A program made the translations under genes and the position numbers. The notes under the pieces were generated by a model that was not told the DNA's origin, ran no database searches, and saw only the letters and a list, made by a program, of their open reading frames with translations. A stretch of DNA of 64,000 bases from the NCBI RefSeq assembly GCF_003258595.1, contig NZ_QHHQ01000012.1:1-64000 (forward strand), in the 5' to 3' direction. Positions 1 to 64,000 of the stretch are shown one piece after another (position 1 is the stretch's first letter; every line of letters starts with the position of its first letter). Origin of the DNA: Acuticoccus sediminis (GTDB lineage Bacteria > Pseudomonadota > Alphaproteobacteria > Rhizobiales > Amorphaceae).

Positions 1-179
1 CACCTTGATGCCGCCGCTACCCGGCCCGGGGCCTCGTCTCCGCCCGGCCGGCTCCGGAAATCCGGCGCCGCGCCATGGCCCCCGGCGAGGGTCCGGGCCC
101 CCGCCGTCACCCCTGCGGCCGGGCGGGGCCCGCTTGCCCACACATATCCACAGCCGATTCCCGGCCGCGGGCGTTTTTT

Positions 180-1115
180 TCAGCGCCCCCAGCGCATCGC
201 GAGTCGGCTCTCGCGCATCAGCAGCAGCGCGCCGACGAGGAAGCAGAGCGCGCCCAGCCACAACGTGGCCGTCGAGGCGGCGGTTATCCACAGCGGCTCC
301 GGTCCGCTGGGGATAAAGGCCAGGACCGCGGAGGCCATGAAGGCGGCGCATCCGAGGAGGTTGATGGTCACGATCCACCAGTCGAGGTCCCTCGGCCGGA
401 TGCTCCAGTAGGCGTGGCCCGCCTCGATGTAGGCGAGGTATCCCGACACCAGGAACAGGCCGGAGCCGACCAGATCCGGCCCCCAGATGGCGAGCTCGCG
501 GACGAGCCACCCCTCGGGCGCGAGGAGCGCGTCGCCGGTGTTGAAGTTGAAGGCGACGGTGCCGACGAACTGGGTGAAGGTGCTGATCCAGCCCGGGCTG
601 TGCGGGTGCCAGCCGATGAGGGCGACGCGCCCCCGCCGCCGCGTCGCGGCCGCCGCGGCGGTGCTCGCGACCGCCGGATCGGGGTGGAAGGCGGGGGCGT
701 TCGCGGCCTGGAAGTGCTGCAGGTAGCCGGCCGTCGTGAACGGGATCGAGCCGAGGAAGAAGACGACGTTGATCGCCATCGTGGAGGCGCCACCGAACGT
801 CTCCGGGGCGAGCGTCATCGTGCTCCCGGCGAGGAACAGGAAGGCCCCCACGGCAAAGAGCAGCCCCGTCAGCCAGTTGTAGAAGGGCCGCTGCCAGAAC
901 GGCAGGGCGGCCGCGTCGAGCCCGCGCGCGGCCGGCTTCGTGCCCTTGCGGTGCTCGCGCGCCCGCCAGACGAAGGGCCGGCCGCCGTGGCGGTAGCGGC
1001 GCAGGGTGACGAAGGGCCAGGGCCCCTTGCGGTGCTCGTGCCCCCCGCCCGCCGGCGCGCCCGGCCCCGTCCCGCCCCCCTGGACGGGTCGGTCCGGCGC
1101 GACGTCAGTGCGCAA
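180..1115 (-). CDS. Polytopic membrane protein, YrhK-like, downstream of gadB
   Basis: A 311-residue protein that begins with about 70 charged, Gly/Pro-rich residues and then has five to six hydrophobic segments, at roughly residues 80-97, 112-131, 177-192, 212-229, 246-268 and 277-299. The patterns GxLLFxxGAxLFLxGS and [13 protein letters not shown] resemble YrhK-type membrane domains; that assignment is from memory and tentative. The motif EHRKG occurs twice in the N-terminal part (near residues 27 and 54). The only in-frame start I can find near the upstream gene is TTG at 1115, which overlaps the gadB stop by 11 bases, so translational coupling to gadB is likely. The exact start is uncertain. 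Function unknown; the operon position suggests a role linked to glutamate/GABA or acid stress. Confidence 0.7.
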
Positions 1116-2526
1116 ACCCGGACGCCTCTTCGCTGGTGAGCGGTGCGGTGATCGGGTGGGCCGCGAAGTGGGCGAGCGCGGCCTTCATGTCCTCGACGAG
1201 GAGGGCGCAGAGGTCGTAGCTGACGCCGTTGCGCACGAGAATGCGCTGGATCGCCTGGTTCTGGCAGTTGGCGGGCAGCGTGTAGGCCGGCACCTGCCAG
1301 CCGCGCACGCGCAGCCGGTCGGCGAGGTCGAAGAGGGTGAAGCCGGGGTCGGCCCCCTCCCTGATCTTCCAGGAGACGGCGGGGATGCCGCGGTTCATGT
1401 CGCCGCCGTAGACGATCTCGAACGGGCCCATCCCGGCGATCTCCCCGGCGAGGAAGGTGGCGGAGCGGTAGCAGGCGGTGTGGACCTTGCGGTAGCCGTC
1501 GCGGCCGAGGCGCAGGAAGTTGTAGTACTGGCAGACGATCTGCCCGCCCGGGCGGGAGAAGTTCAGCGCGATGTCGCGCATGTTGCCGCCGAGATAGTTG
1601 ACCCAGAAGACCATCTCGTCGGGCAGGTCCTTCTCCTCGCGCCACAGGACCCAGCCGACGCCGAGCGGGGCGAGGCCGAACTTGTGGCCGGACGCGTTGA
1701 TGGAGCGCACGCGCGGCAGGCGGAAGTCCCAGGGAAGGTCCGGCGCGCAGAACGGCGCCAGGAATCCGCCGGAGGCGCCGTCGACGTGGATCGGGATGTC
1801 GAGCCCGGTCTGCGCCTGGTAGGCGTCGAGGGCGTCGCTGACGGCCTTCACCGGCTCGAACTCGCCGGTGAAGGTGACGCCGAGGGTCGGCACGACGCCG
1901 ATGGTGTTCTCGTCGCAGCGGGCGAGCACCTCCTCGGGCGTCATGAGCAGGCGCCCCGGGTCCATCGGGATCTCGCGGTGCTCGACGTCCCAGTAGCGGG
2001 TGAACTTGTGCCAGCAGACCTGCACCGGGCCGGTGACGAGGTTGGGCCTGTCCGTGGGCCGGCCGGCGGCACGCTGGCGCGCCTCCCACCGGCGCTTCAT
2101 GGCGAGGCCGCCGAGCATGGCCGCCTCGCTGGAGCCGGTGGTGGAGCAGCCGACGGCCTCCCCGCCGCCCGATCCCGGCGCGCCGCGCGCGGCCGGGGCG
2201 TTCCAGAGGTCGGCGAGCATCGCCACGCAGCGCGCCTCGATCTCGGCGGTCTGCGGATACTCGTCCTTGTCGATCATGTTCTTGTCGATGCAGTCGTCCA
2301 TCAGGCGATGGACTTCCGGCTCCTCCCAGGTCTGGCAGAAGGTCGCCAGGTTCTGCCGGGAATTGCCGTCCAGCATCAGCTCGTCGTGGACCGCGGCATA
2401 GATCCGCCGCGGATCGCGGGAGATGGCCGGAAAGACCGACTTGGGAAGCGCGGAGGCGAGGTCCGCCGCGCCGTAGGTCTCGTCGTTGCCGCTTCCCGTG
2501 TCCTCGGAAAGGAGATCGTCCGCCAT
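1105..2526 (-). CDS. gadB: Glutamate decarboxylase
   Basis: A 473-residue PLP-dependent decarboxylase of the GadA/GadB family, converting L-glutamate to GABA and CO2 while consuming a proton in the cytoplasm. The family signature [10 protein letters not shown] is present with the PLP-binding lysine at about residue 282. Upstream are the cofactor-contact motifs HVDGASGGF (about 247-255) and [13 protein letters not shown] (about 128-140). Length matches the family (about 465). No glutamate/GABA antiporter gene is adjacent; instead a membrane protein gene overlaps the 3' end. A perfect 12-bp palindrome lies about 60 bases upstream of the start. Whether acid-induced, as in enterobacteria, cannot be told from sequence. 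Confidence 0.96.
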
Positions 2527-2582
2527 CTCGTGCCTCTTTCGATTCGCATCGGGGTGGTCCCGGGAAAGAGGCCTAGCGCATC

Positions 2583-2594
2583 ATAAGATCTTAT
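2583..2594. promoter_or_regulatory. Perfect palindrome upstream of gadB
   Basis: ATAAGATCTTAT is a perfect 12-bp palindrome in an AT-rich island between hspQ and gadB, about 60 bases before the gadB ATG. Its place suggests an operator or part of the gadB promoter. The match is short and no regulator is identified. Confidence 0.3.
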
Positions 2595-2660
2595 TGAAAT
2601 CGTCGGCATCCCGGACCGGCACGCCGGACGGGGTGCGGGAGACGGCCCGTTGCGGCGGGG

Positions 2661-2975
2661 TCAGTGGACGCCGACGCCGGCGTCCTCGGCGCGGAGCCGG
2701 CCGAGAAGCTCGACCATCGGGGTGTCGAGGCCGAAGGCGTCGGCGACGAGGTTCTGCTCGGAGACGTAGGCCACCGACTCGACGCCCCGGTACTCGACGC
2801 GGACGCGGTAGAAGGGCTGGTCGCGGTCGGGGCGGTTCTCGGCCGGGATGGCCTGGAACCACGCCTCGGTCTCGGCGAACACGGGATCGGCGTCGACGAT
2901 CACGCCGGCATAGTCGAAGGTCCGGTGACGGACGGCCTGACCGATGTTGAAGCGTGCGGCTTTGATGATCGTCAT
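2661..2975 (-). CDS. hspQ: Heat shock protein HspQ (YccV-like hemimethylated DNA-binding domain)
   Basis: A 104-residue protein that matches HspQ along its length: FNIGQAVRHRTFDYAGVIVD at the N-terminus, then EAWFQAIP, DQPFYRVRVEY and VAYVSEQNL. In enterobacteria HspQ (YccV) binds hemimethylated DNA and acts as a specificity-enhancing factor for the Lon protease; the same role is inferred here. The ATG at 2975 is preceded by AGGA at good spacing. It is transcribed toward gadB with a 134-bp gap and is divergent from the GH8 gene at 3382. Confidence 0.93.
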   Translation of the reverse strand: MTIIKAARFNIGQAVRHRTFDYAGVIVDADPVFAETEAWFQAIPAENRPDRDQPFYRVRVEYRGVESVAYVSEQNLVADAFGLDTPMVELLGRLRAEDAGVGVH

Positions 2976-3381
2976 GATCCTGTCTCACTCTGGGCAGGTC
3001 CCGGGACCGGCGGTACACGAAGTCTTCGAGCGGGGGGACGACATCTTGGGGGCCTGGGCCCCGGCGTCGGCACCGCTCACGGTCCAGAACGCGGCAAGGG
3101 GGCGATCGGGTTTCATGGCGGAGCACCGCGAAACCCAGCTTCGTGCAAGATATCGCCTGTCCCGGCCGCGCCATCGGGGCGCCTGACCGAAAGATCGCGC
3201 AGATGACCCATCGGCGCTCAACATGTTTCACTTGAATGATTTATAGAGCTCTCGCATCATAACCGTCAGGGATCCCCGCGACGTCTTGCGTAAAGGTGGT
3301 ATACGCGCCGCCGACATCGTCGTTCGGGCCTCTCGCCGCGTTCTCTTCCCGTCCCGCATCGGGGGAAAGGTTCTGCGTCCC
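2976..3381. other. Divergent intergenic region hspQ / GH8 gene
   Basis: About 400 bases without a credible gene. It must hold the promoters of hspQ (leftward) and of the endoglucanase gene (rightward). The stretch 3215-3260 is distinctly AT-richer than its surroundings and is the best candidate for the rightward promoter. I see no convincing sigma-32 promoter for hspQ. Confidence 0.4.
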
Positions 3382-4575
3382 ATGGCCCGCACGACATCTT
3401 CGCTTGTCCGCCTCGTTGCCAGTCTCGCGGTCGCCGCGACCGTATTCGCGGCCGAAGCGACGCCCGCCCGCGCCGCGCCGCAGGCGCTGATCACCGCCTC
3501 TGCCGTGTCGACGACGGTGACGCCCGCGGAGTGGGCCGCCTACCGCGCCCGCTTCGTCCACGGCGACGGGCGGGTCGTGGACGTCGAGAAGGGCGGCCAC
3601 ACCCACTCCGAGGGGCAGGGCTACGGCATGCTCCTCGCCATGCGCGCCGACGACCGGGAGACCTTCGACCGGATCGCGGACTTCACCTTCCGCCGCATGC
3701 GCGGGCGCACGGACGGGCTCGTCTCCTGGCTCTACCACCCGCAGATGTCGCCCCGGATCCTCGACACCAACAACGCGTCCGACGGGGACATCCTGATCGC
3801 CTACGCGCTGATCCTCGCCGGGCTGAAGTGGGACGACGCGCGCTACCTCGCGGCGGCGATGCCCATGGTGACGGCGATCGGCGACCGCCTGCTGGAGCGG
3901 CGCGGCGGCTATGTGCGGGTGAAGCCAGCGGCGTTCGGCTTCGATCCCGGCCAGCACCCGGGCGGGGCCGTGGTGAACCTCTCCTACTATGTCTACGGCG
4001 CCTTCCTCGCCTTCGAGGCGGTCGACGACCGCCATCCCTGGCGCGAGGCCTGGCAGAGCGGGCTGATGCTGACCGAGGCCTCCCTCGCCGGGGACGAGCG
4101 CCTCGCGCCGGACTGGATCGCGCTGGAGGCCGGCGCCGCGCCGCGGCCCGCCCGGGGCCACGCCGCCAGGTCGAGCTACGACGCGGTTCGGGTGCCGCTC
4201 TACATGGCGCTCGGCGGCCGGGTCCCGGCCCGCTACTTCGCGCCGTTCGACCGGTCCTGGAACCTCAGGGGGCACGGCATCCCGAAGGACTACGACATCG
4301 CCTCCGGACGGGTGGTCGCCGAGATGGACGAGCCGGGCTACCGCGCGATCGCCGGGCTCGCGGCCTGCGCGGCGCGCGGCGTGCCCCTCCCCCGCGCGGT
4401 GCAGCGCTTCAAGCCGCGGACCTATTATTCCTCGACGCTGCATCTCCTCGCGCTGTCGGCCGCGCGGGCGCACTACGGCGGGTGCACGGCCCCCGCCGTC
4501 GCCTCGGCGGCCGGGCCGGACGGCGGCCCGAGGCAGGTGGCGCTCGCCGCGCCCGCCCGTCTGCGTCTGCGCTAG
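3382..4575 (+). CDS. Glycosyl hydrolase family 8 endoglucanase (BcsZ-like), copy 1
   Basis: A 397-residue secreted enzyme expected to cut beta-1,4-glucan (or a related linear glycan) in the periplasm, as BcsZ/CelY does beside cellulose synthases. Start ATG 3382 is chosen because it follows a GGGGGAAAGG ribosome site and opens a clear signal peptide (residues 1-32, ending near ARAA). GH8 signatures: HSEGQGYGM (about 75-83) with the predicted catalytic Glu at about 77, and NASDGDILIAYAL with the conserved Asp of DGD at about 134-136. C-terminal family motifs SYDAVRVPLYMA and YYSSTLHLL are present. No bcsA or bcsB is nearby. A second GH8 gene lies at 8504-9772. A large repeat element begins 28 bases after the stop. 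Confidence 0.93.
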   Translation: MARTTSSLVRLVASLAVAATVFAAEATPARAAPQALITASAVSTTVTPAEWAAYRARFVHGDGRVVDVEKGGHTHSEGQGYGMLLAMRADDRETFDRIADFTFRRMRGRTDGLVSWLYHPQMSPRILDTNNASDGDILIAYALILAGLKWDDARYLAAAMPMVTAIGDRLLERRGGYVRVKPAAFGFDPGQHPGGAVVNLSYYVYGAFLAFEAVDDRHPWREAWQSGLMLTEASLAGDERLAPDWIALEAGAAPRPARGHAARSSYDAVRVPLYMALGGRVPARYFAPFDRSWNLRGHGIPKDYDIASGRVVAEMDEPGYRAIAGLAACAARGVPLPRAVQRFKPRTYYSSTLHLLALSAARAHYGGCTAPAVASAAGPDGGPRQVALAAPARLRLR

Positions 4576-4603
4576 GGCCGGGACCTCGGTCCGGTTCCGG
4601 GAG

Positions 4604-4837
4604 GCCGGAGCCTCCGGCGGGCTCGGGACCCACCAGCGATCAGGTCCCGCCTGACCGCCGGAACCGCCGTCGCGCTTGCCCCCTGGCAGCGTCCGCGACC
4701 CGGCGCAAGGGCAAGCGGCTTCGCCGGCCTCCGGCCCCTTGCACCGGCTCCCGGACACTGCCTTTCAGGGGGCGCGACGGCGGCTCCGACGATCAGGCTC
4801 CCGCCCCGGATGGCGTGAGCGCCGCGCAAGGGGAGCG
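4604..4837 (+). repeat. Dispersed ~230-bp inverted-repeat element, copy A
   Basis: First of seven near-identical intergenic elements. It starts with the short palindrome GCCGGAGCCTCCGGC, passes through two long imperfectly complementary arms (left arm GCCGTCGCGCTTGCC..., right arm ...GGGGGCGCGACGGCGGC) around a GGCTTCGCCGG core, and ends near GCGCCGCGCAAGGGGAGCG. Here it lies between the 3' end of the GH8 gene and the 3' end of the convergent glycosyltransferase gene. A RIME/REP-like element or bidirectional terminator is the likely class. Confidence 0.9.
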
Positions 4838-4963
4838 TTGCCCCTATGGAGGGCACGCCTCGCGGACATTCGCAGCCGGGGCCTCTGCGCTGCGCCGGAT
4901 GCGCCGGATGTTCCGGCGTCTCGAGAACGTGGGGCGCTCCCTCCCCGGTCCGGAACGCGGGCC

Positions 4964-5725
4964 TCACCCCGTCTCCTCGCCGCGCGCGAAGAACTGGCCG
5001 ACCTTGCGCAGCGGCTTGGCGACGAGCGCCCGGTCGACCCGGCCGGACCCGAGCCAGCGCCGGCGCGCCATCAGCGCCTCGAGATTGTGCCGGAGATGGG
5101 CCGCGAGGGAGGCCGTGCTGGCACCCCCCGTCATCATGTCGACGAGGACGCCGCGAACCCTCGCGATCCGGAAGTCGTGGAGCTCGACGGCGCGCAGCAT
5201 GTAGTCGTAGTCGGCCGCCGTCTCCAGCGAGAGGTCGAAGGGACCGACCGCCTCGGCGACCGCCCGGCGGACGTAGAAGGTGGGGTGGGCGGGCATCCAG
5301 CCGGAGCGGAAGCCCCCCGCGGCCTCCGCCGGGGCGCGCCAGCGGCGCACGACCCGCTTGCGCCCGTGGTCGGCGACGAAGTCGAGGTCGCCGTGCACGA
5401 TGTCGGCATGGCGCAGGGCGTCGGCGATGCGCGAGAGGGCGGTGCGGTCGTGATAGGCGTCGTCGGCGTTGAGGACGCCGACCGCCTCGCCCCGGTAGCG
5501 GCGGAGGCCGGCGTTCAGCGCGTCGTACATGCCCCGGTCGGGCGCCGAGGCGACGCGGATGCGCGGATCGCCGAACCGGGCGACCATGCCGAGAGTACCA
5601 TCTGTGGATGCACCGTCGAGGATCAGGTGCTCGAAGTCCGCGTGGTCCTGGGCGAGGACGCTCTCGATCGTGTGCGCGATCGTCGCCGAGGCGTTCCGGC
5701 AGGGGGTCAATATGCTGATCTTCAT
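4964..5725 (-). CDS. Family 2 glycosyltransferase
   Basis: A 253-residue GT-A fold, family 2 glycosyltransferase, expected to transfer a nucleotide-activated sugar onto a surface glycan in the cytoplasm. The N-terminus MKISILTPCRN is the typical first beta strand, followed by HLILDGASTDGT, SAPDRGMYDALNAGL and the DxD-type metal motif in LNADDAYHDR. There is no membrane segment. It is convergent with the GH8 gene, with repeat copy A between them. Its relatives are the WcaA-like enzymes; the sugar and acceptor cannot be predicted. The glycosyltransferase at 62105-63769 has the same N-terminal layout (FYAMNEAA, FMNAGD). Confidence 0.92.
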   Translation of the reverse strand: MKISILTPCRNASATIAHTIESVLAQDHADFEHLILDGASTDGTLGMVARFGDPRIRVASAPDRGMYDALNAGLRRYRGEAVGVLNADDAYHDRTALSRIADALRHADIVHGDLDFVADHGRKRVVRRWRAPAEAAGGFRSGWMPAHPTFYVRRAVAEAVGPFDLSLETAADYDYMLRAVELHDFRIARVRGVLVDMMTGGASTASLAAHLRHNLEALMARRRWLGSGRVDRALVAKPLRKVGQFFARGEETG

Positions 5726-6073
5726 GGAATGATTTGCCTCCTTCCGGCCGGCCGTGCGGTCGTGCCCGCCAGCGCGCCCCGGAGACCCTCACGCGTCCTC
5801 CCGTCCCCGGAACCGGCCTGCGCCCTCGGAGCATCGATTCCATAGATACAATTTTAAAGCGAGTAATAAATGCAGCCGGTCCGGACGGCGGAGAGGCCGG
5901 CCGGCGCAAGGACCGGGCCGTGCAAGGGCAGGGAGGCGCAGGGACCGGGAGGCGCAAGGGCCGGGAGGCGCAAGGGCCGGGAGGCGGACGCGCGCGACCG
6001 CGGCGCGTCCCGTCCGGAACGCGCCGTCAGCCGTGCGGGCGTGCGGTGGCGCGGGAGCGCGGCCGCAGAGGCG
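5726..6073. other. Intergenic region with 16-bp tandem repeats
   Basis: About 350 bases without a credible gene. Positions 5931-5988 hold 3.6 tandem copies of a 16-bp unit of the form GGGAGGCGCAAGGGCC, with looser copies just upstream (5896-5930). An AT-rich island around 5842-5870 may hold the promoter of the leftward glycosyltransferase gene. Confidence 0.6.
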
Positions 6074-7288
6074 CTACTGGACGTTCTCGCAGAAGGCGGC
6101 CGCGCCGGCGCCGGGCTCGCCCGCGCGCGGCCCCGTCTCGGGCGCGAACTGCATCTCCAGCATCGCCCCGTTGATCGGCCGGCCGAGGCCGTAGCCCTGC
6201 AGGTGCGAGCAGCCGCAGCTCAGCGCCTCGCGCATGATCTCGTAGCTCTCCACGCCCTCGGCGCACACGCTCATGCCGAGCGAGTGGGCGAGCGCCGCCG
6301 TCGAGGACAGGATGCTGCGCGCGTCCTCGTCCTTGTCGGCCCGCACGACGAAGGAGCGGTCGATCTTGATCTGGTCGAAGAGGCCGCCCTGCAGGCGCTT
6401 CAGCGAGGAATAGCCGATGCCGAAGTCGTCCACGCTGATGGAGTAGCCGCGCATCTTGAGGCGCATCAGGACCGCCTTGTCGTCCAGCAGGGAGGCGAAC
6501 TCGCCCTCCTCGGTCAGCTCGAGGATGATCTGGCTCGGGTCGACGTCGTGGCGCTGGGTGATGTCCTCGATGAGGCGGGGCAATTCGCGGTTGCCGAGCA
6601 GGAGCGGCGGGATGTTCACCGCGACGCGCGGGGTGAAGCCGCTCTGCCGCCAGGTCAGGATCTGCTCGCACACCAGGGTCAGCATCGCGCAGGTGAAGCG
6701 CTCCCAGGTGGCGACCGAATGGATCCGCGGCAGGAAGTCCCCCGGCATCAGCAGGCCGGCGACGGGGTGCTCCCAGCGCGCCAGCGCCTCCACGCTCCAC
6801 AGCGACAGGCGCCGCCCCTCGGAGACGGAGAAGATCGGCTGGTAGTGGGCCCGCAGCTGGCCCTCCGCGAGGGCGGTCTCGATGTCGTAGTCGTCCGGCT
6901 CGCCTTCGAGGCGGCCGATGTGCTCGCAGATGCACGCCTCGAGCGCGGCGAAGTCGATCGGCTTGCCGAACACGCCGATGACGTCGACCCCGTACTCCTT
7001 GGCGAGGGCGCAGGCGAGCTGGCGGGTGCGCTCGTCCTGACCGCTGACCAGCACCAGGGCGGGACGCCCCTCGAGGCCCGCGAGCTTGGCGAAGAACTCC
7101 ACGCCGTCGCAGTCGGGCATGATGAGGTCGCAGACGACGACGTCGACCGGCGAGCGGGCGAGCTCGTCGATCAGCTCCAGCCCGTTCCCCCAGACCGAGG
7201 TCGACAGACCCGCGCTGGACAGCACCATCGACAAAAGCGTGCGGATGTCCGCCTCGTCATCGAGAATGGCGACACGCTTCGATGTCAT
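6074..7288 (-). CDS. Receiver-EAL protein, cyclic-di-GMP phosphodiesterase
   Basis: A 404-residue two-domain protein: an N-terminal receiver (about residues 1-125, with VAILDDEADIRTLL and the phosphoacceptor region VVVCDLIMPDCDG) and a C-terminal EAL domain. All main EAL motifs are intact: SVEALARW, VNIPP, ILELTEEGEF, DDFGIGYSSL, IKIDRSFV, AEGVES and LQGYGLGRP. It should therefore hydrolyse c-di-GMP under control of a histidine kinase. The start at 7288 is chosen for its AGGAGAGGAA ribosome site; longer readings upstream lack domain support. It sits between two GH8 genes and downstream of an OmpR-type regulator, which fits control of an exopolysaccharide. No GGDEF domain is present. Confidence 0.93.
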   Translation of the reverse strand: MTSKRVAILDDEADIRTLLSMVLSSAGLSTSVWGNGLELIDELARSPVDVVVCDLIMPDCDGVEFFAKLAGLEGRPALVLVSGQDERTRQLACALAKEYGVDVIGVFGKPIDFAALEACICEHIGRLEGEPDDYDIETALAEGQLRAHYQPIFSVSEGRRLSLWSVEALARWEHPVAGLLMPGDFLPRIHSVATWERFTCAMLTLVCEQILTWRQSGFTPRVAVNIPPLLLGNRELPRLIEDITQRHDVDPSQIILELTEEGEFASLLDDKAVLMRLKMRGYSISVDDFGIGYSSLKRLQGGLFDQIKIDRSFVVRADKDEDARSILSSTAALAHSLGMSVCAEGVESYEIMREALSCGCSHLQGYGLGRPINGAMLEMQFAPETGPRAGEPGAGAAAFCENVQ

Positions 7289-7515
7289 CACTCGTTTCCT
7301 CTCCTGGACTGCGCTCGACCGCGGGACCGGACCGGTCCCCCCGCGCGCATGGGCGCAGACGATTCTCTGGTGACCTGTCCACGCCGCGGTGGACCGTCGC
7401 GCCGCTTGGCTGGGGCACACGTCCCGCCCGGGTGGGACCACGGGAGCGGGACGATCGTGCCCCGGTCTCAGAACGCCCGAGCATCCCGTCCGTCCCCGGC
7501 CGGGCGCGCGGTGCT

Positions 7516-8349
7516 CTAGTCGATGACGTAGCCGACCCGGTGGACCGTGCGGATGATCGGCTCGTTGTCGGACCGCAGCTTGCGGCGAATGCTCGACACG
7601 TGCACGTCGATGCGGCGGTCGAGCGGATCGCGATGCCCGGCGCCGACGACGAAGTTGTAGATGTCGTCCCGCGACAGGACCTGGCCGCGCCGCTCCAGCA
7701 GCACCTGGAGGGTGCGGAACTCCGGCTCGGACAGGTAGGGGCTCTTCTTGTCGGACGCGCGGGTGACGGAGCGGCCGGCGATATCGACCGTCCAGCCGGC
7801 CACCTGGTAGGTGGTGGGCGCCTCGGTCACCACCGACACCGCGCTGGAGACGCGGCGGGCGTGGCGCTTGACGCGGGCGACGAACTCGCGCGCCTCGAAG
7901 GGTTTGACGATGTAGTCGTCGGCGCCGAGCTCGATGCCGACGACGCGGTCCATCGAGGTGCCGCGGCCGGAGACCACCACCACCGCGGTCGACGGCTTGT
8001 CGGCGAGCATCCGCACGAAGTCGAGGCCGTCGCCGTCGCTGAGGCGCAGGTCGACGAGGGCGACGGTGAAGCTCTGCCGCTCGATCAGGGTGTAGGCTTC
8101 CGCCAGATGACCCGCACAGGAGACGGCGAAGCCCTCGTCCTCGAGCAGGGTCGCGATGATCTCCCGGATGCTCGGATCATCTTCGAGGACCAGAACCGAG
8201 GATTGCGATTTGCCGTGAGTCGACGACTTATCCTGCCGTGTCAATTTATCTGCGGACGGTGTATCGAACGAATACACAGCGCGGCCTCCGGGAGCGATCC
8301 GAACCGCAGATGCCGTATTCAGACCATCAATCACTCCCATAAATGGCAT
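7516..8349 (-). CDS. OmpR-family response regulator
   Basis: A 277-residue regulator with a receiver domain (about 51-165; acidic pair LEDD, phosphoacceptor Asp about 100 in ALVDLRL, conserved Lys in YIVKPFEAREF) and a winged-helix DNA-binding domain (about 180-277; SEPEFRTLQVLLERRGQVLSR, DVHVSSIRRKL, RTVHRVGYV). The first 45-50 residues precede the receiver and are not part of either domain, so the true start may be further in; no in-frame alternative with a good ribosome site was found. The gap to the EAL gene downstream is 227 bases, so co-transcription is possible. Its cognate kinase may be the hybrid kinase at 10361-12808, but that protein carries its own receiver. Confidence 0.92.
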   Translation of the reverse strand: MPFMGVIDGLNTASAVRIAPGGRAVYSFDTPSADKLTRQDKSSTHGKSQSSVLVLEDDPSIREIIATLLEDEGFAVSCAGHLAEAYTLIERQSFTVALVDLRLSDGDGLDFVRMLADKPSTAVVVVSGRGTSMDRVVGIELGADDYIVKPFEAREFVARVKRHARRVSSAVSVVTEAPTTYQVAGWTVDIAGRSVTRASDKKSPYLSEPEFRTLQVLLERRGQVLSRDDIYNFVVGAGHRDPLDRRIDVHVSSIRRKLRSDNEPIIRTVHRVGYVID

Positions 8350-8503
8350 TTTTCAACCGCCACCGTCAACGAAACTGATTTTCGATCGCGCAGAATTCCG
8401 TCACGAATAGGACTTTCGTGAAATAAGTTTCGCAGACGTTGCGCCGCCGCCACAGTCGTCCGTCCCGCCGTCGCCCCCCGCTCCGGCCAGAAAACGCCGG
8501 CGC

Positions 8504-9772
8504 CTAGCGGCGCACCGGCGCCCGGGAGCCGATCAGCACCGACACCGGCGTCACCCGCGGGAGCGGCGCAGCCCGGGCCACCGGGGCGCTCTCGCTCGAG
8601 CAGGCGTCCGTCCGGCGCACCGCCACCAGGCCGAGAAGGTGCAGGCTCGAGGCGAAGTAGGTCGTCGAGCGGTAGTGCATCAGCGCCGGCGGGATCGGCA
8701 CGCCCCGGCTGGCGCAGGCCGACAGCGCCGCGATCATGCGGTAGCCGGGGTCGGCCATCGGCGCGATGGCCGCGTCCGACATCAGGTCGCGGTCGGACGG
8801 CGCGCCCGGGCCGTAGCGGTTCCAGGCGACGTCCTGCGCCGACAGGTCGAAGCCGGAGATGTCGGCGTAGGCCATGTAGAGCGGGATGCGGACCGCGTCG
8901 TAGGAGGCGCGGCGGGCGAATCCCTCGGCCATCCGCACGCTGCCGCGCGAGACCGACACCCAGTTCGGCACCAGGTTGCGGCGGCCGGTGCGGGCCTCCG
9001 CCGTCAGCGTCTTGCCGTGCCGGGCGAGCGCCGCCCAGGGATAGTCCGGCTGCACCACCGCGAAGAGGTCGAACGCGGCGTAGAAGTAGTAGGAGAGGTT
9101 GACGACCGGGCCGCGGTTGCCGGGGATGCTGTCGAAGCCGTAGGCGGCGGGCTTCAGGATCGGCTCGCCGCCCTCCCAGGCGATCAGCTTGCGGCCGATG
9201 TCGCGCACGATCCGGTCGGCCGCCACGGCATATTCCGGTGCCTGCCAGCGCGCCGCGCCGCGCAGCAGCGCGTAGGCGACGAGGACGTCGCCGTCCGTGG
9301 CGTTGTTGCGGTCGGTGACGTGCGGCGACTGGTCCGGCAGGTAGCGCCAGGCCAGCAGGGCGTCGTCGCCGCGGACCTGCAGCTCGCGCCGGGTGAAGCG
9401 CCAGATCCGGTCGAAGGTCTCGCGGTCGTCCGCGTGGACGGCGAGGATCAGGCCGTAGCCCTGGCCCTCGGAGTGGCTGATGCCGCCGTTCTCGACGTCG
9501 ACGACGCGCCCGTCCCCGGCGACGAAGGCGGCCTTGTAGCTGGCCCATTCCTGGGGCGTGAGGAGGACCGCGTCCGGCCCCGCGACGGTGCGCCGGGCCG
9601 TGCCGGCCCGCTGGCCGGCCTCGTGCAGCCGCGCCGCCGCCACGTCCTCGCTGGAGACGCGGAACCAGTCCGCGGCCGCCGGCCCGGTGAGGGCGGCGAG
9701 CGCCATCACGACGATTGCAAAGGCGGCGGCAATTTTGTTACGGAGCCCGCACGGTGCGGAACGGAGAGCCAT
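8504..9772 (-). CDS. Glycosyl hydrolase family 8 endoglucanase (BcsZ-like), copy 2
   Basis: A 422-residue paralogue of the GH8 enzyme at 3382-4575. The signal peptide (about 1-34, hydrophobic AAAFAIVVMALAALTG, ending at AAA) supports ATG 9772; a GTG at 9808 is possible. GH8 motifs are intact: GRVVDVENGG, HSEGQGYGLIL with the predicted catalytic Glu at about 102, NATDGDVLVAYALL, SYDAVRIPLYMA and YFASSLHLLGL. It differs from copy 1 by an insert of about 25 residues after the signal peptide. Expected to act in the periplasm on a beta-glucan made by a synthase encoded elsewhere. Confidence 0.92.
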   Translation of the reverse strand: MALRSAPCGLRNKIAAAFAIVVMALAALTGPAAADWFRVSSEDVAAARLHEAGQRAGTARRTVAGPDAVLLTPQEWASYKAAFVAGDGRVVDVENGGISHSEGQGYGLILAVHADDRETFDRIWRFTRRELQVRGDDALLAWRYLPDQSPHVTDRNNATDGDVLVAYALLRGAARWQAPEYAVAADRIVRDIGRKLIAWEGGEPILKPAAYGFDSIPGNRGPVVNLSYYFYAAFDLFAVVQPDYPWAALARHGKTLTAEARTGRRNLVPNWVSVSRGSVRMAEGFARRASYDAVRIPLYMAYADISGFDLSAQDVAWNRYGPGAPSDRDLMSDAAIAPMADPGYRMIAALSACASRGVPIPPALMHYRSTTYFASSLHLLGLVAVRRTDACSSESAPVARAAPLPRVTPVSVLIGSRAPVRR

Positions 9773-10360
9773 CGTCGTCGCTCGGAATGAACTGTGCACG
9801 TCGAGCACAATCCCGAGTTTAAAGCTCTCCTTCAGTACTATTGTTTTTCATGACTATGCGGTCTTATCGCGTGGTCGGAACTATTGTGCGCCCCGCACGG
9901 CAAATGTGGCGCTCGTGCGGAGTTGCGCGTCGCCTGTGCGACCTGCGTGATGGTCGCAGCCGTATAGTAAACGGCGTTTAACATTTTCCCATGATGTTCG
10001 GATTTTGTAGGATGCCCGGCGGTCCGGCCCGGCGCGTCCGGGGCCGGCGCGGCGGGCTTCGCCGCCCCTGTGGCGCCTGTCCGCCGACGTGTCCGGCGCG
10101 GCGCGGGGTGTCCGGCGGGGCGTCCGGCGGGTCGGGAGCCCGTCCCTGACAAAACCGGCACATCTCGCCGACACCGCTCGCCAAGTGCCGATAAACGGCG
10201 CCAAAGCGTTGTCTCTTTGTGCGCGCGAGGGCGGCCGCCGCGGCCGGGCGCGGCGATGCCCGGCGCCTCCGGGGAGGGTGCCCGCGCCCGCCCGGCCGTG
10301 GGACGCCGGCCCCGCGCCGCCCTGGCGCGGCCGCCTTCGCCGCAGCCTGGGATTGCAATG
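9773..10360. other. Long intergenic region with small palindrome
   Basis: About 590 bases between two leftward genes. Positions 9830-10010 are AT-rich and probably contain the promoter of the GH8 gene. TAAACGGCGTTTA at 9968-9980 is a 13-bp palindrome with a single central base, a possible operator. A similar TAAACGGCG occurs near 10191. The rest (10020-10350) is very GC-rich and shows no supported gene. Confidence 0.45.
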
Positions 10361-12808
<2,448 letters not shown>

Positions 12809-13521
12809 CACGTGATCTGGTTTACGTCGCGCAAAATCCTTGGAAATTTTGCATACGCTGACAATTCCCGCACTGTCCAGAGAAATTTAACCTAGCGCTG
12901 CAGGACGTCGCCGCGAAATTAACGCATTCCATCTGAAATCATTCACATGCGCATTGTTTCCAGGCCGCAACACCGGCCGCCGATCCGCAGGGTCGCCCGA
13001 TGTCCCGGCCACGCCCGGCGACGTTACACGCATGGCGGGAGCGGCGCCACAACCGAACGCCCGCCCCGCGCGCGCCTCGCGCTGAAGGCCCTGCGGCGAA
13101 GACAATGGTCCTGCGGACCGCCGGAGACCGGCGCGCCCCGCGCTTGCCGGCGCCGGAGCGATCGTGCAGGGGCCGGACCGCGCCCGCGCCGTCGGCACGC
13201 TCTGCTGGGAGGGCCATTTCAGGGACGGGCGCGCGCCGCTCGCCTGCGTCGTCGGCGAGGACTGGCTGCTCGAGCGGGACGCCTCGGGGGCGCTGGGGTT
13301 CGTGCTGTGGCTGAACACCATGCACCACGTCCTGGAGCACTCCTCGGTCCAGCGCCTGACGCTCTGACGCGCCCCCGGCACCCCCGCCTCCCGCGCCCAG
13401 CCCCCTGCGCTCCCCCCCGCGCACGCGCCGACGGGCGCGAGTTGCCAGGATCCCGGGATCGGCGGATGATGCCGCATCGGGCGGGGGCGGCTGGGACAGC
13501 CGGAGGGCTCTGGGGGGTCGG
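12809..13521. other. Intergenic region upstream of the hybrid kinase
   Basis: The first 150 bases (12809-12960) are AT-rich and probably hold the kinase promoter. The remainder is GC-rich; it contains one possible small gene at 13164-13367, described separately. Confidence 0.4.
13164..13367 (+). CDS. Possible small hypothetical protein
   Basis: A 67-residue reading frame from GTG 13164 with GGAG at correct spacing. The translation has a balanced composition (LCWEGHFRDG, VVGEDWLLERD, GFVLWLNTMHHVLEH) rather than the Arg/Ala/Pro-rich look of shadow frames in this DNA, which is the main reason for listing it. No family recognised. It may equally be chance. Confidence 0.35.
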   Translation: MQGPDRARAVGTLCWEGHFRDGRAPLACVVGEDWLLERDASGALGFVLWLNTMHHVLEHSSVQRLTL

Positions 13522-14496
13522 ATGCTGCGGCGTGACGTCCTGAAGCTGCTGGCCTTGCTGATCGCCGCCGGGCCGGCCCGCGCCCAGCCCGGCCGCGTCC
13601 ACCGCGTCGGCTTCCTGTGGCAGGGGCGGCGGGGGACCGACGATTCCCCGCGCGAGGGGCTCGTCAACGGCCTTGCGGCCCTCGGCTACCGCGAGGGCGT
13701 CGACCTCGAGATCCACGCCCTCTACGCCGACGAGCATCCCGAGCGCCTGCCGGACCTTGTCGCCGCCCTCGTCGCGGCCGACGTCGACGTGATCCGCGCG
13801 CCCGGCACGATCGTGACCGAGGCGGCGATGGCCGGGACGCGGACGATCCCCATCGTCACCACCGCCGCCGACATCCTCGGCGCCGGCTTCGTCGAGAGCC
13901 TCGCCCGCCCGGGCGGCAACGTCACCGGCGTCAGCCTCTCGCTCGGCCCCGAGAACACCGGCAAGCGGGTCGAGATCCTGAAGGACCTCGTGCCCAGCAT
14001 GGCCCGGGTCGGCTTCCTGCACGATCCGGCGAGCCGCTCCAGCGCCGACGACCTCGCCTGGCTCCGGGCGAACGCGGACGGGCTCGGCGTCGAGGTGGTC
14101 GCCGTCGGGGCGACGCGCTCGAAGGATTTCGAGGCCGCGTTCGCGCAGCTCGCCTCGGCCGGCGCCGAGGGGCTCATCGTCGACACCGCGCCGGTGATGA
14201 CGGGCAACCGCGCCATGCTCGTCGCCCTCGCCGAGGCGCACCGCCTGCCGGCCATCTACGGCCGGCCGGAGTACGTGGCCGCGGGCGGGCTGATGGCCTT
14301 CGGCATCTCGCTGCCCGAGGTGCAGGCGCGCGTCGCCTCGATCGTCGACCGCATCCTGCGCGGAGCCGATCCGGCGACGATCCCCGTCGAGCAGCCGACC
14401 CGCTTCGAGCTCCTCGTCAACCTCGGCGCCGCCCGCCGCCTCGGCCTCGTCCTGCCCCAGGCGGTCCTCGCCCGCGCCGACGACATCGTCGAGTGA
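13522..14496 (+). CDS. ABC transporter substrate-binding protein (ABC_sub_bind / TrpX-like family)
   Basis: A 324-residue periplasmic-binding protein of the ABC_sub_bind family. A short signal peptide (LLALLIAAGPARA, cleavage near residue 21) is followed by VHRVGFLWQG, a family-typical start. Further motifs are GLAALGYREGVDLEI, PIVTTAADILGAGFVESLARPGGNVTGVS and FGISLPEVQARVASIVDRILRGADPATIPVEQPTRFELLVNLGAARRLGL, cited here only as family landmarks. No permease or ATPase gene is adjacent, which is common for this family; ligand unknown. It is followed after about 230 bases by the recombinase gene. Confidence 0.88.
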   Translation: MLRRDVLKLLALLIAAGPARAQPGRVHRVGFLWQGRRGTDDSPREGLVNGLAALGYREGVDLEIHALYADEHPERLPDLVAALVAADVDVIRAPGTIVTEAAMAGTRTIPIVTTAADILGAGFVESLARPGGNVTGVSLSLGPENTGKRVEILKDLVPSMARVGFLHDPASRSSADDLAWLRANADGLGVEVVAVGATRSKDFEAAFAQLASAGAEGLIVDTAPVMTGNRAMLVALAEAHRLPAIYGRPEYVAAGGLMAFGISLPEVQARVASIVDRILRGADPATIPVEQPTRFELLVNLGAARRLGLVLPQAVLARADDIVE

Positions 14497-14656
14497 CCCC
14501 TCGCCGCCCGGCCACGCCGTCGCGAGCGGGTATTTCAACCCATGGGGTTGGTCCGCAGGAGCAGCAATCATCGATGGAAATCGAGGCGCCACCCGTCCGG
14601 TTTGTTTTGGGTATGCCTTTCGGAAACCATCTGCCGGGTGGTTCACAAAACAGGCC

Positions 14657-14704
14657 TTGACGGTTCAAAGCGAACCATCTTACAGTGAACCATGCAAAGC
14701 GAAC
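14657..14704 (+). promoter_or_regulatory. Promoter with overlapping palindromic operator/res-like site for the recombinase
   Basis: TTGACG at 14657-14662 and TACAGT at 14681-14686 are 18 bases apart and fit a sigma-70 promoter. The spacer contains the inverted repeat GGTTCAAAGCGAACC (14662-14676), and a related sequence, GTGAACCATGCAAAGCGAACC, follows at 14685-14705. Repeated 12-bp half sites in front of a serine recombinase are what a res site that also autoregulates looks like; that reading is inference. Confidence 0.55.
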
Positions 14705-14726
14705 CGAAAGGCCCCGTGAGACCCTG

Positions 14727-15350
14727 ATGGTCGTCCGCGCCTACCTCCGCGCCTCCACCGAGGACCAGAACGCCGAGCGCGCCCGCGCCGAGCTCGAGGC
14801 CTTCGCCGCCGAGCACGGCCTCCACATCACCTCCTCCTACGTCGAGAACGAGAGCGGGGCGACGCTCGCCCGGCCGGAGCTCTTCCGCCTGCTGCGCGAC
14901 GCCAGGGCCGGCGACGTCCTCCTCATCGAGCAGGTCGACCGCCTCTCCCGCCTCACCTCGGCCGACTGGCAGTCCCTGCGCGCGGAGATCGACCGGCGGC
15001 AGATCCGCGTCGTCGCGCTCGACCTGCCGACGAGCTGGAGCCAGCTCGAGACGCGGCCCGACGACTTCACCGCCCGCATGTTCGCCGCCATCAACCAGAT
15101 GATGCTCGACGTCCTCGCCGCCGTCGCCCGCAAGGACTACGAGGACCGCCGCCGCCGCCAGGCCCAGGGCCAGGCGCGCGCCAAGGCGGAGGGGCGCTAC
15201 AAGGGCCGCCCGGAGAACGTGAAGCGCAACACCGCCATCGCCGAGATGCTGCGCCGCGGCGCGTCCTGGAGCCAGGTCCAGCACGCGACCGGCTGCTCGC
15301 GCGCCACCATCGCCAAGATCGCCAAGCGGATGAAGGCGGCCGCCGCGTAG
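14727..15350 (+). CDS. Serine recombinase (resolvase/invertase family)
   Basis: A 207-residue small serine recombinase. The catalytic serine is at about residue 10 in YLRASTEDQ, with the usual motifs DVLLIEQVDRLSRL and the helix-E region FAAINQMMLDVLAAVARKDYE. The C-terminal helix-turn-helix is AEMLRRGASWSQVQHATGCSRATIAK. Resolution of plasmid multimers or a DNA inversion is the expected role. ATG 14727 is chosen because it places the catalytic serine at the canonical position and leaves the promoter palindromes upstream; a GTG at 14685 would lie inside them. No transposase gene or terminal repeats surround it. Confidence 0.9.
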   Translation: MVVRAYLRASTEDQNAERARAELEAFAAEHGLHITSSYVENESGATLARPELFRLLRDARAGDVLLIEQVDRLSRLTSADWQSLRAEIDRRQIRVVALDLPTSWSQLETRPDDFTARMFAAINQMMLDVLAAVARKDYEDRRRRQAQGQARAKAEGRYKGRPENVKRNTAIAEMLRRGASWSQVQHATGCSRATIAKIAKRMKAAAA

Positions 15351-15526
15351 CCGCCGCCCGTCCGTCCGTGCAGCCCGCGCGCCCGCGACCCGCGCCCGCA
15401 AGGCTGTTGATCTTGTCCGCATCGCCAGACTATCGCGGGAGGCCCCGGCCGACCGTGGCCGGGCTGAGGGGGAGGGGCGCTCCCGAGCTTGCCGTGACGA
15501 CCGCCCGGAGCTGAAGAAAGGCACCT

Positions 15527-18500
15527 ATGGCCACCGTGGCGCTCTACCCGGCCCTGACCAGCGCGGACGACGCCAGGGACGTCATCCCCCGCCTCGCCGC
15601 CCACCTCGCCCCGGTCCTGGCGCGGGTCGAGGCGGTGTCGGTCGCCTCGACCCTCGGCCCGCTGCAGCTCTCGGGCCTCGCGCCGCCGTCGTCGCTGGCC
15701 CTGCCGGCCTCGTCCGACGCGCTCGGCGACAGGCTCACCGTCTACCCGGCGAGGGGCATGGACGAGGCGGCCTGGACGAGCCTCATCGGCGCCGCCGACA
15801 CATTATATATATGGCAGGTCCCGCGCGCCGGGACGGGCCCCTTCGCCACCCTCGAGGCGCTGCGGGCGGCCGCCCCCGGCACCGCCCTCGTGCTCGCCGA
15901 CCCGGAGGTGACGCCGGACGACACCGCGCGCCTCGCGGCCATGACCCTCGCCCTGTCCGGCGCCGCCGGGACCCTCGCGGCCGAGAGCGAGGCGAAGCGC
16001 GCGGCCCTCGCCGGGCGCATCGGCGCGAGCGTGGCCCATCTCGTCGGCGCCGGCGCGTCGGCCGCCCAGCTCCGCCACTTCGACCTCCGGGAGGGCGACG
16101 TCGTCGCCGCCGGCGCGCTCGCCGTCGAGCCGGAGCGCTTCGCCGCCCTCGCCCCGCGGATCGTCTGCGCGGGGGACAGCGCCCTCCACGTCGGCCCGTC
16201 CGCCGCGGCGGTGCGCGTGCGCGCGGCCCTCGACGCCGCGCTCGAGGCGCACGACTTCACCCTCGTCGTGCCGCTGCGGGACCTGCCGGCCCACCTCGCT
16301 GCCATCGCGCCGGCGCACCATGGCCGGGTGATCGGCCTGCCGCTCGAGGCGGACGCGCCGGACGACGCGCTCGGCTTCATGCTGGCGTTCGCCGCCGCTC
16401 TTTATGAGAGCGTCACCGTGTCGGGCTGGGACGGCCTCGCCGTGCCGCGGGCGCTCGCGGCGAGCCTGAGCGCCGCCCATCCCGCCCACTGCGCCGCCCG
16501 CCTCCACCCCGGCGACGCCGATGGGGCGGACGCCGCGCTCGAGGGGATCGCCGCCGCGGCCGAGGCGCGGGGCGTCGCCATCGCCGCGCTCACCGCCTCG
16601 GACCGGCCGGCGCTGCTGCGCCGGGGCGCCGCCGAGCCCCGCGCCGCGGCGCCGCTCGCCGACCCGGACGGGCCGGTCACGGTCCTCTCCCTCGCCCCGG
16701 GGCTCGTCGACGCCGCCGGCCGCGCCTTCGCCGCCGAGGTCCGGCTGGCGGCCGAGCTCGCCGCGCGCGGCGTCCGCCACCGCGTGGCGGCGAGCCAGCA
16801 CATGCGGCCCGACGCGGCGCCGGAGCTCGACATCGACCCGGCCCTCTCCCTCTCCTGCCGCACCCTCGGCACCGCGGCCGAGCGCGATCCCGCGGCGCTC
16901 CCCGTCCTGACGGCCCGCGTCGCGGCCGAGTTCGCCCGCACCGTCGACCGCGCGCTCGCCGGGGCGCCGGGCCCGCTCCTCGTCACCCTCGACGAGGGCA
17001 GCCTCGCCCACCTCGCGATCCTCGCGCGGCTCGCCGAGGGGCGGCCGGCGATGCGCGTCCTCGTCCACCTCTCGAGCCTGAGGACGGAGGAGATCCGGGC
17101 GACCGACTTCACCGTCCGGCACGCCGCGGCACTTTACGCCCTCGCCGCGAACGACGCGGTGCAGGCGACGGTCCCGACCGTCCACCAGCGCGACGCGCTC
17201 GTGGCGCGGACCGGCATCGCCCTTTCCGTCGCCCCGCGTCCCTCCCCGTTCTTCGCCGACGCCGAGGCGCGAGAGAGGGCGGCCGCGCCGCTGGCCCGTC
17301 CGGCGGGCGGGACGCCGCTTCGCATCCTCCTGCCGGCGGCGCGCGCGGCGGAAGGGGCTGCGCTGTCGGCCGGGATCGGCGCGGCGCTGCGCGTCCTCTT
17401 CACGGGCGAGCCGCTCAGCCTCGTCTTCGGCACCGACCCGCTGGCGGCGGCCGGGTCGTGGGCGCTCAAGGACGCGCTCGGCCCGTTCGAGGTGCTGCCG
17501 CCGGGCCTCTCCGGCGGGGCGTTCGTCGACGCCCTCGCGGCGGCGGACGCCGTCGTCCTCCCGCTGCTGCCGCCCGGCTTCGCCGACCGCCCGACCGACC
17601 TCGCCGCCGCCTGCCTCTATGCCGGAACGCCGGTCGCGACGTGCTCGGGCACGTGGCTCGCCGCGTTCGTCGCCGACCACCACGGCGGCATGGTGGTCGA
17701 CGCGCCGGTCCCGCGCACGCTCGCCGAGGCGGCGGCCCGGCTCGCCCGCGCCGGGCGTGCCGGCCGGCTCGCCTTCGGCCACGGGGTCGAGACGTGCCTC
17801 GCGGCGCACTCCTGGTCGGGCCTCGCGGACCGGATCCTCGCGGCGGCGCCGCTGGCGAAGGGGGCGGCGTGGCGGCGGAGCGAGGCGGCCCACGTCGAGG
17901 CGATCGACGCGGGCGCCCTCCCCCTCGTCACCGCGCAGCGCGGCGCCGGGATCGACTATGGCCGCCTTTTCAATACCCTGGCGCTCGCGCCGGCGGCCTC
18001 GCGCACGCTCTGGAGCGGCCTGCGGACCGACGGGTTCGGGGTACCCCCGGACCCGGAGACGGACCTTTCAGCGGGCCTTTCGGGCACCCTGATCGTGGCC
18101 GACCCCTACGTCTACGCCGCCGCGCGGGCGGGCGCGGGCGGGGCGTGGCAGGTGGTCGACGCGCGGCCGCTGGAGCCGGACGCGCGGATCGCCCCGCTCA
18201 CCGCGGCGACGGCCGGGGCGCTCGACGCCGCCGGCCCCGAGACCGCGCTCATCCTTCTGGAGAGCTTCGACGAGGGGATGGCCCCGGCGCTCTGGCGGGC
18301 GCTGGCGCGGGCGCCTCGCGCGGGTGTCGTGCTGGGCGTCGCCCGCCCGGCGTTCGACCGGCCGGGCCGCGTCGCCGCCCACCTCGGCGAGGAGCTGGAG
18401 CGGCTCGGCTTCACCGTCGCGCTGGTGGAGCGCCGCCCGGACGGCAGCGGGGCCGCGGCGCTCTGGCGGGCGACGCTCGGCCCCGTCTGGCCGGCGACGC

Positions 18501-19687
18501 CGAGTGTCCCGGCGGACGTGGTCGCCGTGCGCGGCGCGGGCGCCGCGGCGCTGAAGGCGGCCTTCGCCGCCGCCCTGACGATGCCCGACACCGGGCGCCT
18601 TCCGCCGGCCGAGATCGGGGCCGCCGCCCCGGCGGAGCCGGCGCAGGCCCTGCCGCTGAGCCCGGAGACGACACTGAAGGCGGTGCGCGACCCGGACACC
18701 GACGGCTGGACGCTCGCGAGCCTCGTCGCCGCCGGCGCGGCGGAGGACGGGTTCGTGCCGTTCGCCGAGGCGGAGGCGGCGGACAAGCGCGTCCACAGCG
18801 CCGGGGTGCGGATCGAGGCCGACACGCCGCTGACGGTGAGCGTCGAGGTGCAGCCGCTCACCACGCGCTACGTCACCCTGGCGCTCGCCGACCCCGGCAA
18901 CCGCCCCCTCGCGGCGGCGGTGTTCGATCTGGTGGAGGACGAGGTCCTCTCGGTGACGCGCGACTCGCGTGCCGTGCCGGTGACCCCGAGCGCCGGGCTC
19001 GCCGCCGACGGCGCGGTGCGGCGGATCTGGCTGTCGCTGGAGGAGCTGGAGGCGGTCGGCCCGGTCATCACGCAGGTGGTGCTGCGCGAGGACGCCTCCG
19101 GCTCGGTCCATTATGTCGGCACGCCGCGGCGGCGGATCGGGCTGCGCCACCTGGTGGTGGAGCGGCGCGCCGAGCCGAGCGTCCTGCCGGACGAAGGCCT
19201 CGCCCCTCTGGCTCCTCCGTCCCCCGGCGCGCCGGCGGTCCCGGCGGCGGGCGAGCCGGCCCCCGCCTCCGGTCCGGCCCCGGCAGCCCCGGCGCCCCGG
19301 CAGGAGCGCTTCGCCGCCGACCTCATGGCGCGCCAGGTGGGCGCGGACCCGGCGACGGCCTGGGTCGCCGCCGAGACGGCGGAGGTCGAGGCGGCGCCGG
19401 AGGGCCTCGCCTTCGCGCGCAACGGCTGCCCGTACACGGGCCAGCTGGCGACGGTCGTCGACGTCGGCCGGTCCGGGCCCTACCGGATCGCGTTCGACTT
19501 CGCGGCGGTGGAGCCGGAGGTCCACATCGTGGTGAACGACAAGGTGGTGCAGCGGATCAACGATCCGGGCGCGGTGACCGTCGAGGTCGGCGCGACGACG
19601 CCGAGGATCGCGATCGAGCTGCGGGCCGCCAACTCGCACATGGGCCGCTTCGTCCTGAAGGGTCTCACGGTCGAGGCCGCGGCCTGA
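15527..19687 (+). CDS. Very large protein with GT-B-like region and beta-rich C-terminus, function unknown
   Basis: A 1386-residue open frame with ribosome site AGAAAGG before ATG 15527. It is extremely Ala-rich. The middle part (about 595-790) looks like the C-terminal half of a GT-B glycosyltransferase: RILLPAAR, DAVVLPLLPPGF, AACLYAGTPVATCS, GMVVDAP and RAGRLAFGHGVETCL. The N-terminal 590 residues appear to form further Rossmann-like units. A Pro/Ala linker (about 1228-1262) precedes a beta-rich terminal domain (about 1262-1386; YRIAFDFAAVEPEVHIVVND). No signal peptide or membrane segment. A role in glycan synthesis is inferred from the GT-B-like stretch and the neighbourhood only. The gene at 61170 shows related features (IVVAPDAAPASE, RMRAEIGRRTWL). 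Confidence 0.75.
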   Translation: MATVALYPALTSADDARDVIPRLAAHLAPVLARVEAVSVASTLGPLQLSGLAPPSSLALPASSDALGDRLTVYPARGMDEAAWTSLIGAADTLYIWQVPRAGTGPFATLEALRAAAPGTALVLADPEVTPDDTARLAAMTLALSGAAGTLAAESEAKRAALAGRIGASVAHLVGAGASAAQLRHFDLREGDVVAAGALAVEPERFAALAPRIVCAGDSALHVGPSAAAVRVRAALDAALEAHDFTLVVPLRDLPAHLAAIAPAHHGRVIGLPLEADAPDDALGFMLAFAAALYESVTVSGWDGLAVPRALAASLSAAHPAHCAARLHPGDADGADAALEGIAAAAEARGVAIAALTASDRPALLRRGAAEPRAAAPLADPDGPVTVLSLAPGLVDAAGRAFAAEVRLAAELAARGVRHRVAASQHMRPDAAPELDIDPALSLSCRTLGTAAERDPAALPVLTARVAAEFARTVDRALAGAPGPLLVTLDEGSLAHLAILARLAEGRPAMRVLVHLSSLRTEEIRATDFTVRHAAALYALAANDAVQATVPTVHQRDALVARTGIALSVAPRPSPFFADAEARERAAAPLARPAGGTPLRILLPAARAAEGAALSAGIGAALRVLFTGEPLSLVFGTDPLAAAGSWALKDALGPFEVLPPGLSGGAFVDALAAADAVVLPLLPPGFADRPTDLAAACLYAGTPVATCSGTWLAAFVADHHGGMVVDAPVPRTLAEAAARLARAGRAGRLAFGHGVETCLAAHSWSGLADRILAAAPLAKGAAWRRSEAAHVEAIDAGALPLVTAQRGAGIDYGRLFNTLALAPAASRTLWSGLRTDGFGVPPDPETDLSAGLSGTLIVADPYVYAAARAGAGGAWQVVDARPLEPDARIAPLTAATAGALDAAGPETALILLESFDEGMAPALWRALARAPRAGVVLGVARPAFDRPGRVAAHLGEELERLGFTVALVERRPDGSGAAALWRATLGPVWPATPSVPADVVAVRGAGAAALKAAFAAALTMPDTGRLPPAEIGAAAPAEPAQALPLSPETTLKAVRDPDTDGWTLASLVAAGAAEDGFVPFAEAEAADKRVHSAGVRIEADTPLTVSVEVQPLTTRYVTLALADPGNRPLAAAVFDLVEDEVLSVTRDSRAVPVTPSAGLAADGAVRRIWLSLEELEAVGPVITQVVLREDASGSVHYVGTPRRRIGLRHLVVERRAEPSVLPDEGLAPLAPPSPGAPAVPAAGEPAPASGPAPAAPAPRQERFAADLMARQVGADPATAWVAAETAEVEAAPEGLAFARNGCPYTGQLATVVDVGRSGPYRIAFDFAAVEPEVHIVVNDKVVQRINDPGAVTVEVGATTPRIAIELRAANSHMGRFVLKGLTVEAAA

Positions 19688-19713
19688 GCTGCGGCGATGC
19701 CCGAACGGCGCAC

Positions 19714-19949
19714 CGCGCTCCCCTCGCGCGGCGCCCGCATGATCCGGGGCGGGAGCCTGATCGCCGGAGCCGCCGTCGCGCCCCCTGAAAGGCAGTGTCC
19801 GGGGCCCGGTGCAAGGGGCCGGAGGCCGGCGAAGCCGCTTGCCCTTGCGCCGGGTCCCGGACGCTGCCAGGGGGCAAGCGCGACGGTGGTTCCGGCGGTC
19901 AGGCGGGACTTGATCGCTGGTGGGACCCGAGCCCGCCGGAGGCTCCGGC
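19714..19949 (-). repeat. Dispersed ~230-bp inverted-repeat element, copy B
   Basis: Same element as at 4604-4837 in the opposite orientation. It fills almost the whole gap between two convergent genes: 26 bases after the stop of the 1386-residue protein and 16 bases from the stop of the cyclase gene. Right end is the palindrome GCCGGAGGCTCCGGC. Confidence 0.9.
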
Positions 19950-19965
19950 CTTCCGGACCCGGCGC

Positions 19966-20736
19966 CTAGTCCTCGAAGATGGCGACGGCGCGGGTGAAGC
20001 CGGCGGAGGCGCCTTTGATCTTGAAGGGGAAGCAGGCGACCCTGAAGCCGCTCGCCGGCAGCGTCTCGAGGTTGGCGAGCTTTTCCATGTGGCAGTAGCC
20101 GGTCGTCATCGACGCCCGGTGCCCTTCCCAGATGATCGAGGGATCGTGCGTCTCGGCCCATCGCCTGGCGGTGTGGACGAAGGGCGCGTCCCACGACCAG
20201 GCGTCGGTGCCGGTGACGCGCACGCCTCTGGAGAGGAGCCACTCGGTCGCCTCGCGGCCGACGCCGCAGCCGGAGGCGAGGTAGTCCGGCCCGCCGTACC
20301 GGGCGCCCGCGGCGGTGTTGACGAGGACGATCTCGAGGGGGGCGAGGGTGTGGCCGATGGCGGCGAGCTCGGCCTCGATTTCGGCCGCCGTGACCACGTG
20401 GCCGTCGGCGTAGTGGCGCAGGTCGAGCTTCACCGCCGGGGCGAAGCACCACTCGAGCGGCACCTCGTCGATGGTGATCGCCCGCTCGCCGCCGTTCATG
20501 GTGGAGTGGTGGTGATAGGGCGCGTCGAGGTGGGTGCCGTTGTGGGTGGAGACGGTGAGGCGCTCGACGGCCCAGCCTTCGCCGCCGGGCAGGTCGTCGG
20601 CGGTGAGGCCGGGGAAGGCGGAGGCCATCTGGCCGACGCTCTCTCTGTGGGAGACGTACTCGATCCCGGGCAGCATCATCGGCGGGTCGCTGGCGATCCC
20701 GGCTTCGAGGGCGTTGGAAATATCGACGATCCGCAT
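19966..20736 (-). CDS. Cyclase / kynurenine formamidase-like metal-dependent hydrolase
   Basis: A 256-residue protein of the cyclase family (PF04199), which contains arylformamidases and related amide or lactone hydrolases. The metal motif HNGTHLDAPYHHH is intact, and RIVDISNALEAGI at the N-terminus plus WEGHRASMTTGYCHMEKLANLE and FPFKIKGASAGFTRAVAI at the C-terminus are family landmarks. ATG 20736 is chosen for its GGGAGG ribosome site seven bases upstream. Substrate not predictable: no tryptophan catabolism genes are adjacent. Confidence 0.88.
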   Translation of the reverse strand: MRIVDISNALEAGIASDPPMMLPGIEYVSHRESVGQMASAFPGLTADDLPGGEGWAVERLTVSTHNGTHLDAPYHHHSTMNGGERAITIDEVPLEWCFAPAVKLDLRHYADGHVVTAAEIEAELAAIGHTLAPLEIVLVNTAAGARYGGPDYLASGCGVGREATEWLLSRGVRVTGTDAWSWDAPFVHTARRWAETHDPSIIWEGHRASMTTGYCHMEKLANLETLPASGFRVACFPFKIKGASAGFTRAVAIFED

Positions 20737-20905
20737 GGGCGCCTCCCTGTTGCAGCGCGCCGTCCGGAGCGGACGGCGCGCTGGTGTCTTCGCTGCCGAG
20801 GGCGCGCACGACCGCGGCCTTGTCAACGCCCTCCCCGCCCCGGAGCGCCCCCCGAAGCGCCTGCGGACAGGGAACCGGCCGACCCGCCGACCGGGGCAGG
20901 CGCCC

Positions 20906-22198
20906 TCACAGCAGGGCGACGTCCTCGACCGTGTCGCTCACCGTGTCGATCACGAAGGAATAGAGCCCGCTGACGCCGTAGACGCCGGGGACGTTCACCT
21001 GCGTCAGCACCACCAGCTCGTCGTCGAAGTGCTCGGGCGCCTCGAAGCGCACGAGGGGCAGGTCGGGGATCTCGAACGGGAGCGGCTCGGTGCGCAGGAG
21101 GCAGGGCACCTGCAGCACGGCCTCCTCGCTCCAGCTGGCGCCGCCGTCCTCGCTCTCGTAGACGACGAGGCGGCCCGGGCTGTCGTGGTCGTCGGCGACC
21201 AGGTGGAGGCTGCCGTCGGCCCCGGCGCTGATCTGCACGTTCGTGGCCGCGAGGTCGCCGAGGGGCGCCGCGGGCGCACCCCAGGTCCCGGTCCCGCCGT
21301 CGTAGAGCACGACGCGCACCACCTCGTCCTCGCCGACGCTCGCCAGGACGATGTCCTCGCCGAGGGTGGTCGTGCTGAAGTGGCTGGCGAAGCGGCCGGC
21401 CGCGCCGGTGCCGCTCACCGGCTCGGAGGTCCATTCGCCGGTGCCGGCGTCGTAGGCGAGGAAGGTGAAGGCGTCGGCGGTGGCGGCGAGGACGCCGATC
21501 CCGTCCGGCGTCGACAGGACGCGGAAGGAGCCTGCCGCCACGTCCGGGTCGACGAGGGGCTCGGCCCGGGTCCAGGTCAGGCCGTCGTCCGACCAGGCGA
21601 GCACCAGGGCGAGCCCGTCCGGGGTCTCGACGTTGCAGGCGACGGCGAGCCGCCCGCCGTCGTCCATGACGATCGTCGGGTTGGTGCTGGCGTCGTCGAC
21701 GCCGCCCGTCACCTCGGAGGTGACGGCAAGGCTCCAGCTCCCGTCGGCCGGGTCGTAGTCGTAGGCGGCGTAGATCACGCTGCCCTCGCCCGTCGCGGTC
21801 ACCACCAGGAGGCGGTCCTCCCCGTCCACGAGGCGGATGTCGGCGGAGGAATCGGCGGTGTCGGGGATCTCTCCGGCGCGCTGCCAGCTCTGGCCGGCGT
21901 CCTCGCTCGACAGCAGCGTGAGGCCGCGCCGTCCGCCGAGGTTGACGAGGGCGTGCAGGTGGCCGTCGGAGGTTTCGACCACGTGGTCCTGCATGCGCGA
22001 GACGATCAGCTTGGGGGCGTTGAACGTCCAGGCCTGGCGCACCGGACCCTGATCGATCACCGGGCCCGCGCCCGCCCGGCTACCGCTCCAGGGGTCGCCG
22101 CCTGGGGGATCGCCGCCCGAGGGATCTTCGCCGTGGCCGGGCGGGGTCTCGGCGCCGAAGAGCGCCGTGCCGGAGCGCTCGCGCGGGAACAGGGTCAT
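20906..22198 (-). CDS. BNR/sialidase-like repeat protein, paralogue 1
   Basis: A 430-residue acidic protein with repeated Asp-box motifs (SSEDAGQSW about 96-104, SEDGGASW near 350) and regular beta-strand spacing, so a beta-propeller of the BNR/sialidase superfamily. It lacks an obvious sialidase Arg triad and FRIP motif; enzymatic activity is doubtful. No signal peptide: the N-terminus is Gly/Pro/Asp-rich (PPGHGEDPSGGDPPGGDP). It is about 40 percent identical by eye to the next gene, sharing VSRMQDHVVETSDG, FASHFSTTTLG and PEHFDDEL. Both end in an acidic residue pair followed by Leu (EDVALL here), a pattern seen at the C-terminus of type I secreted proteins. Likely one operon with 22289-23557. 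Confidence 0.75.
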   Translation of the reverse strand: MTLFPRERSGTALFGAETPPGHGEDPSGGDPPGGDPWSGSRAGAGPVIDQGPVRQAWTFNAPKLIVSRMQDHVVETSDGHLHALVNLGGRRGLTLLSSEDAGQSWQRAGEIPDTADSSADIRLVDGEDRLLVVTATGEGSVIYAAYDYDPADGSWSLAVTSEVTGGVDDASTNPTIVMDDGGRLAVACNVETPDGLALVLAWSDDGLTWTRAEPLVDPDVAAGSFRVLSTPDGIGVLAATADAFTFLAYDAGTGEWTSEPVSGTGAAGRFASHFSTTTLGEDIVLASVGEDEVVRVVLYDGGTGTWGAPAAPLGDLAATNVQISAGADGSLHLVADDHDSPGRLVVYESEDGGASWSEEAVLQVPCLLRTEPLPFEIPDLPLVRFEAPEHFDDELVVLTQVNVPGVYGVSGLYSFVIDTVSDTVEDVALL

Positions 22199-22288
22199 CG
22201 AAGGCTCCGGCTCTCGTGGGTCGTGTCGACGGCGGCCCGCCGCCTGCGCCGCCGCTCTCGCGGACGCCCGGTCGTGCGCGCCACGCTT

Positions 22289-23557
22289 TTAGAGGAGCGA
22301 CAGGTCCTCGGGCACGGCGTGGGCATCGGCGAGGGCGTGGATTTCGGAGCCGGCCGCGGCGGTGCGGGCGGGCGCTGCGGACTCGGAGTCGGGGTCGGTG
22401 TCGACGACGAAATAATAGAGGCCGTTCGGGCCTTTGAAGCCGTCGAGGAAGGGGAAGTAGAACTGGTAGGCGACGTAGAGCTCGTCGTCGAAATGCTCCG
22501 GCGTCTCGAACCAGCGGACCGGGGCGAGCTCGAAGAAGCCCGGCACGTCGAGGACGGCTTCCTGCTCCCAGGTCGTGCCTTCGTCCTCGCTCTTGAGGAC
22601 GACCAGCGTGCCGTCGTCGTAGTCGTCGTAGGTGATGTAGATGTTGCCGTGCGAGTCGGCGCTCATCTGCACCGACGTCGCCTTGTCCGACAGGGCGAGA
22701 GACGGGGTCGCCGCGTCGGTCCAGGCCTTGGTTTCGGCATCGTAGTGCAGGAACTGGATCCGGTTGTCGTCCGACACGGTGACGAGGAAGATGTCGTTGC
22801 CGACGGTCGTGGTCGAGAAGTGGGTGGCGTAGATGCCGAGCGGGCCCTGGTCGGCGATCTTCTCGTAGACCCAGGCGCCGTCCTCGAAGGTGACCCAGAA
22901 GAGTTCGTTCTCGTTGGCGTAGATGCCGCCGAAGCCGTCCTCGGTCGGCAGCACGCGGAGGGCGCCGGCGGTGACGGTCGGGTCGAAGCCGTCGATCTTC
23001 AGCCAGTGCCCGTCCTCGGTCTCGATGGCGATGACGCCGCGCACGCCGTCCTCGCCCGACACGTTGTAGGCGACGAGGGTGCGGCCCTGGCCGCCTTCGA
23101 TGATCGTCGGGTTGGTGGTCTCGGCGTCGATGCCGCGGGCGACGACGACGGAGGTGTCCTCGACCGTCCAGCTCGCGTCGGCCTCGTCGTAGTCGAGGGT
23201 GGCGGTGGTGATGCCGTTGGTGTCGTTGGTGTAGACGATCATCAGCTCGTCCTCGCCTTCGACGAGGCGCAGGTCGGACGAGCCGAGGGTGTGGAAGTCG
23301 TCGAAGTGGCCGGTGACGTCCCAGGAGGCGCCGTTGTCGATGCTGGTGAAGAGCGTCAGGCCGCGCTCGGGGCCGAGGTTGATCGCCATGTGGAGGGCGC
23401 CGTCGGAGGTTTCGACGATGTGGTCTTGCATGCGCGAGACGAGCATCTTGGGCGCCTGGCGGGTGAAGGCTTCCCAGACGACGCCCTGATCGATGATGTT
23501 GCCCTCGTTGGCGGAGGCTCTCCCTCCACGGTCGTTCAGGCGGGGCGCGAGGGCCAT
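22289..23557 (-). CDS. BNR/sialidase-like repeat protein, paralogue 2
   Basis: A 422-residue paralogue of the preceding protein and probably the first gene of the pair (gap 90 bases). Asp-box motifs SIDNGASW and SEDEGTTWEQE, strongly acidic, no signal peptide, ribosome site GGAGAG before ATG 23557. Shared landmarks with paralogue 1 are IDQG, APKMLVSRMQDH, TTNPTIIE, ATHFSTTTVG and TPEHFDDELYV. It has an Ala-rich extension near residues 393-412 and ends PEDLSLL. Function unknown; a surface or secreted carbohydrate-binding propeller is a reasonable guess. Confidence 0.75.
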   Translation of the reverse strand: MALAPRLNDRGGRASANEGNIIDQGVVWEAFTRQAPKMLVSRMQDHIVETSDGALHMAINLGPERGLTLFTSIDNGASWDVTGHFDDFHTLGSSDLRLVEGEDELMIVYTNDTNGITTATLDYDEADASWTVEDTSVVVARGIDAETTNPTIIEGGQGRTLVAYNVSGEDGVRGVIAIETEDGHWLKIDGFDPTVTAGALRVLPTEDGFGGIYANENELFWVTFEDGAWVYEKIADQGPLGIYATHFSTTTVGNDIFLVTVSDDNRIQFLHYDAETKAWTDAATPSLALSDKATSVQMSADSHGNIYITYDDYDDGTLVVLKSEDEGTTWEQEAVLDVPGFFELAPVRWFETPEHFDDELYVAYQFYFPFLDGFKGPNGLYYFVVDTDPDSESAAPARTAAAGSEIHALADAHAVPEDLSLL

Positions 23558-24144
23558 CAGGGTCTCTCCAGCAATAGCTTCGTCACAAAATCAACGCACT
23601 CGCCGCCGGTTCCGGAGCGCGGCTCCGGTCCGGGCGGGCGCCGTCGTTCCGCCGGTCGGATCGGCAAGACCGGAGGGATCGACCGGCCGGATCGCCGAAC
23701 GGCGCGCGGTGCGCCCGGGGCTATGTCATAAGAAAGACCTTGCCTCCAGTGAATTTCCGGCGGGATCGAGCAGTACAGTTCACGATCGCTTGTACCCGGC
23801 CTGGGGAAGACCGGTTTTCCCGGTCGCCGGAGGAGGAAAGACATATTCTCGACTCGGGATCCGGGAGGAAATACCTTGGAGGGGGTGGCCTATTTCTCGC
23901 ACAGCTCAAGAATAAATTCGTTTCACAAGGTTGTGAAGTAAGCGAAGGTCCTGCCGATTCCGGGCCTATTCCGATCCGGGCCGGGCCGCGGATGGCCTTC
24001 CGGTCGCCCCAATCCCTCCGCAACAGGGGCATTCGCCCGGCCGGACGCCGGGTTCGGGCCGCGATATAAGGTCCGCCTGCCCCATGCCGCCGAGAGGCGG
24101 ACGCCCGGCGGGATTCGCCCGCGCAGAGCGCTCCCCTTCCCCGG
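23558..24144. other. Intergenic region upstream of the BNR pair
   Basis: About 590 bases without a convincing gene. Positions 23720-23960 are clearly AT-richer than average and probably carry the promoter for the leftward BNR genes. Nothing else recognised. Confidence 0.4.
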
Positions 24145-24377
24145 CGCTCCTCGCGCGGCGCCGACGCAATCCGGGGCGGGAGCCTGATCGCCGGAGCCGC
24201 CGTCGCGCCCCCTGAACGGCGGTGTCCGGGAGCCGGTGCAAGGGGCCGGAGGCCGGCGAAGCCGCTTGCCCTTGCGCCGGGTCCCGGACACCGCCAGGGG
24301 GCAAGCGCGACGGCGGTTCCGGCGGTCAGGCGGGACTTGATCGCTGGTGGGACCCGAGCCCGCCGGAGGCTCCGGCG
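24145..24377 (-). repeat. Dispersed ~230-bp inverted-repeat element, copy C
   Basis: Same family, minus orientation. Its GCCGGAGGCTCCGGC end lies 61 bases past the stop codon of the leftward acr3 gene, so the element would be transcribed as the 3' untranslated end of the ars operon. Arm differences are compensatory in part (right-arm GGCGGTGTCCGGGAGCCGG versus GGCAGTGTCC in other copies). Confidence 0.9.
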
Positions 24378-24438
24378 GTCCCGGGGAGGGCCGGCGCCCT
24401 CGTCCGCGCCCTCGTCTGCGCCGTCGTCCCGGGGGAAG

Positions 24439-25569
24439 CTACGCCGCCGCCCGGTGCGCCGCGCCGCGCTCGTACCAGCCGCGCGAGCGGCGCACGATGG
24501 CGGCGACCGAGAGCATCACCGGCACCTCCACCAGGACGCCGACGACGGTCGCGAGGGCGGCGCCCGACTGGAAGCCGAAGAGGGCGATGGCCGTTGCCAC
24601 GGCGAGCTCGAAGAAGTTGCTGGCGCCGATCAGCGCCGAGGGTCCGGCGACGCACCAGGCGACGCCGAGGCGGCGGTTCAGCCAGTAGGCGAGGCCGGCG
24701 TTGAAGTAGACCTGCACCAGGATCGGCACGGCGAGCATCAGGATGACGGCCGGCTGCTCCAGGATCGCCCGGCCCTGCAGGCCGAACAGGATGACGAGGG
24801 TCAGGAGCAGGGCGGCGAGCGAGAGCGGGCCGAGCCGCCGCAGGGTGGAGGCGAGCGCCGCGGCGCCGCCGTGCGCCAGGATCGCGCGGCGCCAGAGCTG
24901 GGCCGCCACCACCGGCACGACGATGTAGAGGACGACCGACAGCACCAGCGTGTCCCACGGCACGACGATCGCCGACAGGCCGAGGAGCAGGCCGACGATG
25001 GGCGCGAAGGCGAACACCATGATGACGTCGTTGAGGGCGACCTGGCTCAGGGTGAAGTGCGGCTCGCCGTCGACGAGGCCGGACCAGACGAAGACCATCG
25101 CGGTGCAGGGCGCGGCCGCCAGCAGGATGAGGCCGGCCATGTAGAAGTCGATCTGGTCGGCCGGCAGGAAGGGGCGGAAGATGACGCCGACGAAGAGCCA
25201 GCCCAGCAGCGCCATCGAGAACGGCTTGACGAGCCAGTTGACGCCGACGGTGGCGAGGATGCCGCGCCAGTGCCGGCCGACCTCGCCGAGCGCGGCGGGG
25301 TCGATCTTCAGGAGCATCGGCACGATCATCAGCCACACGAGGACCGCGACGGGGATGTTGACCTCGGCGAGGGTCGCGTTGCCGACCGCCTCGAACAGGC
25401 CCGGCGCCTGCCGGCCGAGGACGATGCCGGCGACGATGCAGAGCGCCACCCACAGGGTGAGATAGCGTTCGAAGACCCCCAGCCGGGCGCCCTCCCGGGG
25501 CGCCGTCGCGGCGGGGCCGGGAGCCGGGGACGGGGCAGCGACGCCGCCGCCGGCGATGTCGCTGCTCAC
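24439..25569 (-). CDS. acr3: Arsenite efflux permease ACR3
   Basis: A 376-residue inner-membrane exporter of the ACR3 family with about ten hydrophobic segments, expelling arsenite. The conserved Cys lies in LLAAAPCTAMVFVWSGL, the family hallmark; NDVIMVFAFAPIV and IGASNFFELAVATAIALFG are further landmarks. The start is the GTG at 25569, overlapping the arsC stop as GTGA, so translation is coupled to arsC. The first ~30 residues are a Gly/Ala/Pro-rich cytoplasmic tail. Last gene of arsR-arsI-arsC-acr3. Confidence 0.95.
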   Translation of the reverse strand: MSSDIAGGGVAAPSPAPGPAATAPREGARLGVFERYLTLWVALCIVAGIVLGRQAPGLFEAVGNATLAEVNIPVAVLVWLMIVPMLLKIDPAALGEVGRHWRGILATVGVNWLVKPFSMALLGWLFVGVIFRPFLPADQIDFYMAGLILLAAAPCTAMVFVWSGLVDGEPHFTLSQVALNDVIMVFAFAPIVGLLLGLSAIVVPWDTLVLSVVLYIVVPVVAAQLWRRAILAHGGAAALASTLRRLGPLSLAALLLTLVILFGLQGRAILEQPAVILMLAVPILVQVYFNAGLAYWLNRRLGVAWCVAGPSALIGASNFFELAVATAIALFGFQSGAALATVVGVLVEVPVMLSVAAIVRRSRGWYERGAAHRAAA

Positions 25570-25991
25570 GGCTTCACCGGGCGCCCGGCGGCGTCCACGA
25601 CCGTCTCGCCGTCTTCCTTGGCGAAGGCGCCCTGCTGCGGCGCCGGCAGGATCTCGAGCACCGTCTCGGACGGGCGGCACAGCCTGACGCCGAGGGGCGT
25701 CACCACGATCGGCCGGTTGATGAGGATCGGGTGGGCGATCATCGCGTCGATCAGCGCGTCGTCGGAGAGGCTCGGGTCGTCGAGGCCGAGCTCGTCGTAG
25801 GGGGTGCCCTTGCGGCGGATGACGTCGCGCACGGGAAGGCCCGTGCGGGCGACGAGGTCGACGAGGGTCTCCCGGCTCGGCGGGGTCTTCAGGTACTCGA
25901 TCACCTCGGGCGTCTCGCCGCTGTTGCGGATCATCGCGAGGACGTTGCGGGAGGTCCCGCAGGCGGGGTTGTGGTAGATCGTGACGCTCAC
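25566..25991 (-). CDS. arsC: Arsenate reductase, glutaredoxin-dependent type
   Basis: A 141-residue ArsC of the R773/thioredoxin-fold type that reduces arsenate to arsenite with glutathione and glutaredoxin. Catalytic Cys at about residue 11 in YHNPACGTSRNVL; the arginines of the oxyanion site are in LINRPIVVTPLGVRLCRP. Start is GTG 25991, which overlaps the arsI stop as GTGA; its own stop overlaps the acr3 GTG the same way. This supplies arsenite for ACR3 export. Confidence 0.95.
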   Translation of the reverse strand: MSVTIYHNPACGTSRNVLAMIRNSGETPEVIEYLKTPPSRETLVDLVARTGLPVRDVIRRKGTPYDELGLDDPSLSDDALIDAMIAHPILINRPIVVTPLGVRLCRPSETVLEILPAPQQGAFAKEDGETVVDAAGRPVKP

Positions 25992-26521
25992 GACGCGGCT
26001 CCCGTCCCGCAGCACGCCGCCTCCCGGGCGGGGCCGCAGCAGGCCGGCTCCGGGACGGCGGGCGCGGGGCCGCAGCAGCCTCCGCTCCGCGGCCCGGCCG
26101 GGTCGGCGGCGTCGGCGGGGTGGCGGATCGGGCCGAGGTCGACGCTGTCGCCGTAGTCGACGCTCTCGCCGCTGGTGAGGAAGGTCTCCCAGGAGACGCC
26201 CTGCGGGTCGGCGACCCAGGCCTTCTCCGAGCGGGCGTAGCAGCACACGGTCTCGCCCTCCTCCAGGACCGGCCGGCCGGCCTCTTCCAGGCGGGCGTAG
26301 ACGTCGGCGAGCTCCGCCCTGGTCTCGACCTGGATGCCGAGGTGCTCGACCCCGCCCTCCCGCCCGCGGGCGGAGATGGCGAAGTTCACGCGCGGGTCGT
26401 CGAGCATCCACTTGGCGTAGTCGCTCTTCACGACGGTCGGCTCGGCCGCGAAGAGGGTCGAGTAGAAGCGGATGGAGGGGTCGAGGTCCGTCACGGACAC
26501 GTGGACGTGGAGGCGCTTCAT
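25988..26521 (-). CDS. arsI: ArsI/CadI-type vicinal oxygen chelate protein with Cys-rich tail
   Basis: A 177-residue VOC-fold protein. N-terminal HVHVSVTDLDPSIRFYS, a His at about 60 (VEHLGIQVE), the vicinal cysteines at about 93-94 in ETVCCYARSEKAW, and Glu at about 112 (SWETF) match the ArsI C-As lyase, which demethylates trivalent methylarsenicals; the CadI family is the alternative name. Unusual is a C-terminal extension with three more Cys pairs at about 149-150, 161-162 and 170-171, each in CCG. These could bind As(III) and pass it on. The gene follows arsR after 16 bases and is coupled to arsC. Confidence 0.9.
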   Translation of the reverse strand: MKRLHVHVSVTDLDPSIRFYSTLFAAEPTVVKSDYAKWMLDDPRVNFAISARGREGGVEHLGIQVETRAELADVYARLEEAGRPVLEEGETVCCYARSEKAWVADPQGVSWETFLTSGESVDYGDSVDLGPIRHPADAADPAGPRSGGCCGPAPAVPEPACCGPAREAACCGTGAAS

Positions 26522-26537
26522 AGGATCGGGATCCCGC

Positions 26538-26882
26538 TCAGGAGGGGGTGAAGACGGTGTCGCAACGGGGGGCGGCGACGTCGCAGGCGGCGCCGCTTTC
26601 CCGGCAGCAGTTCTCGGTGAGGTAGGCGACGAGGCCGTTCATGGCCTCGTAGCGGGCGGCGTAGATCATCGACCGTCCGTCGCGGCGGACGCTGACGAGG
26701 CCGGCCTGGCGCAGCTGCGTCAGGTGGAAGGAGAGGGTGGCGGAGGCCATGCCGCCGAGCCGCTCGCCGATCTGGCCGACGGCGAGTCCGTCCGGCCCGA
26801 CCTCGACGAGGAGGCGGTAGATGTCGAGCCGCGACTCCTGGGCGAGGGCGGACAGGGCGGTGATGGCCTGTGACTTTTCCAT
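26538..26882 (-). CDS. arsR: ArsR-family arsenic-responsive repressor
   Basis: A 114-residue winged-helix repressor. The DNA-reading helix is in GGMASATLSFHLTQLRQAGLV. Cysteines sit at the C-terminus, at about 92, 93, 100 and 107 (NCCRESGAAC), like the Acidithiobacillus-type ArsR whose As(III) site is also C-terminal, rather than in the alpha-3 helix ELCVCDL of the R773 type. It heads the operon arsR-arsI-arsC-acr3 and is divergent from rmlC. ATG 26882 is chosen because the domain begins there. Confidence 0.95.
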   Translation of the reverse strand: MEKSQAITALSALAQESRLDIYRLLVEVGPDGLAVGQIGERLGGMASATLSFHLTQLRQAGLVSVRRDGRSMIYAARYEAMNGLVAYLTENCCRESGAACDVAAPRCDTVFTPS

Positions 26883-26883
26883 A

Positions 26884-26901
26884 TTTCTAGATCTATCGAA
26901 A
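26884..26901. promoter_or_regulatory. Putative ArsR operator
   Basis: TTTCTAGATCTATCGAAA directly upstream of the arsR ATG. It contains the perfect palindrome TAGATCTA framed by TTTC and GAAA, in an AT-rich island within very GC-rich DNA. An autoregulatory ArsR site is the natural reading; the match is by position and symmetry only. Confidence 0.5.
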
Positions 26902-27057
26902 CAATTGCTCCCGTCAAGTCCCCGCCGGCCCCCGGGGACGGGCGGCGCGGCCCCCCGGAGACGCCGCTCGTGTGGCGGCAAAGTCCTGACCGTGAATGCG
27001 TTTACCCCGCTGGCGCGTTGCTCTATAGCGGGACCAGGCACGTACGAAGGGCTTCCC

Positions 27058-27609
27058 GTGGACTGCACCCCGCTCAGAATTTCGGACGTCATCCTCCTTC
27101 AGCCGAAGCGCTTCGAAGACGACCGGGGATGGTTCCAGGAGACCTGGAACGCCCGCACCCTCGAAAAGAACGGCATCACGCTCGACTTCGTGCAGGACAA
27201 CCAGAGCCTGTCGCGCAAGGCGGGCACGGTGCGCGGCCTCCACCTGCAGGTGGCCCCCTACGCCCAGGCCAAGCTGGTGCGGGTCGTCGTCGGCGCGATC
27301 ATCGACGTCGCGGTCGACATCCGCGAGGGCTCGCCCACCTACGGCCAGTGGGTCTCGGCCGAGCTCTCCGCCGAGAACGGCGCGCAGCTCCTCGTCCCGC
27401 GCGGCTTCGCGCACGGCTTCCGAACCCTCGTTCCGGACACCGAGGTCTGCTACAAGGTGGACGGCTTCTACGACCGCGCCAGCGAGCGGGGCATCCGCTA
27501 CGACGACCCCGAGCTCGGGATCGACTGGGGCCCGGAGGCAGAGATCCTGCTCTCCGAGAAGGACAAGGTGCTCCCCCTCCTCAAGGACCTCGGTCCCGTC
27601 AGCTTCTAG
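27058..27609 (+). CDS. rmlC: dTDP-4-dehydrorhamnose 3,5-epimerase
   Basis: A 183-residue cupin-fold epimerase, third step of dTDP-L-rhamnose synthesis. Landmarks: FEDDRGWFQETW, VQDNQSLSRKAGTVRGLHLQ with the catalytic His at about 62, FAHGFRTL, and the active-site Tyr at about 132 in CYKVDGFY. The start is GTG 27058 with AAGGG six bases upstream; the resulting length is normal for the family. rmlD follows after seven bases. rmlA and rmlB are not in the window and must be elsewhere. Confidence 0.95.
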   Translation: MDCTPLRISDVILLQPKRFEDDRGWFQETWNARTLEKNGITLDFVQDNQSLSRKAGTVRGLHLQVAPYAQAKLVRVVVGAIIDVAVDIREGSPTYGQWVSAELSAENGAQLLVPRGFAHGFRTLVPDTEVCYKVDGFYDRASERGIRYDDPELGIDWGPEAEILLSEKDKVLPLLKDLGPVSF

Positions 27610-27616
27610 GCACGCC

Positions 27617-28483
27617 ATGAAGGTTCTCGTCATCGGCCATTCCGGGCAGGTCGCACGCGCGCTGGTGGAGCGGGCCGACGGGGACACGGTGACGGCCCTC
27701 GGCCGCCCCGAGATCGACCTCGCGGCGCCCGACACCCTCGCCCGCGCGTTCGACGCGGCGACGCCCGACGTCGTCGTCAACGCCGCCGCCTACACCGCCG
27801 TCGACGCCGCCGAGAGCGACGAGGACGCCGCCCGCGCCCTCAACGCGACCGGTCCGGGCCGCCTCGCCGAGCGCTGCGCGGCCGACGGCGTGCCGCTCAT
27901 CCACATCTCCACCGACTACGTGTTCGACGGGACGCTCGACCGGCCCTACCGCGAGGACGACCCCATCGCGCCGCAGAGCGCCTACGGGCGCACCAAGGCG
28001 GAGGGCGAGGCCGCCGTGCGCGCCGCCGGCGGCAGGACCCTCGTCGCCCGCACCGCCTGGGTCTACTCCCCGTTCGGCAAGAACTTCGTGAAGACCATGC
28101 TGCGCGTGGGCGCCGAGCGGGACACCCTGACGGTCGTCGCCGACCAGCACGGCAACCCGACGAGCGCCCTCGACATCGCCGACGCCCTCCTCGCCCTCGC
28201 CCGCCAGAGCGCGGCCTGGCCGGACGGCGGCGAGATCGTCCACGTCGCCGGCCGCGGCGACACCACCTGGTGCGACTTCGCCCGCGCGATCGTCGCCAGC
28301 CTCCCCGAGCCGCCGACGGTGAAGGCGATCACCACCGCCGACTACCCGACCCCGGCGACGCGCCCGGCCAACTCCCGCCTCGACGGCACGCGCCTCGCCG
28401 AGCGCTACGGCATCGCCATGCCGCACTGGACGCAGTCGCTCGACGTCGTCCTCGCCCGCCTCGCCGGGTCCCCGGAAGGCTGA
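27617..28483 (+). CDS. rmlD: dTDP-4-dehydrorhamnose reductase
   Basis: A 288-residue short-chain dehydrogenase, last step of dTDP-L-rhamnose synthesis (NADPH-dependent). N-terminal nucleotide motif VIGHSGQVARAL (a GxxGQ variant), DVVVNAAAYTAVDAAE, HISTDYVFDG and the catalytic YGRTKAEGE are all present, as is ARTAWVYSPFGKNFVKTML. It is co-transcribed with rmlC. Repeat copy D starts 31 bases after its stop. Confidence 0.96.
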   Translation: MKVLVIGHSGQVARALVERADGDTVTALGRPEIDLAAPDTLARAFDAATPDVVVNAAAYTAVDAAESDEDAARALNATGPGRLAERCAADGVPLIHISTDYVFDGTLDRPYREDDPIAPQSAYGRTKAEGEAAVRAAGGRTLVARTAWVYSPFGKNFVKTMLRVGAERDTLTVVADQHGNPTSALDIADALLALARQSAAWPDGGEIVHVAGRGDTTWCDFARAIVASLPEPPTVKAITTADYPTPATRPANSRLDGTRLAERYGIAMPHWTQSLDVVLARLAGSPEG

Positions 28484-28514
28484 CCGGCCGTTCCAGGGAC
28501 ACCTGATCGGGACC

Positions 28515-28749
28515 GCCGGAGCCTCCGGCGGGCTCGGGTCCCACCAGCGATCAAGTCCCGCCCGACCGCCGGAACCGCCGTCGCGCTTGCCCCCTGGCAG
28601 CGTCCGGGAGCCGGCGCAAGGGCAAGCGGCTTCGCCGGCCTCCGGCCCCTTGCACCGGCTCCCGGACACTGCCTTTCAGGGGGCGCGACGGCGGCTCCGG
28701 CGATCAGGCTCCCGCCCCGGATTGCGTCGGCGCCGCGCGAGGGGAGCGC
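28515..28749 (+). repeat. Dispersed ~230-bp inverted-repeat element, copy D
   Basis: Same family, plus orientation, filling the gap between the convergent rmlD and tctA stop codons (31 bases from rmlD, 16 from tctA). Begins with GCCGGAGCCTCCGGC and ends GCGCCGCGCGAGGGGAGCG. Confidence 0.9.
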
Positions 28750-28765
28750 GGTGCGGTGAACGGTC

Positions 28766-30244
28766 CTACGCGGCCTTGCGCGGGCCCCTGAGCTGCAGCG
28801 CGAGCATCGCCACGAAGGCGACCGAGAGCCCCAGCGAGATCGGGTGGGACACGAAATCCCACAGGAAGACGAGCGGATCCCCCCGCGCGCCGATCATCGC
28901 GCGGCGGTAGTTGGCGTCCATCATCGGCCCCAGGATGACGCCCAGGATCACCGGCGCCACGGGGAAGCCGTAGAGCTTCATCGCGTAGCCGAGGACGCCG
29001 AAGCCCAGCATCCAGACGATGTCGACCGGGTTGTTCTGGATCGCGTACGCGCCGACCGCCGACAGCACCACGATGAGCGGCACCAGCACCGCCTTCGGGC
29101 ACTCGATCACCTTGGCGAAGACGCGCACCCCGGTGAGGCCGAACACCAGCAGGAAGGCGTTCGCGAGCACCAGCGCGCCGACGATGAAGCGGAAGAGGTC
29201 GGGCGTCTCGGTGATGAGGAGCGGCCCCGGCTTCAGGCCGTGGATGAAGAGCGCGCCGATGATCACCGCGGTCACCGCGTCGCCCGGGATGCCGAGCGTC
29301 AGCATCGGGATGAAGGCGCCGCCGACGGCCGCGTTGTTGGCCGATTCGGGCGCCACCAGGCCCTCCTTCGCCCCCTGGCCGAACGGCACCTCCGGGTTCT
29401 TCACGGTGCGCTTGGCCTGGTCGTAGGCGAGCAGCGCGGCGATGTCCCCGCCCGTCCCCGGCAGCGCGCCGATCAGCGTGCCGATGCCCGAGGAGCGGAT
29501 CGCGAGCCCCAGATAGCGCCGCACGTCGCGCCATGCGGGGACGATCCTCGACACGTTCTGCTTCACCGCCGGCAGGTTGATGTCGCGCAGCTGCATCAGC
29601 GCCTCGGCGACGCCGAAGAAGCCGATCATCGCCACCACGTAGTGGATGCCGCCCATCAGGTGGATGGTGCCGAAGGTGAAGCGGCCCTGCGCGGTCATCG
29701 GGTCGAGGCCGACCATGCCGATGAGCACCCCCAGCGCCCCCGCGAAGGCGCCCCGGGTGAAGTCGCCCGACAGGGAGCCGACGAGCAGGATGCCGATCAG
29801 CCCCAGCAGCAGGTAGTCGCGCGACTGGAAGAGGATCGCGAACTGGCTGATCGGCGGCGCGAAGAGGGCGAGCGCCGCGACGCCGATCATGCCGCCGATG
29901 ACGCTCATCACCGTGGTGAGGCCGATGGCGGCCCCCGCCTCGCCGCGCTGGGCGAGCGGATAGCCGTCGAGCGCGGTCGCGACGGCCGACGGCGCGCCGG
30001 GGATGTTGAGGAGGATCGCCGTGCGCGAGCCGCCGTAGACGCCGCCGACGTAGACGCCGGCGATCAGGGCGAGCGCCTCGTTCACGTCCCACGCGTGGGT
30101 GAAGGAGATGAGGATCGACGTCGCCATCGTCACCGAGAGGCCGGGGATGGCACCGACGTAGATGCCCGCGAAGGTCCCCGCCGCGACCAGCGCGAGCGTC
30201 CACGGATCGAGGATCGGACCCAGGATTTGCAGCAGAACGTCCAT
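28766..30244 (-). CDS. tctA: Tripartite tricarboxylate transporter large permease TctA
   Basis: A 492-residue polytopic inner-membrane protein with about twelve hydrophobic segments, the main channel of a TctABC secondary transporter. Family landmarks include GTFAGIYVGAIPGLSVTMA, PGAPSAVATALDGYPLAQRG, PGTGGDIAALLAYDQAKR and FGQGAKEGLVAPESANNAAVGGAFIPMLTLGIPGD. It follows tctB by nine bases. The substrate may be a tricarboxylate or another carboxylic acid; the binding protein does not reveal it. Confidence 0.95.
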   Translation of the reverse strand: MDVLLQILGPILDPWTLALVAAGTFAGIYVGAIPGLSVTMATSILISFTHAWDVNEALALIAGVYVGGVYGGSRTAILLNIPGAPSAVATALDGYPLAQRGEAGAAIGLTTVMSVIGGMIGVAALALFAPPISQFAILFQSRDYLLLGLIGILLVGSLSGDFTRGAFAGALGVLIGMVGLDPMTAQGRFTFGTIHLMGGIHYVVAMIGFFGVAEALMQLRDINLPAVKQNVSRIVPAWRDVRRYLGLAIRSSGIGTLIGALPGTGGDIAALLAYDQAKRTVKNPEVPFGQGAKEGLVAPESANNAAVGGAFIPMLTLGIPGDAVTAVIIGALFIHGLKPGPLLITETPDLFRFIVGALVLANAFLLVFGLTGVRVFAKVIECPKAVLVPLIVVLSAVGAYAIQNNPVDIVWMLGFGVLGYAMKLYGFPVAPVILGVILGPMMDANYRRAMIGARGDPLVFLWDFVSHPISLGLSVAFVAMLALQLRGPRKAA

Positions 30245-30253
30245 CGCCGGGCC

Positions 30254-30772
30254 TCAGAACACGGACGTCCAGAGCGTCCCGGACGGGAGCACCACCTGGA
30301 ACGCGACACGGAAGACCAGCCACACGAGGAGGAGCACCACCGCCGTGACGGCCGCCGACGCCGGCACGCCGCGGCGCCAGTTCACCGCGATCGACGCGAA
30401 CAGGAAGAGACCCGCCGCCACCATGAAGCCGAGCCGCGGGACCAGCAGCACGAAGCCGAGCACGAAGACGAGGAAGAGCCCGGTCCGCGGCGGCACGATC
30501 CAGGCGAGGCCCGCCAGCCCGCGCGGACCGGCGCCGGCCCTGGCGAGGCGCGCCAGCGTGAGGCCGAGCGCCGTCGCCAGCATCGTCGCCGCGGCGAGCA
30601 TCGGGAAGACACCCGGCCCCGAGGCCGAGGTGAAGCCGGAGATCCCGTAGGACTGCCAGAGCGCCAGCGCCGAGAAGACGGTGAGCGCCAGCAGGAACCA
30701 GCGCTCCCCCGGCTGCACGGGACGGGGCCCGTGCGGGGCGCCTTCGGCGATGTCGTGTTCGGGATCGGTCAT
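30254..30772 (-). CDS. tctB: Tripartite tricarboxylate transporter small subunit TctB
   Basis: A 172-residue membrane protein with four hydrophobic segments, the small subunit of the TctABC system. The arrangement is typical: a polar N-terminus, GERWFLLALTVFSALALWQSYGISGF, SGPGVFPMLAAATMLATAL, then a pair of helices in the second half. It lies directly upstream of tctA and 250 bases downstream of tctC, with a parS-like site in that gap. Confidence 0.88.
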   Translation of the reverse strand: MTDPEHDIAEGAPHGPRPVQPGERWFLLALTVFSALALWQSYGISGFTSASGPGVFPMLAAATMLATALGLTLARLARAGAGPRGLAGLAWIVPPRTGLFLVFVLGFVLLVPRLGFMVAAGLFLFASIAVNWRRGVPASAAVTAVVLLLVWLVFRVAFQVVLPSGTLWTSVF

Positions 30773-30944
30773 GGTCGCCTCGGTTGCGCTGCGAGGGCGT
30801 GAGGCCGGAGACGCTCCGGCTTCCGTCGGTCTTCAGCGATGGCTGGCCGCGGGGCCCGCGACGGCGGACCTCGCCTTGAACGGTGCCGATCCGCGCGGCG
30901 GCGCGGATCGGCGGGGCCGGCGGGGGCCGCCGCGCCTCGATGGC

Positions 30945-30964
30945 GGGTTGTCAGCTGACAACCC
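30945..30964. promoter_or_regulatory. parS-like centromere site 1
   Basis: GGGTTGTCAGCTGACAACCC, a perfect 20-bp palindrome whose core GTTGTCAGCTGACAAC fits the repABC-type centromere consensus GTTNNNNGCNNNNAAC. It lies in the 250-bp tctC-tctB gap, about 24 kb from repB. Predicted binding site for the RepB protein at 55530-56534. Confidence 0.75.
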
Positions 30965-31023
30965 CGGGACGAAGGCGGCGGCAAAGGTGGGCGGCGGTGG
31001 AACGGACCGCCCCGCCCCGCGCG

Positions 31024-32046
31024 TTAGGGGCGCTGGATGCCGAGCGACTCCGGGTCGACCTTCGCCGCGCCCGTGTCCTTCAGGGCGTACGCGGTGACGC
31101 GCTGCCACTGGTCGAGGAAGCTGCGCGCCTCGTCGCCAGAGATCGACATCACCACGTTGCCGCGGTTCGCCATCAGCTCCTGGAACGAGGCGTCCCCGGC
31201 GGCCTTGGCGAACGCCTCGGTGAGGGTCGCGACGACGTCGTCCGGCGTCCCCTTCTTCACGAACACGCCGTAGAACGGCCCCCACGGCAGGTAGGCCGCC
31301 ATGTCCGGCAGCGCGTCGGTGATCGCCGGCACGTCCGGGAGCTGGCCGACCGGCTCGGTGTTGACGACCGCGAGCGCCTTCATGTTGCCGGCCTTGATCT
31401 GCTCGGCCGCGGCGGAGATGCCCGACGGCATGAAGTCCACCTCGCCGCCCAGCATCGCGGTGAGGCCCGGCCCCTCGCCGTCGAACGGGATCGCGGTGAC
31501 CTCGAAGTCGGTCGCGTTGGCGATCAGGGCGCCGACGGTCGACGGCAGGCCGCCGGGGCCGGTCGAGCCCATCTTCACCTCGCCCGGACGCGCCGCGATG
31601 TCCTGCAGCAGCGCCTCCATGGTGTCGTACCCGGAGCCGGCCGGGACCACGATCACCGCGACGCCGCGGCCGAGGATGTTGATCGGCACGAACTGCGAAT
31701 AGTCGAGCGGCGAGACCCCCATCACCGGGTGGAGCTGCGGGTTCTCCGCGCCGTAGAGGAAGGTGTAGCCGTCCGCCGGGGCGGCGTTGACGTAGGCGGT
31801 CGAGATGGCCCCTGCCCCGCCCGACTTGTTGAGCACCACGATGGGCTTGCCGAGCGCGGCCTCCGCCGCCGGGTTCACCGCCCGGGCGACGGTGTCGGTC
31901 GCCCCGCCCGCGCCCCACATCACGACGCCCAGGAGCTCGCGCTCGGGGAACCCCTGGGCCATCGCCGGAATGGCCGCCGGGACGGACATCGCCCCCGCCA
32001 GGCCGAGCGCAACGATGAGCGCCTTCGCGCCCGTGAACTTGATCAT
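31024..32046 (-). CDS. tctC: Tripartite tricarboxylate transporter substrate-binding protein (Bug/TctC family)
   Basis: A 340-residue periplasmic binding protein. Signal peptide about 1-30 (ALIVALGLAGAMSVPAAIPAMAQ). Bug-family landmarks: GGATDTVARAVNPAAE, VVLNKSGGAGAISTAYVNAAPADGYTF, STGPGGLPSTVGALI, IPFDGEGPGLTAMLGGEVDFMPSG. ATG 32046 has a strong GGAGGGAGGA ribosome site. It delivers an unknown carboxylate to TctAB. Confidence 0.95.
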   Translation of the reverse strand: MIKFTGAKALIVALGLAGAMSVPAAIPAMAQGFPERELLGVVMWGAGGATDTVARAVNPAAEAALGKPIVVLNKSGGAGAISTAYVNAAPADGYTFLYGAENPQLHPVMGVSPLDYSQFVPINILGRGVAVIVVPAGSGYDTMEALLQDIAARPGEVKMGSTGPGGLPSTVGALIANATDFEVTAIPFDGEGPGLTAMLGGEVDFMPSGISAAAEQIKAGNMKALAVVNTEPVGQLPDVPAITDALPDMAAYLPWGPFYGVFVKKGTPDDVVATLTEAFAKAAGDASFQELMANRGNVVMSISGDEARSFLDQWQRVTAYALKDTGAAKVDPESLGIQRP

Positions 32047-32240
32047 ATCGGTCCTCCCTCCGCGGCGATGCTTGTCGTGCGGCCTCCCCCACCGCGGGAG
32101 GCGCTCGCCGATTGGAGCCAACGCATAGACCGCGCCGTGCCCCCAAGGAAAGTCCGGCCGCGGCGGTCCGGCGCCGGAAACCCGCCTCGGGCGGGACTGT
32201 CCCCGGGCACGGCGCGGGACCGGGGGGGGACGGCGCCCGG

Positions 32241-32507
32241 TCACCCGCCGCGCACCGCCTTGTCCCCAACCGCCCTGTCCTGAGCGGCCTTGTCCTGAGC
32301 AGCCCTGTCCTGACCGGCCCGGCCCTGGACCGCCTCGCGGTCGAGGATCAGCCTGGTCATGGCGATCACGTGCTCGGGTTCGGCCGCGTAGCCGTGGTCG
32401 AGGAACCAGAGCTGGACAAGATGGGCGGTGTCCATCACGTCGAGGAGCGCCAGCTGGTGCGGCCGCCGAACCCTGTTCAGGCTCTGTTCGAAGCGATTGT
32501 CTTGCAT
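32241..32507 (-). CDS. Small hypothetical protein with pentapeptide-like tail
   Basis: An 88-residue protein, supported by a strong GAGGAGGAAA ribosome site six bases before ATG 32507. The first 58 residues (FEQSLNRVRRPHQLALLDVMDTAHLVQLWFLDHGYA...) look like a small alpha-helical domain of no family I recognise. The tail repeats a five-residue unit (AGQDR, AAQDK, AAQDR, AVGDK) because the DNA is a 15-bp tandem array. It is next to tctC in the same direction but 194 bases upstream of it. Confidence 0.6.
   Translation of the reverse strand: MQDNRFEQSLNRVRRPHQLALLDVMDTAHLVQLWFLDHGYAAEPEHVIAMTRLILDREAVQGRAGQDRAAQDKAAQDRAVGDKAVRGG
32257..32316. repeat. 15-bp tandem array, coding
   Basis: Four units of 15 bp (GCCTTGTCCTGAGCA type) inside the 3' half of the small gene at 32241-32507; the period keeps the frame and yields the pentapeptide repeat in the protein. 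Confidence 0.8.
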
Positions 32508-33145
32508 GATGTTTCCTCCTCGGAGGCGGTCGCCTCGCGACCGGCGCTCGAGACGGTGAAGGGGCAGCGGCCGGCGCCGGGAGAGCGCGCAGGGCGCCCG
32601 GCCGGGACGGCGGGTCCGGCGGACGGACCGCCGCGGCCGCAGGCCCCGGTGCCGGATGGCCGCGGGGCCGTGGATGGATCGGAAAGGCCGGGGTCACGGA
32701 GCGGCCGGCCGCCCGGGCGGCCCCGTGGCCACGCCGGCGGAGGGCCGCACGACGCCCGTACCGTCGAAGTCGAAGATGCCGCCGGCGCCGTTCGCCGGGC
32801 TCACGCGCGCCGGCGATCGCGCCGATCGCGCCGCCCGCGTCCCCGTGGCCTGCATGGACGTCGTGGGTGTCGAAGACGGGGCGGGGCCCGCCGCCGGATC
32901 CACCGTCCCGGCTGTCCTTGCTGTCCTCCCTGCTTGCCTTTCCTCGGGTGGCCGGACCGTGCTCCCCTCCCGGTCCGGCCGCTGTGACGGGGGTCACGGA
33001 ATGCTCGCCCGTCCGCGGGCGGCCCGCACCGGGCCGTGACGGCGTGCTGCGAAAAGACGCTGCGGCGGGCATGACCCGGAGGCCGGCTTCGGCCACCCTG
33101 CGGGCGCCGGCGAGACGACCGGCCCGCCGCCGAAGGATGACCGCG
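32508..33145. other. Intergenic region upstream of phoD
   Basis: About 640 bases without a supported gene, divergent between the small hypothetical gene and phoD. It contains one strong hairpin (32950-32980) and a short inverted repeat GTGAC-N4-GTCAC at 32984-32997. No Pho box recognised by eye. Confidence 0.4.
32950..32980. promoter_or_regulatory. Perfect 10-bp hairpin in the phoD leader region
   Basis: GGCCGGACCG and CGGTCCGGCC form a perfect 10-bp stem with an 11-base loop. No T-run follows in either direction, so a terminator is not obvious. It may be an operator or a leader RNA structure. Confidence 0.4.
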
Positions 33146-34735
33146 ATGGCCGCTCCGCCCGCCACACCGACCCGCCGCAGCGTCCTGGTGCGGACGACGC
33201 TGTCGAGCCTGGCGCTCGCCTCCGGCGCGCTGGCGATGCCGGCCCTCGTGCGCGGCGCCGGCGCCCGCCCGGCGCTCCCTTGCGGCGTCCAGTCCGGCGA
33301 CGTCGACGCCGGGTCGGGGGTGGCCTGGACACGCGCGGACCGGCCCTCCCTGGTCGAGTTCGAGTGGGCCACCACCGCGAGCTTCGCGGACGCCGTCCGG
33401 CTCCCGGCCGTCGCCGCGCTGCCGGAGACGGACTTCGCCGTGAAGTGCCTCCTCACGGGCCTGCCGGCGGACCAGGAGATCGTCTGGCGCGCCGTCGCCC
33501 GGGACCTGTCGGACGTCAACGCCGTCTCCGAGCCGGTCACCGGGCGGTTCCGCACCGCGCCCGCCTCGCGCCGGTCGGTGAAGTTCGTCTGGTCGGGCGA
33601 CACCGTGGGCCAGGGCTGGGGCATCGACGAGGCCCGCGGCGGCATGCTGACCTACGCCGCGATGGCGGCCCGCGCGCCGGACTTCTTCATCCACTCCGGC
33701 GACACGGTCTACGCCGACGGCCCGTTGCGGGAGACCGTGGCGCTGGCCGACGGGACGGTCTGGCGCAACCTCGTCACGCCGGCGAAGGCGAAGGTCGCCG
33801 AGACGCTGGACGAGTTCCGCGGCCAGTGGACCTACAACCTGCTCGACGCCAACCTGCGCGCCTTCAACGCGGCGGTGCCGACCTTCTTCCAGTGGGACGA
33901 CCACGAGGTCGTCGACAACTGGTCGCCGGGCAAGGACCTGTCGGCGGACGGGCGCTACACGGAGACGTCCGTCGCCCGGCTGTCGGCGCGGGCGCGGCGC
34001 GCCTTCCACGAGATGACGCCGATCCGCCGCACGCCGGGAGCGCCGGGGCGGATCTACCGCGTGATCCGCCACGGCCCGCTCCTCGACGTCTTCTTCCTCG
34101 ACCTGCGCAGCTATCGCGGTCCGAACGGGCCGTCGCTGGAGACCGCGCCGACGCCGGAGGCGCGCATCCTCGGCGCGGCGCAGCTCGCGTGGCTGAAGCG
34201 GGCGCTGGCGGCCTCCACCGCCACCTGGAAGGTGATCGCGTGCGACATGCCGATCGGCCTCGTGGTGTGGGACGACTGGCGGGCGAAGGCGGGGGTCGAG
34301 GCGGTCGCGAACGGCGAGGACGGGGCGCCGAAGGGGCGCGAGCTGGAGTTCGCCGGGCTCCTGTCGTTCATCCGGCGGGGCGGGATCGACAACGTGGTGT
34401 GGCTGACGGCGGACGTGCACTACACGGCCGCGCACCACTATTCGCCCGACCGCGCCGCCTTCCAGGACTTCGAGCCGTTCTGGGAGTTCGTCTCCGGGCC
34501 GATCCACGCCGGCACCTTCGGCCCCAACGCGCTCGACATGACGTTCGGCCCGGAGGCGAGGTTCGTGAAGGCCCCCGGCCCGGACCAGGGGGTGAACCTG
34601 CCGCCCTCGATGGGCCTCCAGTTCTTCGGCGAGGTGGAGATCGAGGGGGCGACGGGCGTCATGACGGTGCGCCTCCTCGACAGCGCCTCGACGGTCCTCC
34701 ACGCCGAGACGCTGGAGCCCGCGCGCCGCGGCTGA
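33146..34735 (+). CDS. phoD: Alkaline phosphatase D family protein, Tat-exported
   Basis: A 529-residue PhoD-type phosphatase/phosphodiesterase exported by the Tat system: the signal has TRRSVLVR followed by a hydrophobic run to PALVRGA. Metal-site motifs: WSGDTVGQGW, IHSGDTVYADGP, FFQWDDHEVVDNW, VFFLDLRSYRG and WLTADVHYTAAHHY. It scavenges phosphate from phosphoesters in the periplasm with Fe/Ca. ATG 33146 has AAGGA eight bases upstream; ATG 33137 is an alternative. Convergent with the acyl-CoA synthetase gene. Confidence 0.93.
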   Translation: MAAPPATPTRRSVLVRTTLSSLALASGALAMPALVRGAGARPALPCGVQSGDVDAGSGVAWTRADRPSLVEFEWATTASFADAVRLPAVAALPETDFAVKCLLTGLPADQEIVWRAVARDLSDVNAVSEPVTGRFRTAPASRRSVKFVWSGDTVGQGWGIDEARGGMLTYAAMAARAPDFFIHSGDTVYADGPLRETVALADGTVWRNLVTPAKAKVAETLDEFRGQWTYNLLDANLRAFNAAVPTFFQWDDHEVVDNWSPGKDLSADGRYTETSVARLSARARRAFHEMTPIRRTPGAPGRIYRVIRHGPLLDVFFLDLRSYRGPNGPSLETAPTPEARILGAAQLAWLKRALAASTATWKVIACDMPIGLVVWDDWRAKAGVEAVANGEDGAPKGRELEFAGLLSFIRRGGIDNVVWLTADVHYTAAHHYSPDRAAFQDFEPFWEFVSGPIHAGTFGPNALDMTFGPEARFVKAPGPDQGVNLPPSMGLQFFGEVEIEGATGVMTVRLLDSASTVLHAETLEPARRG

Positions 34736-34736
34736 C

Positions 34737-34763
34737 CTCCCGGCCGGACCCGCCCGGCCGGAG
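34737..34763. terminator. Possible bidirectional terminator hairpin
   Basis: The 32-bp gap between the convergent phoD and acyl-CoA synthetase genes contains CTCCCGGCCGG...CCGGCCGGAG, a GC-rich hairpin able to form from either strand. It has no T-run, which is common in high-GC genomes. Confidence 0.4.
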
Positions 34764-34767
34764 CGCC

Positions 34768-36570
34768 TCAGGCGGCCCGGTACAGCCGCTCGATCTCCTC
34801 GGCGTACTTCTCGGTGATGTTGGCGCGGCGGACCTTCATGGTGGCGGTCACCTCGTTGTCGTCGTGGTCGAGCTCCTTGGCGAGGAGGTGGAAGCGGCGC
34901 ACCCGGGCGACGGGGGCCATCGCGGCGTTGGCCGCGTCCACCTCGGCGGCGATGAGGTCGCGCACGGCCGGCATCTCGGCAAGGCTCCGGAAGGTGGTGT
35001 AGGCGAGGCGCTGCTCCTCGGCCCACTGGGCGACGGTGTCGAAGTCGAGCTGGATGAGGGCGGCGACGAACCTGCGCTTCTCGCCGATGACGACGCATTC
35101 CTTGATGTAGGGGCTCGCCTTCATGGCGTTCTCGATCTCGGACGGGGCGAGGTTCTTGCCGCCGGCGGTGATCATGATGTCCTTGAGGCGGTCGACGATG
35201 AGGTACTGGCCATCCTCGACGCGGGCGACGTCGCCGGTGTGGAGCCAGCCGTCGCGGACGGCGGCGGCCGTCGCGGCCTCGTTCCTGTAGTATCCGGCGA
35301 AGACGACCTCGCCCTTCACGAGGATCTCGCCGTCCTCGCCGAGGCGCACCGCGGCGTTCTCGATCGGCACGCCGACGGAGCCGGCGAGGAGCGTCCCGCG
35401 CCGCTGGCCGAGGACGATGCCGGAGGTCTCGGTGGCGCCGTAGACCTCGACGAGCGGCACGCCGATGGTGCGGAAGTAGGCGACGATGCGCGGCGAGATG
35501 GGGGCCGCGCCGGTCATGGCGATGCGGGCGCGCGAGAGGCCGATCGACTGCAGCAGGCCGCGGAAGACGAGGACGTACCAGAGCGCGGCGGTGAGCCTCT
35601 GGCCGGCCGTCCGCCGTTCGCGCGGGACGGTCGCGAAGGAGGCGCAGGCGGCGAGCGCGGCGTCGTAGAGGCGCTTGCGGATCCCGCCGGCCTCGACCAT
35701 GCGGATGTGGATCGCGGCGTGCAGCTTCTCCCAGATGCGCGGCACGCCGAGGAAGATGGTGGGGGCGAGCTCGCGCAGGTCCTCCTGCACGGTGCGCAGG
35801 GATTCGCCGAAGTTCACCTGCGAGCCGACGTAGATGGGCGCCATGGTGGTGACGATCTGCTCGGCGACGTGGCAGAGCGGCAGGTAGGAGAGGTGCGTGT
35901 CGGCGGCGGTCAGCCCCAGCACGCCGGTCGCCGCGATCGCCTGGGCGCGCAGGTTGCGATAGGTGAGCATCGCGCCCTTGGGCCGTCCGGTGGAGCCGGA
36001 GGTGTAGATCATCAGGGCGACGTCATCGAGGCTCTGCCGCTCCAGCCCGGCCCGGAGCATGGCGGGGTCGGCGGCGAGGTGGGCCCGCCCCATCTCCTCG
36101 AGCGCGTCGAAGGCGATCACGAGGTCGGCCGGGTAGGCGCGCATCCCCTTGGTCTCGACCACCACGATGCGCTTCAGCGCCGGCAGGCGGTGGCGCTCCT
36201 CGAGCACCTTGTCGACCTGCTCCTGGTCCTCGCAGACGACGATCTGGCTGTCGGAGTGCTCCAGGACGTAGCCGACCTCCGGGTGGGGGCTGGTCGGATA
36301 GACGCCGACGGTGATCGCCCGCAGCATGGCGGCGCCGAGCTGGGAGAGCACCCACTCGATGCGGTTCTCGGAGAGGACGGCGACGTGTCCTTCCGGCGGG
36401 AGGCCGATGGCGGCGAGCCCGGCGCCGACCGCCTCGGCGCGCTCGGCGTAGCCGCGCCAGGTGGTCGGCGCCCAGATGCCGAAGTCCTTCTGGCGGATGG
36501 CGACGCGGTCGGGGTGCGTCCCGGCCTGCCGCAGCAGCATCTGCGGGAGGGTCAGCCCGGGCGGGGTCAT
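34768..36570 (-). CDS. Long-chain acyl-CoA synthetase (AMP-forming) in the liv cluster
   Basis: A 600-residue ANL-superfamily ligase activating a carboxylic acid to its CoA thioester. Motifs: P-loop YTSGSTGRPKGAM, YGATETSG, GWLHTGDVA, and the hinge VDRLKDIMITAGGKNLAPSEIE with the catalytic-loop region. It is of the FAA1/long-chain type. ATG 36570 with GGGAG nine bases upstream is chosen. It is the last gene of a livGHMKF-type operon; such ligases often accompany HAAT transporters of aromatic or fatty acids, so the imported substrate may be a carboxylic acid rather than an amino acid. A 280-base gap with a strong hairpin separates it from livF. Confidence 0.92.
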   Translation of the reverse strand: MTPPGLTLPQMLLRQAGTHPDRVAIRQKDFGIWAPTTWRGYAERAEAVGAGLAAIGLPPEGHVAVLSENRIEWVLSQLGAAMLRAITVGVYPTSPHPEVGYVLEHSDSQIVVCEDQEQVDKVLEERHRLPALKRIVVVETKGMRAYPADLVIAFDALEEMGRAHLAADPAMLRAGLERQSLDDVALMIYTSGSTGRPKGAMLTYRNLRAQAIAATGVLGLTAADTHLSYLPLCHVAEQIVTTMAPIYVGSQVNFGESLRTVQEDLRELAPTIFLGVPRIWEKLHAAIHIRMVEAGGIRKRLYDAALAACASFATVPRERRTAGQRLTAALWYVLVFRGLLQSIGLSRARIAMTGAAPISPRIVAYFRTIGVPLVEVYGATETSGIVLGQRRGTLLAGSVGVPIENAAVRLGEDGEILVKGEVVFAGYYRNEAATAAAVRDGWLHTGDVARVEDGQYLIVDRLKDIMITAGGKNLAPSEIENAMKASPYIKECVVIGEKRRFVAALIQLDFDTVAQWAEEQRLAYTTFRSLAEMPAVRDLIAAEVDAANAAMAPVARVRRFHLLAKELDHDDNEVTATMKVRRANITEKYAEEIERLYRAA

Positions 36571-36626
36571 CGCGCGGATCTCCCGTCGGGCCGTGCGGGA
36601 CGGCACGGCGGCGGCGTGCTTGCGCC

Positions 36627-36690
36627 GGGCCGCGGGCGGGTCAAGGGCGCGAAGCGGGCGAAGCCTTCACCCTTGACGCGCCCGCGGCCC
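36627..36690. promoter_or_regulatory. Long-stem hairpin between livF and the acyl-CoA synthetase
   Basis: The arms 36627-36647 and 36670-36690 are complementary over 21 bp with one mismatch (CCGCGGGCGGGTCAAGGG versus CCCTTGACGCGCCCGCGG) around a 22-base loop. In the leftward transcript this lies between livF and the ligase gene. Likely roles are RNA processing, partial termination or mRNA stability; no T-run is seen. Confidence 0.6.
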
Positions 36691-36850
36691 GGCAGAGCCT
36701 CGAAGCAGGGGACCGGAACAGCCGGGCGCGCAGCGGCCGTCTGATCCGGACCCCTGCCCGTCGGCGAGACGGAGGGGAGCGCGAGGGGGGGAACGCCCCC
36801 TCGCCTTCGCGGCACGGCCTCCCGCCCCGGTGCGGCCCCCGTTCGCGCCC

Positions 36851-37675
36851 TCACGACAGCCACCGCTTGCGCCGCTTGTAGTGCTTCACGTCGCGGTAGC
36901 TCCTGCGGCCCTCGCCGCCGCCGGTGCCGAGGTAGAACTCGCGCACGTCCTCGTCCCGGGCGAGCCGCTCGACCGGCCCGTCGATCTGCACCTTGCCCGT
37001 CTCCATGATGTAGCCGGTGTGGGCGATCGCGAAGGCGACGGCCGCGTTCTGCTCCACCAGCACCATGGAGACGCCCATCTGCCGGTTGATCCGGGCGATG
37101 ATGGCGAAGATCTCCTCCACCAGGATCGGCGAGAGCCCCAGCGACGGCTCGTCGAGGAGGATCAGCTTGGGGCTGGCGACGAGCGCGCGCCCGATCGCCA
37201 GCATCTGCTGCTCGCCGCCGGAGAGGTATCCCGCCCGTCCGCGCCGCCGCTCGTGAAGCCGCGGGAAATACTCGTAGACGAGGTCGAACGAGGCCGCCTT
37301 CACGCCGCGCCCCGACAGGGCGAAGGTCGCCGCGGTGAGGTTCTCCTCCACGGTGAGGTCCTCGAAGACGCGCCGCCCCTCCATCACGTGGAAGAGGCCG
37401 CGGCGCACCAGGGCGTGCGGGGCCTCCGCGCCGGTCGGCGCCCCGTCGAAGAGGATGCGCCCGGCCGTCACCGCCCCGTTCTCGAGCCCCAGGAGCCCGG
37501 AGATCGCCTTCAGCGTCGTCGACTTGCCGGCGCCGTTGGAGCCGAGCAGCGCCACCACCTGTCCCCGCGGCACGTGGAGCGAGAGGCCGCGCAGGACCTG
37601 GATCGTGTCGTTGTAGACGACCTCGATGTTCTCGACCGACAGGATCGGCGCCTCGGCCGGCGTCGGGGCCAGCAC
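36851..37675 (-). CDS. livF: Branched-chain-type ABC transporter ATP-binding protein LivF
   Basis: A 274-residue ABC ATPase with Walker A GSNGAGKSTTLKAI, signature YLSGGEQQMLAIGRAL, Walker B LILLDEPSLGLSP and switch His region VSMVLVEQNAAVAF. The C-terminal tail (about 250-274) is rich in Arg, Lys and Tyr and longer than usual. Start is GTG 37675, four bases after the stop of the binding-protein gene. Confidence 0.95.
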   Translation of the reverse strand: MLAPTPAEAPILSVENIEVVYNDTIQVLRGLSLHVPRGQVVALLGSNGAGKSTTLKAISGLLGLENGAVTAGRILFDGAPTGAEAPHALVRRGLFHVMEGRRVFEDLTVEENLTAATFALSGRGVKAASFDLVYEYFPRLHERRRGRAGYLSGGEQQMLAIGRALVASPKLILLDEPSLGLSPILVEEIFAIIARINRQMGVSMVLVEQNAAVAFAIAHTGYIMETGKVQIDGPVERLARDEDVREFYLGTGGGEGRRSYRDVKHYKRRKRWLS

Positions 37676-37679
37676 GGCC

Positions 37680-38849
37680 TCAGTCCCTGGTGCCGGTCTT
37701 CGGCTCGAGCGTGATCCAGTCGCTCACCGGCTCCATGTGGCTGCTGGCGGCGTCGAACCGGTAGATCCGCCCGACCGGGACCGAGTTGCCCGGCACGGAG
37801 ATCGGCACGCCGATGATGCCGCCGGTGTCGAAGTCCTCGATGGTGTTGAGGGCGGCCTTGAGGGTGTCGCCGTTCAGCGCCTCGCCCTTCTCCAGGACGC
37901 GCCTGGTGGCCTCGAGGGCGAGCATCGCGGAGAGGAAGCCCTGCGTGTAGTAGGACGCCTGGTATTCCGGCCGGCGCTTGCGGATCTCCTCGAGCATGGG
38001 CGCGTTCTCGGCCTCGTCGTCGTAGTAGCGGTAGGGCATCACGCCCATGAAGCCGTCCGCCGGCGCGCCGACCGAGCGCCAGATCGAGGCGTCCATCGAC
38101 CAGAAGGTCCCCATGAACTTGGTCTCGAGGCCCAGTTCGCGGGCCTGGGACATGAACTCCGGCAGCGGCGACAGGACGTAGCCGTGGAAGATCGTGTAGT
38201 CCGGCCGCGCCCGGCGCAGCTTCAGCACCTCGGTGGAGACGTCGACCGAGCCCGGGGCGGTGACGATCTCCTCGACGATGTTCAGCCCCAGCCGCTCGGC
38301 TGCGGCGCGCGAGGCCGCGATCGGGTCGCGCCCGAACTCGGTGTCGGAGTTGACGAGCACGACCTTGGCGCCCGGCGTCTCCCTGGCGATGTACTCCATC
38401 AGGATCCCGACCATCTCGCCGTAGTCGGGCCCGGCCATGTACTGGTACGGGAACTTGACCGGGTCGTTGATCTCCGAGGCGAAGGAGGCGCCGCCGACGA
38501 TCATCGTCTTCATGCGCTCGAGCTCCGGCGCGATCGTCTTCGCGAAGGCGGTGGAGTCGCCGTAGTAGAGCGAGACCGGGTACTGGCTGGTCAGCTTGTT
38601 GAAGACGGCGATGGACTGGTTCACCTGGTAGCCGGTGTCCTCGTACTCGAAGCGCACCTTGCGTCCGGCGATGCCGCCCTGCTCGTTGACGATGTCGATG
38701 TAGTCGGCGATGCCCTTCACGCCTTCCTCGCCGGCGAAGGCGAAGACGCCGGTCAGCGGCAGCGAGCCGCCGTAGACGATCTCGTCCTGCGCCGCCGCCG
38801 GCAGGGCGAAGAGCGCGGTGCCGAGAATGGCTCCGATCATGCGGTTCAT
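37680..38849 (-). CDS. livK: ABC transporter substrate-binding protein (LivK-like, HAAT family)
   Basis: A 389-residue periplasmic binding protein with a short signal peptide (IGAILGTALFALPAAA) and the type I fold landmarks YGGSLPLTGVFAFAGEEGVKG, YIDIVNEQGGIAGRKVRFEYEDTGY, STAFAKTIAPELE, YTIFHGYVLSPLPEF. Strong GGGGAGGA ribosome site before ATG 38849. It lies between livM and livF. The ligand may be an amino acid or, given the attached ligase, an aromatic or fatty carboxylate. Confidence 0.93.
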   Translation of the reverse strand: MNRMIGAILGTALFALPAAAQDEIVYGGSLPLTGVFAFAGEEGVKGIADYIDIVNEQGGIAGRKVRFEYEDTGYQVNQSIAVFNKLTSQYPVSLYYGDSTAFAKTIAPELERMKTMIVGGASFASEINDPVKFPYQYMAGPDYGEMVGILMEYIARETPGAKVVLVNSDTEFGRDPIAASRAAAERLGLNIVEEIVTAPGSVDVSTEVLKLRRARPDYTIFHGYVLSPLPEFMSQARELGLETKFMGTFWSMDASIWRSVGAPADGFMGVMPYRYYDDEAENAPMLEEIRKRRPEYQASYYTQGFLSAMLALEATRRVLEKGEALNGDTLKAALNTIEDFDTGGIIGVPISVPGNSVPVGRIYRFDAASSHMEPVSDWITLEPKTGTRD

Positions 38850-38863
38850 GGTTGGTCCTCCCC

Positions 38864-39907
38864 TTATCGCTTGTATGGCCAGAGCTGCAGGAAACGGCGC
38901 ATGCGCTGGATGATCTCGGCGAGCCCCTGAGGCTCGAACACCAGGAAGAGAATGATGAGGCCGCCGAAGACGACGGTGCGGATCGGCGACAGCACGCCCG
39001 CCGCGTTGTCGACGAAGAGCGACAGGATATCGACGACGACGCGCAGCGCCTCGGGCGTCAGCGTCATGAAGACGGCGCCGATGATGCCGCCCAGGATCGT
39101 CCCCATGCCGCCGACGATGATCGCCGCGAGCAGGAAGATCGAGGTCAGCAGCGGGAACGTCTCGGGCGTGACGAGGCGGAAGAAGTAGGCCCACAGCCCG
39201 CCCGCGACGCCGGCGTAGAAGGCGGCGACGGCGAAGCTCATCAGCTTGTAGCGCAGCAGCGGGATGCCCAGCACCTCGGCCGAGATGTCCCGGTCGCGGA
39301 TCGCGATGAAGGCCCGCCCGATGCGGGTGCGGAAGAGGTTCGCCGCCCCCAGGACGAGCAGCACCGTGACCGGCATGATCACGTAGTAGAGGTCGAAGTA
39401 GGTGGAGAGCTCGTGCCCGAAGATCGTCGCCGGGGCGACGTTGATGCCGCGGTTGCCCCCCGTCACCCCCTCGAAGTGCACGAAGACGAAGTGGAGGATG
39501 AACGAGAAGGCGATCGTCGCGATGGCGAGGTAGAGCCCCTTCACCCGGAGCGACGGCAGCCCCACCACGGCCCCCAGCGCCGCCGCCAGAAGCCCGCCCA
39601 GGAGGATGTTGAGGAGGAACGGCAGTCCCGTCTCCCGCTCCAGGAAGGCGACCGTGTAGGCGCCGACGGCCATGAACGCGGCGTGGCCGAGGCTGACGAG
39701 GCCGGTGTAGCCGGTGAGGATGTTGAGGCCCGTCGCCGAGGCCACGTAGATCGTGGCGAGGCACAGGAGGTAGAGCCAGTAGTCGTTGAGCAGGAACGGC
39801 GCGACGGCGAGCAGCGCCATGAACGCGGCCATCCAGAGCTTGTGCGGCCGCGTCGTCAGCAGCGCCTCGTCGGCGGCGTAGGTCTCCTTCGCGGTGCCGG
39901 TCAGCAT
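38864..39907 (-). CDS. livM: Branched-chain-type ABC transporter permease LivM
   Basis: A 347-residue polytopic permease with about nine to ten hydrophobic segments. LivM landmarks: SATGLNILTGYTGLVSLGHAAFMAVGAY, RVKGLYLAIATIAFSFILHFVF, RIGRAFIAIRDRDISAEVLGI and GGMGTILGGIIGAVF. ATG 39907 is used; the longer reading from further upstream is Arg-rich and unsupported. A 159-base spacer to livH contains a 9-bp inverted repeat (AAGGGCCGC at 39949, GCGGCCCTT at 40002). Confidence 0.93.
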   Translation of the reverse strand: MLTGTAKETYAADEALLTTRPHKLWMAAFMALLAVAPFLLNDYWLYLLCLATIYVASATGLNILTGYTGLVSLGHAAFMAVGAYTVAFLERETGLPFLLNILLGGLLAAALGAVVGLPSLRVKGLYLAIATIAFSFILHFVFVHFEGVTGGNRGINVAPATIFGHELSTYFDLYYVIMPVTVLLVLGAANLFRTRIGRAFIAIRDRDISAEVLGIPLLRYKLMSFAVAAFYAGVAGGLWAYFFRLVTPETFPLLTSIFLLAAIIVGGMGTILGGIIGAVFMTLTPEALRVVVDILSLFVDNAAGVLSPIRTVVFGGLIILFLVFEPQGLAEIIQRMRRFLQLWPYKR

Positions 39908-40066
39908 GGCCGGGGCTCCGATGCGAGGATGGCGCCGCCGGGCGCGGGAAGGGCCGCGCCCCGTCCCCGCCATGCTCCTCTGCGGCCGCGCGCGGCTCCG
40001 GGCGGCCCTTGACGAGGATGCGGCCCTCCGGCCGGAAGGGCGTCGATGCCGCTGGAGCCGGTCATC

Positions 40067-40945
40067 CTAGAGCCTCTCGATGTCATGGGTGCCGAACAGG
40101 CCGTAGGGGCGCACCACCAGGGCCGCGAGGAGGATCGAGAAGGTCGTGAGGTTCACGTACTCCCCGCCCCAGTAGGTGCTGGTCCACGACTGGACGAGGC
40201 CGAGCGTCAGGCCGCCGATCAGCGCCCCCAGGATCGAGTCGAGGCCGCCGACGATGACCACCGCCAGCGCCGACAGGCCGAACGCGCCCATCTCCACCGA
40301 CAGGCCGCCGATCGAGCCCAGCAGCACCCCTGCTCCCGCCGCCGTGGCGCAGCCGAGGATCCACGCCGCCGCGAACACCCGCGGCACGTCGATCCCGCAC
40401 GAATAGGCCGCCGCCTGGTCCGTCGCCGTCGCCCGGAGCGCCACCCCGCCCCGCCAGAAGCGGAACAGCAACGCGAAGAGCGCGATCACCACCCCCGCCA
40501 CCACGAAGCTCACCAGGATCTTGCGCGACACGTAGGCTTCGCCGATGAACACCGGCGAGGACGGGACGAAGGCCGGCACCGAGCGCGGGTTCGGCCCCCA
40601 GATCAGCTCCGTGAGGCCGATCAGCACCGAGCCCAGCCCCACCGTCACCATGAACACCGAGATCGGGTTCTCCCCCAGCATCGGCCGGATGATCCCCCGC
40701 TCGACGATGCCGCCGACGACGCCGCCGCCGATCACCGCGAGCGGGATCGAAGCCCACGCCGGCAGGCCCCACCCCGCCGCGAACGCGAAGTAGAGGTAGC
40801 CGCCGAACATCAGGACCTCGCCGACCGCGAGGTTGATGATCTTCGTCGCCTTGTAGATCAGCACGAAGGCGAGCGCCGTCAGCGCCAGGAGCGCCCCCGA
40901 GCCCAGCCCCGCCATCGAGACCTCGGCGAAGAACAGCCAGTCCAT
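40067..40945 (-). CDS. livH: Branched-chain-type ABC transporter permease LivH
   Basis: A 292-residue permease with about eight hydrophobic segments; landmarks LGSGALLALTALAFVLIYKATKIINLAVGEVLMFGGY and GGLDSILGALIGGLTLGLVQSW. Its ATG at 40945 overlaps the livG stop by one base (TAATG), so the two are translationally coupled. Confidence 0.94.
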   Translation of the reverse strand: MDWLFFAEVSMAGLGSGALLALTALAFVLIYKATKIINLAVGEVLMFGGYLYFAFAAGWGLPAWASIPLAVIGGGVVGGIVERGIIRPMLGENPISVFMVTVGLGSVLIGLTELIWGPNPRSVPAFVPSSPVFIGEAYVSRKILVSFVVAGVVIALFALLFRFWRGGVALRATATDQAAAYSCGIDVPRVFAAAWILGCATAAGAGVLLGSIGGLSVEMGAFGLSALAVVIVGGLDSILGALIGGLTLGLVQSWTSTYWGGEYVNLTTFSILLAALVVRPYGLFGTHDIERL

Positions 40946-41802
40946 TACTCGGCCGCCTCCCGGGCGAGGCGCGTCATCAGCGCCGCCGGGTCGCCCGAGC
41001 CGAGGTAGGCCTCCGTCACGTGCGGGTCGTCGCGCACGCGCCCGGGCGTGCCGTCGGCGATGATCTCGCCGAAGTTCAGGACCGCGACGTGGTCGGAGAT
41101 GTCCATGACGAGGCCCATGTCGTGCTCCACCATCAGGATGGTGAGGCCCCACTCCTCCTTCGCGTCGAGGATGAAGCGGGCCATGTCCTCGGTCTCCTCC
41201 CGGTTCATGCCCGCGACCGGCTCGTCCAGCATCAGGACGCGCGGCTTCATGGCGAGCGCCCGGGCGAGTTCCACCCGCTTCTGCAGGCCGTAGGAGAGCG
41301 CCGCGACCGGGGCGTGGCGGATGTGGTCGATCTCCAGGAAGTCGATGATCCGCCGCTCGACCTCCTCGCGCAGGGCAAGTTCCTCGCGCTGGGCCGGCCC
41401 GAAATAGACGAGCGCCTGCAAGAGGTTGGTCGACATGTGCGCGTGCCGGCCGAGCTTGATGTTGTCGAGCACCGTCATGCCGCGGAAGAGCGCGATGTTC
41501 TGGAACGAGCGCGCGAGCCCGAGCTTCGCCCGCGCCGGCGGCCGCAGCCGCGTGATGTCCCGCCCGTCCACGCTGATCGTGCCCGAGGAGGGGCGGTAGA
41601 AGCCCGAGATGCAGTTGAAGAGGCTCGTCTTGCCGGCCCCGTTCGGGCCGATCAACGCGTTGATCGCCCCGGGCCGGACGTCGAACGTCACGTTCTTCAG
41701 CGCCTTGATGCCGCCGAAGGACAGCGTCACCCCGTCGACCCGGACATGTCCGGCACCATTGGTGTCGATCAAATCCCCCGCCCTTGTCTGGACCGTTTCC
41801 AC
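40945..41802 (-). CDS. livG: Branched-chain-type ABC transporter ATP-binding protein LivG
   Basis: A 285-residue ABC ATPase, first gene of the liv operon. Walker A GPNGAGKTSLFNCISG, signature LSYGLQKRVELARAL (the LSGGQ variant usual in LivG), Walker B VLMLDEPVAGMN and the C-terminal LivG extension PGRVRDDPHVTEAYLGSGD. Start GTG 41802; the region upstream (41803-41990) is AT-richer and should hold the operon promoter. Confidence 0.94.
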   Translation of the reverse strand: METVQTRAGDLIDTNGAGHVRVDGVTLSFGGIKALKNVTFDVRPGAINALIGPNGAGKTSLFNCISGFYRPSSGTISVDGRDITRLRPPARAKLGLARSFQNIALFRGMTVLDNIKLGRHAHMSTNLLQALVYFGPAQREELALREEVERRIIDFLEIDHIRHAPVAALSYGLQKRVELARALAMKPRVLMLDEPVAGMNREETEDMARFILDAKEEWGLTILMVEHDMGLVMDISDHVAVLNFGEIIADGTPGRVRDDPHVTEAYLGSGDPAALMTRLAREAAE

Positions 41803-42053
41803 CGTGATGACGCGCTCGTTTGATGGCGCGTTTATTCGAAACGACGTTCCACTGTTGGCCGCTCGTCTGTCAATCCACTTGAAGAGACAAGAGGATGACG
41901 GATCTCCCCGAAGTCGATCGCAACCACGGGGCCAGGATCGACCGAACGATCATTTCGTCTTTGCAAAAAAGGACTTAGATCACCCGTCGCCCGACCGGGC
42001 TCCACGCCCGAGGCCGCCCCGTCCCCGGCGCTCTCCGACGACCGCGCCGCAGG
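41803..42053. promoter_or_regulatory. Promoter region of the liv operon
   Basis: This spacer is unusually AT-rich between 41820 and 41985 for this DNA and precedes six co-directional genes without another comparable gap until 36.8 kb. No specific -35/-10 pair stands out. Confidence 0.35.
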
Positions 42054-42284
42054 CACCTTCGCGCGGCGCCTACGCAATTCGGGGCGGGAGCCTGATCGTC
42101 GGAGCCGCCGTCGCGCCCCCTGAAAGGCGGCGTCCGGGACCCGGCGCAAGGGGCCGGAGGCCGGCGAAGCCGCTTGCCCTTGTGCCGGGTCCCGGACGCT
42201 GCCAGGGGGCCAGCGCGACGGCGGCTTCGACGGTCAGGCGGGACCTGATCGCTGGTGGGACCCGAGCCCGCCGGAGGCTCCGGC
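42054..42284 (-). repeat. Dispersed ~230-bp inverted-repeat element, copy E
   Basis: Same family, minus orientation; GCCGGAGGCTCCGGC end 37 bases past the stop of the leftward pyruvyl transferase gene. The most diverged copy (for example GGCCAGCGCGACGGCGGCTTCGACGG where others have GGCAAGCGCGACGGCGGTTCCGGCGG). Confidence 0.88.
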
Positions 42285-42321
42285 GTTTCCGAACGCGAAC
42301 GAGGACCCCGAAAAGGCGCCG

Positions 42322-43530
42322 TCAGGAGGCCGCCGGCTCGGCCGCCACCCCCGCCAGGCGCTCCAGATGCGCCGAGACGCCGATGCCGAGCGCGGCCATG
42401 CGGTCCGCCAGGGTGGCCGCGGTCCGCCGGCGCCAGGCGTCGAAGGCGGGGCCGTCGAAGCGGACCGCCGCCAGGACCTCGCCGATCGAGGACGCGGCCA
42501 TCACCGCCTCCATGTCGACGGCGGGCAGATGCATCGTCTCGGCGAGCTCGCCGGTGCGCGAATCGTGCGCGATGACGACGCCGGGCGTGCCGGCCGCGAT
42601 CGCCGCCATGTTGCCGTGGAGGCGCGTGCCCAGCATCAGTGCGAGCTGGCCCATCTCCTTCATCCACTCCGGCGCGCTGGTGTAGAAGCGGCCGCGGCGG
42701 GCCATGAAGCTCCAGAACTCGTCGTCGCCCGCGCCCGGTTCCAGCACCGACTTGATGGTCCCGCGCGCGCCGGCCGGGACCGTCTGCCATGAGCGCCCCG
42801 CGGCGTGGACCGCCTCCGGCCCGCCGGACTGCTGCACGTAGAGCCCGCCGCGGGCGCGCAGCCAGGCGAAGAGCCTGCGCTCGAGGGCCCGCTTCTCGGT
42901 CTCGCGGGCGATCTCGAAGGGGGCCGCCGCGGTGAGGCCGAAGAGCGGCACCTCGGGGCTCGCCCTCGCCGCCTCGAGCTTCGCCGCCATCGCCGCGCCC
43001 GCCTCCGGGTCCGGGTTGAGGAGCGCGGAGGGGCAGCCCAGCACCTCGACGTTGTCGATCCCGAACTCGGCGCAGACCGTCTGCGAGAAGGCCCCGCGCA
43101 CCGAGACGAACGCCGCCCGCTCGCGGATGACGCCGGCGAGGCGGGAGACCTGGGGGTCGGCCTTCAGCGCCTCGATGGTGCCGCGCTCGCCGCCGAGCCG
43201 GGGCGACTGGGCGCCGAGGCCGAGCACCACCAGCGGCCGCCGGGCCCGCTCCAGGAAGTTGGAGAAGCCGGTCCAGTCGGCGCCGAGGCGCAGGTGGTTG
43301 GCGGCCGGCACGACGACGTACTTCGCCCCGCGGAGCGCCGCGGGATCGGTGTAGGGGATCTCGGAGCGGCCGATGTGGCGCTGCGGGCCGGCGAGGAGCT
43401 GCGCCGCCGCGTACTGGAACATCAGGTTGCCGGAGTTGGCCCCCAGCGCGGCGAGCAGGCCGGGGGTGTCGAACCGGGAGGGGTCGCGCACGAATCCCGG
43501 CGTTCCCATGAAGGCCAGCGGCTCACTCAT
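42322..43530 (-). CDS. Polysaccharide pyruvyl transferase family protein, paralogue 1
   Basis: A 402-residue protein of the polysaccharide pyruvyl transferase family (CsaB/WcaK-like), which add pyruvate ketals from phosphoenolpyruvate to surface glycans. Landmarks: LGANSGNLMFQYAAAQLL near the N-terminus, VVLGLGAQSP, FVSVRGAFSQTVC, EVLGCPSALLNP and the C-terminal LGTRLHGNMAAIAAGTPGVVIAHDSRTGELAE with the conserved RLHG. Ribosome site GGAGAGGG before ATG 43530. The tandem paralogue lies 155 bases upstream. Confidence 0.88.
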   Translation of the reverse strand: MSEPLAFMGTPGFVRDPSRFDTPGLLAALGANSGNLMFQYAAAQLLAGPQRHIGRSEIPYTDPAALRGAKYVVVPAANHLRLGADWTGFSNFLERARRPLVVLGLGAQSPRLGGERGTIEALKADPQVSRLAGVIRERAAFVSVRGAFSQTVCAEFGIDNVEVLGCPSALLNPDPEAGAAMAAKLEAARASPEVPLFGLTAAAPFEIARETEKRALERRLFAWLRARGGLYVQQSGGPEAVHAAGRSWQTVPAGARGTIKSVLEPGAGDDEFWSFMARRGRFYTSAPEWMKEMGQLALMLGTRLHGNMAAIAAGTPGVVIAHDSRTGELAETMHLPAVDMEAVMAASSIGEVLAAVRFDGPAFDAWRRRTAATLADRMAALGIGVSAHLERLAGVAAEPAAS

Positions 43531-43546
43531 CACACCCTCTCCGCCC

Positions 43547-43606
43547 GGCCTTCTCTCGTCAGGCCTTCTCTCGTCAGGCCTTTTCCCGTCCGGCCTTCTG
43601 CCGTTC
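43547..43606. repeat. 15-bp tandem array in the spacer between pyruvyl transferase genes
   Basis: Four units of 15 bp; the first two are identical (GGCCTTCTCTCGTCA), the last two diverged. The array lies just upstream of the ribosome site of the downstream gene. Confidence 0.85.
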
Positions 43607-43684
43607 CGCGATCCGCGCGACCGCGTCCCGACGGTCCTTCTGCTGCGCCCACGGCCGCCAGATCGTCACAGTCGCCCGGCGAGG

Positions 43685-44881
43685 TCAACGGCCGAGCTCC
43701 GCGATGTCCTCGGCGGGGGCGAGGCCGATGCGCGCGAAGGCGGCGGCGAGGCCCGCGGCGATGCGGCGGCGGCCGGCGTCGAAGAGGCCGGCGTCGAAGC
43801 GCACGCGCTCCAGCATGGCCTCGACGCGCCCGGCCGCGACCACCTCGGCGAGGGTGAGGGTGGGGAGCGCCATCGTCTCGACGAGCTCGGCGGTGCGCGC
43901 ATCGTGCGTCACCACGACGCCCGGGACCGCGGCCGCGAGGGCGGCCATGCTGCCGTGGAGGCGCGTGCCGAAGACCGCGTCGAACGGCTTCACCGCCTCG
44001 ATCCAGCGCGCCGCGTCGGTGAAGAGGCGCCCGCGCCGGCGCATGACGGCGACGAAGTCGTCGAGGCCCATCTCCGGCGCCAGGATCCGGCGCATCGAGA
44101 GGACCGCCGACAGGGGCACCTCGGCGAAGGTGCCCCTCGCCATGGCGGCGGCCGCCGTCCCGCCCGACTGCTGGACGTAGAGGCCGTTGCCGCGCACCGT
44201 CCCGGCGAAGAGGACGCGCTCGGCGGCGAGCTTCTCGTCCTGGTCCTGGATCTCGAAGGGCGCGGCGGCGGCGAGGGCGATGCGGGCGGCGCCGCCCTTC
44301 TCGCGCGCCTTGCCGAGGCGCCAGGCGACGGCCCGGCCGAGGTCCGGCCGCGGGTTGAGGAAGAGGGAGGGGCAGCCGAGCGGCTCGGTGCCGGTGAGCC
44401 CGAGCGCCTCGCAGACCCGCTGCGAGAAGGTCCCGCGCACCGAGACGAACACCGCCTTCTCGGCGAGGACGGCGGCGAGGCGGGAGACGGACGGGTCGCG
44501 CGTCAGCGCCGCGACGGTGGCCGCCTCGCCGTCGGCGGACGGGGCCTGGCTGCCGAGGCCGAGGACGACGAGCGGGCAGTCGGTCCGGGCGAGGCCGTTG
44601 GCGAGCCCCGTCCAGTCGGTGCCGAGGCGCAGGTGGTTGGCGGCGGGGAAGACGAGCGCCCTGGCGTCCGCGAGGACGGCCTCCGCCTCGGGCCCGGAGA
44701 GGGTGGTGAGGTGGCGCGCCTCGTGCGCGAAGAGGCGCGGCGCGGCGTGCTGGAACATCAGGTTGCCGGCGTTGGCGCCGAGCCGGGCGAGCAGCGCCTC
44801 GGTGGAGAGCGTGCCGGCATCGGCGACGGCGCCGGGCGAGCCGAGGAAGGCGAGGTGCCCGCCGTCCCTGACGCGCCTCAT
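43685..44881 (-). CDS. Polysaccharide pyruvyl transferase family protein, paralogue 2
   Basis: A 398-residue paralogue of the gene at 42322-43530, with the same landmarks: LGANAGNLMFQHAA, FPAANHLRLGTDWTGLANGL, VVLGLGSQAPS, FVSVRGTFSQRVCEALG, EPLGCPSLFLNP and FGTRLHGSMAALAAAVPGVVVTHDARTAELVE. Probably co-transcribed. A pair of such enzymes may modify two different sugars or positions of the same glycan. Confidence 0.87.
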   Translation of the reverse strand: MRRVRDGGHLAFLGSPGAVADAGTLSTEALLARLGANAGNLMFQHAAPRLFAHEARHLTTLSGPEAEAVLADARALVFPAANHLRLGTDWTGLANGLARTDCPLVVLGLGSQAPSADGEAATVAALTRDPSVSRLAAVLAEKAVFVSVRGTFSQRVCEALGLTGTEPLGCPSLFLNPRPDLGRAVAWRLGKAREKGGAARIALAAAAPFEIQDQDEKLAAERVLFAGTVRGNGLYVQQSGGTAAAAMARGTFAEVPLSAVLSMRRILAPEMGLDDFVAVMRRRGRLFTDAARWIEAVKPFDAVFGTRLHGSMAALAAAVPGVVVTHDARTAELVETMALPTLTLAEVVAAGRVEAMLERVRFDAGLFDAGRRRIAAGLAAAFARIGLAPAEDIAELGR

Positions 44882-45461
44882 CGGCGTTCCCGCCGGCGGG
44901 CCCGGGTCTCCGGCGGGCGACGCCCTATACCCGGCGTCCGCCGCGAGCGGCCCGCAGGAGCGGTGACGAGGGTGCCGTGCATGGCGTTCTCCGGTCGGTC
45001 CGGGGCGTGGGCCCGGAGGAATTCCCCGGATCCTTCGGGACCCTCCGGGATCCTTCTGGATTCCGGGCGAGAGGGCTGTAGCGGGAGGGAAAGCATCTTC
45101 ACAAGCCCGAAGCGGGCGCCGGGGGGCCGGCCCCCCGACGAAAGCCCAACCTGTGGTTTCAGGGCCTCAGGTCCCCCTGGCCCCCTGCCTTCCTGCAGCC
45201 CCGGTTCCTAGAGCCCCGTTCCCAGAGCCCCGTGGCGCCGGGTCCGGACAGCCGGTCCCGCGGTCCGGACAGGACCCTGGCCCCCGCCGCGCGCCTCCCG
45301 CCGGCGTCGTCGGCCCCGGCGTCGTCGCCCTGGTGCCGTCGGCCGCGGTGCCGTCCATCGCCGGACCGTTGCCGTCGCTTCCGGCTTCAGCGTCTTCCGC
45401 GGGTGCCTCGGACAGGACGATGCTAGGAGGTTCGAGCCGAGGCCTCGCGGAGGACGCTGTC
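44882..45461. other. Intergenic region with 15-bp tandem repeats
   Basis: About 580 bases. Positions 45303-45362 hold four diverged 15-bp units (GGCGTCGTCGGCCCC type), and 45197-45240 has GAGCCCCGT-type repeats of 14-15 bp. An AT-richer stretch near 45085-45110 may be the leftward promoter for the pyruvyl transferase genes. Confidence 0.55.
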
Positions 45462-45902
45462 ATGGGCGACCGGCTTGAGGACGACATCGAAACGGACGTC
45501 TCCCGCTTCGGGCGGCATGCGCGGTTCGTCGTCGGAGACCAGGCGTTCCCGTCCTTCACGTATTCGATCGGCTTTGGTTTCGATCGTGGCTGGCCGGAGG
45601 TGGTCGCCGTCGGGGCGGAGGCGGACCTCGCTCACGCGAAGCCGTGCGGCATCGGGGAGGATGCGCGGCGACCGGCGCCGGGGATGGATCACGACGGCAT
45701 CCCGGACGGCTTTCGGTGCCGCTTTCCCGCCGTCACCGCTCCGGACGCGCCCATGCGGTCCACGGGGCGTGTCGCACCATGTTTCGCGTCATGTTTCGCA
45801 CCGTGGGCCGCGGCGCCCTCGCGGGGAGCCGGGAGGGCGCCTCAGCCGGCCTGCCGGCTCACCGCCGCGGCCAGGGCCTCGACGATGTCGGCCGCGGAGT
45901 AG
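45462..45902 (+). CDS. DUF4262-like protein, possibly degraded at the 3' end
   Basis: A 146-residue frame with CGGAGG eight bases before ATG 45462. Residues 1-60 resemble the start of DUF4262 proteins (DIETDVSRFGRHARFVVGDQAFPSFTYSIGFGFDRGWPEVVAVGAE), where PSFTYSIG and PEVVAVG match the usual PxFAYTxG...PExxxxG pattern. After about residue 65 the similarity fades and the last 20 codons overlap the 3' end of bphP on the other strand. It may be a frameshifted remnant. Function unknown. Confidence 0.45.
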   Translation: MGDRLEDDIETDVSRFGRHARFVVGDQAFPSFTYSIGFGFDRGWPEVVAVGAEADLAHAKPCGIGEDARRPAPGMDHDGIPDGFRCRFPAVTAPDAPMRSTGRVAPCFASCFAPWAAAPSRGAGRAPQPACRLTAAARASTMSAAE

Positions 45903-48412
45903 GGCTTCTTGATGGACATCGTGCCGGGCACGGCCTCGTCCGGCAGGTCGAGCGTCTCGCCGTAGCCGGTGACGAAGACGTAGGGCACGCCCTTGGCGTT
46001 GAGCGGCTCGATGAGGGGGAAGCTCGTCTCGTTGCCGAGGTTCACGTCGAGCATGGCGACGTCGAGCCGTTCCTCGACGACGATGCGCATGGCGTCGGCG
46101 AGGCTCATCGCGGTGAAGACGTTGCCGAGGCCGTGCTCCAGGAGCATCTGCTCGGCGTCGAGGGCCATGATCATGTTGTCCTCGACGAGCAGCGCGGTCA
46201 GGCCGGCGAGGGCGCCCGGCGAGGCGGGTGCGGCGGCCTGGGCCGGCGCCGGGGCCGCGTTGGGGCTGCCCATGGAGATGACCTTCGCCGGCAGCACGAA
46301 GCGCGCCTCGAGGCCCTTGAGGCGCCAGTTGAGGGTCGCCTCGCCGCCCAGCTCGTGCGGGATCGAGCGCTCGATGATGGTGGAGCCGAAGCCGCGGCGG
46401 GTGGGCGCCTGGACCGCCGGGCCGCCGCTCTCGCGCCAGTCGATGGTGCAGGCGGCGTTGTCGTCGAGGCTCCAGTCGACGCTGACGATGCCGGTGGAGT
46501 CCGACAGCGCGCCGTACTTGGCCGAGTTGGTCACCATCTCGTGCATCACGAGGGCGAGGGTCGAGAAGGCCTCGGCGTTGACGAGGACCGGGGGTCCTGA
46601 GAGCTCGAAGCGGCCGGCCTTCTCGCCGACATAGGCCTCCGCCTCGGTGCGCACGAGGCCCTCGAGGCTCTGCGCGGCGAAGGAGGAATCGGTGATCTGG
46701 TCGTGGGCGCGGGCGAGCGCCTGGATGCGGCCGCCGATGATCGAGGCGAAGTCGTTCACCGAGGTGGCGCTGCCGCGGCTCTGCAGCACCACGGCGCGGA
46801 TGACGGCGAGGATGTTGCGGACCCGGTGGTTGAGCTCGGCGATCAGCAGCTCCTGGCGCTGCGAGGCGACCTCGCGCAGGCGCTCGTTCTCCTCGTTGAA
46901 GCGCAGCAGCACCTCCAGGATGGCGACGCGCAGCGCCTCGGCGGACTTGCGCTCCGAGGCGCTCCAGGGGGCGGACTTGCCGCGCACGGTCTCCTGCCAG
47001 GCCTCGAAGCTCTTGCGCGGCGACAGGCGCGGGCCGTTGGGGCCGTAGCTCGCCTCCTTGCGGGTCGGGTCGCCCGCCCAGGTGACCGTCTCCACCAGCT
47101 CGCGGCGGAAGAAGATCAGGTAGTCGCGCGGCGTGCGCGAGATCGGGATGGCGATGAGGCCGGCGGCGCGGTCGGCGAAGTCGGCGGCCTTGGGATAGGC
47201 GGCGGAGATCTCGTCGGTGACGTAGACGCGGCTCGCCGCGGCGCGGTTGAGGAAGCGCGCGAGGCCCGGCATGTCGTCGGGGAAGGGGCAGGTGCCGACG
47301 GTGCGCACGCGGCCCTCCGACCAGACCGCGAAGCCGTCGGAGGGGATCATCTCGCGGAAGTCGGCGGCGAAGTTGATGAGCTCGTCCGGCGAGGGCGAGG
47401 TGGAGACGAGGCGGCCGACGACCTTGTCGTGGAGGTTGCGGGCGGCCTCCTCCACCAGGCGCATCTGCTTGGCGAGGCGCCCCTCGATGACGAGGGCGAC
47501 GATCTGGCCGAACAGCTCGAGGGTGGAGCGCAGCTCCATGGAGAGGCGGCGCGGCCCGTAGTGGTGCAGCGCGAAGAGGCCCCACAGCTCCCCGCCGATG
47601 ACGATGGAGATCGAGAACGAGGCGCCGACGCCCATGTTGGTGAGGTACTCGACGTGGATCGGCGAGACCGCGCGCGTCACCGACAGCGAGAGGTCGAGGA
47701 CGGTGCCGTCCGGGTCGACGCCGGGGACGACGGGGACCGTCTCGGCGCCGACGTCGGCGATGATGCGGGTGCGGTTGCGCACGTAGAGACGGCGCGCCTG
47801 GGCGGGGATGTCGGTCGCCGGATAGTTGAGGCCGAGGAAGGGCTCGATGCCGCGGCGGGCGGCCTCGGCGATGACGCTGCCGGAGCCGTCGGGGGCGAAG
47901 CGGTAGAGCATGACCCGGTCGAAGCCGGTGACGGCGCGGAGCTGGCGCACGGCCTCGACGTGGAGCGCCTCGAGGGTGGTGCAGCGCTCGATGCGGCCGA
48001 TCATGGTCTTGACGAGGATGCCGGAGCCGGTCGCGGACGGCATGCACGGCTCGGCCTCCAGCACGATGGAGTGGTGGCCGGAGACGTGGATCGCGAGGTC
48101 GAAGCGGCGGCCGTTGCCGAAGAGGTCGATGCCGAAGATGCGCTCCGAGCCCTCGCCGGGCGAGAGGCCCTGGAGGCGGTCGCGGATGTCGTGGACGCTC
48201 GGCGAGGGCAGCAGCTCGGACAGCGGGATGCCGAGGCAGTCGTCGGGGCTGCGGCCGGCGATCTCGGCGATGTTGGCCGAGACGTGCTGGACCATCCAGT
48301 CCATGGACACGGCGATGAGGTAGCCGAAGGCCTGGATCCGCCCGAGGAGGTGGATCGGCTCCCGGTCGCAGTTCGACAGGTCGACGGAGAAGGCTTGGGG
48401 GTCGTCCGTCAT
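45842..48412 (-). CDS. bphP: Bacteriophytochrome with HWE histidine kinase and C-terminal receiver
   Basis: An 856-residue red/far-red photoreceptor. Order: PAS (about 12-115) with the biliverdin-attaching Cys at residue 15 (LSNCDREPIHLLGRIQAFG), GAF (about 140-300, with NYPATDIPAQARRLYVRN), PHY (about 315-500, tongue motif SYGPNGPRLSPRKSFEAW), an HWE-type kinase (phospho-His in ELNHRVRNILAVI, then MHEMVTNSAKYGALS and GFGSTIIERS) and a receiver (about 740-856, LLVEDNMIMALDAEQML, AMLDVNLGNE, IKKPYS). The chromophore is biliverdin made by the BphO gene upstream, with which its start overlaps as ATGA. No separate response regulator is adjacent. Confidence 0.97.
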   Translation of the reverse strand: MTDDPQAFSVDLSNCDREPIHLLGRIQAFGYLIAVSMDWMVQHVSANIAEIAGRSPDDCLGIPLSELLPSPSVHDIRDRLQGLSPGEGSERIFGIDLFGNGRRFDLAIHVSGHHSIVLEAEPCMPSATGSGILVKTMIGRIERCTTLEALHVEAVRQLRAVTGFDRVMLYRFAPDGSGSVIAEAARRGIEPFLGLNYPATDIPAQARRLYVRNRTRIIADVGAETVPVVPGVDPDGTVLDLSLSVTRAVSPIHVEYLTNMGVGASFSISIVIGGELWGLFALHHYGPRRLSMELRSTLELFGQIVALVIEGRLAKQMRLVEEAARNLHDKVVGRLVSTSPSPDELINFAADFREMIPSDGFAVWSEGRVRTVGTCPFPDDMPGLARFLNRAAASRVYVTDEISAAYPKAADFADRAAGLIAIPISRTPRDYLIFFRRELVETVTWAGDPTRKEASYGPNGPRLSPRKSFEAWQETVRGKSAPWSASERKSAEALRVAILEVLLRFNEENERLREVASQRQELLIAELNHRVRNILAVIRAVVLQSRGSATSVNDFASIIGGRIQALARAHDQITDSSFAAQSLEGLVRTEAEAYVGEKAGRFELSGPPVLVNAEAFSTLALVMHEMVTNSAKYGALSDSTGIVSVDWSLDDNAACTIDWRESGGPAVQAPTRRGFGSTIIERSIPHELGGEATLNWRLKGLEARFVLPAKVISMGSPNAAPAPAQAAAPASPGALAGLTALLVEDNMIMALDAEQMLLEHGLGNVFTAMSLADAMRIVVEERLDVAMLDVNLGNETSFPLIEPLNAKGVPYVFVTGYGETLDLPDEAVPGTMSIKKPYSAADIVEALAAAVSRQAG

Positions 48413-49065
48413 GCCTCGCCTTGGGTCGTCAGGGCGCTGGCCCTTTCAAATAGTTTAAAAGCTGCTTGAGCAGCAACGATGGTCTGCGCGACATCAGCCG
48501 GGTCGATGTGCGCGCACAAGGCGTCGAATGCGCCGAAAACAGGCCCTGAGCTGGCCGCTGCTGCCGTCAAATACACCGTGGAAGGCAAGCCTTTACTCTG
48601 TCGCGCCCACCCTTTGAGGATCATGCGCGCACCAAGCCTGGAACCGTCCAGCACATAGAGAACACCTGCCGCCTCGGAAAGACCCTGTGGCAGCGCGGTC
48701 ACGAGATCGGCGAGCCCGTCGCGGGGCAGCGGGGCGAGGTCCAGGGCGGCAAGGTCGGCGGCGAGGGCGGCCGTGAGGGGCTGGCGCGGGGGCACCGCGC
48801 CGGCCGGGGCCGCCGCCCGCCCCGCGGGATCCCGCGCCGGGCCGACGACCGGCGCGAGCCAGGCCTCGAGGAGGGCGTGGCAGGCGTGGTTCATGCGCAG
48901 GAAGGCGTGGTAGGCGCGCGTGTCGCCGGGATCGGCGAGGGTCTCGAAGCGGCGGTCGAGGGTCTCGTGCGCCGCCGCCGTCGCGCCGCGCAGGCGCCAG
49001 CGGAGGTCCGCGGGGTCGACGCGGCTGGCACTGTCGGCGAGAGGCGGCTGGGCAGACTGAAGCAT
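48409..49065 (-). CDS. bphO: Biliverdin-producing heme oxygenase
   Basis: A 218-residue heme oxygenase that opens heme to biliverdin for the phytochrome. Proximal His at about 33 in RWRLRGATAAAHETLD; DGSRLGARMILK matches the distal-side motif of bacterial BphO. Its stop overlaps the bphP start. The final 50 codons have a lower GC content than the rest. Start ATG 49065. Confidence 0.93.
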   Translation of the reverse strand: MLQSAQPPLADSASRVDPADLRWRLRGATAAAHETLDRRFETLADPGDTRAYHAFLRMNHACHALLEAWLAPVVGPARDPAGRAAAPAGAVPPRQPLTAALAADLAALDLAPLPRDGLADLVTALPQGLSEAAGVLYVLDGSRLGARMILKGWARQSKGLPSTVYLTAAAASSGPVFGAFDALCAHIDPADVAQTIVAAQAAFKLFERASALTTQGEA

Positions 49066-49289
49066 AAAGACCTGTGAGACGGCCGCGACCCCGGACAGGC
49101 CCCGGGTCCGTGGACGGAGGGATTTGCCTATTTGCGATCCTTAGCCGATTTCGCGGCGTCTGCGCGTGCCTTCCACGTCGCACCCGGCCCGGCGCGGCGC
49201 ATATCAGGTCTCCCCGGATCCGCGCCCTCCCCCGGCCGGGACGCGGCGGGACCGCGGCCGGGATGCGGGCGGGACGCGGCCATCGGCGC

Positions 49290-50693
49290 CTACCTCTGGT
49301 CCCAGCCGCCGATCTGGCGGCGCTCGGACGCCGGCGGGACCGGCGGCGCCTCGCCGGCGAGGCGCAGCGTGCGCTCCAGGAGGACCTCGTAGATCGGCCG
49401 CCCGCCCAGCCGGTCGGCGACGAGATTGGCGAACAGGCAGGTGACGATCGCCGGCACGAAGGCGTTGTAGTCGCCGGTCAGCTCGGCGATGAGGACGACG
49501 CCGACGAGGGGGGCGCGGACCGTCGCCGAGAAGAGCCCGCCCATCGCCGCGACCGCCAGCGCCGGCAGCGCGCCGGACGGCAGCGCCCCCGCCGGCAGCA
49601 GGTACGGCAGCGCCGCGTCGAGGACGAGGCCGTAGAGGAGGCCGATCGCCGTCGCCAGCGCCAGGATCGGCGCGAAGATGCCGCCCGGCACGCCGGTCGC
49701 GTAGCTCGCCATCGTCATGATGAAGCGGATGAAGACCGCGAGCGCCATCATCGCGAGCGGGAGGTTCTCGCTCATCAGCGAGACGGCGAGCTGCTCGCCG
49801 CCCATGGTGGCGAAGGGCAGCACGATGAGGAGGATGCCGACGACGAAGCCGACGACGGCCGGGATGATGTAGAACGAGGTGCGCCGGCCGAAGGCGAGGG
49901 CCCGGTCCATCGACCACACCAGCGAGCGGTTGAAGCCGACGCCGACGATGCCGAGGACGATGCCGAGCCCGACGAAGGCGGGCAGCGCGGCGAGCGGCAG
50001 CTCGGGGACGGAGACGAACATGAAGGGTCTGCGCCCGGTCAGCTCCTCGGTGACGATGCCGCTGGTCACGGAGGCGAGCATCACGGCGGTGTAGGTCCTG
50101 AGGCAGTAGGGGAACTGGCGGCGCGTCTCCTCGATGACGAAGAGGATGGAGGCGAGCGGGGCGCTGAAGGCGGCGGCGAGGCCGGCGGCGGCGCCGGCGG
50201 CGAGGAGGCCGCGGGTCTCGCGCACGGGCAGGCCCAGCGTTTCGGACGCGGCCTGGGCGACCGAGGCGCCCATGTGGATGGTGGGTCCCTCGCGCCCGAC
50301 GACGAGGCCGGAGCCGAGCGCCAGGAGGCCGCCGCAGAACTTCACCGGCAGGACGCGCCGCCAGCGGACCTCGCGCCGGCCCTCCATCGCCCCTTCGATC
50401 TCCTGGACGCCCGACCCGCCGGCTTCCGGCGCGAAGGTGCGGGTGATCCAGACCGACAGCACGACGGCGAGGGCGGCCGCGCCGCCGGCGATCAGGATGG
50501 CCTGCGGGACGCTGACGTCGACGAGGTCGTCGATGACGCGGTGCAGGGCCTTGGGCCAGTGCAGCAGCGTGTCGACCCCGAGGTGGAGGAGCGTGCCGAT
50601 GACGCCGGTGACGGCGCCGACGAGGATGGCGACGATGTAGTAGGCGGTGTCGCCGATCTGGCGGGGGCCTGCTGCGTCCGGGGAAGGGGTCAC
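49290..50693 (-). CDS. clcA: ClC-family H+/Cl- antiporter
   Basis: A 467-residue membrane protein with the three ClC selectivity motifs: GGSGVQEIEG (GSGIP position), GREGPTIHMG containing the gating Glu, and GVPGGIFAPILALA; the internal proton Glu equivalent is in ILFVIEETRRQ. Presence of both glutamates points to a proton-coupled antiporter rather than a channel. Start taken at GTG 50693, giving the normal family length. In enteric bacteria such antiporters support extreme acid resistance, which is notable with gadB in the same window. Confidence 0.92.
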   Translation of the reverse strand: MTPSPDAAGPRQIGDTAYYIVAILVGAVTGVIGTLLHLGVDTLLHWPKALHRVIDDLVDVSVPQAILIAGGAAALAVVLSVWITRTFAPEAGGSGVQEIEGAMEGRREVRWRRVLPVKFCGGLLALGSGLVVGREGPTIHMGASVAQAASETLGLPVRETRGLLAAGAAAGLAAAFSAPLASILFVIEETRRQFPYCLRTYTAVMLASVTSGIVTEELTGRRPFMFVSVPELPLAALPAFVGLGIVLGIVGVGFNRSLVWSMDRALAFGRRTSFYIIPAVVGFVVGILLIVLPFATMGGEQLAVSLMSENLPLAMMALAVFIRFIMTMASYATGVPGGIFAPILALATAIGLLYGLVLDAALPYLLPAGALPSGALPALAVAAMGGLFSATVRAPLVGVVLIAELTGDYNAFVPAIVTCLFANLVADRLGGRPIYEVLLERTLRLAGEAPPVPPASERRQIGGWDQR

Positions 50694-51135
50694 CGCGATC
50701 TCATTGCTCTGGGGTCCCCTCGCTCCCGGGTTCCCTCGTCCATGGTTCCCCGTCCGTCGGGTCTTTCGTCCGCGGGCTCCTCGTCGGCGGGCCTCTCGCC
50801 GACGGGGACACGGGACGGGGCGCCGCGCCGGGGAGCGGGGGTTGCGACCTTCCCTCGTCGCTACACCGGGCCCGGCGGTTTCGGCAACGGCCTCAAGCGG
50901 ATCGGCGGCCGGCGCAGCCGGGGACCGGGCCGGCCGCTCGGGGGTCGGGCCGGCGCCAGGGCGACCCGGGGCGACCCGGGGCACCCGGCGGCGGGCCGCG
51001 CGGGGCGGCCCCGCCCCGGTGCTCCGGTGCGCCGCGTGGCGAAGTTGTCCCCGGCCGGCGGGGCGGCTGTAGAACTTGGCGGGTGAACCCGAGGGGGCGG
51101 CCCCTCGAGACCGACCCGCTCAAGGAGGCGCGCCG
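50694..51135. other. Divergent spacer clcA / spike-base gene with 15-bp array
   Basis: About 440 bases. Positions 50711-50800 contain six diverged units of 15 bp, each with a G-run and a TCGTC-type end (for example CCGGGTTCCCTCGTC, CGCGGGCTCCTCGTC). The rest is GC-rich with no supported gene. Confidence 0.6.
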
Positions 51136-51402
51136 ATGGCCGACAATCCGTTCCAGACGTATTCGCAGAGCGTCACCGCCCCGGCGGTCGATGCCTTTCC
51201 GATCACCCCGAACGACACCACGGACCTGACCCAGGCGGTGCGGGCGATCTACGTGGGCAACGGGGGCGACGTGAACCTCATCACCGCGAGCGGCTCGACG
51301 GTGACCTTCCCGGCGGTGGGCGGCAGCATGGTGCTTCCGGTGGCGACGACGCGCGTGCGCGCGACCGGCACGACGGCCAGCGGGATCGTCGGCCTGGTCT
51401 GA
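51136..51402 (+). CDS. Spike base protein, RCAP_Rcc01079-like
   Basis: An 88-residue protein with a very good AAGGAGG ribosome site seven bases upstream. The pattern FPITPNDTTDLTQAVRAIYVGNGGDVNLITASGSTVTFPAV followed by ATTRVRATGTTASGIVGLV matches the small spike base proteins related to Rhodobacter capsulatus Rcc01079 of the gene transfer agent head spike. Assignment is from recalled family appearance. No other phage or GTA gene is in the window, consistent with these genes being unlinked from the main GTA cluster in Rhodobacter. Confidence 0.75.
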   Translation: MADNPFQTYSQSVTAPAVDAFPITPNDTTDLTQAVRAIYVGNGGDVNLITASGSTVTFPAVGGSMVLPVATTRVRATGTTASGIVGLV

Positions 51403-51648
51403 CCCGGGTCCGGCCCGTGTCCGGCCGGCGGGACCGACTGGCGGGCCGGACTGGCCGGCCTGACGGCAGGGCCTGACTGGCGGCTCCGCCCCGTTCGCGG
51501 CGGCGGGCACCCGGGAGGCGGTGGCCGGGACCGCCTCGCGGTTTCACGGCTTCCCCGCCCCCGCTCCCCTCCGAGTTGCCGGCGTCCGCAAGGTCTTCAC
51601 CCCGGCGACGCGCTCCCCTTCCCCTTCCCCTGCCCCTCTTCTTCGGCA
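51403..51648. other. Spacer after the spike-base gene
   Basis: A GC-rich stretch with loose GGACTGGC/CTGACGGC-type repeats of about 15 bp near 51440-51490. No gene recognised. It separates the spike-base gene from repeat copy F. Confidence 0.35.
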
Positions 51649-51878
51649 CCCCTTGCGCGGCGCTCACGCAATCCGGGGCGGGAGCCTGATCGTCGGAGCC
51701 GCCGTCGCGCCCCCTGAAAGGCAGTGTCCGGGACCCGGTGCAAGGGGCCGGAGGCCGGCGAAGCCGCTTGCCCTTGCGCCGGGTCCCGGACGCTGCCAGG
51801 GGGCAAGCGCGACGGCGGTTCCGGCGGTCAGGCGGGACCTGATCGCTGGTGGGTCCCGAGCCCGCCGGAGGCTCCGGC
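51649..51878 (-). repeat. Dispersed ~230-bp inverted-repeat element, copy F
   Basis: Same family, minus orientation. It is the only copy not lying directly behind a stop codon in its own orientation: both flanking genes (spike base and WGR) run rightward. Confidence 0.9.
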
Positions 51879-52072
51879 GGTTCCGAGGAGGGTCGGCGGA
51901 ACGTGCGCCCCCGCCCCTCGTGCCGTCGTCGCCCTCCTTCCCCCGGGCTTTCGCGGCGTCGGCCGGCGCCTGCCGAATTGCCCGTGGACGACGCCTTCCC
52001 GCGCCTCAACCTTTGCGGGGCGAGGGGCTATTCTGGCCGGCCTCGGCTCGCGTCGCTGCGATGATGGAGTAA

Positions 52073-52330
52073 GTGTTGGCAATCGTGCAGCTCGACCTGT
52101 TTCCGACCGACGTGAGGCTGCGCTGCATCGACCCGACGCACAACAAGCGGCGGTTCTACAGCCTGTCGATCCAGCCGACGCTGTTCGGGGAGTGGGCGCT
52201 GGTGCGCGAGTGGGGCCGGCTGGGGTCGGCGGGGCGCGTGCGGACCGACCGCTACGCCTCGGCGGGTCAGGCGATCGACGCGCTGTGCGCGCTCACGCGT
52301 GCCAAGCAGCGCCGCGGCTACAGCGCGTAG
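52073..52330 (+). CDS. WGR-domain protein
   Basis: An 85-residue protein that is essentially a lone WGR domain: LRCIDPTHNKRRFYSLSIQPTLFGEWALVREWGRLGSAGRVRTDRYAS with the central WGR at about 47-49. Such small proteins are common in Alphaproteobacteria; the domain binds nucleic acid in PARP and MolR proteins. Start GTG 52073 with GGAG just upstream. A parS-like site lies 58 bases after the stop. Confidence 0.88.
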   Translation: MLAIVQLDLFPTDVRLRCIDPTHNKRRFYSLSIQPTLFGEWALVREWGRLGSAGRVRTDRYASAGQAIDALCALTRAKQRRGYSA

Positions 52331-52387
52331 ATTCCGCTCATCCCGCCTCTTATCCCCGCGCCATCGACGCTGCGGGGCCGCCGCGGC

Positions 52388-52407
52388 GGGTTGTCAGCTG
52401 ACAACCC
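52388..52407. promoter_or_regulatory. parS-like centromere site 2
   Basis: GGGTTGTCAGCTGACAACCC, identical over 20 bp to site 1 at 30945. It lies about 1.7 kb before repA. Confidence 0.8.
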
Positions 52408-52598
52408 GGGGGTCGGGAGCGGCGGGGAGCGGTCGGGCGCGGCTCACGCGGATGTGCCTTTCGCCTCGATTGACCCTCCGGCGGTGACATGCGGAGATCG
52501 CCGCTTCCGACCCTTGCCGCCGGCGCCCGTCGCGCATCCCGAGGGCGCAGCGCAGGCACGGACATCCGCATGACGCTCCCTCGGCATGACGCCCCCTC

Positions 52599-52638
52599 GC
52601 ACGATGCCTCCTTGCACGATGCCTCCTTGCACGATGCC
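52599..52638. repeat. 15-bp tandem array
   Basis: Two identical 15-bp units GCACGATGCCTCCTT and a partial third. Confidence 0.8.
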
Positions 52639-52778
52639 AAGCCGCCCCGCCGCTCCGCTTTCCCGATGCACGCCGTCGATGCCCGTCCCGTCCCCCTGCC
52701 CCGTCTCATGCCCCGCCCCGGTCCCTTTCAGGGCCGCCCGGCCCATGTCGGCCGGCCCTGCCGGCGGCGCCGTCCGTC

Positions 52779-53975
52779 ATGACCGGTAAGCTCGCGTCCG
52801 TCGCCGTCCTCGTGCTGGCCGAGGTGCTGGCGATCACCCTGTGGTTCTCGGCGACGTCCGCCGCGGCGAGCCTCATCGAGGCGGGGGCGATCTCGCGCCA
52901 GCAGGCGGGGCTCCTCACCGGCGCGGTGCAGCTCGGCTTCGTCGCCGGCACGCTGGTGAGCGCCTGGTACGGGCTCGCCGACCGGCTCGACCCGCGGCGG
53001 CTGTTCGCGGCGGCGGCGGCGATCGGCGCGACGGCGAACCTCCTCGTCCTCGTCGCCGGGTTCGACACCGCGGCGACGGTGGGGCTGCGCTTTGTCACCG
53101 GGGCGATGATGGCGGGGGTCTACCCGGTCGGGATGAAGATCGCGGCGGGGTGGGCGGACCGCGGCGTGGGGCTTCTCATCGGCATCCTGGTGGGCGCCCT
53201 CACCTTCGGCTCGGCGCTGCCGCACCTCATCGCCGCGGTGTCGGGGCTCGACTGGCGCGTCACCATCGTCGTGTCGTCGGCCGCGGCCTACCTGGCGGCG
53301 GGGATGATCCTGACGATCGGGCTCGGCCCGCGCCATACCGTGAGCCCGCGCTTCATTCCGGGCGAGGCGTGGACGGCGCTGCGGCGGCCGGCCCTCCTGC
53401 TCGCCAACGCGGGCTATCTCGGCCACATGTTCGAGCTCTACGCGATGTGGGCGTGGATCGGCGTCTTCCTCGGCTGGGGGCTCATGGAGAGCGGGCGCGC
53501 GGCGCCGTCGGCGAGCCTCCTCACCTTCGTCGTCATCGCCTCGGGCGGGGCCGGCTCGATCGTGGCGGGCGTCCTCGCCGACCGCTTCGGCCGGACCGCG
53601 GTGACGATGGCGGCGATGGCGGTCTCGGGGACGTGCGCGGCGCTCATCGGCTTCGTGCCGCCCCTGGGGCCGGCGGTGCTGATCACGGTCGCGGTGATCT
53701 GGGGGGTCACCATCGTCGCGGACTCGGCGCAGTTCTCGGCGGCGATCGCCGAGCTCGCCGAGCCGCGCCTGATCGGCACGATGCTCACGCTGCAGACCTC
53801 GCTCGGCTTCCTGCTGACCTTCGGGACCATCCAGGCGATGCCCCTGCTCATCGAGGCGCTCACCTGGCGCTACGCGTTCGCGGTGCTGGCGATCGGCCCG
53901 GCGCTCGGGGTGCTCGCCATGTGGCGGCTGCGCGCCCAGCCCGACAGCGTGAAGATCGCCGGCGGGCGGCGCTGA
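52779..53975 (+). CDS. MFS transporter
   Basis: A 398-residue major facilitator protein with about twelve hydrophobic segments. Landmarks: EVLAITLWFSATSAA in helix 1, the loop GLADRLDPRR between helices 2 and 3, RFVTGAMMAGVYPVGMKIAAGW, and the mirror loop LADRFGRT in the second half. Substrate unknown; no linked enzyme gene. It immediately precedes repA. Confidence 0.88.
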   Translation: MTGKLASVAVLVLAEVLAITLWFSATSAAASLIEAGAISRQQAGLLTGAVQLGFVAGTLVSAWYGLADRLDPRRLFAAAAAIGATANLLVLVAGFDTAATVGLRFVTGAMMAGVYPVGMKIAAGWADRGVGLLIGILVGALTFGSALPHLIAAVSGLDWRVTIVVSSAAAYLAAGMILTIGLGPRHTVSPRFIPGEAWTALRRPALLLANAGYLGHMFELYAMWAWIGVFLGWGLMESGRAAPSASLLTFVVIASGGAGSIVAGVLADRFGRTAVTMAAMAVSGTCAALIGFVPPLGPAVLITVAVIWGVTIVADSAQFSAAIAELAEPRLIGTMLTLQTSLGFLLTFGTIQAMPLLIEALTWRYAFAVLAIGPALGVLAMWRLRAQPDSVKIAGGRR

Positions 53976-54088
53976 GGCGGGGCCCGGCGCCGCCGTTAAC
54001 GCCGCCTTAGCCCTCACGCGCGATAGCTTGTGTCACGCCGTCGGGGAGCGATGGCGTGTTTTTGTGTGAACGGGAGGCGCGGCCCGGG

Positions 54089-55357
54089 ATGACGCACACC
54101 GGCGTGACACACATGAGTCCGGTCCAGGCGGGTCCGGCACAGGTGAGCGGAACGGGGAGCGTCGGCTACGACACGATCGCCGGCGACGCCGCCACCCTGA
54201 GCGCGCAGATCGCGCGGCTGAGGGCGCAGATCTTCGAGCCGGAGATGGTCAAGACGCTGCGCCCGTTCACCAGCGCCGAGGCGGCCCGGCTGCTCGGCGT
54301 GACGGATTCGTACCTGCGCCACCTGGCGCGGGCGGGCGAGGGGCCGGAGCCGGCGCGCCAGTCCGGCAACCGCCACGCCTACAGCCTCGCCCAGATCCAC
54401 GAGCTGCGCGCCCACCTCGCCCGGAAGGGCGGGGCGAAGGCGCGGGTGATCCTGCCGAACCGGCCGCCGCACGAGGGGGCGCAGGTCGTCGCCGTCGCCA
54501 ACTTCAAGGGCGGTTCGGGCAAGACCACGACGACGGTCCACCTCGCCCAGCACCTCGCGATGCGCGGCTTCCGGGTGCTCGCCGTCGACCTCGACCCGCA
54601 GGCCTCGCTGTCGAGCCTCTTCGGCTACCAGCCGGAGGCGGACGTCTCGTCGGGCGAGACGCTCTACGGGGCGATCCGCTACGACGAGCCGCGGCCGGTC
54701 GAGGAGGTCATCCGCACCACCTATTTCCCCAACCTCGACCTGGTGCCGGGGAACCTCGAGCTCCACGAGTTCGAGCACGAGACGCCGCGGGCGCTGATGG
54801 AGCGCGGCACGCGGCAGGCGCCGTTCTACAGCCGCGTGGCGACGGCGCTGGCCGCGGTGTCGGCGCGCTACGACGTGATCCTGATCGACTGCCCGCCGCA
54901 GCTCGGCTTCCTCACGCTGGGCGCGCTGTGCGCGGCGTCCGGGGTGCTGGTGACGGTGCACCCGCAGATGCTGGACATCGCCTCGATGAGCCAGTTCCTC
55001 AACATGACGGCCGACCTCATGGACGTGGTGCGCCGGGCGGGCGCCAACGTCGAGCTCGACTTCTTCCGCTACGTGCTGACGCGCTACGAGCCGAAGGACG
55101 GGCCGCAGGCGCAGGTGGCCGGGTTCCTGCGCTCGCTGTTCGGCGAGCGGGTGCTGACGAACGCCATGGTGAAGTCGACCGCGCTCGCCGACGCCGGGCT
55201 CTCCAAGCAGACGCTCTACGAGGTGGGCCGCGAGGGCATGACGCGCTCGACCTACGACCGGGCGCTGGAAAGCCTCGACGCGGTCAACGGCGAGATCGAG
55301 GCGCTGATCCGCGGCGTCTGGGACCGGCGCTCGGTGCCGGCGCAGGCGGCCGAATGA
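54089..55357 (+). CDS. repA: Plasmid partition ATPase RepA (repABC type)
   Basis: A 422-residue ParA-family ATPase with an N-terminal helix-turn-helix (about 60-115: FTSAEAARLLGVTDSYLRHLARAGEGPEP), typical for RepA of repABC plasmids, which both partitions DNA and represses its own operon. Deviant Walker A FKGGSGKTTTTVHLA, Walker A' VLAVDLDPQASLSS and Walker B VILIDCPPQLGF. ATG 54089 follows GGGAGG at rather long spacing; a GTG at 54056 and an ATG at 54113 are alternatives. repB follows after 172 bases that contain a 15-bp repeat and a parS-like site. Confidence 0.94.
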   Translation: MTHTGVTHMSPVQAGPAQVSGTGSVGYDTIAGDAATLSAQIARLRAQIFEPEMVKTLRPFTSAEAARLLGVTDSYLRHLARAGEGPEPARQSGNRHAYSLAQIHELRAHLARKGGAKARVILPNRPPHEGAQVVAVANFKGGSGKTTTTVHLAQHLAMRGFRVLAVDLDPQASLSSLFGYQPEADVSSGETLYGAIRYDEPRPVEEVIRTTYFPNLDLVPGNLELHEFEHETPRALMERGTRQAPFYSRVATALAAVSARYDVILIDCPPQLGFLTLGALCAASGVLVTVHPQMLDIASMSQFLNMTADLMDVVRRAGANVELDFFRYVLTRYEPKDGPQAQVAGFLRSLFGERVLTNAMVKSTALADAGLSKQTLYEVGREGMTRSTYDRALESLDAVNGEIEALIRGVWDRRSVPAQAAE

Positions 55358-55376
55358 TGCCGGCCCGGGGGATGCC

Positions 55377-55421
55377 GGACCCGGCGACATCGGACCCGGC
55401 GACATCCGATCCGGTGGCGCC
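55377..55421. repeat. 15-bp tandem array in the repA-repB spacer
   Basis: Two identical units GGACCCGGCGACATC (55377-55391, 55392-55406) and a diverged third. Position in the rep locus invites comparison with iterons or an incompatibility determinant, but two copies are few. Confidence 0.7.
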
Positions 55422-55502
55422 GGGCCGGACGGCGGCCGGCGGGCGAGGGGGCCGGTGCCGGCCGGACACGCCGGCGGACGGCGCCGGCGCGGCGGAGCCG
55501 AC

Positions 55503-55518
55503 GTTGACAGCTGACAAC
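55503..55518. promoter_or_regulatory. parS-like centromere site 3 in the rep locus
   Basis: GTTGACAGCTGACAAC, one base different from the other sites and still matching GTTNNNNGCNNNNAAC. It ends 11 bases before the repB start codon, next to the ribosome site, so RepB binding could also influence repB expression. Confidence 0.8.
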
Positions 55519-55529
55519 GGGAGAGGGCG

Positions 55530-56534
55530 ATGACCAAGCGGCGACTGGCCATGGAACGGCTTCTCTCGGTCGAGGCGGCGCCGGGCGGCGAGGCGGCGCC
55601 CCCCCGGCCGGCGGCGCCGGTGCGCTCCGGCGCGGTGCGCACCATGGGCCTCGCGCTCGACAGGATCACCGACCCGGCCGAGGCGCGCGAGAGCGTCGTC
55701 GAGCTCGACACCGGCCTCGTCGACCCGTCCTTCGTGCGCGACCGTCTCGACGAGGCCGAGCCGGAGGGCACCGTGGAGGACCCGGCCGAGATCGACCCGA
55801 CCGGCCTCACCGCGCTCGCCCAGAGCATCGCCGAGGGCGGCCAGGCGGTCCCCATCCTGGTGCGCCCGCACCCCGGGACGCCGGGGCGCTACCAGATCGC
55901 CTACGGGCACCGCCGCTGGCGCGCGTGCCAGATGCTGCGCCGTCCGGTGCGGGCGATCGTGCGGCCCCTCGACGACGAGGCCCTGGTGCTCGCCCAGGGG
56001 CGCGAGAACAACGCCCGGCGCGACCTCACCTTCATCGAGCGGGCGCACTTCGCGGCGGCGCTCGTGGCGCGCGGCATGGCGCGGCCGACGGTCGGCAAGG
56101 CGCTCGGCGTCGACAAGTCCGAGCTCGCCCGGCTGCTCGCCGTCGCGAACGGCCTGCCGGAGGGGCTGGCGCCGCGGATCGGCCGCGCGCCCAAGGCCGG
56201 CCGGCCGCGCTGGCTGCGCCTGGTGACGCTCTGCCGGGAGGAGGGGGCCGAGGCGGCGCTCACCGCCGTGGCGGCGGCGGCGCATCTGCCGACCGACGAG
56301 CGCTTCAAGACCGTCTTCGACGCCCTCGCGATGCGCGCCGCGGCCGCCCGGGCGGCCCGTGCCGCCGCGACGACGGCGCCGCGGCCGGTGCAGGAGGCCT
56401 CGCCGATGACCGTCTCGCGCGGGCCCGGCCGCACGGTGATCACCATCGACACCCGGACCGCGCCGGCGTTCGCGGCCTTCGTGGAGGAGCGCCTGGAGGC
56501 GCTCTACCGCGAGTTCCGCGCCGGCGAAGGCTGA
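55530..56534 (+). CDS. repB: Centromere-binding partition protein RepB (ParB family)
   Basis: A 334-residue ParB/RepB protein. N-terminal ParB nuclease-like motifs VPILVRPHPGTPGRYQIAYGHRRWRA and RENNARRDLTFIERAHFAAAL, then a helix-turn-helix region (GMARPTVGKALGVDKSELARLLAVANGLP), the expected order for RepB. Ribosome site GGGAGAGGG before ATG 55530. It should bind the parS-like sites listed here and be moved by RepA. A repC initiator gene, which normally follows, is absent: the next gene begins 240 bases on and encodes an aldolase. Confidence 0.94.
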   Translation: MTKRRLAMERLLSVEAAPGGEAAPPRPAAPVRSGAVRTMGLALDRITDPAEARESVVELDTGLVDPSFVRDRLDEAEPEGTVEDPAEIDPTGLTALAQSIAEGGQAVPILVRPHPGTPGRYQIAYGHRRWRACQMLRRPVRAIVRPLDDEALVLAQGRENNARRDLTFIERAHFAAALVARGMARPTVGKALGVDKSELARLLAVANGLPEGLAPRIGRAPKAGRPRWLRLVTLCREEGAEAALTAVAAAAHLPTDERFKTVFDALAMRAAAARAARAAATTAPRPVQEASPMTVSRGPGRTVITIDTRTAPAFAAFVEERLEALYREFRAGEG

Positions 56535-56559
56535 GCCCGGCGAACGGAACGACCCGAGG

Positions 56560-56591
56560 ACGGGGCGGCCAGAGAACGGCGCGGCCAGAGA
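56560..56591. repeat. 16-bp direct repeat after repB
   Basis: Two units of ACGGSGCGGCCAGAGA in tandem just behind repB. Confidence 0.6.
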
Positions 56592-56773
56592 ACCGGGGGG
56601 ACCGGACGGCGCCGGGCGCTCCGCCCCGCAGCGGCGGGACCACGGCCACGGGGTGAGGCGCGCCGGTCCGCCGCGCCCGCCCGCGTCCCGGACTTGACGC
56701 CCCTCGCCGAACGCGGTCCAAACCGGCTAGCTGCGTGCCGTCCGGCGCACCCCGCGCGAACCCAAGGTGAGAC

Positions 56774-57562
56774 GTGTCCGACCGATCCCTCAAGCAACGC
56801 CTCGCCGCCAAGGAGCTGCTGTTCGGCTCCTGGAACCAGCTCGGCTATCCGCAGACCACCGAGATCCAGGCCCGCGCCGCGTTCGACTTCTGCGCCATCG
56901 ACATGGAGCACACCTCGATCGCGACGAACGAGCTGCTCACCTCGATCCAGATCAGCCAGCTCGCCGGCAAGCCCGTCCTGGTGCGCGTCTCGGGCCACGA
57001 CCCGCTCTACGCCAAGCGCGCGCTCGACGCCGGCGCGAACGGCATCATCTGCCCCATGGTGGAGACGGTCGAGCAGGCCGAGCGCGCCCGCGACAGCGTC
57101 TACTACGCCCCCCGCGGCAGCCGCGGCGTCGGCCTCGCCCGGGCCCAGGGCTTCGGCCTCGACTTCGACACCTACCGCGACCGGAGCGACGACGAGCTCG
57201 TCCTGATCGTCCAGATCGAGCACTGGCGCGGCGCCGAGAACCTCGAGAAGATCCTCGACGTCGACGGCGTCGACGGCTTCCTGGTGGGGCCCTACGACCT
57301 CTCCGCCTCGTTCGGGAAGCCCGGCCGGTTCGACGACCCCGAGGTCGCCGCCGCGCTCTCGCGCATCGCCTCCATCGTCAGGGAGCACGACAAGCCCTCC
57401 GGGCTCCACGTCGTCCATCCCGACCGCGAGGGGCTCCGCAAGCGCGTCGAGGAGGGCTACCGCTTCATCGCCTACGGCACCGACATGCTGCTCTTCGCCA
57501 GGGCCGTCGCCGAGACCGCCGACCACTTCACCGGGCTGCGCGCCGAGAACCCGTCCGCCTGA
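56774..57562 (+). CDS. HpcH/HpaI-family aldolase
   Basis: A 262-residue class II (metal-dependent) aldolase of the HpcH/HpaI family, which joins pyruvate to an aldehyde to give a 2-keto-3-deoxy acid, or the reverse. Landmarks: FCAIDMEHTSI, RVSGHDPLYAKRALDAGANGIICPMVETVEQAE with the metal Glu, and GFLVGPYDLSASFG. Start GTG 56774 after AAGGTGAG. First gene of a five-gene cassette; the CMP-sugar synthetase begins two bases after its stop. Confidence 0.93.
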   Translation: MSDRSLKQRLAAKELLFGSWNQLGYPQTTEIQARAAFDFCAIDMEHTSIATNELLTSIQISQLAGKPVLVRVSGHDPLYAKRALDAGANGIICPMVETVEQAERARDSVYYAPRGSRGVGLARAQGFGLDFDTYRDRSDDELVLIVQIEHWRGAENLEKILDVDGVDGFLVGPYDLSASFGKPGRFDDPEVAAALSRIASIVREHDKPSGLHVVHPDREGLRKRVEEGYRFIAYGTDMLLFARAVAETADHFTGLRAENPSA

Positions 57563-57564
57563 GC

Positions 57565-58263
57565 ATGCCCCCCGTCATCGCCATCGTGCCCATGAAGGGC
57601 CACTCGGCCCGCGTGCCGAAGAAGAACCTCCGCCCCATGTGCGGCCGCCCGCTCTACCACTGGATCACCCGCACGCTGCAGGCGGCGAGGGGTGTCGACC
57701 GGGTGGTGATCGAGACCGACGCGGACGAGATCGAGGCGGACGTGCGCGCGAGCTTCCCGGACATCGAGGTGCTGCGCCGGCCGGCGCACCTGCACGGCGA
57801 CGACGTCCCGATGAACGCCGTCCTCGACAACGCCATGGCCGGGCTCGAGAGCCGGCTCGAGGCGGGGGCGGTCTTCCTGCAGTCCCACTCCACCAACCCG
57901 CTCCTCAAGGTGTCGACGGTGGAGAAGGCGCTCGGCGACTACCTGGCGGACGGCGACCACGACAGCCTGTTCGCGGTGACGCGCTGGCAGACGCGCTTCT
58001 TCTGGGCCGACGGGCGGCCGGTGAACCACAACCCGGACGAGCTGCTGCCGACCCAGGACCTGCCGCCGCTCTACGAGGAGAACTCCAACCTCTACATCTT
58101 CACCCGGGCGAGCTTCGACAAGCGCCACCACCGCATCGGCACCGCCCCGAAGATGTACGAGATGGAGTACATCGAGGCCGTCGACATCGACGAGATCCAG
58201 CACTTCGACCTCGCCGAGGCGCTGCTCGAGCGGGCGATCGCCCGCGGCGAGGTGAGCGCCTGA
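57565..58263 (+). CDS. Acylneuraminate/KDO-type cytidylyltransferase
   Basis: A 232-residue CMP-sugar synthetase. The nucleotide-binding signature AIVPMKGHSARVPKKNLRPMCGRPL is clear, followed by VVIETDADEIEADV, VFLQSHSTNPLL and EYIEAVDIDEIQHFD. It activates a ulosonic acid (sialic acid-like or KDO-like) as the CMP derivative for transfer. Its stop overlaps the next start by one base (TGATG). No neuB- or kdsA-type synthase is nearby; the aldolase upstream may take that role. Confidence 0.92.
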   Translation: MPPVIAIVPMKGHSARVPKKNLRPMCGRPLYHWITRTLQAARGVDRVVIETDADEIEADVRASFPDIEVLRRPAHLHGDDVPMNAVLDNAMAGLESRLEAGAVFLQSHSTNPLLKVSTVEKALGDYLADGDHDSLFAVTRWQTRFFWADGRPVNHNPDELLPTQDLPPLYEENSNLYIFTRASFDKRHHRIGTAPKMYEMEYIEAVDIDEIQHFDLAEALLERAIARGEVSA

Positions 58264-59195
58264 TGGGCACCGTCCTGACCACCACATCCTCGTTCCGGGA
58301 ACGCGACAACGCGGCGACGCAGCGCCTCGCCGCGGCCGGGCATACGATCCTCTTCAGCCCGCTCGGCCGGCGCCTCACCGAGGACGACGCCGTCGCCCTC
58401 TTCGCCGAGCACGACCCCGTCGGCGTCGTCGCCGGGGTCGAGCCGCTCACCGACCGCGCCATGGCCGCAGCCCCCTCGCTGAAGGCGATCGCGCGCTGCG
58501 GCACCGGGCTCGATTCGGTCGACCTCGAGGCGGCGAGGGCGCGCGGCATCGCCGTCTCCAACACGCCGGGCGCGCCGGCGCTCGCGGTCGCCGAGCTCGC
58601 CGTCGGGCACATCCTCGCCTCGCTCCGGCGCATCGCCGAGGCCGACCGGCTGATCCGCGCCGGCCGGTGGACCGCGCTCTCGGGCGGCCTCCTCGGCGCG
58701 CGCACGGTCGGCATCGTCGGCTTCGGGCGCATCGGCCAGCGCGTCGCCGAGCTGCTGGCGCCGTTCGGCGCCCGCCTCCTCGCCGCCGACCCCTTCGCCG
58801 AGGCCAAGGCCGCGGCGGGCCGGGGAGTCGAGCTCGTCGCCCTCGAGAGGCTGCTCGCCGAGTCCGACGTCCTCACCCTCCACGCCGCCCCCGGCAGCGT
58901 GCGGCTCGGCGCCGAGGCGCTCGCCGCCGTCAAGCCGGGCGCGATCCTCGTCAACACCGCCCGCGGCGACCTCGTCGACGAGGCGGCGCTCGTCGCCGCG
59001 CTGCAGGACGGGCGCCTCGCCGGCGCCGCGCTCGACGTCTTCGCCGAGGAGCCCTACACCGGCCCGCTCACCGCCCTCGCCGGCGTGACGATGACCGCGC
59101 ACATGGGCTCCTACGCGGCCGAGAGCCGCTCGCTGCAGGAGCGCGAGGCGCTCGACAACCTCGTCGCCGACCTCGCCCGGCTGGGGCTGCTGTGA
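58263..59195 (+). CDS. D-2-hydroxyacid dehydrogenase (phosphoglycerate dehydrogenase-like)
   Basis: A 310-residue NAD-dependent dehydrogenase. NAD motif VGIVGFGRIGQRVAELLAPFG, substrate-side IARCGTGLDSVD, catalytic Arg in LVNTARGDLVDE, Glu in DVFAEEP and the His position in TAHMGSYAAE, where SxH of classical enzymes is AHMGS. It may oxidise or reduce a 2-keto/2-hydroxy acid intermediate of the cassette. The next ATG overlaps its stop. Confidence 0.9.
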   Translation: MGTVLTTTSSFRERDNAATQRLAAAGHTILFSPLGRRLTEDDAVALFAEHDPVGVVAGVEPLTDRAMAAAPSLKAIARCGTGLDSVDLEAARARGIAVSNTPGAPALAVAELAVGHILASLRRIAEADRLIRAGRWTALSGGLLGARTVGIVGFGRIGQRVAELLAPFGARLLAADPFAEAKAAAGRGVELVALERLLAESDVLTLHAAPGSVRLGAEALAAVKPGAILVNTARGDLVDEAALVAALQDGRLAGAALDVFAEEPYTGPLTALAGVTMTAHMGSYAAESRSLQEREALDNLVADLARLGLL

Positions 59196-59878
59196 TGGCG
59201 TTGTCAGCTGACAACCCGGCCGGACCCGCCCCCGTGCGGGCGGTCGTCTTCGACTTCGACGGGGTCATCGTCGACAGCGTCGGCGTGAAGACCGAGGCCT
59301 TCGTGGCGCTCTACGCCCCGCACGGCGAGGCCGTCGCCGAGGCGGTGCGCGCCTATCACCTCGCCCACGGCGGCATGCCCCGCGCCGACAAGCTGCGCCA
59401 CTGGCAGAGCACCCTGGTGGACGGCCCCGCCGACGACGCCACCATCGCCGCCCTCGGCGCCCGCTTCGGCCTGATGGTCCGGGAGAAGGTCATCGCCTGC
59501 GGCGAGATCGCCGGCGCCGGGGCCGCGCTCGCCGCGCTCGCCGCGCGCCTGCCGCTCCACGTCGCCTCCGCGACGCCCGAGACGGAGCTCGTCGGGATCA
59601 TCGCCGCGCGGGGCCTGACGGGCCGCTTCCGGAGCATCCACGGCATCCCCACCACCAAGGCCGAGGCGCTCCGGATGCGCGTCGCCGAGGGTCTCGCCCC
59701 GGACGAGATCCTGATGATCGGCGACGCCACCGCCGACCACGCCGCGGCCGCCGCCGTCGGCACCCGCTTCCTCGGCGTGGTTCCCGAAGGGGCGAAGAGC
59801 CCCTTCCCGGACGGCACCGACACGGTCCCCGACCTCACCGGCCTCGCCGAACGGGTCCTCGGCGCGAGGACCGCATGA
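59195..59878 (+). CDS. HAD-family phosphatase
   Basis: A 227-residue HAD hydrolase (phosphoglycolate phosphatase/beta-phosphoglucomutase-like, small alpha-helical cap). Motif I VFDFDGVIVDS with the nucleophile Asp, motif II HVASATP, motif III Lys in TTKAEAL and motif IV MIGDATADHAAAAAVG. It could remove a phosphate from the sugar acid before CMP activation, as KdsC does for KDO. The first ten codons are built on a parS-like site and encode the peptide ALSADNPAG, poorly conserved-looking and not part of the fold. Confidence 0.9.
   Translation: MALSADNPAGPAPVRAVVFDFDGVIVDSVGVKTEAFVALYAPHGEAVAEAVRAYHLAHGGMPRADKLRHWQSTLVDGPADDATIAALGARFGLMVREKVIACGEIAGAGAALAALAARLPLHVASATPETELVGIIAARGLTGRFRSIHGIPTTKAEALRMRVAEGLAPDEILMIGDATADHAAAAAVGTRFLGVVPEGAKSPFPDGTDTVPDLTGLAERVLGARTA
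59200..59215. promoter_or_regulatory. parS-like centromere site 4, inside a coding sequence
   Basis: GTTGTCAGCTGACAAC, identical to the core of sites 1 and 2, at codons 2-7 of the HAD phosphatase gene. Confidence 0.75.
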
Positions 59879-60861
59879 GCGGGCCCGGCACCGGCAGAGA
59901 CGGCACGGGCGGGGGCGGGACGGCGCCACCCGGGACGAGGAAGGCCGTCGTCACCGGCGGGTCCGGCTTCCTCGGCAGCCACGTCGCCGACGCCTTCACC
60001 GCGGCCGGCTACGCCGTCACCGTCTACGACCTGCGTCCCTCGCCCCACCTCGGCCCCGGCCAGACGATGGTGACGGGCGACCTCGGCGACGTCGACGCCC
60101 TGGCGGCCGCCTTCGCCGGCGCCGAGGTCGTCGCCCACTTCGCCGGCATCGCCGACATCGCGGCCGCGAACGTCGACCCGATCCGGACCGCCAACGTCAA
60201 CCTCGTCGGCACCGTCAACACGCTGGAGGCGGCCGTCCGGGCGGGCGTGAAGCGCTACCTCTTCGCCTCCACCGTCTACGTCTATTCCGACATGGGCGGC
60301 TTCTACCGGGCCAGCAAGCAGGCCTGCGAGGCGTTCGTGGAGACCTACTCGCAGGAGCGCGGCCTTCCCTTCACGGTGCTGCGCTACGGCACCCTCTACG
60401 GGCGCCGCTCGGGCGGCACCAACCGCATCCACACCATGGTGAACTCCGCCATCCGCGAGAAGGCGATCTCCTATCCCGGCTCCGGCGAGGCGCTGCGCGA
60501 CGTCATCCACGCCCGCGACGCGGCCACCCTCACCGTGCGCACCCTGGCGCCGGACTATGCCAACACGCACCTCCTCATCACCGGCCAGGAGCGGCTGCGC
60601 GTGAAGGACATCGCCCGGATGATCGCCGAGATCGTCCCCGGCCCCATTGCCCTGGAGTTCCAGGAGGGCGAGCCGGAGGGGCACTACATGCTGACCCCCT
60701 ATTCCTTCTCGCCGCGCCTCTCCAGGAAGCTGGTGCCGACCGAGTACATCGACATCGGCCAGGGCATCTACGACTGCGTCCAGGAGGCCTGGGAGGCCGC
60801 CCACCCGCAGGAGCCCGTCTACCTCCCCGGCTCGGGCAGGGACCGCGACCCGACGTCCTAG
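59875..60861 (+). CDS. NAD-dependent sugar epimerase/dehydratase
   Basis: A 328-residue extended short-chain dehydrogenase. NAD motif VVTGGSGFLGSHVADAF at about residue 25, VVAHFAGIADIAAANVDP, FASTVYVYSD and the active-site YRASKQACE. The first 20 residues are a Gly/Thr-rich lead. The start overlaps the HAD stop as ATGA. It ends the five-gene cassette; repeat copy G begins 36 bases after the stop. Likely modifies a nucleotide sugar or the sugar acid precursor. Confidence 0.92.
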   Translation: MSGPGTGRDGTGGGGTAPPGTRKAVVTGGSGFLGSHVADAFTAAGYAVTVYDLRPSPHLGPGQTMVTGDLGDVDALAAAFAGAEVVAHFAGIADIAAANVDPIRTANVNLVGTVNTLEAAVRAGVKRYLFASTVYVYSDMGGFYRASKQACEAFVETYSQERGLPFTVLRYGTLYGRRSGGTNRIHTMVNSAIREKAISYPGSGEALRDVIHARDAATLTVRTLAPDYANTHLLITGQERLRVKDIARMIAEIVPGPIALEFQEGEPEGHYMLTPYSFSPRLSRKLVPTEYIDIGQGIYDCVQEAWEAAHPQEPVYLPGSGRDRDPTS

Positions 60862-60897
60862 CCGCGACCTCCGGGACCCTCGCGCCGGGTCCGGGAC

Positions 60898-61127
60898 GCC
60901 GGAGCCTCCGGCGGGCTCGGGTCCCACCAGCGATCAAGTCCCGCCTGACCGCCGGAACCGCCGTCGCGCTTGCCCCCTGGCAGCGTCCGGGACCCGGCGC
61001 AAGGGCAAGCGGCTTCGCCGGCCTCCGGCCCCTTGCACCGGCTCCCGGACACTGCCTTTCAGGGGGCGCGACGGCGGCTCCGGCGATCAGGCTCCCGCCC
61101 CGGATTGCGTGGGCGCCGCGCGAGGGG
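60898..61127 (+). repeat. Dispersed ~230-bp inverted-repeat element, copy G
   Basis: Same family, plus orientation, between the convergent epimerase gene and the glycosyltransferase-like gene. In this copy the inner inverted repeat CGCTTGCCC (60967-60975) / GGGCAAGCG (61003-61011) is perfect and competes with the long arm pairing. Confidence 0.9.
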
Positions 61128-61169
61128 TGCCCGCGCCATCCGATGGCGGCGGGTGAGCGGCTCCGGGCG

Positions 61170-62108
61170 TCAGGCCTGGCGGCGGCGGTGAAGCGCCTTC
61201 TGGATCGCGTTGCCGAGGTGGGCGGAGGGGTCGCTCCCGGCCCAGCGGGCGCCGTCGTCCGTCAGCACCGAGACCAGGCGCTGCCGGTCCTGCAGCCACG
61301 TCCGCCGGCCGATCTCGGCCCGCATCCGTGCCCCGCGCGACAGGCGCTCCACCGTCTCCCGGTCGAGCGCCGGGAGATCGGTCGGCCGCCGCGGATCGGT
61401 GAGGATGCCGCTCGACAGGTGTCCGATCGTCTCGCTCGCCGGCGCCGCGTCCGGGGCGACGACGATCTGGCCGCGCCCCATGGCGAGGCGCGTCGCGTGG
61501 TCGATCCCCGCCGACAGCCCCCGCGCCCGGGAGGCGAAGACGAAGAGCGCGCGCTCCTCGACGCCGTCGGCGCCGGCCTCCGCCGTATCGCCGACGGCGG
61601 CGAGGTGCTCGATGCCGAGGTGGCGGCACTGCTGCGCCACGCTGCCCCGGCTCGGCACGCCCGTGTCATGCGGCCCCTCCACGAAGACCGCGGACCAGGC
61701 GGCGGGGGCGAAGTCGTGCACCGGCGGCGCCGCCGCGGGCTCGGGCCAGTAGTCGAAATAGGCCGAGCGGCACTCGTGCGCCTGCAGCGTCTCGTGCTGC
61801 CGACGCGAGAAGGTGACGAACCGCGCCGCGCCGGTGAAGGCCTGCCAGTAGGCCCCGTCCCGCGGGGTCTGCGACGGCACGATCACCGCGCGCTCCAGCC
61901 CGAAGGCCAGCAGCCGCGCCGCGACCGCCTCGGTGCGCCAGAAGAGGCAGAGGCCGAACGGCTCGGCGAGGCCGAGCGAGAGGGCGTCGGCCTCCGGCGA
62001 GGCCGGGTCGGCGGCCACCCGCGTGACCTCGCCCAGCCCGGACAGGACCTCGGCGAGGACGTTGACGTCCGCGTCCTCGCCGCGCGGCTCGACACACAGG
62101 ATCTTCAT
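61170..62108 (-). CDS. Glycosyltransferase-like protein (GT-B type, divergent)
   Basis: A 312-residue protein starting MKILCVEPRG. The pattern of a first domain with LLAFGLERAVIVPSQTP and VTFSRRQHETLQAH and a second with ALFVFASRARGLSAGIDHATRLAMGRGQIVVAPDAAPASE suggests a GT-B fold with a nucleotide-sugar pocket, but the key EX7E motif is unclear. Its ATG overlaps the stop of the upstream glycosyltransferase gene by four bases, so they form an operon. Sugar unknown. Weak resemblance to the middle of the 1386-residue protein at 15527. Confidence 0.65.
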   Translation of the reverse strand: MKILCVEPRGEDADVNVLAEVLSGLGEVTRVAADPASPEADALSLGLAEPFGLCLFWRTEAVAARLLAFGLERAVIVPSQTPRDGAYWQAFTGAARFVTFSRRQHETLQAHECRSAYFDYWPEPAAAPPVHDFAPAAWSAVFVEGPHDTGVPSRGSVAQQCRHLGIEHLAAVGDTAEAGADGVEERALFVFASRARGLSAGIDHATRLAMGRGQIVVAPDAAPASETIGHLSSGILTDPRRPTDLPALDRETVERLSRGARMRAEIGRRTWLQDRQRLVSVLTDDGARWAGSDPSAHLGNAIQKALHRRRQA

Positions 62109-63769
62109 GGCGCGTCCTCCGGCTCGGGGGCGGGGCCGGAGGGGGGGGCGGGGCCAGAGGTGGGGGTGGGGGTGCCGGCGGGGGCGATCACCACCATCCG
62201 CTCCAGCGCCAGGCCCAGGGTGCGCGGGTCCTCGGGCGGCTGCGCCACGGCCGAGACGGCGAGGACCAGCTCGTTGACCTCTCCCGTGCGCCAGGCGTCC
62301 GCGACCGGGACCCTCACCTCGCCCCGGCCCTCCAGCGTCCGGCTCGCGAGGACGGTGCCGTTGAGCTCGACGGTCATCGTCTGCGGCTCGGCGAGGAAGG
62401 GGTTGCTGCGCACCACGAGGAGGAGCGCCTCGGCCGCCTCCTCGGCGCGGAAGGCGATCTCGGCGCGCTCGGCGAGCGACCACACGTGGGTGTCCTCGAG
62501 GCCGGCCCAGCCGTGCGCCAGGAGCTTCGCGCTCGCCTTGCTGCGCGTCGTGAAGGCGGTCTCGCCGGGGCCGAGCAGCGGCAGCCCGGTGCGCCTGACC
62601 ATCTCGAAGCGGAAGCGCCGCAGCGCGATCGACACGTAGCGCCCGTCCCCCGCCCCGTCCGGGGCGCCGCCGTCATGCTCCGCCAGCACGTGGCCATGGC
62701 GCGGCAGGCAGTCGACGACGCTGCCCGGCTCCAGCGGCCGCGACAGCGCGATCGGCACCGAGAAGGCGCCGGCCGGCAGGCCCTGCCGGCCGATCGTCCT
62801 GCCCTCGTGGACGACCTCGATCTCCTGGCCGGGGAGCGGGTTGTGGCCCTCCAGGACGAGGGTGTGCGCGCGCGCCCCCGCCGGCGTCGCGAGGCGGAAG
62901 CCCTCGCCCGCGCACCAGGCGAGGCGCGGCCCGGCGGCCTCCGCCCCGGTCGCGGCGGCGTCCGCCTCGCGCGCGAAGACGCCCGACACGATCGCCCCGT
63001 TCATCGGGCTCGTCGGCGGGAACGGCGGCGGGCCGTCGGGGAAGACCTCGCCCGGGTAGAAGAAGGTGTCGATCGCGTCCGGGTTCTCCGAGTGGCGCCG
63101 GTAGAGGGCGCAGAACTCCATCCGGCAGCGCACGTGCCGGCGGATCGACAGGCCGCCGCCGGCGTAGATCGAGACGGTCTCGTCGATGTACTGCGTCGTC
63201 GCCCCGCGGTCGAAGGCCCGGAGCAGGAAGGCGTGGTCGGCGCAGATCTCGAAGGCGGTGTCGTAGCCGCGCGCCTTGAGGAGGGAGGCCCTGGTGAAGG
63301 TCGCCTGGTGCGCCGGCAGCCGGGAGAGCCAGGTCTTGGTGATCGCGCCCTTGCGCAGCGTCTCGCGCAGGGCGCCGTAGTCGGCGGCGCGCGTCAGCGT
63401 GGTGCGCCCGGCGTCGGCGTAGAGGTGGTCGCCGTAGAGGATGTCCGGATCGCCCTCGCGCCGGGCCCAGATCGCGGACAGCGTCTCCCTCGCGTAGAAC
63501 CGGTCGCCCGCGTTCATGAAGAGGACGTATTCGTTCGAGGCCATCCGCGCCGCTTCGTTCATGGCGTAGAAGACGCCGGCGTCGAAGCTGGTGGCGATCT
63601 TGTCGACCTCGCCCCGGTAGCGGGCGACGACCTCGCTCGTGCGGTCCCAGCTGGTGCCGTCGACGAGGATGGTCTCGACGTCTGGAAAATCTTGCTGAAG
63701 AACGCTTTCGAGTGTCGCCGGCAGAACGTCCGCCGCGTTGAACGCGACGGTGATGATGGTGAAACTCAT
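62105..63769 (-). CDS. Family 2 glycosyltransferase fused to a beta-rich C-terminal domain
   Basis: A 554-residue protein. Residues 1-240 are a GT2 domain: MSFTIITVAFNAADVLPATL, TILVDGTSWDRTSEVV, FDAGVFYAMNEAARMA, and the DxD position altered to FMNAGDRF. A linker (about 245-275) leads to a beta-rich region (about 280-525; VLEGHNPLPGQEIEVVHEG, MTVELNGTVLASRTLEG) of possible carbohydrate-binding type, and a Pro-rich end. Ends overlap the next gene as ATGA. It resembles the glycosyltransferase at 4964-5725 in its N-terminal part. Confidence 0.88.
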   Translation of the reverse strand: MSFTIITVAFNAADVLPATLESVLQQDFPDVETILVDGTSWDRTSEVVARYRGEVDKIATSFDAGVFYAMNEAARMASNEYVLFMNAGDRFYARETLSAIWARREGDPDILYGDHLYADAGRTTLTRAADYGALRETLRKGAITKTWLSRLPAHQATFTRASLLKARGYDTAFEICADHAFLLRAFDRGATTQYIDETVSIYAGGGLSIRRHVRCRMEFCALYRRHSENPDAIDTFFYPGEVFPDGPPPFPPTSPMNGAIVSGVFAREADAAATGAEAAGPRLAWCAGEGFRLATPAGARAHTLVLEGHNPLPGQEIEVVHEGRTIGRQGLPAGAFSVPIALSRPLEPGSVVDCLPRHGHVLAEHDGGAPDGAGDGRYVSIALRRFRFEMVRRTGLPLLGPGETAFTTRSKASAKLLAHGWAGLEDTHVWSLAERAEIAFRAEEAAEALLLVVRSNPFLAEPQTMTVELNGTVLASRTLEGRGEVRVPVADAWRTGEVNELVLAVSAVAQPPEDPRTLGLALERMVVIAPAGTPTPTSGPAPPSGPAPEPEDAP

Positions 63770-64000
63770 GGCCCCCCTCGCTCAGCGTCCGCCCCGCCGG
63801 ACGGGCGCACGGGCCGGGATCGACCCATGGTCTTCACGATCGCGTTCCGCTCTCCGATAGGGCCTCGGCGGCCCGAGCGCCAGTCACGATCCGGACGGGG
63901 CGCGGCGGGCCGCGTGCCGGCATCCGTGCGGCGCTCCGAGGAGGACCCCGGGGCGGGCCCTTCCCCCGAGCCGCCTCACGGGGCGTCCCGCAGGGCGCCG

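Follow-up and report, generated by a model that had tools for sequence, protein, structure and literature searches.

Five adjoining genes of Acuticoccus sediminis form a real module, judged from their order and recurrence in sequenced genomes, and we consider it somewhat more probable than not that they serve the synthesis of a 2-keto sugar acid, most likely of the 2-keto-3-deoxy type, and its activation with CMP for a surface polysaccharide, with no PEP-dependent synthase involved. The genes span positions 56774-60861 of the window, that is, of the whole 64,000-nucleotide stretch analysed. The first-pass annotation had described them as joined by gaps or overlaps of −4 to +2 bases, and re-reading the frames from the sequence bore this out, giving five intact plus-strand ORFs with intergenic distances of +2, −1, −1, and −4 bases. 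The cassette adjoins repA and repB, and the contig is plasmid-like. The features are as follows.

54056..55357, plus strand: repA, plasmid partitioning protein (context; TIGR03453, 602.7 bits, above cut-off)
55530..56534, plus strand: repB, plasmid partitioning protein (context; TIGR03454, 293.5 bits, above cut-off)
56774..57562, plus strand: ALD, HpcH/HpaI-type class II pyruvate aldolase (GTG start; PF03328, 105.9 bits)
57565..58263, plus strand: CYT, CMP-sugar (acylneuraminate-type) cytidylyltransferase (CTP_transf_3, PF02348, 80.5 bits)
58263..59195, plus strand: DH, D-2-hydroxyacid dehydrogenase (2-Hacid_dh_C, PF02826, 164.8 bits)
59195..59878, plus strand: HAD, capped sugar-phosphatase-like hydrolase (Hydrolase PF00702 / HAD_2 PF13419, 43.2/33.6 bits)
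59875..60861, plus strand: EPI, extended SDR of the NAD-dependent epimerase/dehydratase family, specific subfamily (Epimerase PF01370, 141.2 bits)
62105..63769, minus strand: family-2 glycosyltransferase downstream (context; PF00535)

The five-gene order, which the first-pass annotation had proposed to look for in other genomes, was found unchanged on an Acuticoccus plasmid, and the five families also occur together in other phyla with the gene order rearranged. The identical order on the plasmid and the recurrence across phyla argue that the grouping is not due to chance. The gene calls are open frames scored with phmmer thresholds, so the counts given below depend on both, and the near-identical loci L212-L218 were kept unthinned in them.

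The aldolase belongs to a distinct subfamily

ALD is a member of PF03328, with E149, D175, R71, and H46 invariant in 14 of 14 aligned rows, and its nearest solved relative is GarL (1dxe). The residues H46, R71, Q147, E149, and D175, which we take to be catalytic as in the family at large, are all kept. The protein scored below the NCBIfam equivalog cut-offs for HpaI (174 vs 369 bits), GarL (162-163 vs 393-407 bits), and YfaU (142 vs 441 bits). Across 398 genomes of the phylum, the ALD score was 583 bits in the own genome, 204-229 bits in six others, and at most 154 bits in the remainder; in all six loci scoring 204-229 bits a DH gene lies within 4 kb of the aldolase.

The subfamily carries the signature His150-Tyr174-His212, in which His150 follows the metal ligand Glu149, Tyr174 precedes Asp175, and His212 is located in a short insertion. 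Of the 28 members linked to a cytidylyltransferase, 27 have all three residues, whereas no aldolase among the 23 next-best (34-41% identity to ALD) combines them. HpaI, GarL, and YfaU are catabolic enzymes; ALD has their family and catalytic residues in common but differs from them by the three signature residues and by its biosynthetic surroundings.

Linkage to cytidylyltransferases

A CMP-ulosonate-type cytidylyltransferase gene lies within 8 kb of ALD in 26 of 29 subfamily loci from Pseudomonadota and Desulfobacterota, as against a single one of the 23 next-best aldolases (none of the 20 retrieved with flanks of 8 kb, and one of the remaining 3; Fisher p = 2 × 10−10 for 26/29 vs 1/23, uncorrected for relatedness). 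In that one control, G169 (L128), the gene is KdsB-like and the neighbouring aldolase carries Thr150-Tyr174-His212, and none of the 23 has DH, EPI, or HAD above threshold nearby. These neighbourhoods support placing ALD in a subfamily that is associated with cytidylyltransferases of the CMP-ulosonate type.

CYT itself is a member of PF02348 (80.5 bits vs a cut-off of 22.6), and its substrate is a prediction. Its best solved relatives are the CMP-NeuAc synthetase 1qwj and NeuA 9t4z, and its best NCBIfam match is PseF, with a score of 77 bits against a cut-off of 205.7. D207 and D209, presumably catalytic as in the family, are present. The cytidylyltransferase is NeuA-like in the window and in L004, L014, L016, L163, L204, L206, L207, L211, and L219, and KdsB-like in L125, L126, L165, L203, L209, L210, and L212-L218; 8 of the 17 genomes holding a KdsB-like copy have a better-scoring second KdsB elsewhere. 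This exchange of one type for the other between genomes suggests that the product is a 2-keto sugar acid activated with CMP. The queries for the KdsB-like protein, 6PGL, NeuB, the second NeuA type, SIS, and the methyltransferase were taken from L122, L125, L162, L163, and L165, so these five loci match them by construction.

L202 keeps the signature with NeuA-type genes only below threshold (125-134 bits), and it is devoid of EPI and HAD. Most Verrucomicrobiota relatives of ALD stand without partner genes: in 13 of 15 no cytidylyltransferase gene lies closer than 8 kb, and His150 is missing from 7 of these 13.

PEP-dependent synthases and other neighbours

The first-pass annotation had placed the pyruvate aldolase in the position of the PEP-dependent synthase. 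The cytidylyltransferase linkage favours this, as does the own genome (97% complete), in which no NeuB match was found and the one KdsA-family match, on contig C8, lies beside another cytidylyltransferase; a PEP-dependent supply of the three-carbon unit by KdsA or NeuB was thus not found for the window cassette. With one KdsA query no KdsA was found near the subfamily loci, and with one NeuB query a strong match was seen only in L162, within 4 kb of ALD, and weak ones in L202, L208, and L231. The NeuB of L162 speaks against the substitution. That locus was counted on its own region though its HAD, EPI, and DH sit about 8-11 kb off (L236). Away from the module loci, 15 of the 16 other genomes examined have NeuB-family matches, four of which are weak.

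The surroundings of the module loci include glycosyltransferases and MptE-like proteins. On the Acuticoccus plasmid (L079), too, a family-2 glycosyltransferase gene (28257-29960) is found near the cassette. A YhcH-family protein (the family of N-acetylneuraminate anomerase) is encoded in the clusters of L004, L070, L071, and L223. A gene of the 6-phosphogluconolactonase/GlcN6P-isomerase family occurs in L125, L163, and L165, and a PF04199-type cyclase in L004 by Pfam and in L014, L016, L204, L219, and L270 by similarity, while no lactonase-type gene lies next to the window cassette. A Pfam cyclase of the window (19966-20826) was considered as a missing member of the module and rejected, as it scored only 17.9 bits against the cyclase of L002 and lies about 36 kb off.

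Dehydrogenase, phosphatase, and epimerase

DH has R234, E263, and H280, which we assume to be catalytic by family. An assignment as SerA was rejected, although its chemistry was kept in consideration, because the protein scored 211 bits for PGDH against a cut-off of 454 and the PGDH Arg-Ser motif, whose Arg presumably binds phosphate, is Ala-Gly in the alignments shown. The own genome encodes 16 further DH homologues. In the DH tree the aldolase-linked proteins fall into two sets of 18 rows (support 94/71) and 6 rows (96/65), and a single supported clade of them was not recovered; the rows of L202 and L216, scored as DH, fall outside both sets. The DHs of an ALD-less cassette, 59 rows in all, form a clade of their own (100/97), outside which the window DH groups with other aldolase-linked DHs. 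The dehydrogenase that the first-pass annotation regarded as an addition to the known routes is present in the window and often in the other loci, but it is missing from seven loci holding the other four families (L212-L218).

HAD shows the four HAD motifs and a cap domain, with D20/D22, S125, K155, and D177, taken as catalytic by family, all present. Its structure model (pLDDT 90.6) matches HAD phosphatases and beta-phosphoglucomutases over almost its whole length; the 50 structure matches listed are all of the HAD family (Z 19.5-21.9), and among them no KdsC is named. KdsC is a cap-less tetrameric HAD. Weak NCBIfam matches of HAD include phosphoglycolate phosphatase.

EPI is an extended SDR by PF01370 (141.2 bits) with Y144 and K148 kept, both presumably catalytic; the epimerase role is putative, and the mean pLDDT of the structure model is 64.9. 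Its subfamily adjoins the aldolase in other phyla as well. Among 297 Desulfobacterota genomes the EPI and ALD subfamilies, found in 21 and 20 genomes, respectively, have 18 in common (p = 8 × 10−24, uncorrected for kinship), where the 21 leave out one weak match, G1001 (183 bits). An ALD match in G1038 (L220) lacks Tyr174 and groups with the controls in the tree, yet was counted among the 20 and also in a count of 19. In 2 of the 18 common genomes (G810 and G878) the two genes are 26 and 53 kb apart, and in 3 of the 21 EPI genomes (G799, G1005, and G1036) EPI, DH, and HAD occur without a subfamily aldolase.

Proposed pathway and alternatives

From the gene families, the conserved residues, and the linkage across phyla, we infer a set of reactions, their order, and the kind of sugar. 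In the role of KdsA or NeuB, ALD would condense pyruvate (or a different 2-keto acid) with an aldose phosphate or a sugar aldehyde, and HAD would remove the phosphate as KdsC and NanP do. EPI and DH may adjust either the aldehyde precursor or the product in its stereochemistry or its oxidation state. CYT would then form the CMP-sugar with CTP, pulling the reversible aldol step forward, and a glycosyltransferase encoded outside the five genes would transfer it. In favour of this reading we count the score gap of the subfamily, the linkage and exchange of the cytidylyltransferases, the co-occurrence of EPI and ALD, the own genome without NeuB, the YhcH neighbours, and the synthetic use of HpcH aldolases with hydroxyaldehydes in vitro described in PMC7610986. 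On the opposite side stand EPI, DH, and HAD without ALD, the distant EPI-ALD pairs, the DH-less loci L212-L218, the split DH clades, the lone Verrucomicrobiota relatives, L202, and NeuB in L162 and other genomes. Pyruvate aldol additions are, moreover, reversible, and the HpcH/HpaI family is best known from catabolism.

An unlikely alternative is an oxidative route that starts with EPI as a 1-dehydrogenase of a sugar or sugar phosphate. A lactonase would then open the lactone, and oxidation at C2 by DH would give a 2-keto aldonate, to be dephosphorylated by HAD and activated by CYT; ALD would supply or recycle a side metabolite. The recurring lactonase-type genes (6PGL/GlcN6P-isomerase family and PF04199-type cyclase), the three aldolase-free genomes, and the ALD-less cassette, in which CYT and DH are accompanied by an SDR and in some cases by an SMP-30 lactonase, would fit such a route. 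However, it leaves unexplained both the constancy of the aldolase and L212-L218, which have aldolase, EPI, HAD, and a KdsB-like gene without DH, and the lactonase role is assigned by family name only, with none adjoining the window cassette. Still less probable is a hydroxypyruvate variant, with DH oxidising (phospho)glycerate, HAD freeing hydroxypyruvate, and ALD adding it to an aldehyde to give a full 3-hydroxy ulosonic acid. PGDH is the top family score of DH, though below cut-off, phosphoglycolate phosphatase is among the weak HAD matches, and related HpcH aldolases accept hydroxypyruvate with D-glyceraldehyde or D-erythrose (PMC7610986); the Ala-Gly in place of Arg-Ser, the DH-less L212-L218, and the 16 other DH homologues of the genome argue against it.

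The signature trio, nearly fixed in linked members and absent as a trio from the next-best aldolases, could also mark a different C-C enzyme, for example a PEP-using one, which would make the pathway a NeuB/KdsA analogue on another fold. We regard this as improbable, as the catalytic residues of the aldolase family are retained. An ordinary catabolic cassette for aromatic or sugar acids, with the cytidylyltransferase adjacent by accident, was rejected on the linkage evidence and is the most remote of these explanations. The case that the first-pass annotation had named against itself, catabolism of this kind, fits the homologues HpaI, GarL, and YfaU but not the surroundings of the ALD subfamily: the five families are rejoined in varied orders across phyla, glycosyltransferases and MptE-like proteins are nearby, and the partner genes are all but missing around the next-best aldolases.

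Comparison with known systems

The proposed CMP activation of an aldolase product resembles the CMP-Kdo pathway (KdsD-KdsA-KdsC-KdsB) in the addition of a C3 unit to an aldose phosphate, the dephosphorylation by a HAD enzyme, and the activation with CMP; the cytidylyltransferase is KdsB-like in several relatives of the module, and a SIS-domain isomerase is encoded in L122-L124 as well. It differs by the HpcH-type aldolase, the extra EPI, often a DH, and a divergent KdsB-like copy, often with a second copy in the genome; the HAD is capped, unlike, we assume, KdsC. With the CMP-nonulosonic acid pathways (NeuB/NeuA, LegI/LegF, and PseI/PseF) the module shares the cytidylyltransferase family, PseF being the best NCBIfam match, but CYT lies far under the PseF cut-off and the window genome has no NeuB match. 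In laboratory one-pot chemistry, the class I pyruvate aldolase NanA is coupled to CMP-sialate synthetase. The module would likewise couple a pyruvate aldolase to CTP activation, but with a class II enzyme and in a naturally occurring set of genes. The GT2-CYT-DH-SDR cassette of the ALD-less loci has the CYT subfamily and a related DH, but the DH is of its own clade and no subfamily aldolase lies within 3 kb.

A link between the module and the Klebsiella K38 capsule sugar, which we take to be a 3-deoxy-pentulosonic acid, was dropped, as a term search of one paper gave no support. In the open-licence PMC literature we found no published account of the five-gene set, in agreement with the first-pass annotation, which did not recognise the combination as a described pathway.

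Significance

To our knowledge, the three-carbon unit in the CMP routes of Kdo and of sialic, legionaminic, and pseudaminic acids always comes from PEP. We tentatively propose, at somewhat lower confidence than the reading of the module itself, a widespread and undescribed PEP-independent route to CMP-ulosonic acids, in which a class II aldolase would serve as anabolic synthase together with EPI, HAD, often DH, and a NeuA-like or divergent KdsB-like cytidylyltransferase. The product is possibly a sugar acid of unknown genetic route, such as Dha (3-deoxy-heptulosaric acid) or one of the C5-C7 ulosonic type. For Dha of plant pectin, the enzymes have yet to be identified and the nucleotide form to be defined, according to a 2025 review (PMC12168206). 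A natural aldolase route, if true, would change the genome-based prediction of CMP-ulosonic acid pathways, because searches for NeuB and KdsA would miss it. It would also be a source of aldolases that evolved in the synthetic direction, could point the way to novel surface sugars of bacteria from marine and sediment habitats, and may give access to ulosonic acids whose origin is unknown.

Structure and Location of the Cassette

The first-pass annotation had described a compact five-gene cassette, whose position and spacing were borne out on reading the sequence:

56774-57562, + strand, HpcH/HpaI-type aldolase (ALD)
57565-58263, + strand, cytidylyltransferase (CYT)
58263-59195, + strand, 2-hydroxyacid dehydrogenase (DH)
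59195-59878, + strand, phosphatase-like protein (HAD)
59875-60861, + strand, epimerase-type SDR (EPI)

All five genes translate intact, and the residues that are catalytic in these families are present in each protein. Pfam and NCBIfam assigned the families HpcH/HpaI aldolase, CTP_transf_3, D-2-hydroxyacid dehydrogenase, HAD and NAD-dependent epimerase, and none of the five proteins reached a curated equivalog cut-off in the NCBIfam comparison. With a length of 109,544 bases, and with repA and repB upstream of the cassette, the contig is probably a plasmid. Plasmid NZ_CP094833.1 of Acuticoccus sp. I52.16.1 (locus L079) carries the five families in identical order near repA/repB, with a CYT 90% identical to that of the window.

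The replicon has further surface-polysaccharide genes at window positions 26821-28483, 42322-44881 and 62105-63769. They comprise rmlC and rmlD, a pair of polysaccharide pyruvyl transferases and a family-2 glycosyltransferase. The window also holds two family-8 glycoside hydrolases (3286-4575 and 8504-9808, the latter near an EAL-domain response regulator) and, at 15527-19687, a 1386-residue open frame that lies in a stretch of nearly 80% G+C and has no Pfam match.

Linkage of the Five Families

Linkage was approached from the cytidylyltransferase, the aldolase and the epimerase. Among 77 CYT relatives in public genomes, a related same-strand dehydrogenase lay no more than 3 kb away in 59, an aldolase in 12 and both in 4. 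All five families occurred at three of these loci, L004 (Arcobacter) and L014 and L016 (Desulfobacteraceae), arranged as CYT-ALD-DH-EPI-cyclase-HAD; in L004 a YhcH-type gene precedes HAD.

In 398 genomes of the phylum, ALD scored 583 bits in its own genome, 204-229 bits in six and at most 154 bits thereafter. A dehydrogenase lay near the aldolase at all six loci scoring 204-229 bits, as did EPI and HAD in L125, L126 and L127. Four further subfamily members were found among 385 genomes of the class, each with EPI on the same contig. The subfamily was also detected in 20 of 297 Desulfobacterota genomes (the phylum of L014) and 16 of 240 Verrucomicrobiota genomes (the phylum of L041).

Partner genes counted in the fetched regions, up to 8 kb from the aldolase
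Pseudomonadota, 10 loci: cytidylyltransferase 9, DH 8, EPI 6, HAD 5
Desulfobacterota, 19 loci: cytidylyltransferase 17, EPI 15, HAD 15, DH 8
Verrucomicrobiota, 15 loci: cytidylyltransferase 2, DH 2, HAD 1, EPI 0

No cytidylyltransferase was present within 8 kb of 13 of the 15 Verrucomicrobiota relatives, and the aldolase of genome G955 (L202) had no partner above threshold; both results speak against the pathway proposed below. As controls we used the 23 next-best aldolases of the 398-genome search. Cytidylyltransferase, DH, EPI and HAD were absent around all 20 that had flanks of about 8 kb on each side. The remaining three, with shorter or uneven flanks, had no DH, EPI or HAD there, and one (genome G169, L128) adjoined a KdsB-like gene scoring 198 bits. 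This more distant aldolase (L128 7804-9468, 34% identity, Thr150-Tyr174-His212) directly adjoins that gene, with no DH, EPI or HAD seen up to the contig end; the pair is possibly a simpler relative of the five-gene module.

An EPI profile search of the 297 Desulfobacterota genomes gave 21 strong matches, 18 of them in genomes that also have the aldolase, which 20 do (hypergeometric p 8e-24, kinship uncorrected). EPI and ALD lay within 10 kb in 16 of the 18 shared genomes; in G810 and G878 they shared a contig at distances of 26 and 53 kb. Genomes G799, G1005 and G1036 have EPI, DH and HAD without an aldolase of the subfamily, which counts against a route in which ALD replaces KdsA/NeuB; two of them have a weakly similar NeuA-type gene nearby.

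Aldolase, Dehydrogenase, HAD and EPI Proteins

The ALD metal ligands E149 and D175, together with R71 and H46, are invariant. The subfamily is marked by His150 (adjoining Glu149), Tyr174 (adjoining Asp175) and, within a short insertion, His212. All three occur in 27 of 28 cytidylyltransferase-linked members (the exception, L123, has a broken frame without His212), in 13 of 13 from the 77-relative CYT set plus L079, and in 6 of 13 Verrucomicrobiota members without a cytidylyltransferase partner. The full set is absent from all 23 next-best aldolases, although Tyr174 occurs together with His212 in G169, and His150 in two others. A quick tree separated the 20 controls from the module rows except L220, by a weak branch. 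In the assembly of G069 (L094/L123) the aldolase contains an in-frame stop, which may reflect a pseudogene or an error in sequencing. A review (PMC7610986) shows that HpcH aldolases can be run synthetically in vitro, combining hydroxypyruvate with D-glyceraldehyde or D-erythrose.

In a 104-row dehydrogenase tree, 59 enzymes of an aldolase-less cassette formed one clade (100/97) that excludes the aldolase-linked ones. The latter fell into two sets, one of 18 (94/71; 17 plus the Verrucomicrobiota row L222, the window's DH included) and one of 6 (96/65). Own-genome paralogues were placed between these sets, whose grouping as one clade was not supported. The window's DH keeps the family Arg, Glu and His and is missing the PGDH Arg-Ser motif. 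Because DH is absent from L212-L218, it is a frequent but dispensable member of the module. The HAD model (pLDDT 90.6) matched HAD phosphatases and beta-phosphoglucomutases (Z 19.5-21.9); a predicted phosphatase acting on a sugar-acid phosphate would fit. EPI keeps the SDR catalytic residues.

Two Kinds of Cytidylyltransferase

Cytidylyltransferase, EPI and HAD occur together at 24 loci, including the window and L079, and at 13 of these the cytidylyltransferase is KdsB-like instead of NeuA-like.

Loci with a KdsB-like gene
EPI and HAD present: L125, L126, L165, L203, L209, L210, L212-L218
EPI or HAD missing nearby: L122-L124, L208

In 8 of the 17 genomes with a KdsB-like module copy, another KdsB located elsewhere has the better KdsB score. 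The module's copy, below the curated cut-off, is the sole match at E 1e-15 in seven Desulfobacterota genomes and in G102; in G018 both copies are near the module. The strongest indication of a 2-keto sugar acid product that is converted to a CMP-sugar, and is not simply Kdo, is the pairing of one set of partners with two CMP-ulosonate synthetase types.

Distant CYT homologues (31-32% identity) on plasmids of Enterobacter (L084) and E. coli (L085) adjoin a NeuB-family synthase and a protein of the inositol-monophosphatase family. Genes for polysaccharide export are close by.

Accessory Genes and a Second Cassette

None of the accessory genes in the following list adjoins the window's cassette.

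Accessory genes at module loci
PF04199-type cyclase: L004, L014, L016, L204, L219
6-phosphogluconolactonase/GlcN6P-isomerase family protein: L125, L163, L165
YhcH/YjgK/YiaL protein: L004, L070, L071, L223 (library comparison in L004 only)
SIS-domain isomerase: L122-L124

In L212-L218, a hexapeptide-repeat acyltransferase-like frame, read by eye, is conserved between the KdsB-like gene and HAD, which suggests an acylated product in this group. In L080, L081, L082, L062, L204, L211, L223, L225 and L236 the cytidylyltransferase has an MptE-like (PF01973) protein adjoining it or close by. Maf-type flagellin glycosyltransferases belong to this family, and the MptE-like proteins could be the CMP-sugar transferases.

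A second conserved cassette, GT2-CYT-DH-SDR, has no aldolase: up to 3 kb from the CYT, 55 of the 77 loci show the related dehydrogenase and lack an aldolase. This cassette, which in some cases includes a cyclase-like gene or an SMP-30 gluconolactonase, occurs among L002-L083 (e.g., L024 6201-10400 and L080 14085-17645) in Cyanobacteria, Proteobacteria, Nitrospirota, Verrucomicrobiota and others, and may be another undescribed CMP-sugar route.

Proposed Pathway

By analogy with KdsA, KdsC and KdsB, ALD would form the C-C bond, HAD would provide the phosphatase step and CYT would activate the sugar acid; EPI and DH would modify either the precursor or the product. On the strength of gene content, we hold this assignment of roles to be slightly more probable than not. 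It is best fitted by the smallest form of the module observed, ALD, EPI, HAD and a KdsB-like gene without DH (L212-L218). The YhcH and SIS genes are consistent with a sugar phosphate as the starting point of an ulosonic acid, YhcH/YjgK/YiaL being the family of N-acetylneuraminate anomerase. The lactonase-type genes leave room for an oxidative variant, in which EPI, a lactonase and DH would make a 2-keto aldonate, and which we regard as unlikely. Less likely still is the addition of hydroxypyruvate to an aldehyde by ALD.

No NeuB was found in the window's genome (97% complete). Against a PEP-independent route with ALD in place of KdsA/NeuB, 15 of the 16 other genomes checked did give a NeuB match, four of them weakly, so that NeuB has not been lost wherever the module occurs; in L162 it is nearby. 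The literature searched, in partial coverage that is no proof, described neither an aldolase-based route to CMP-ulosonic acids nor these genes as a set.
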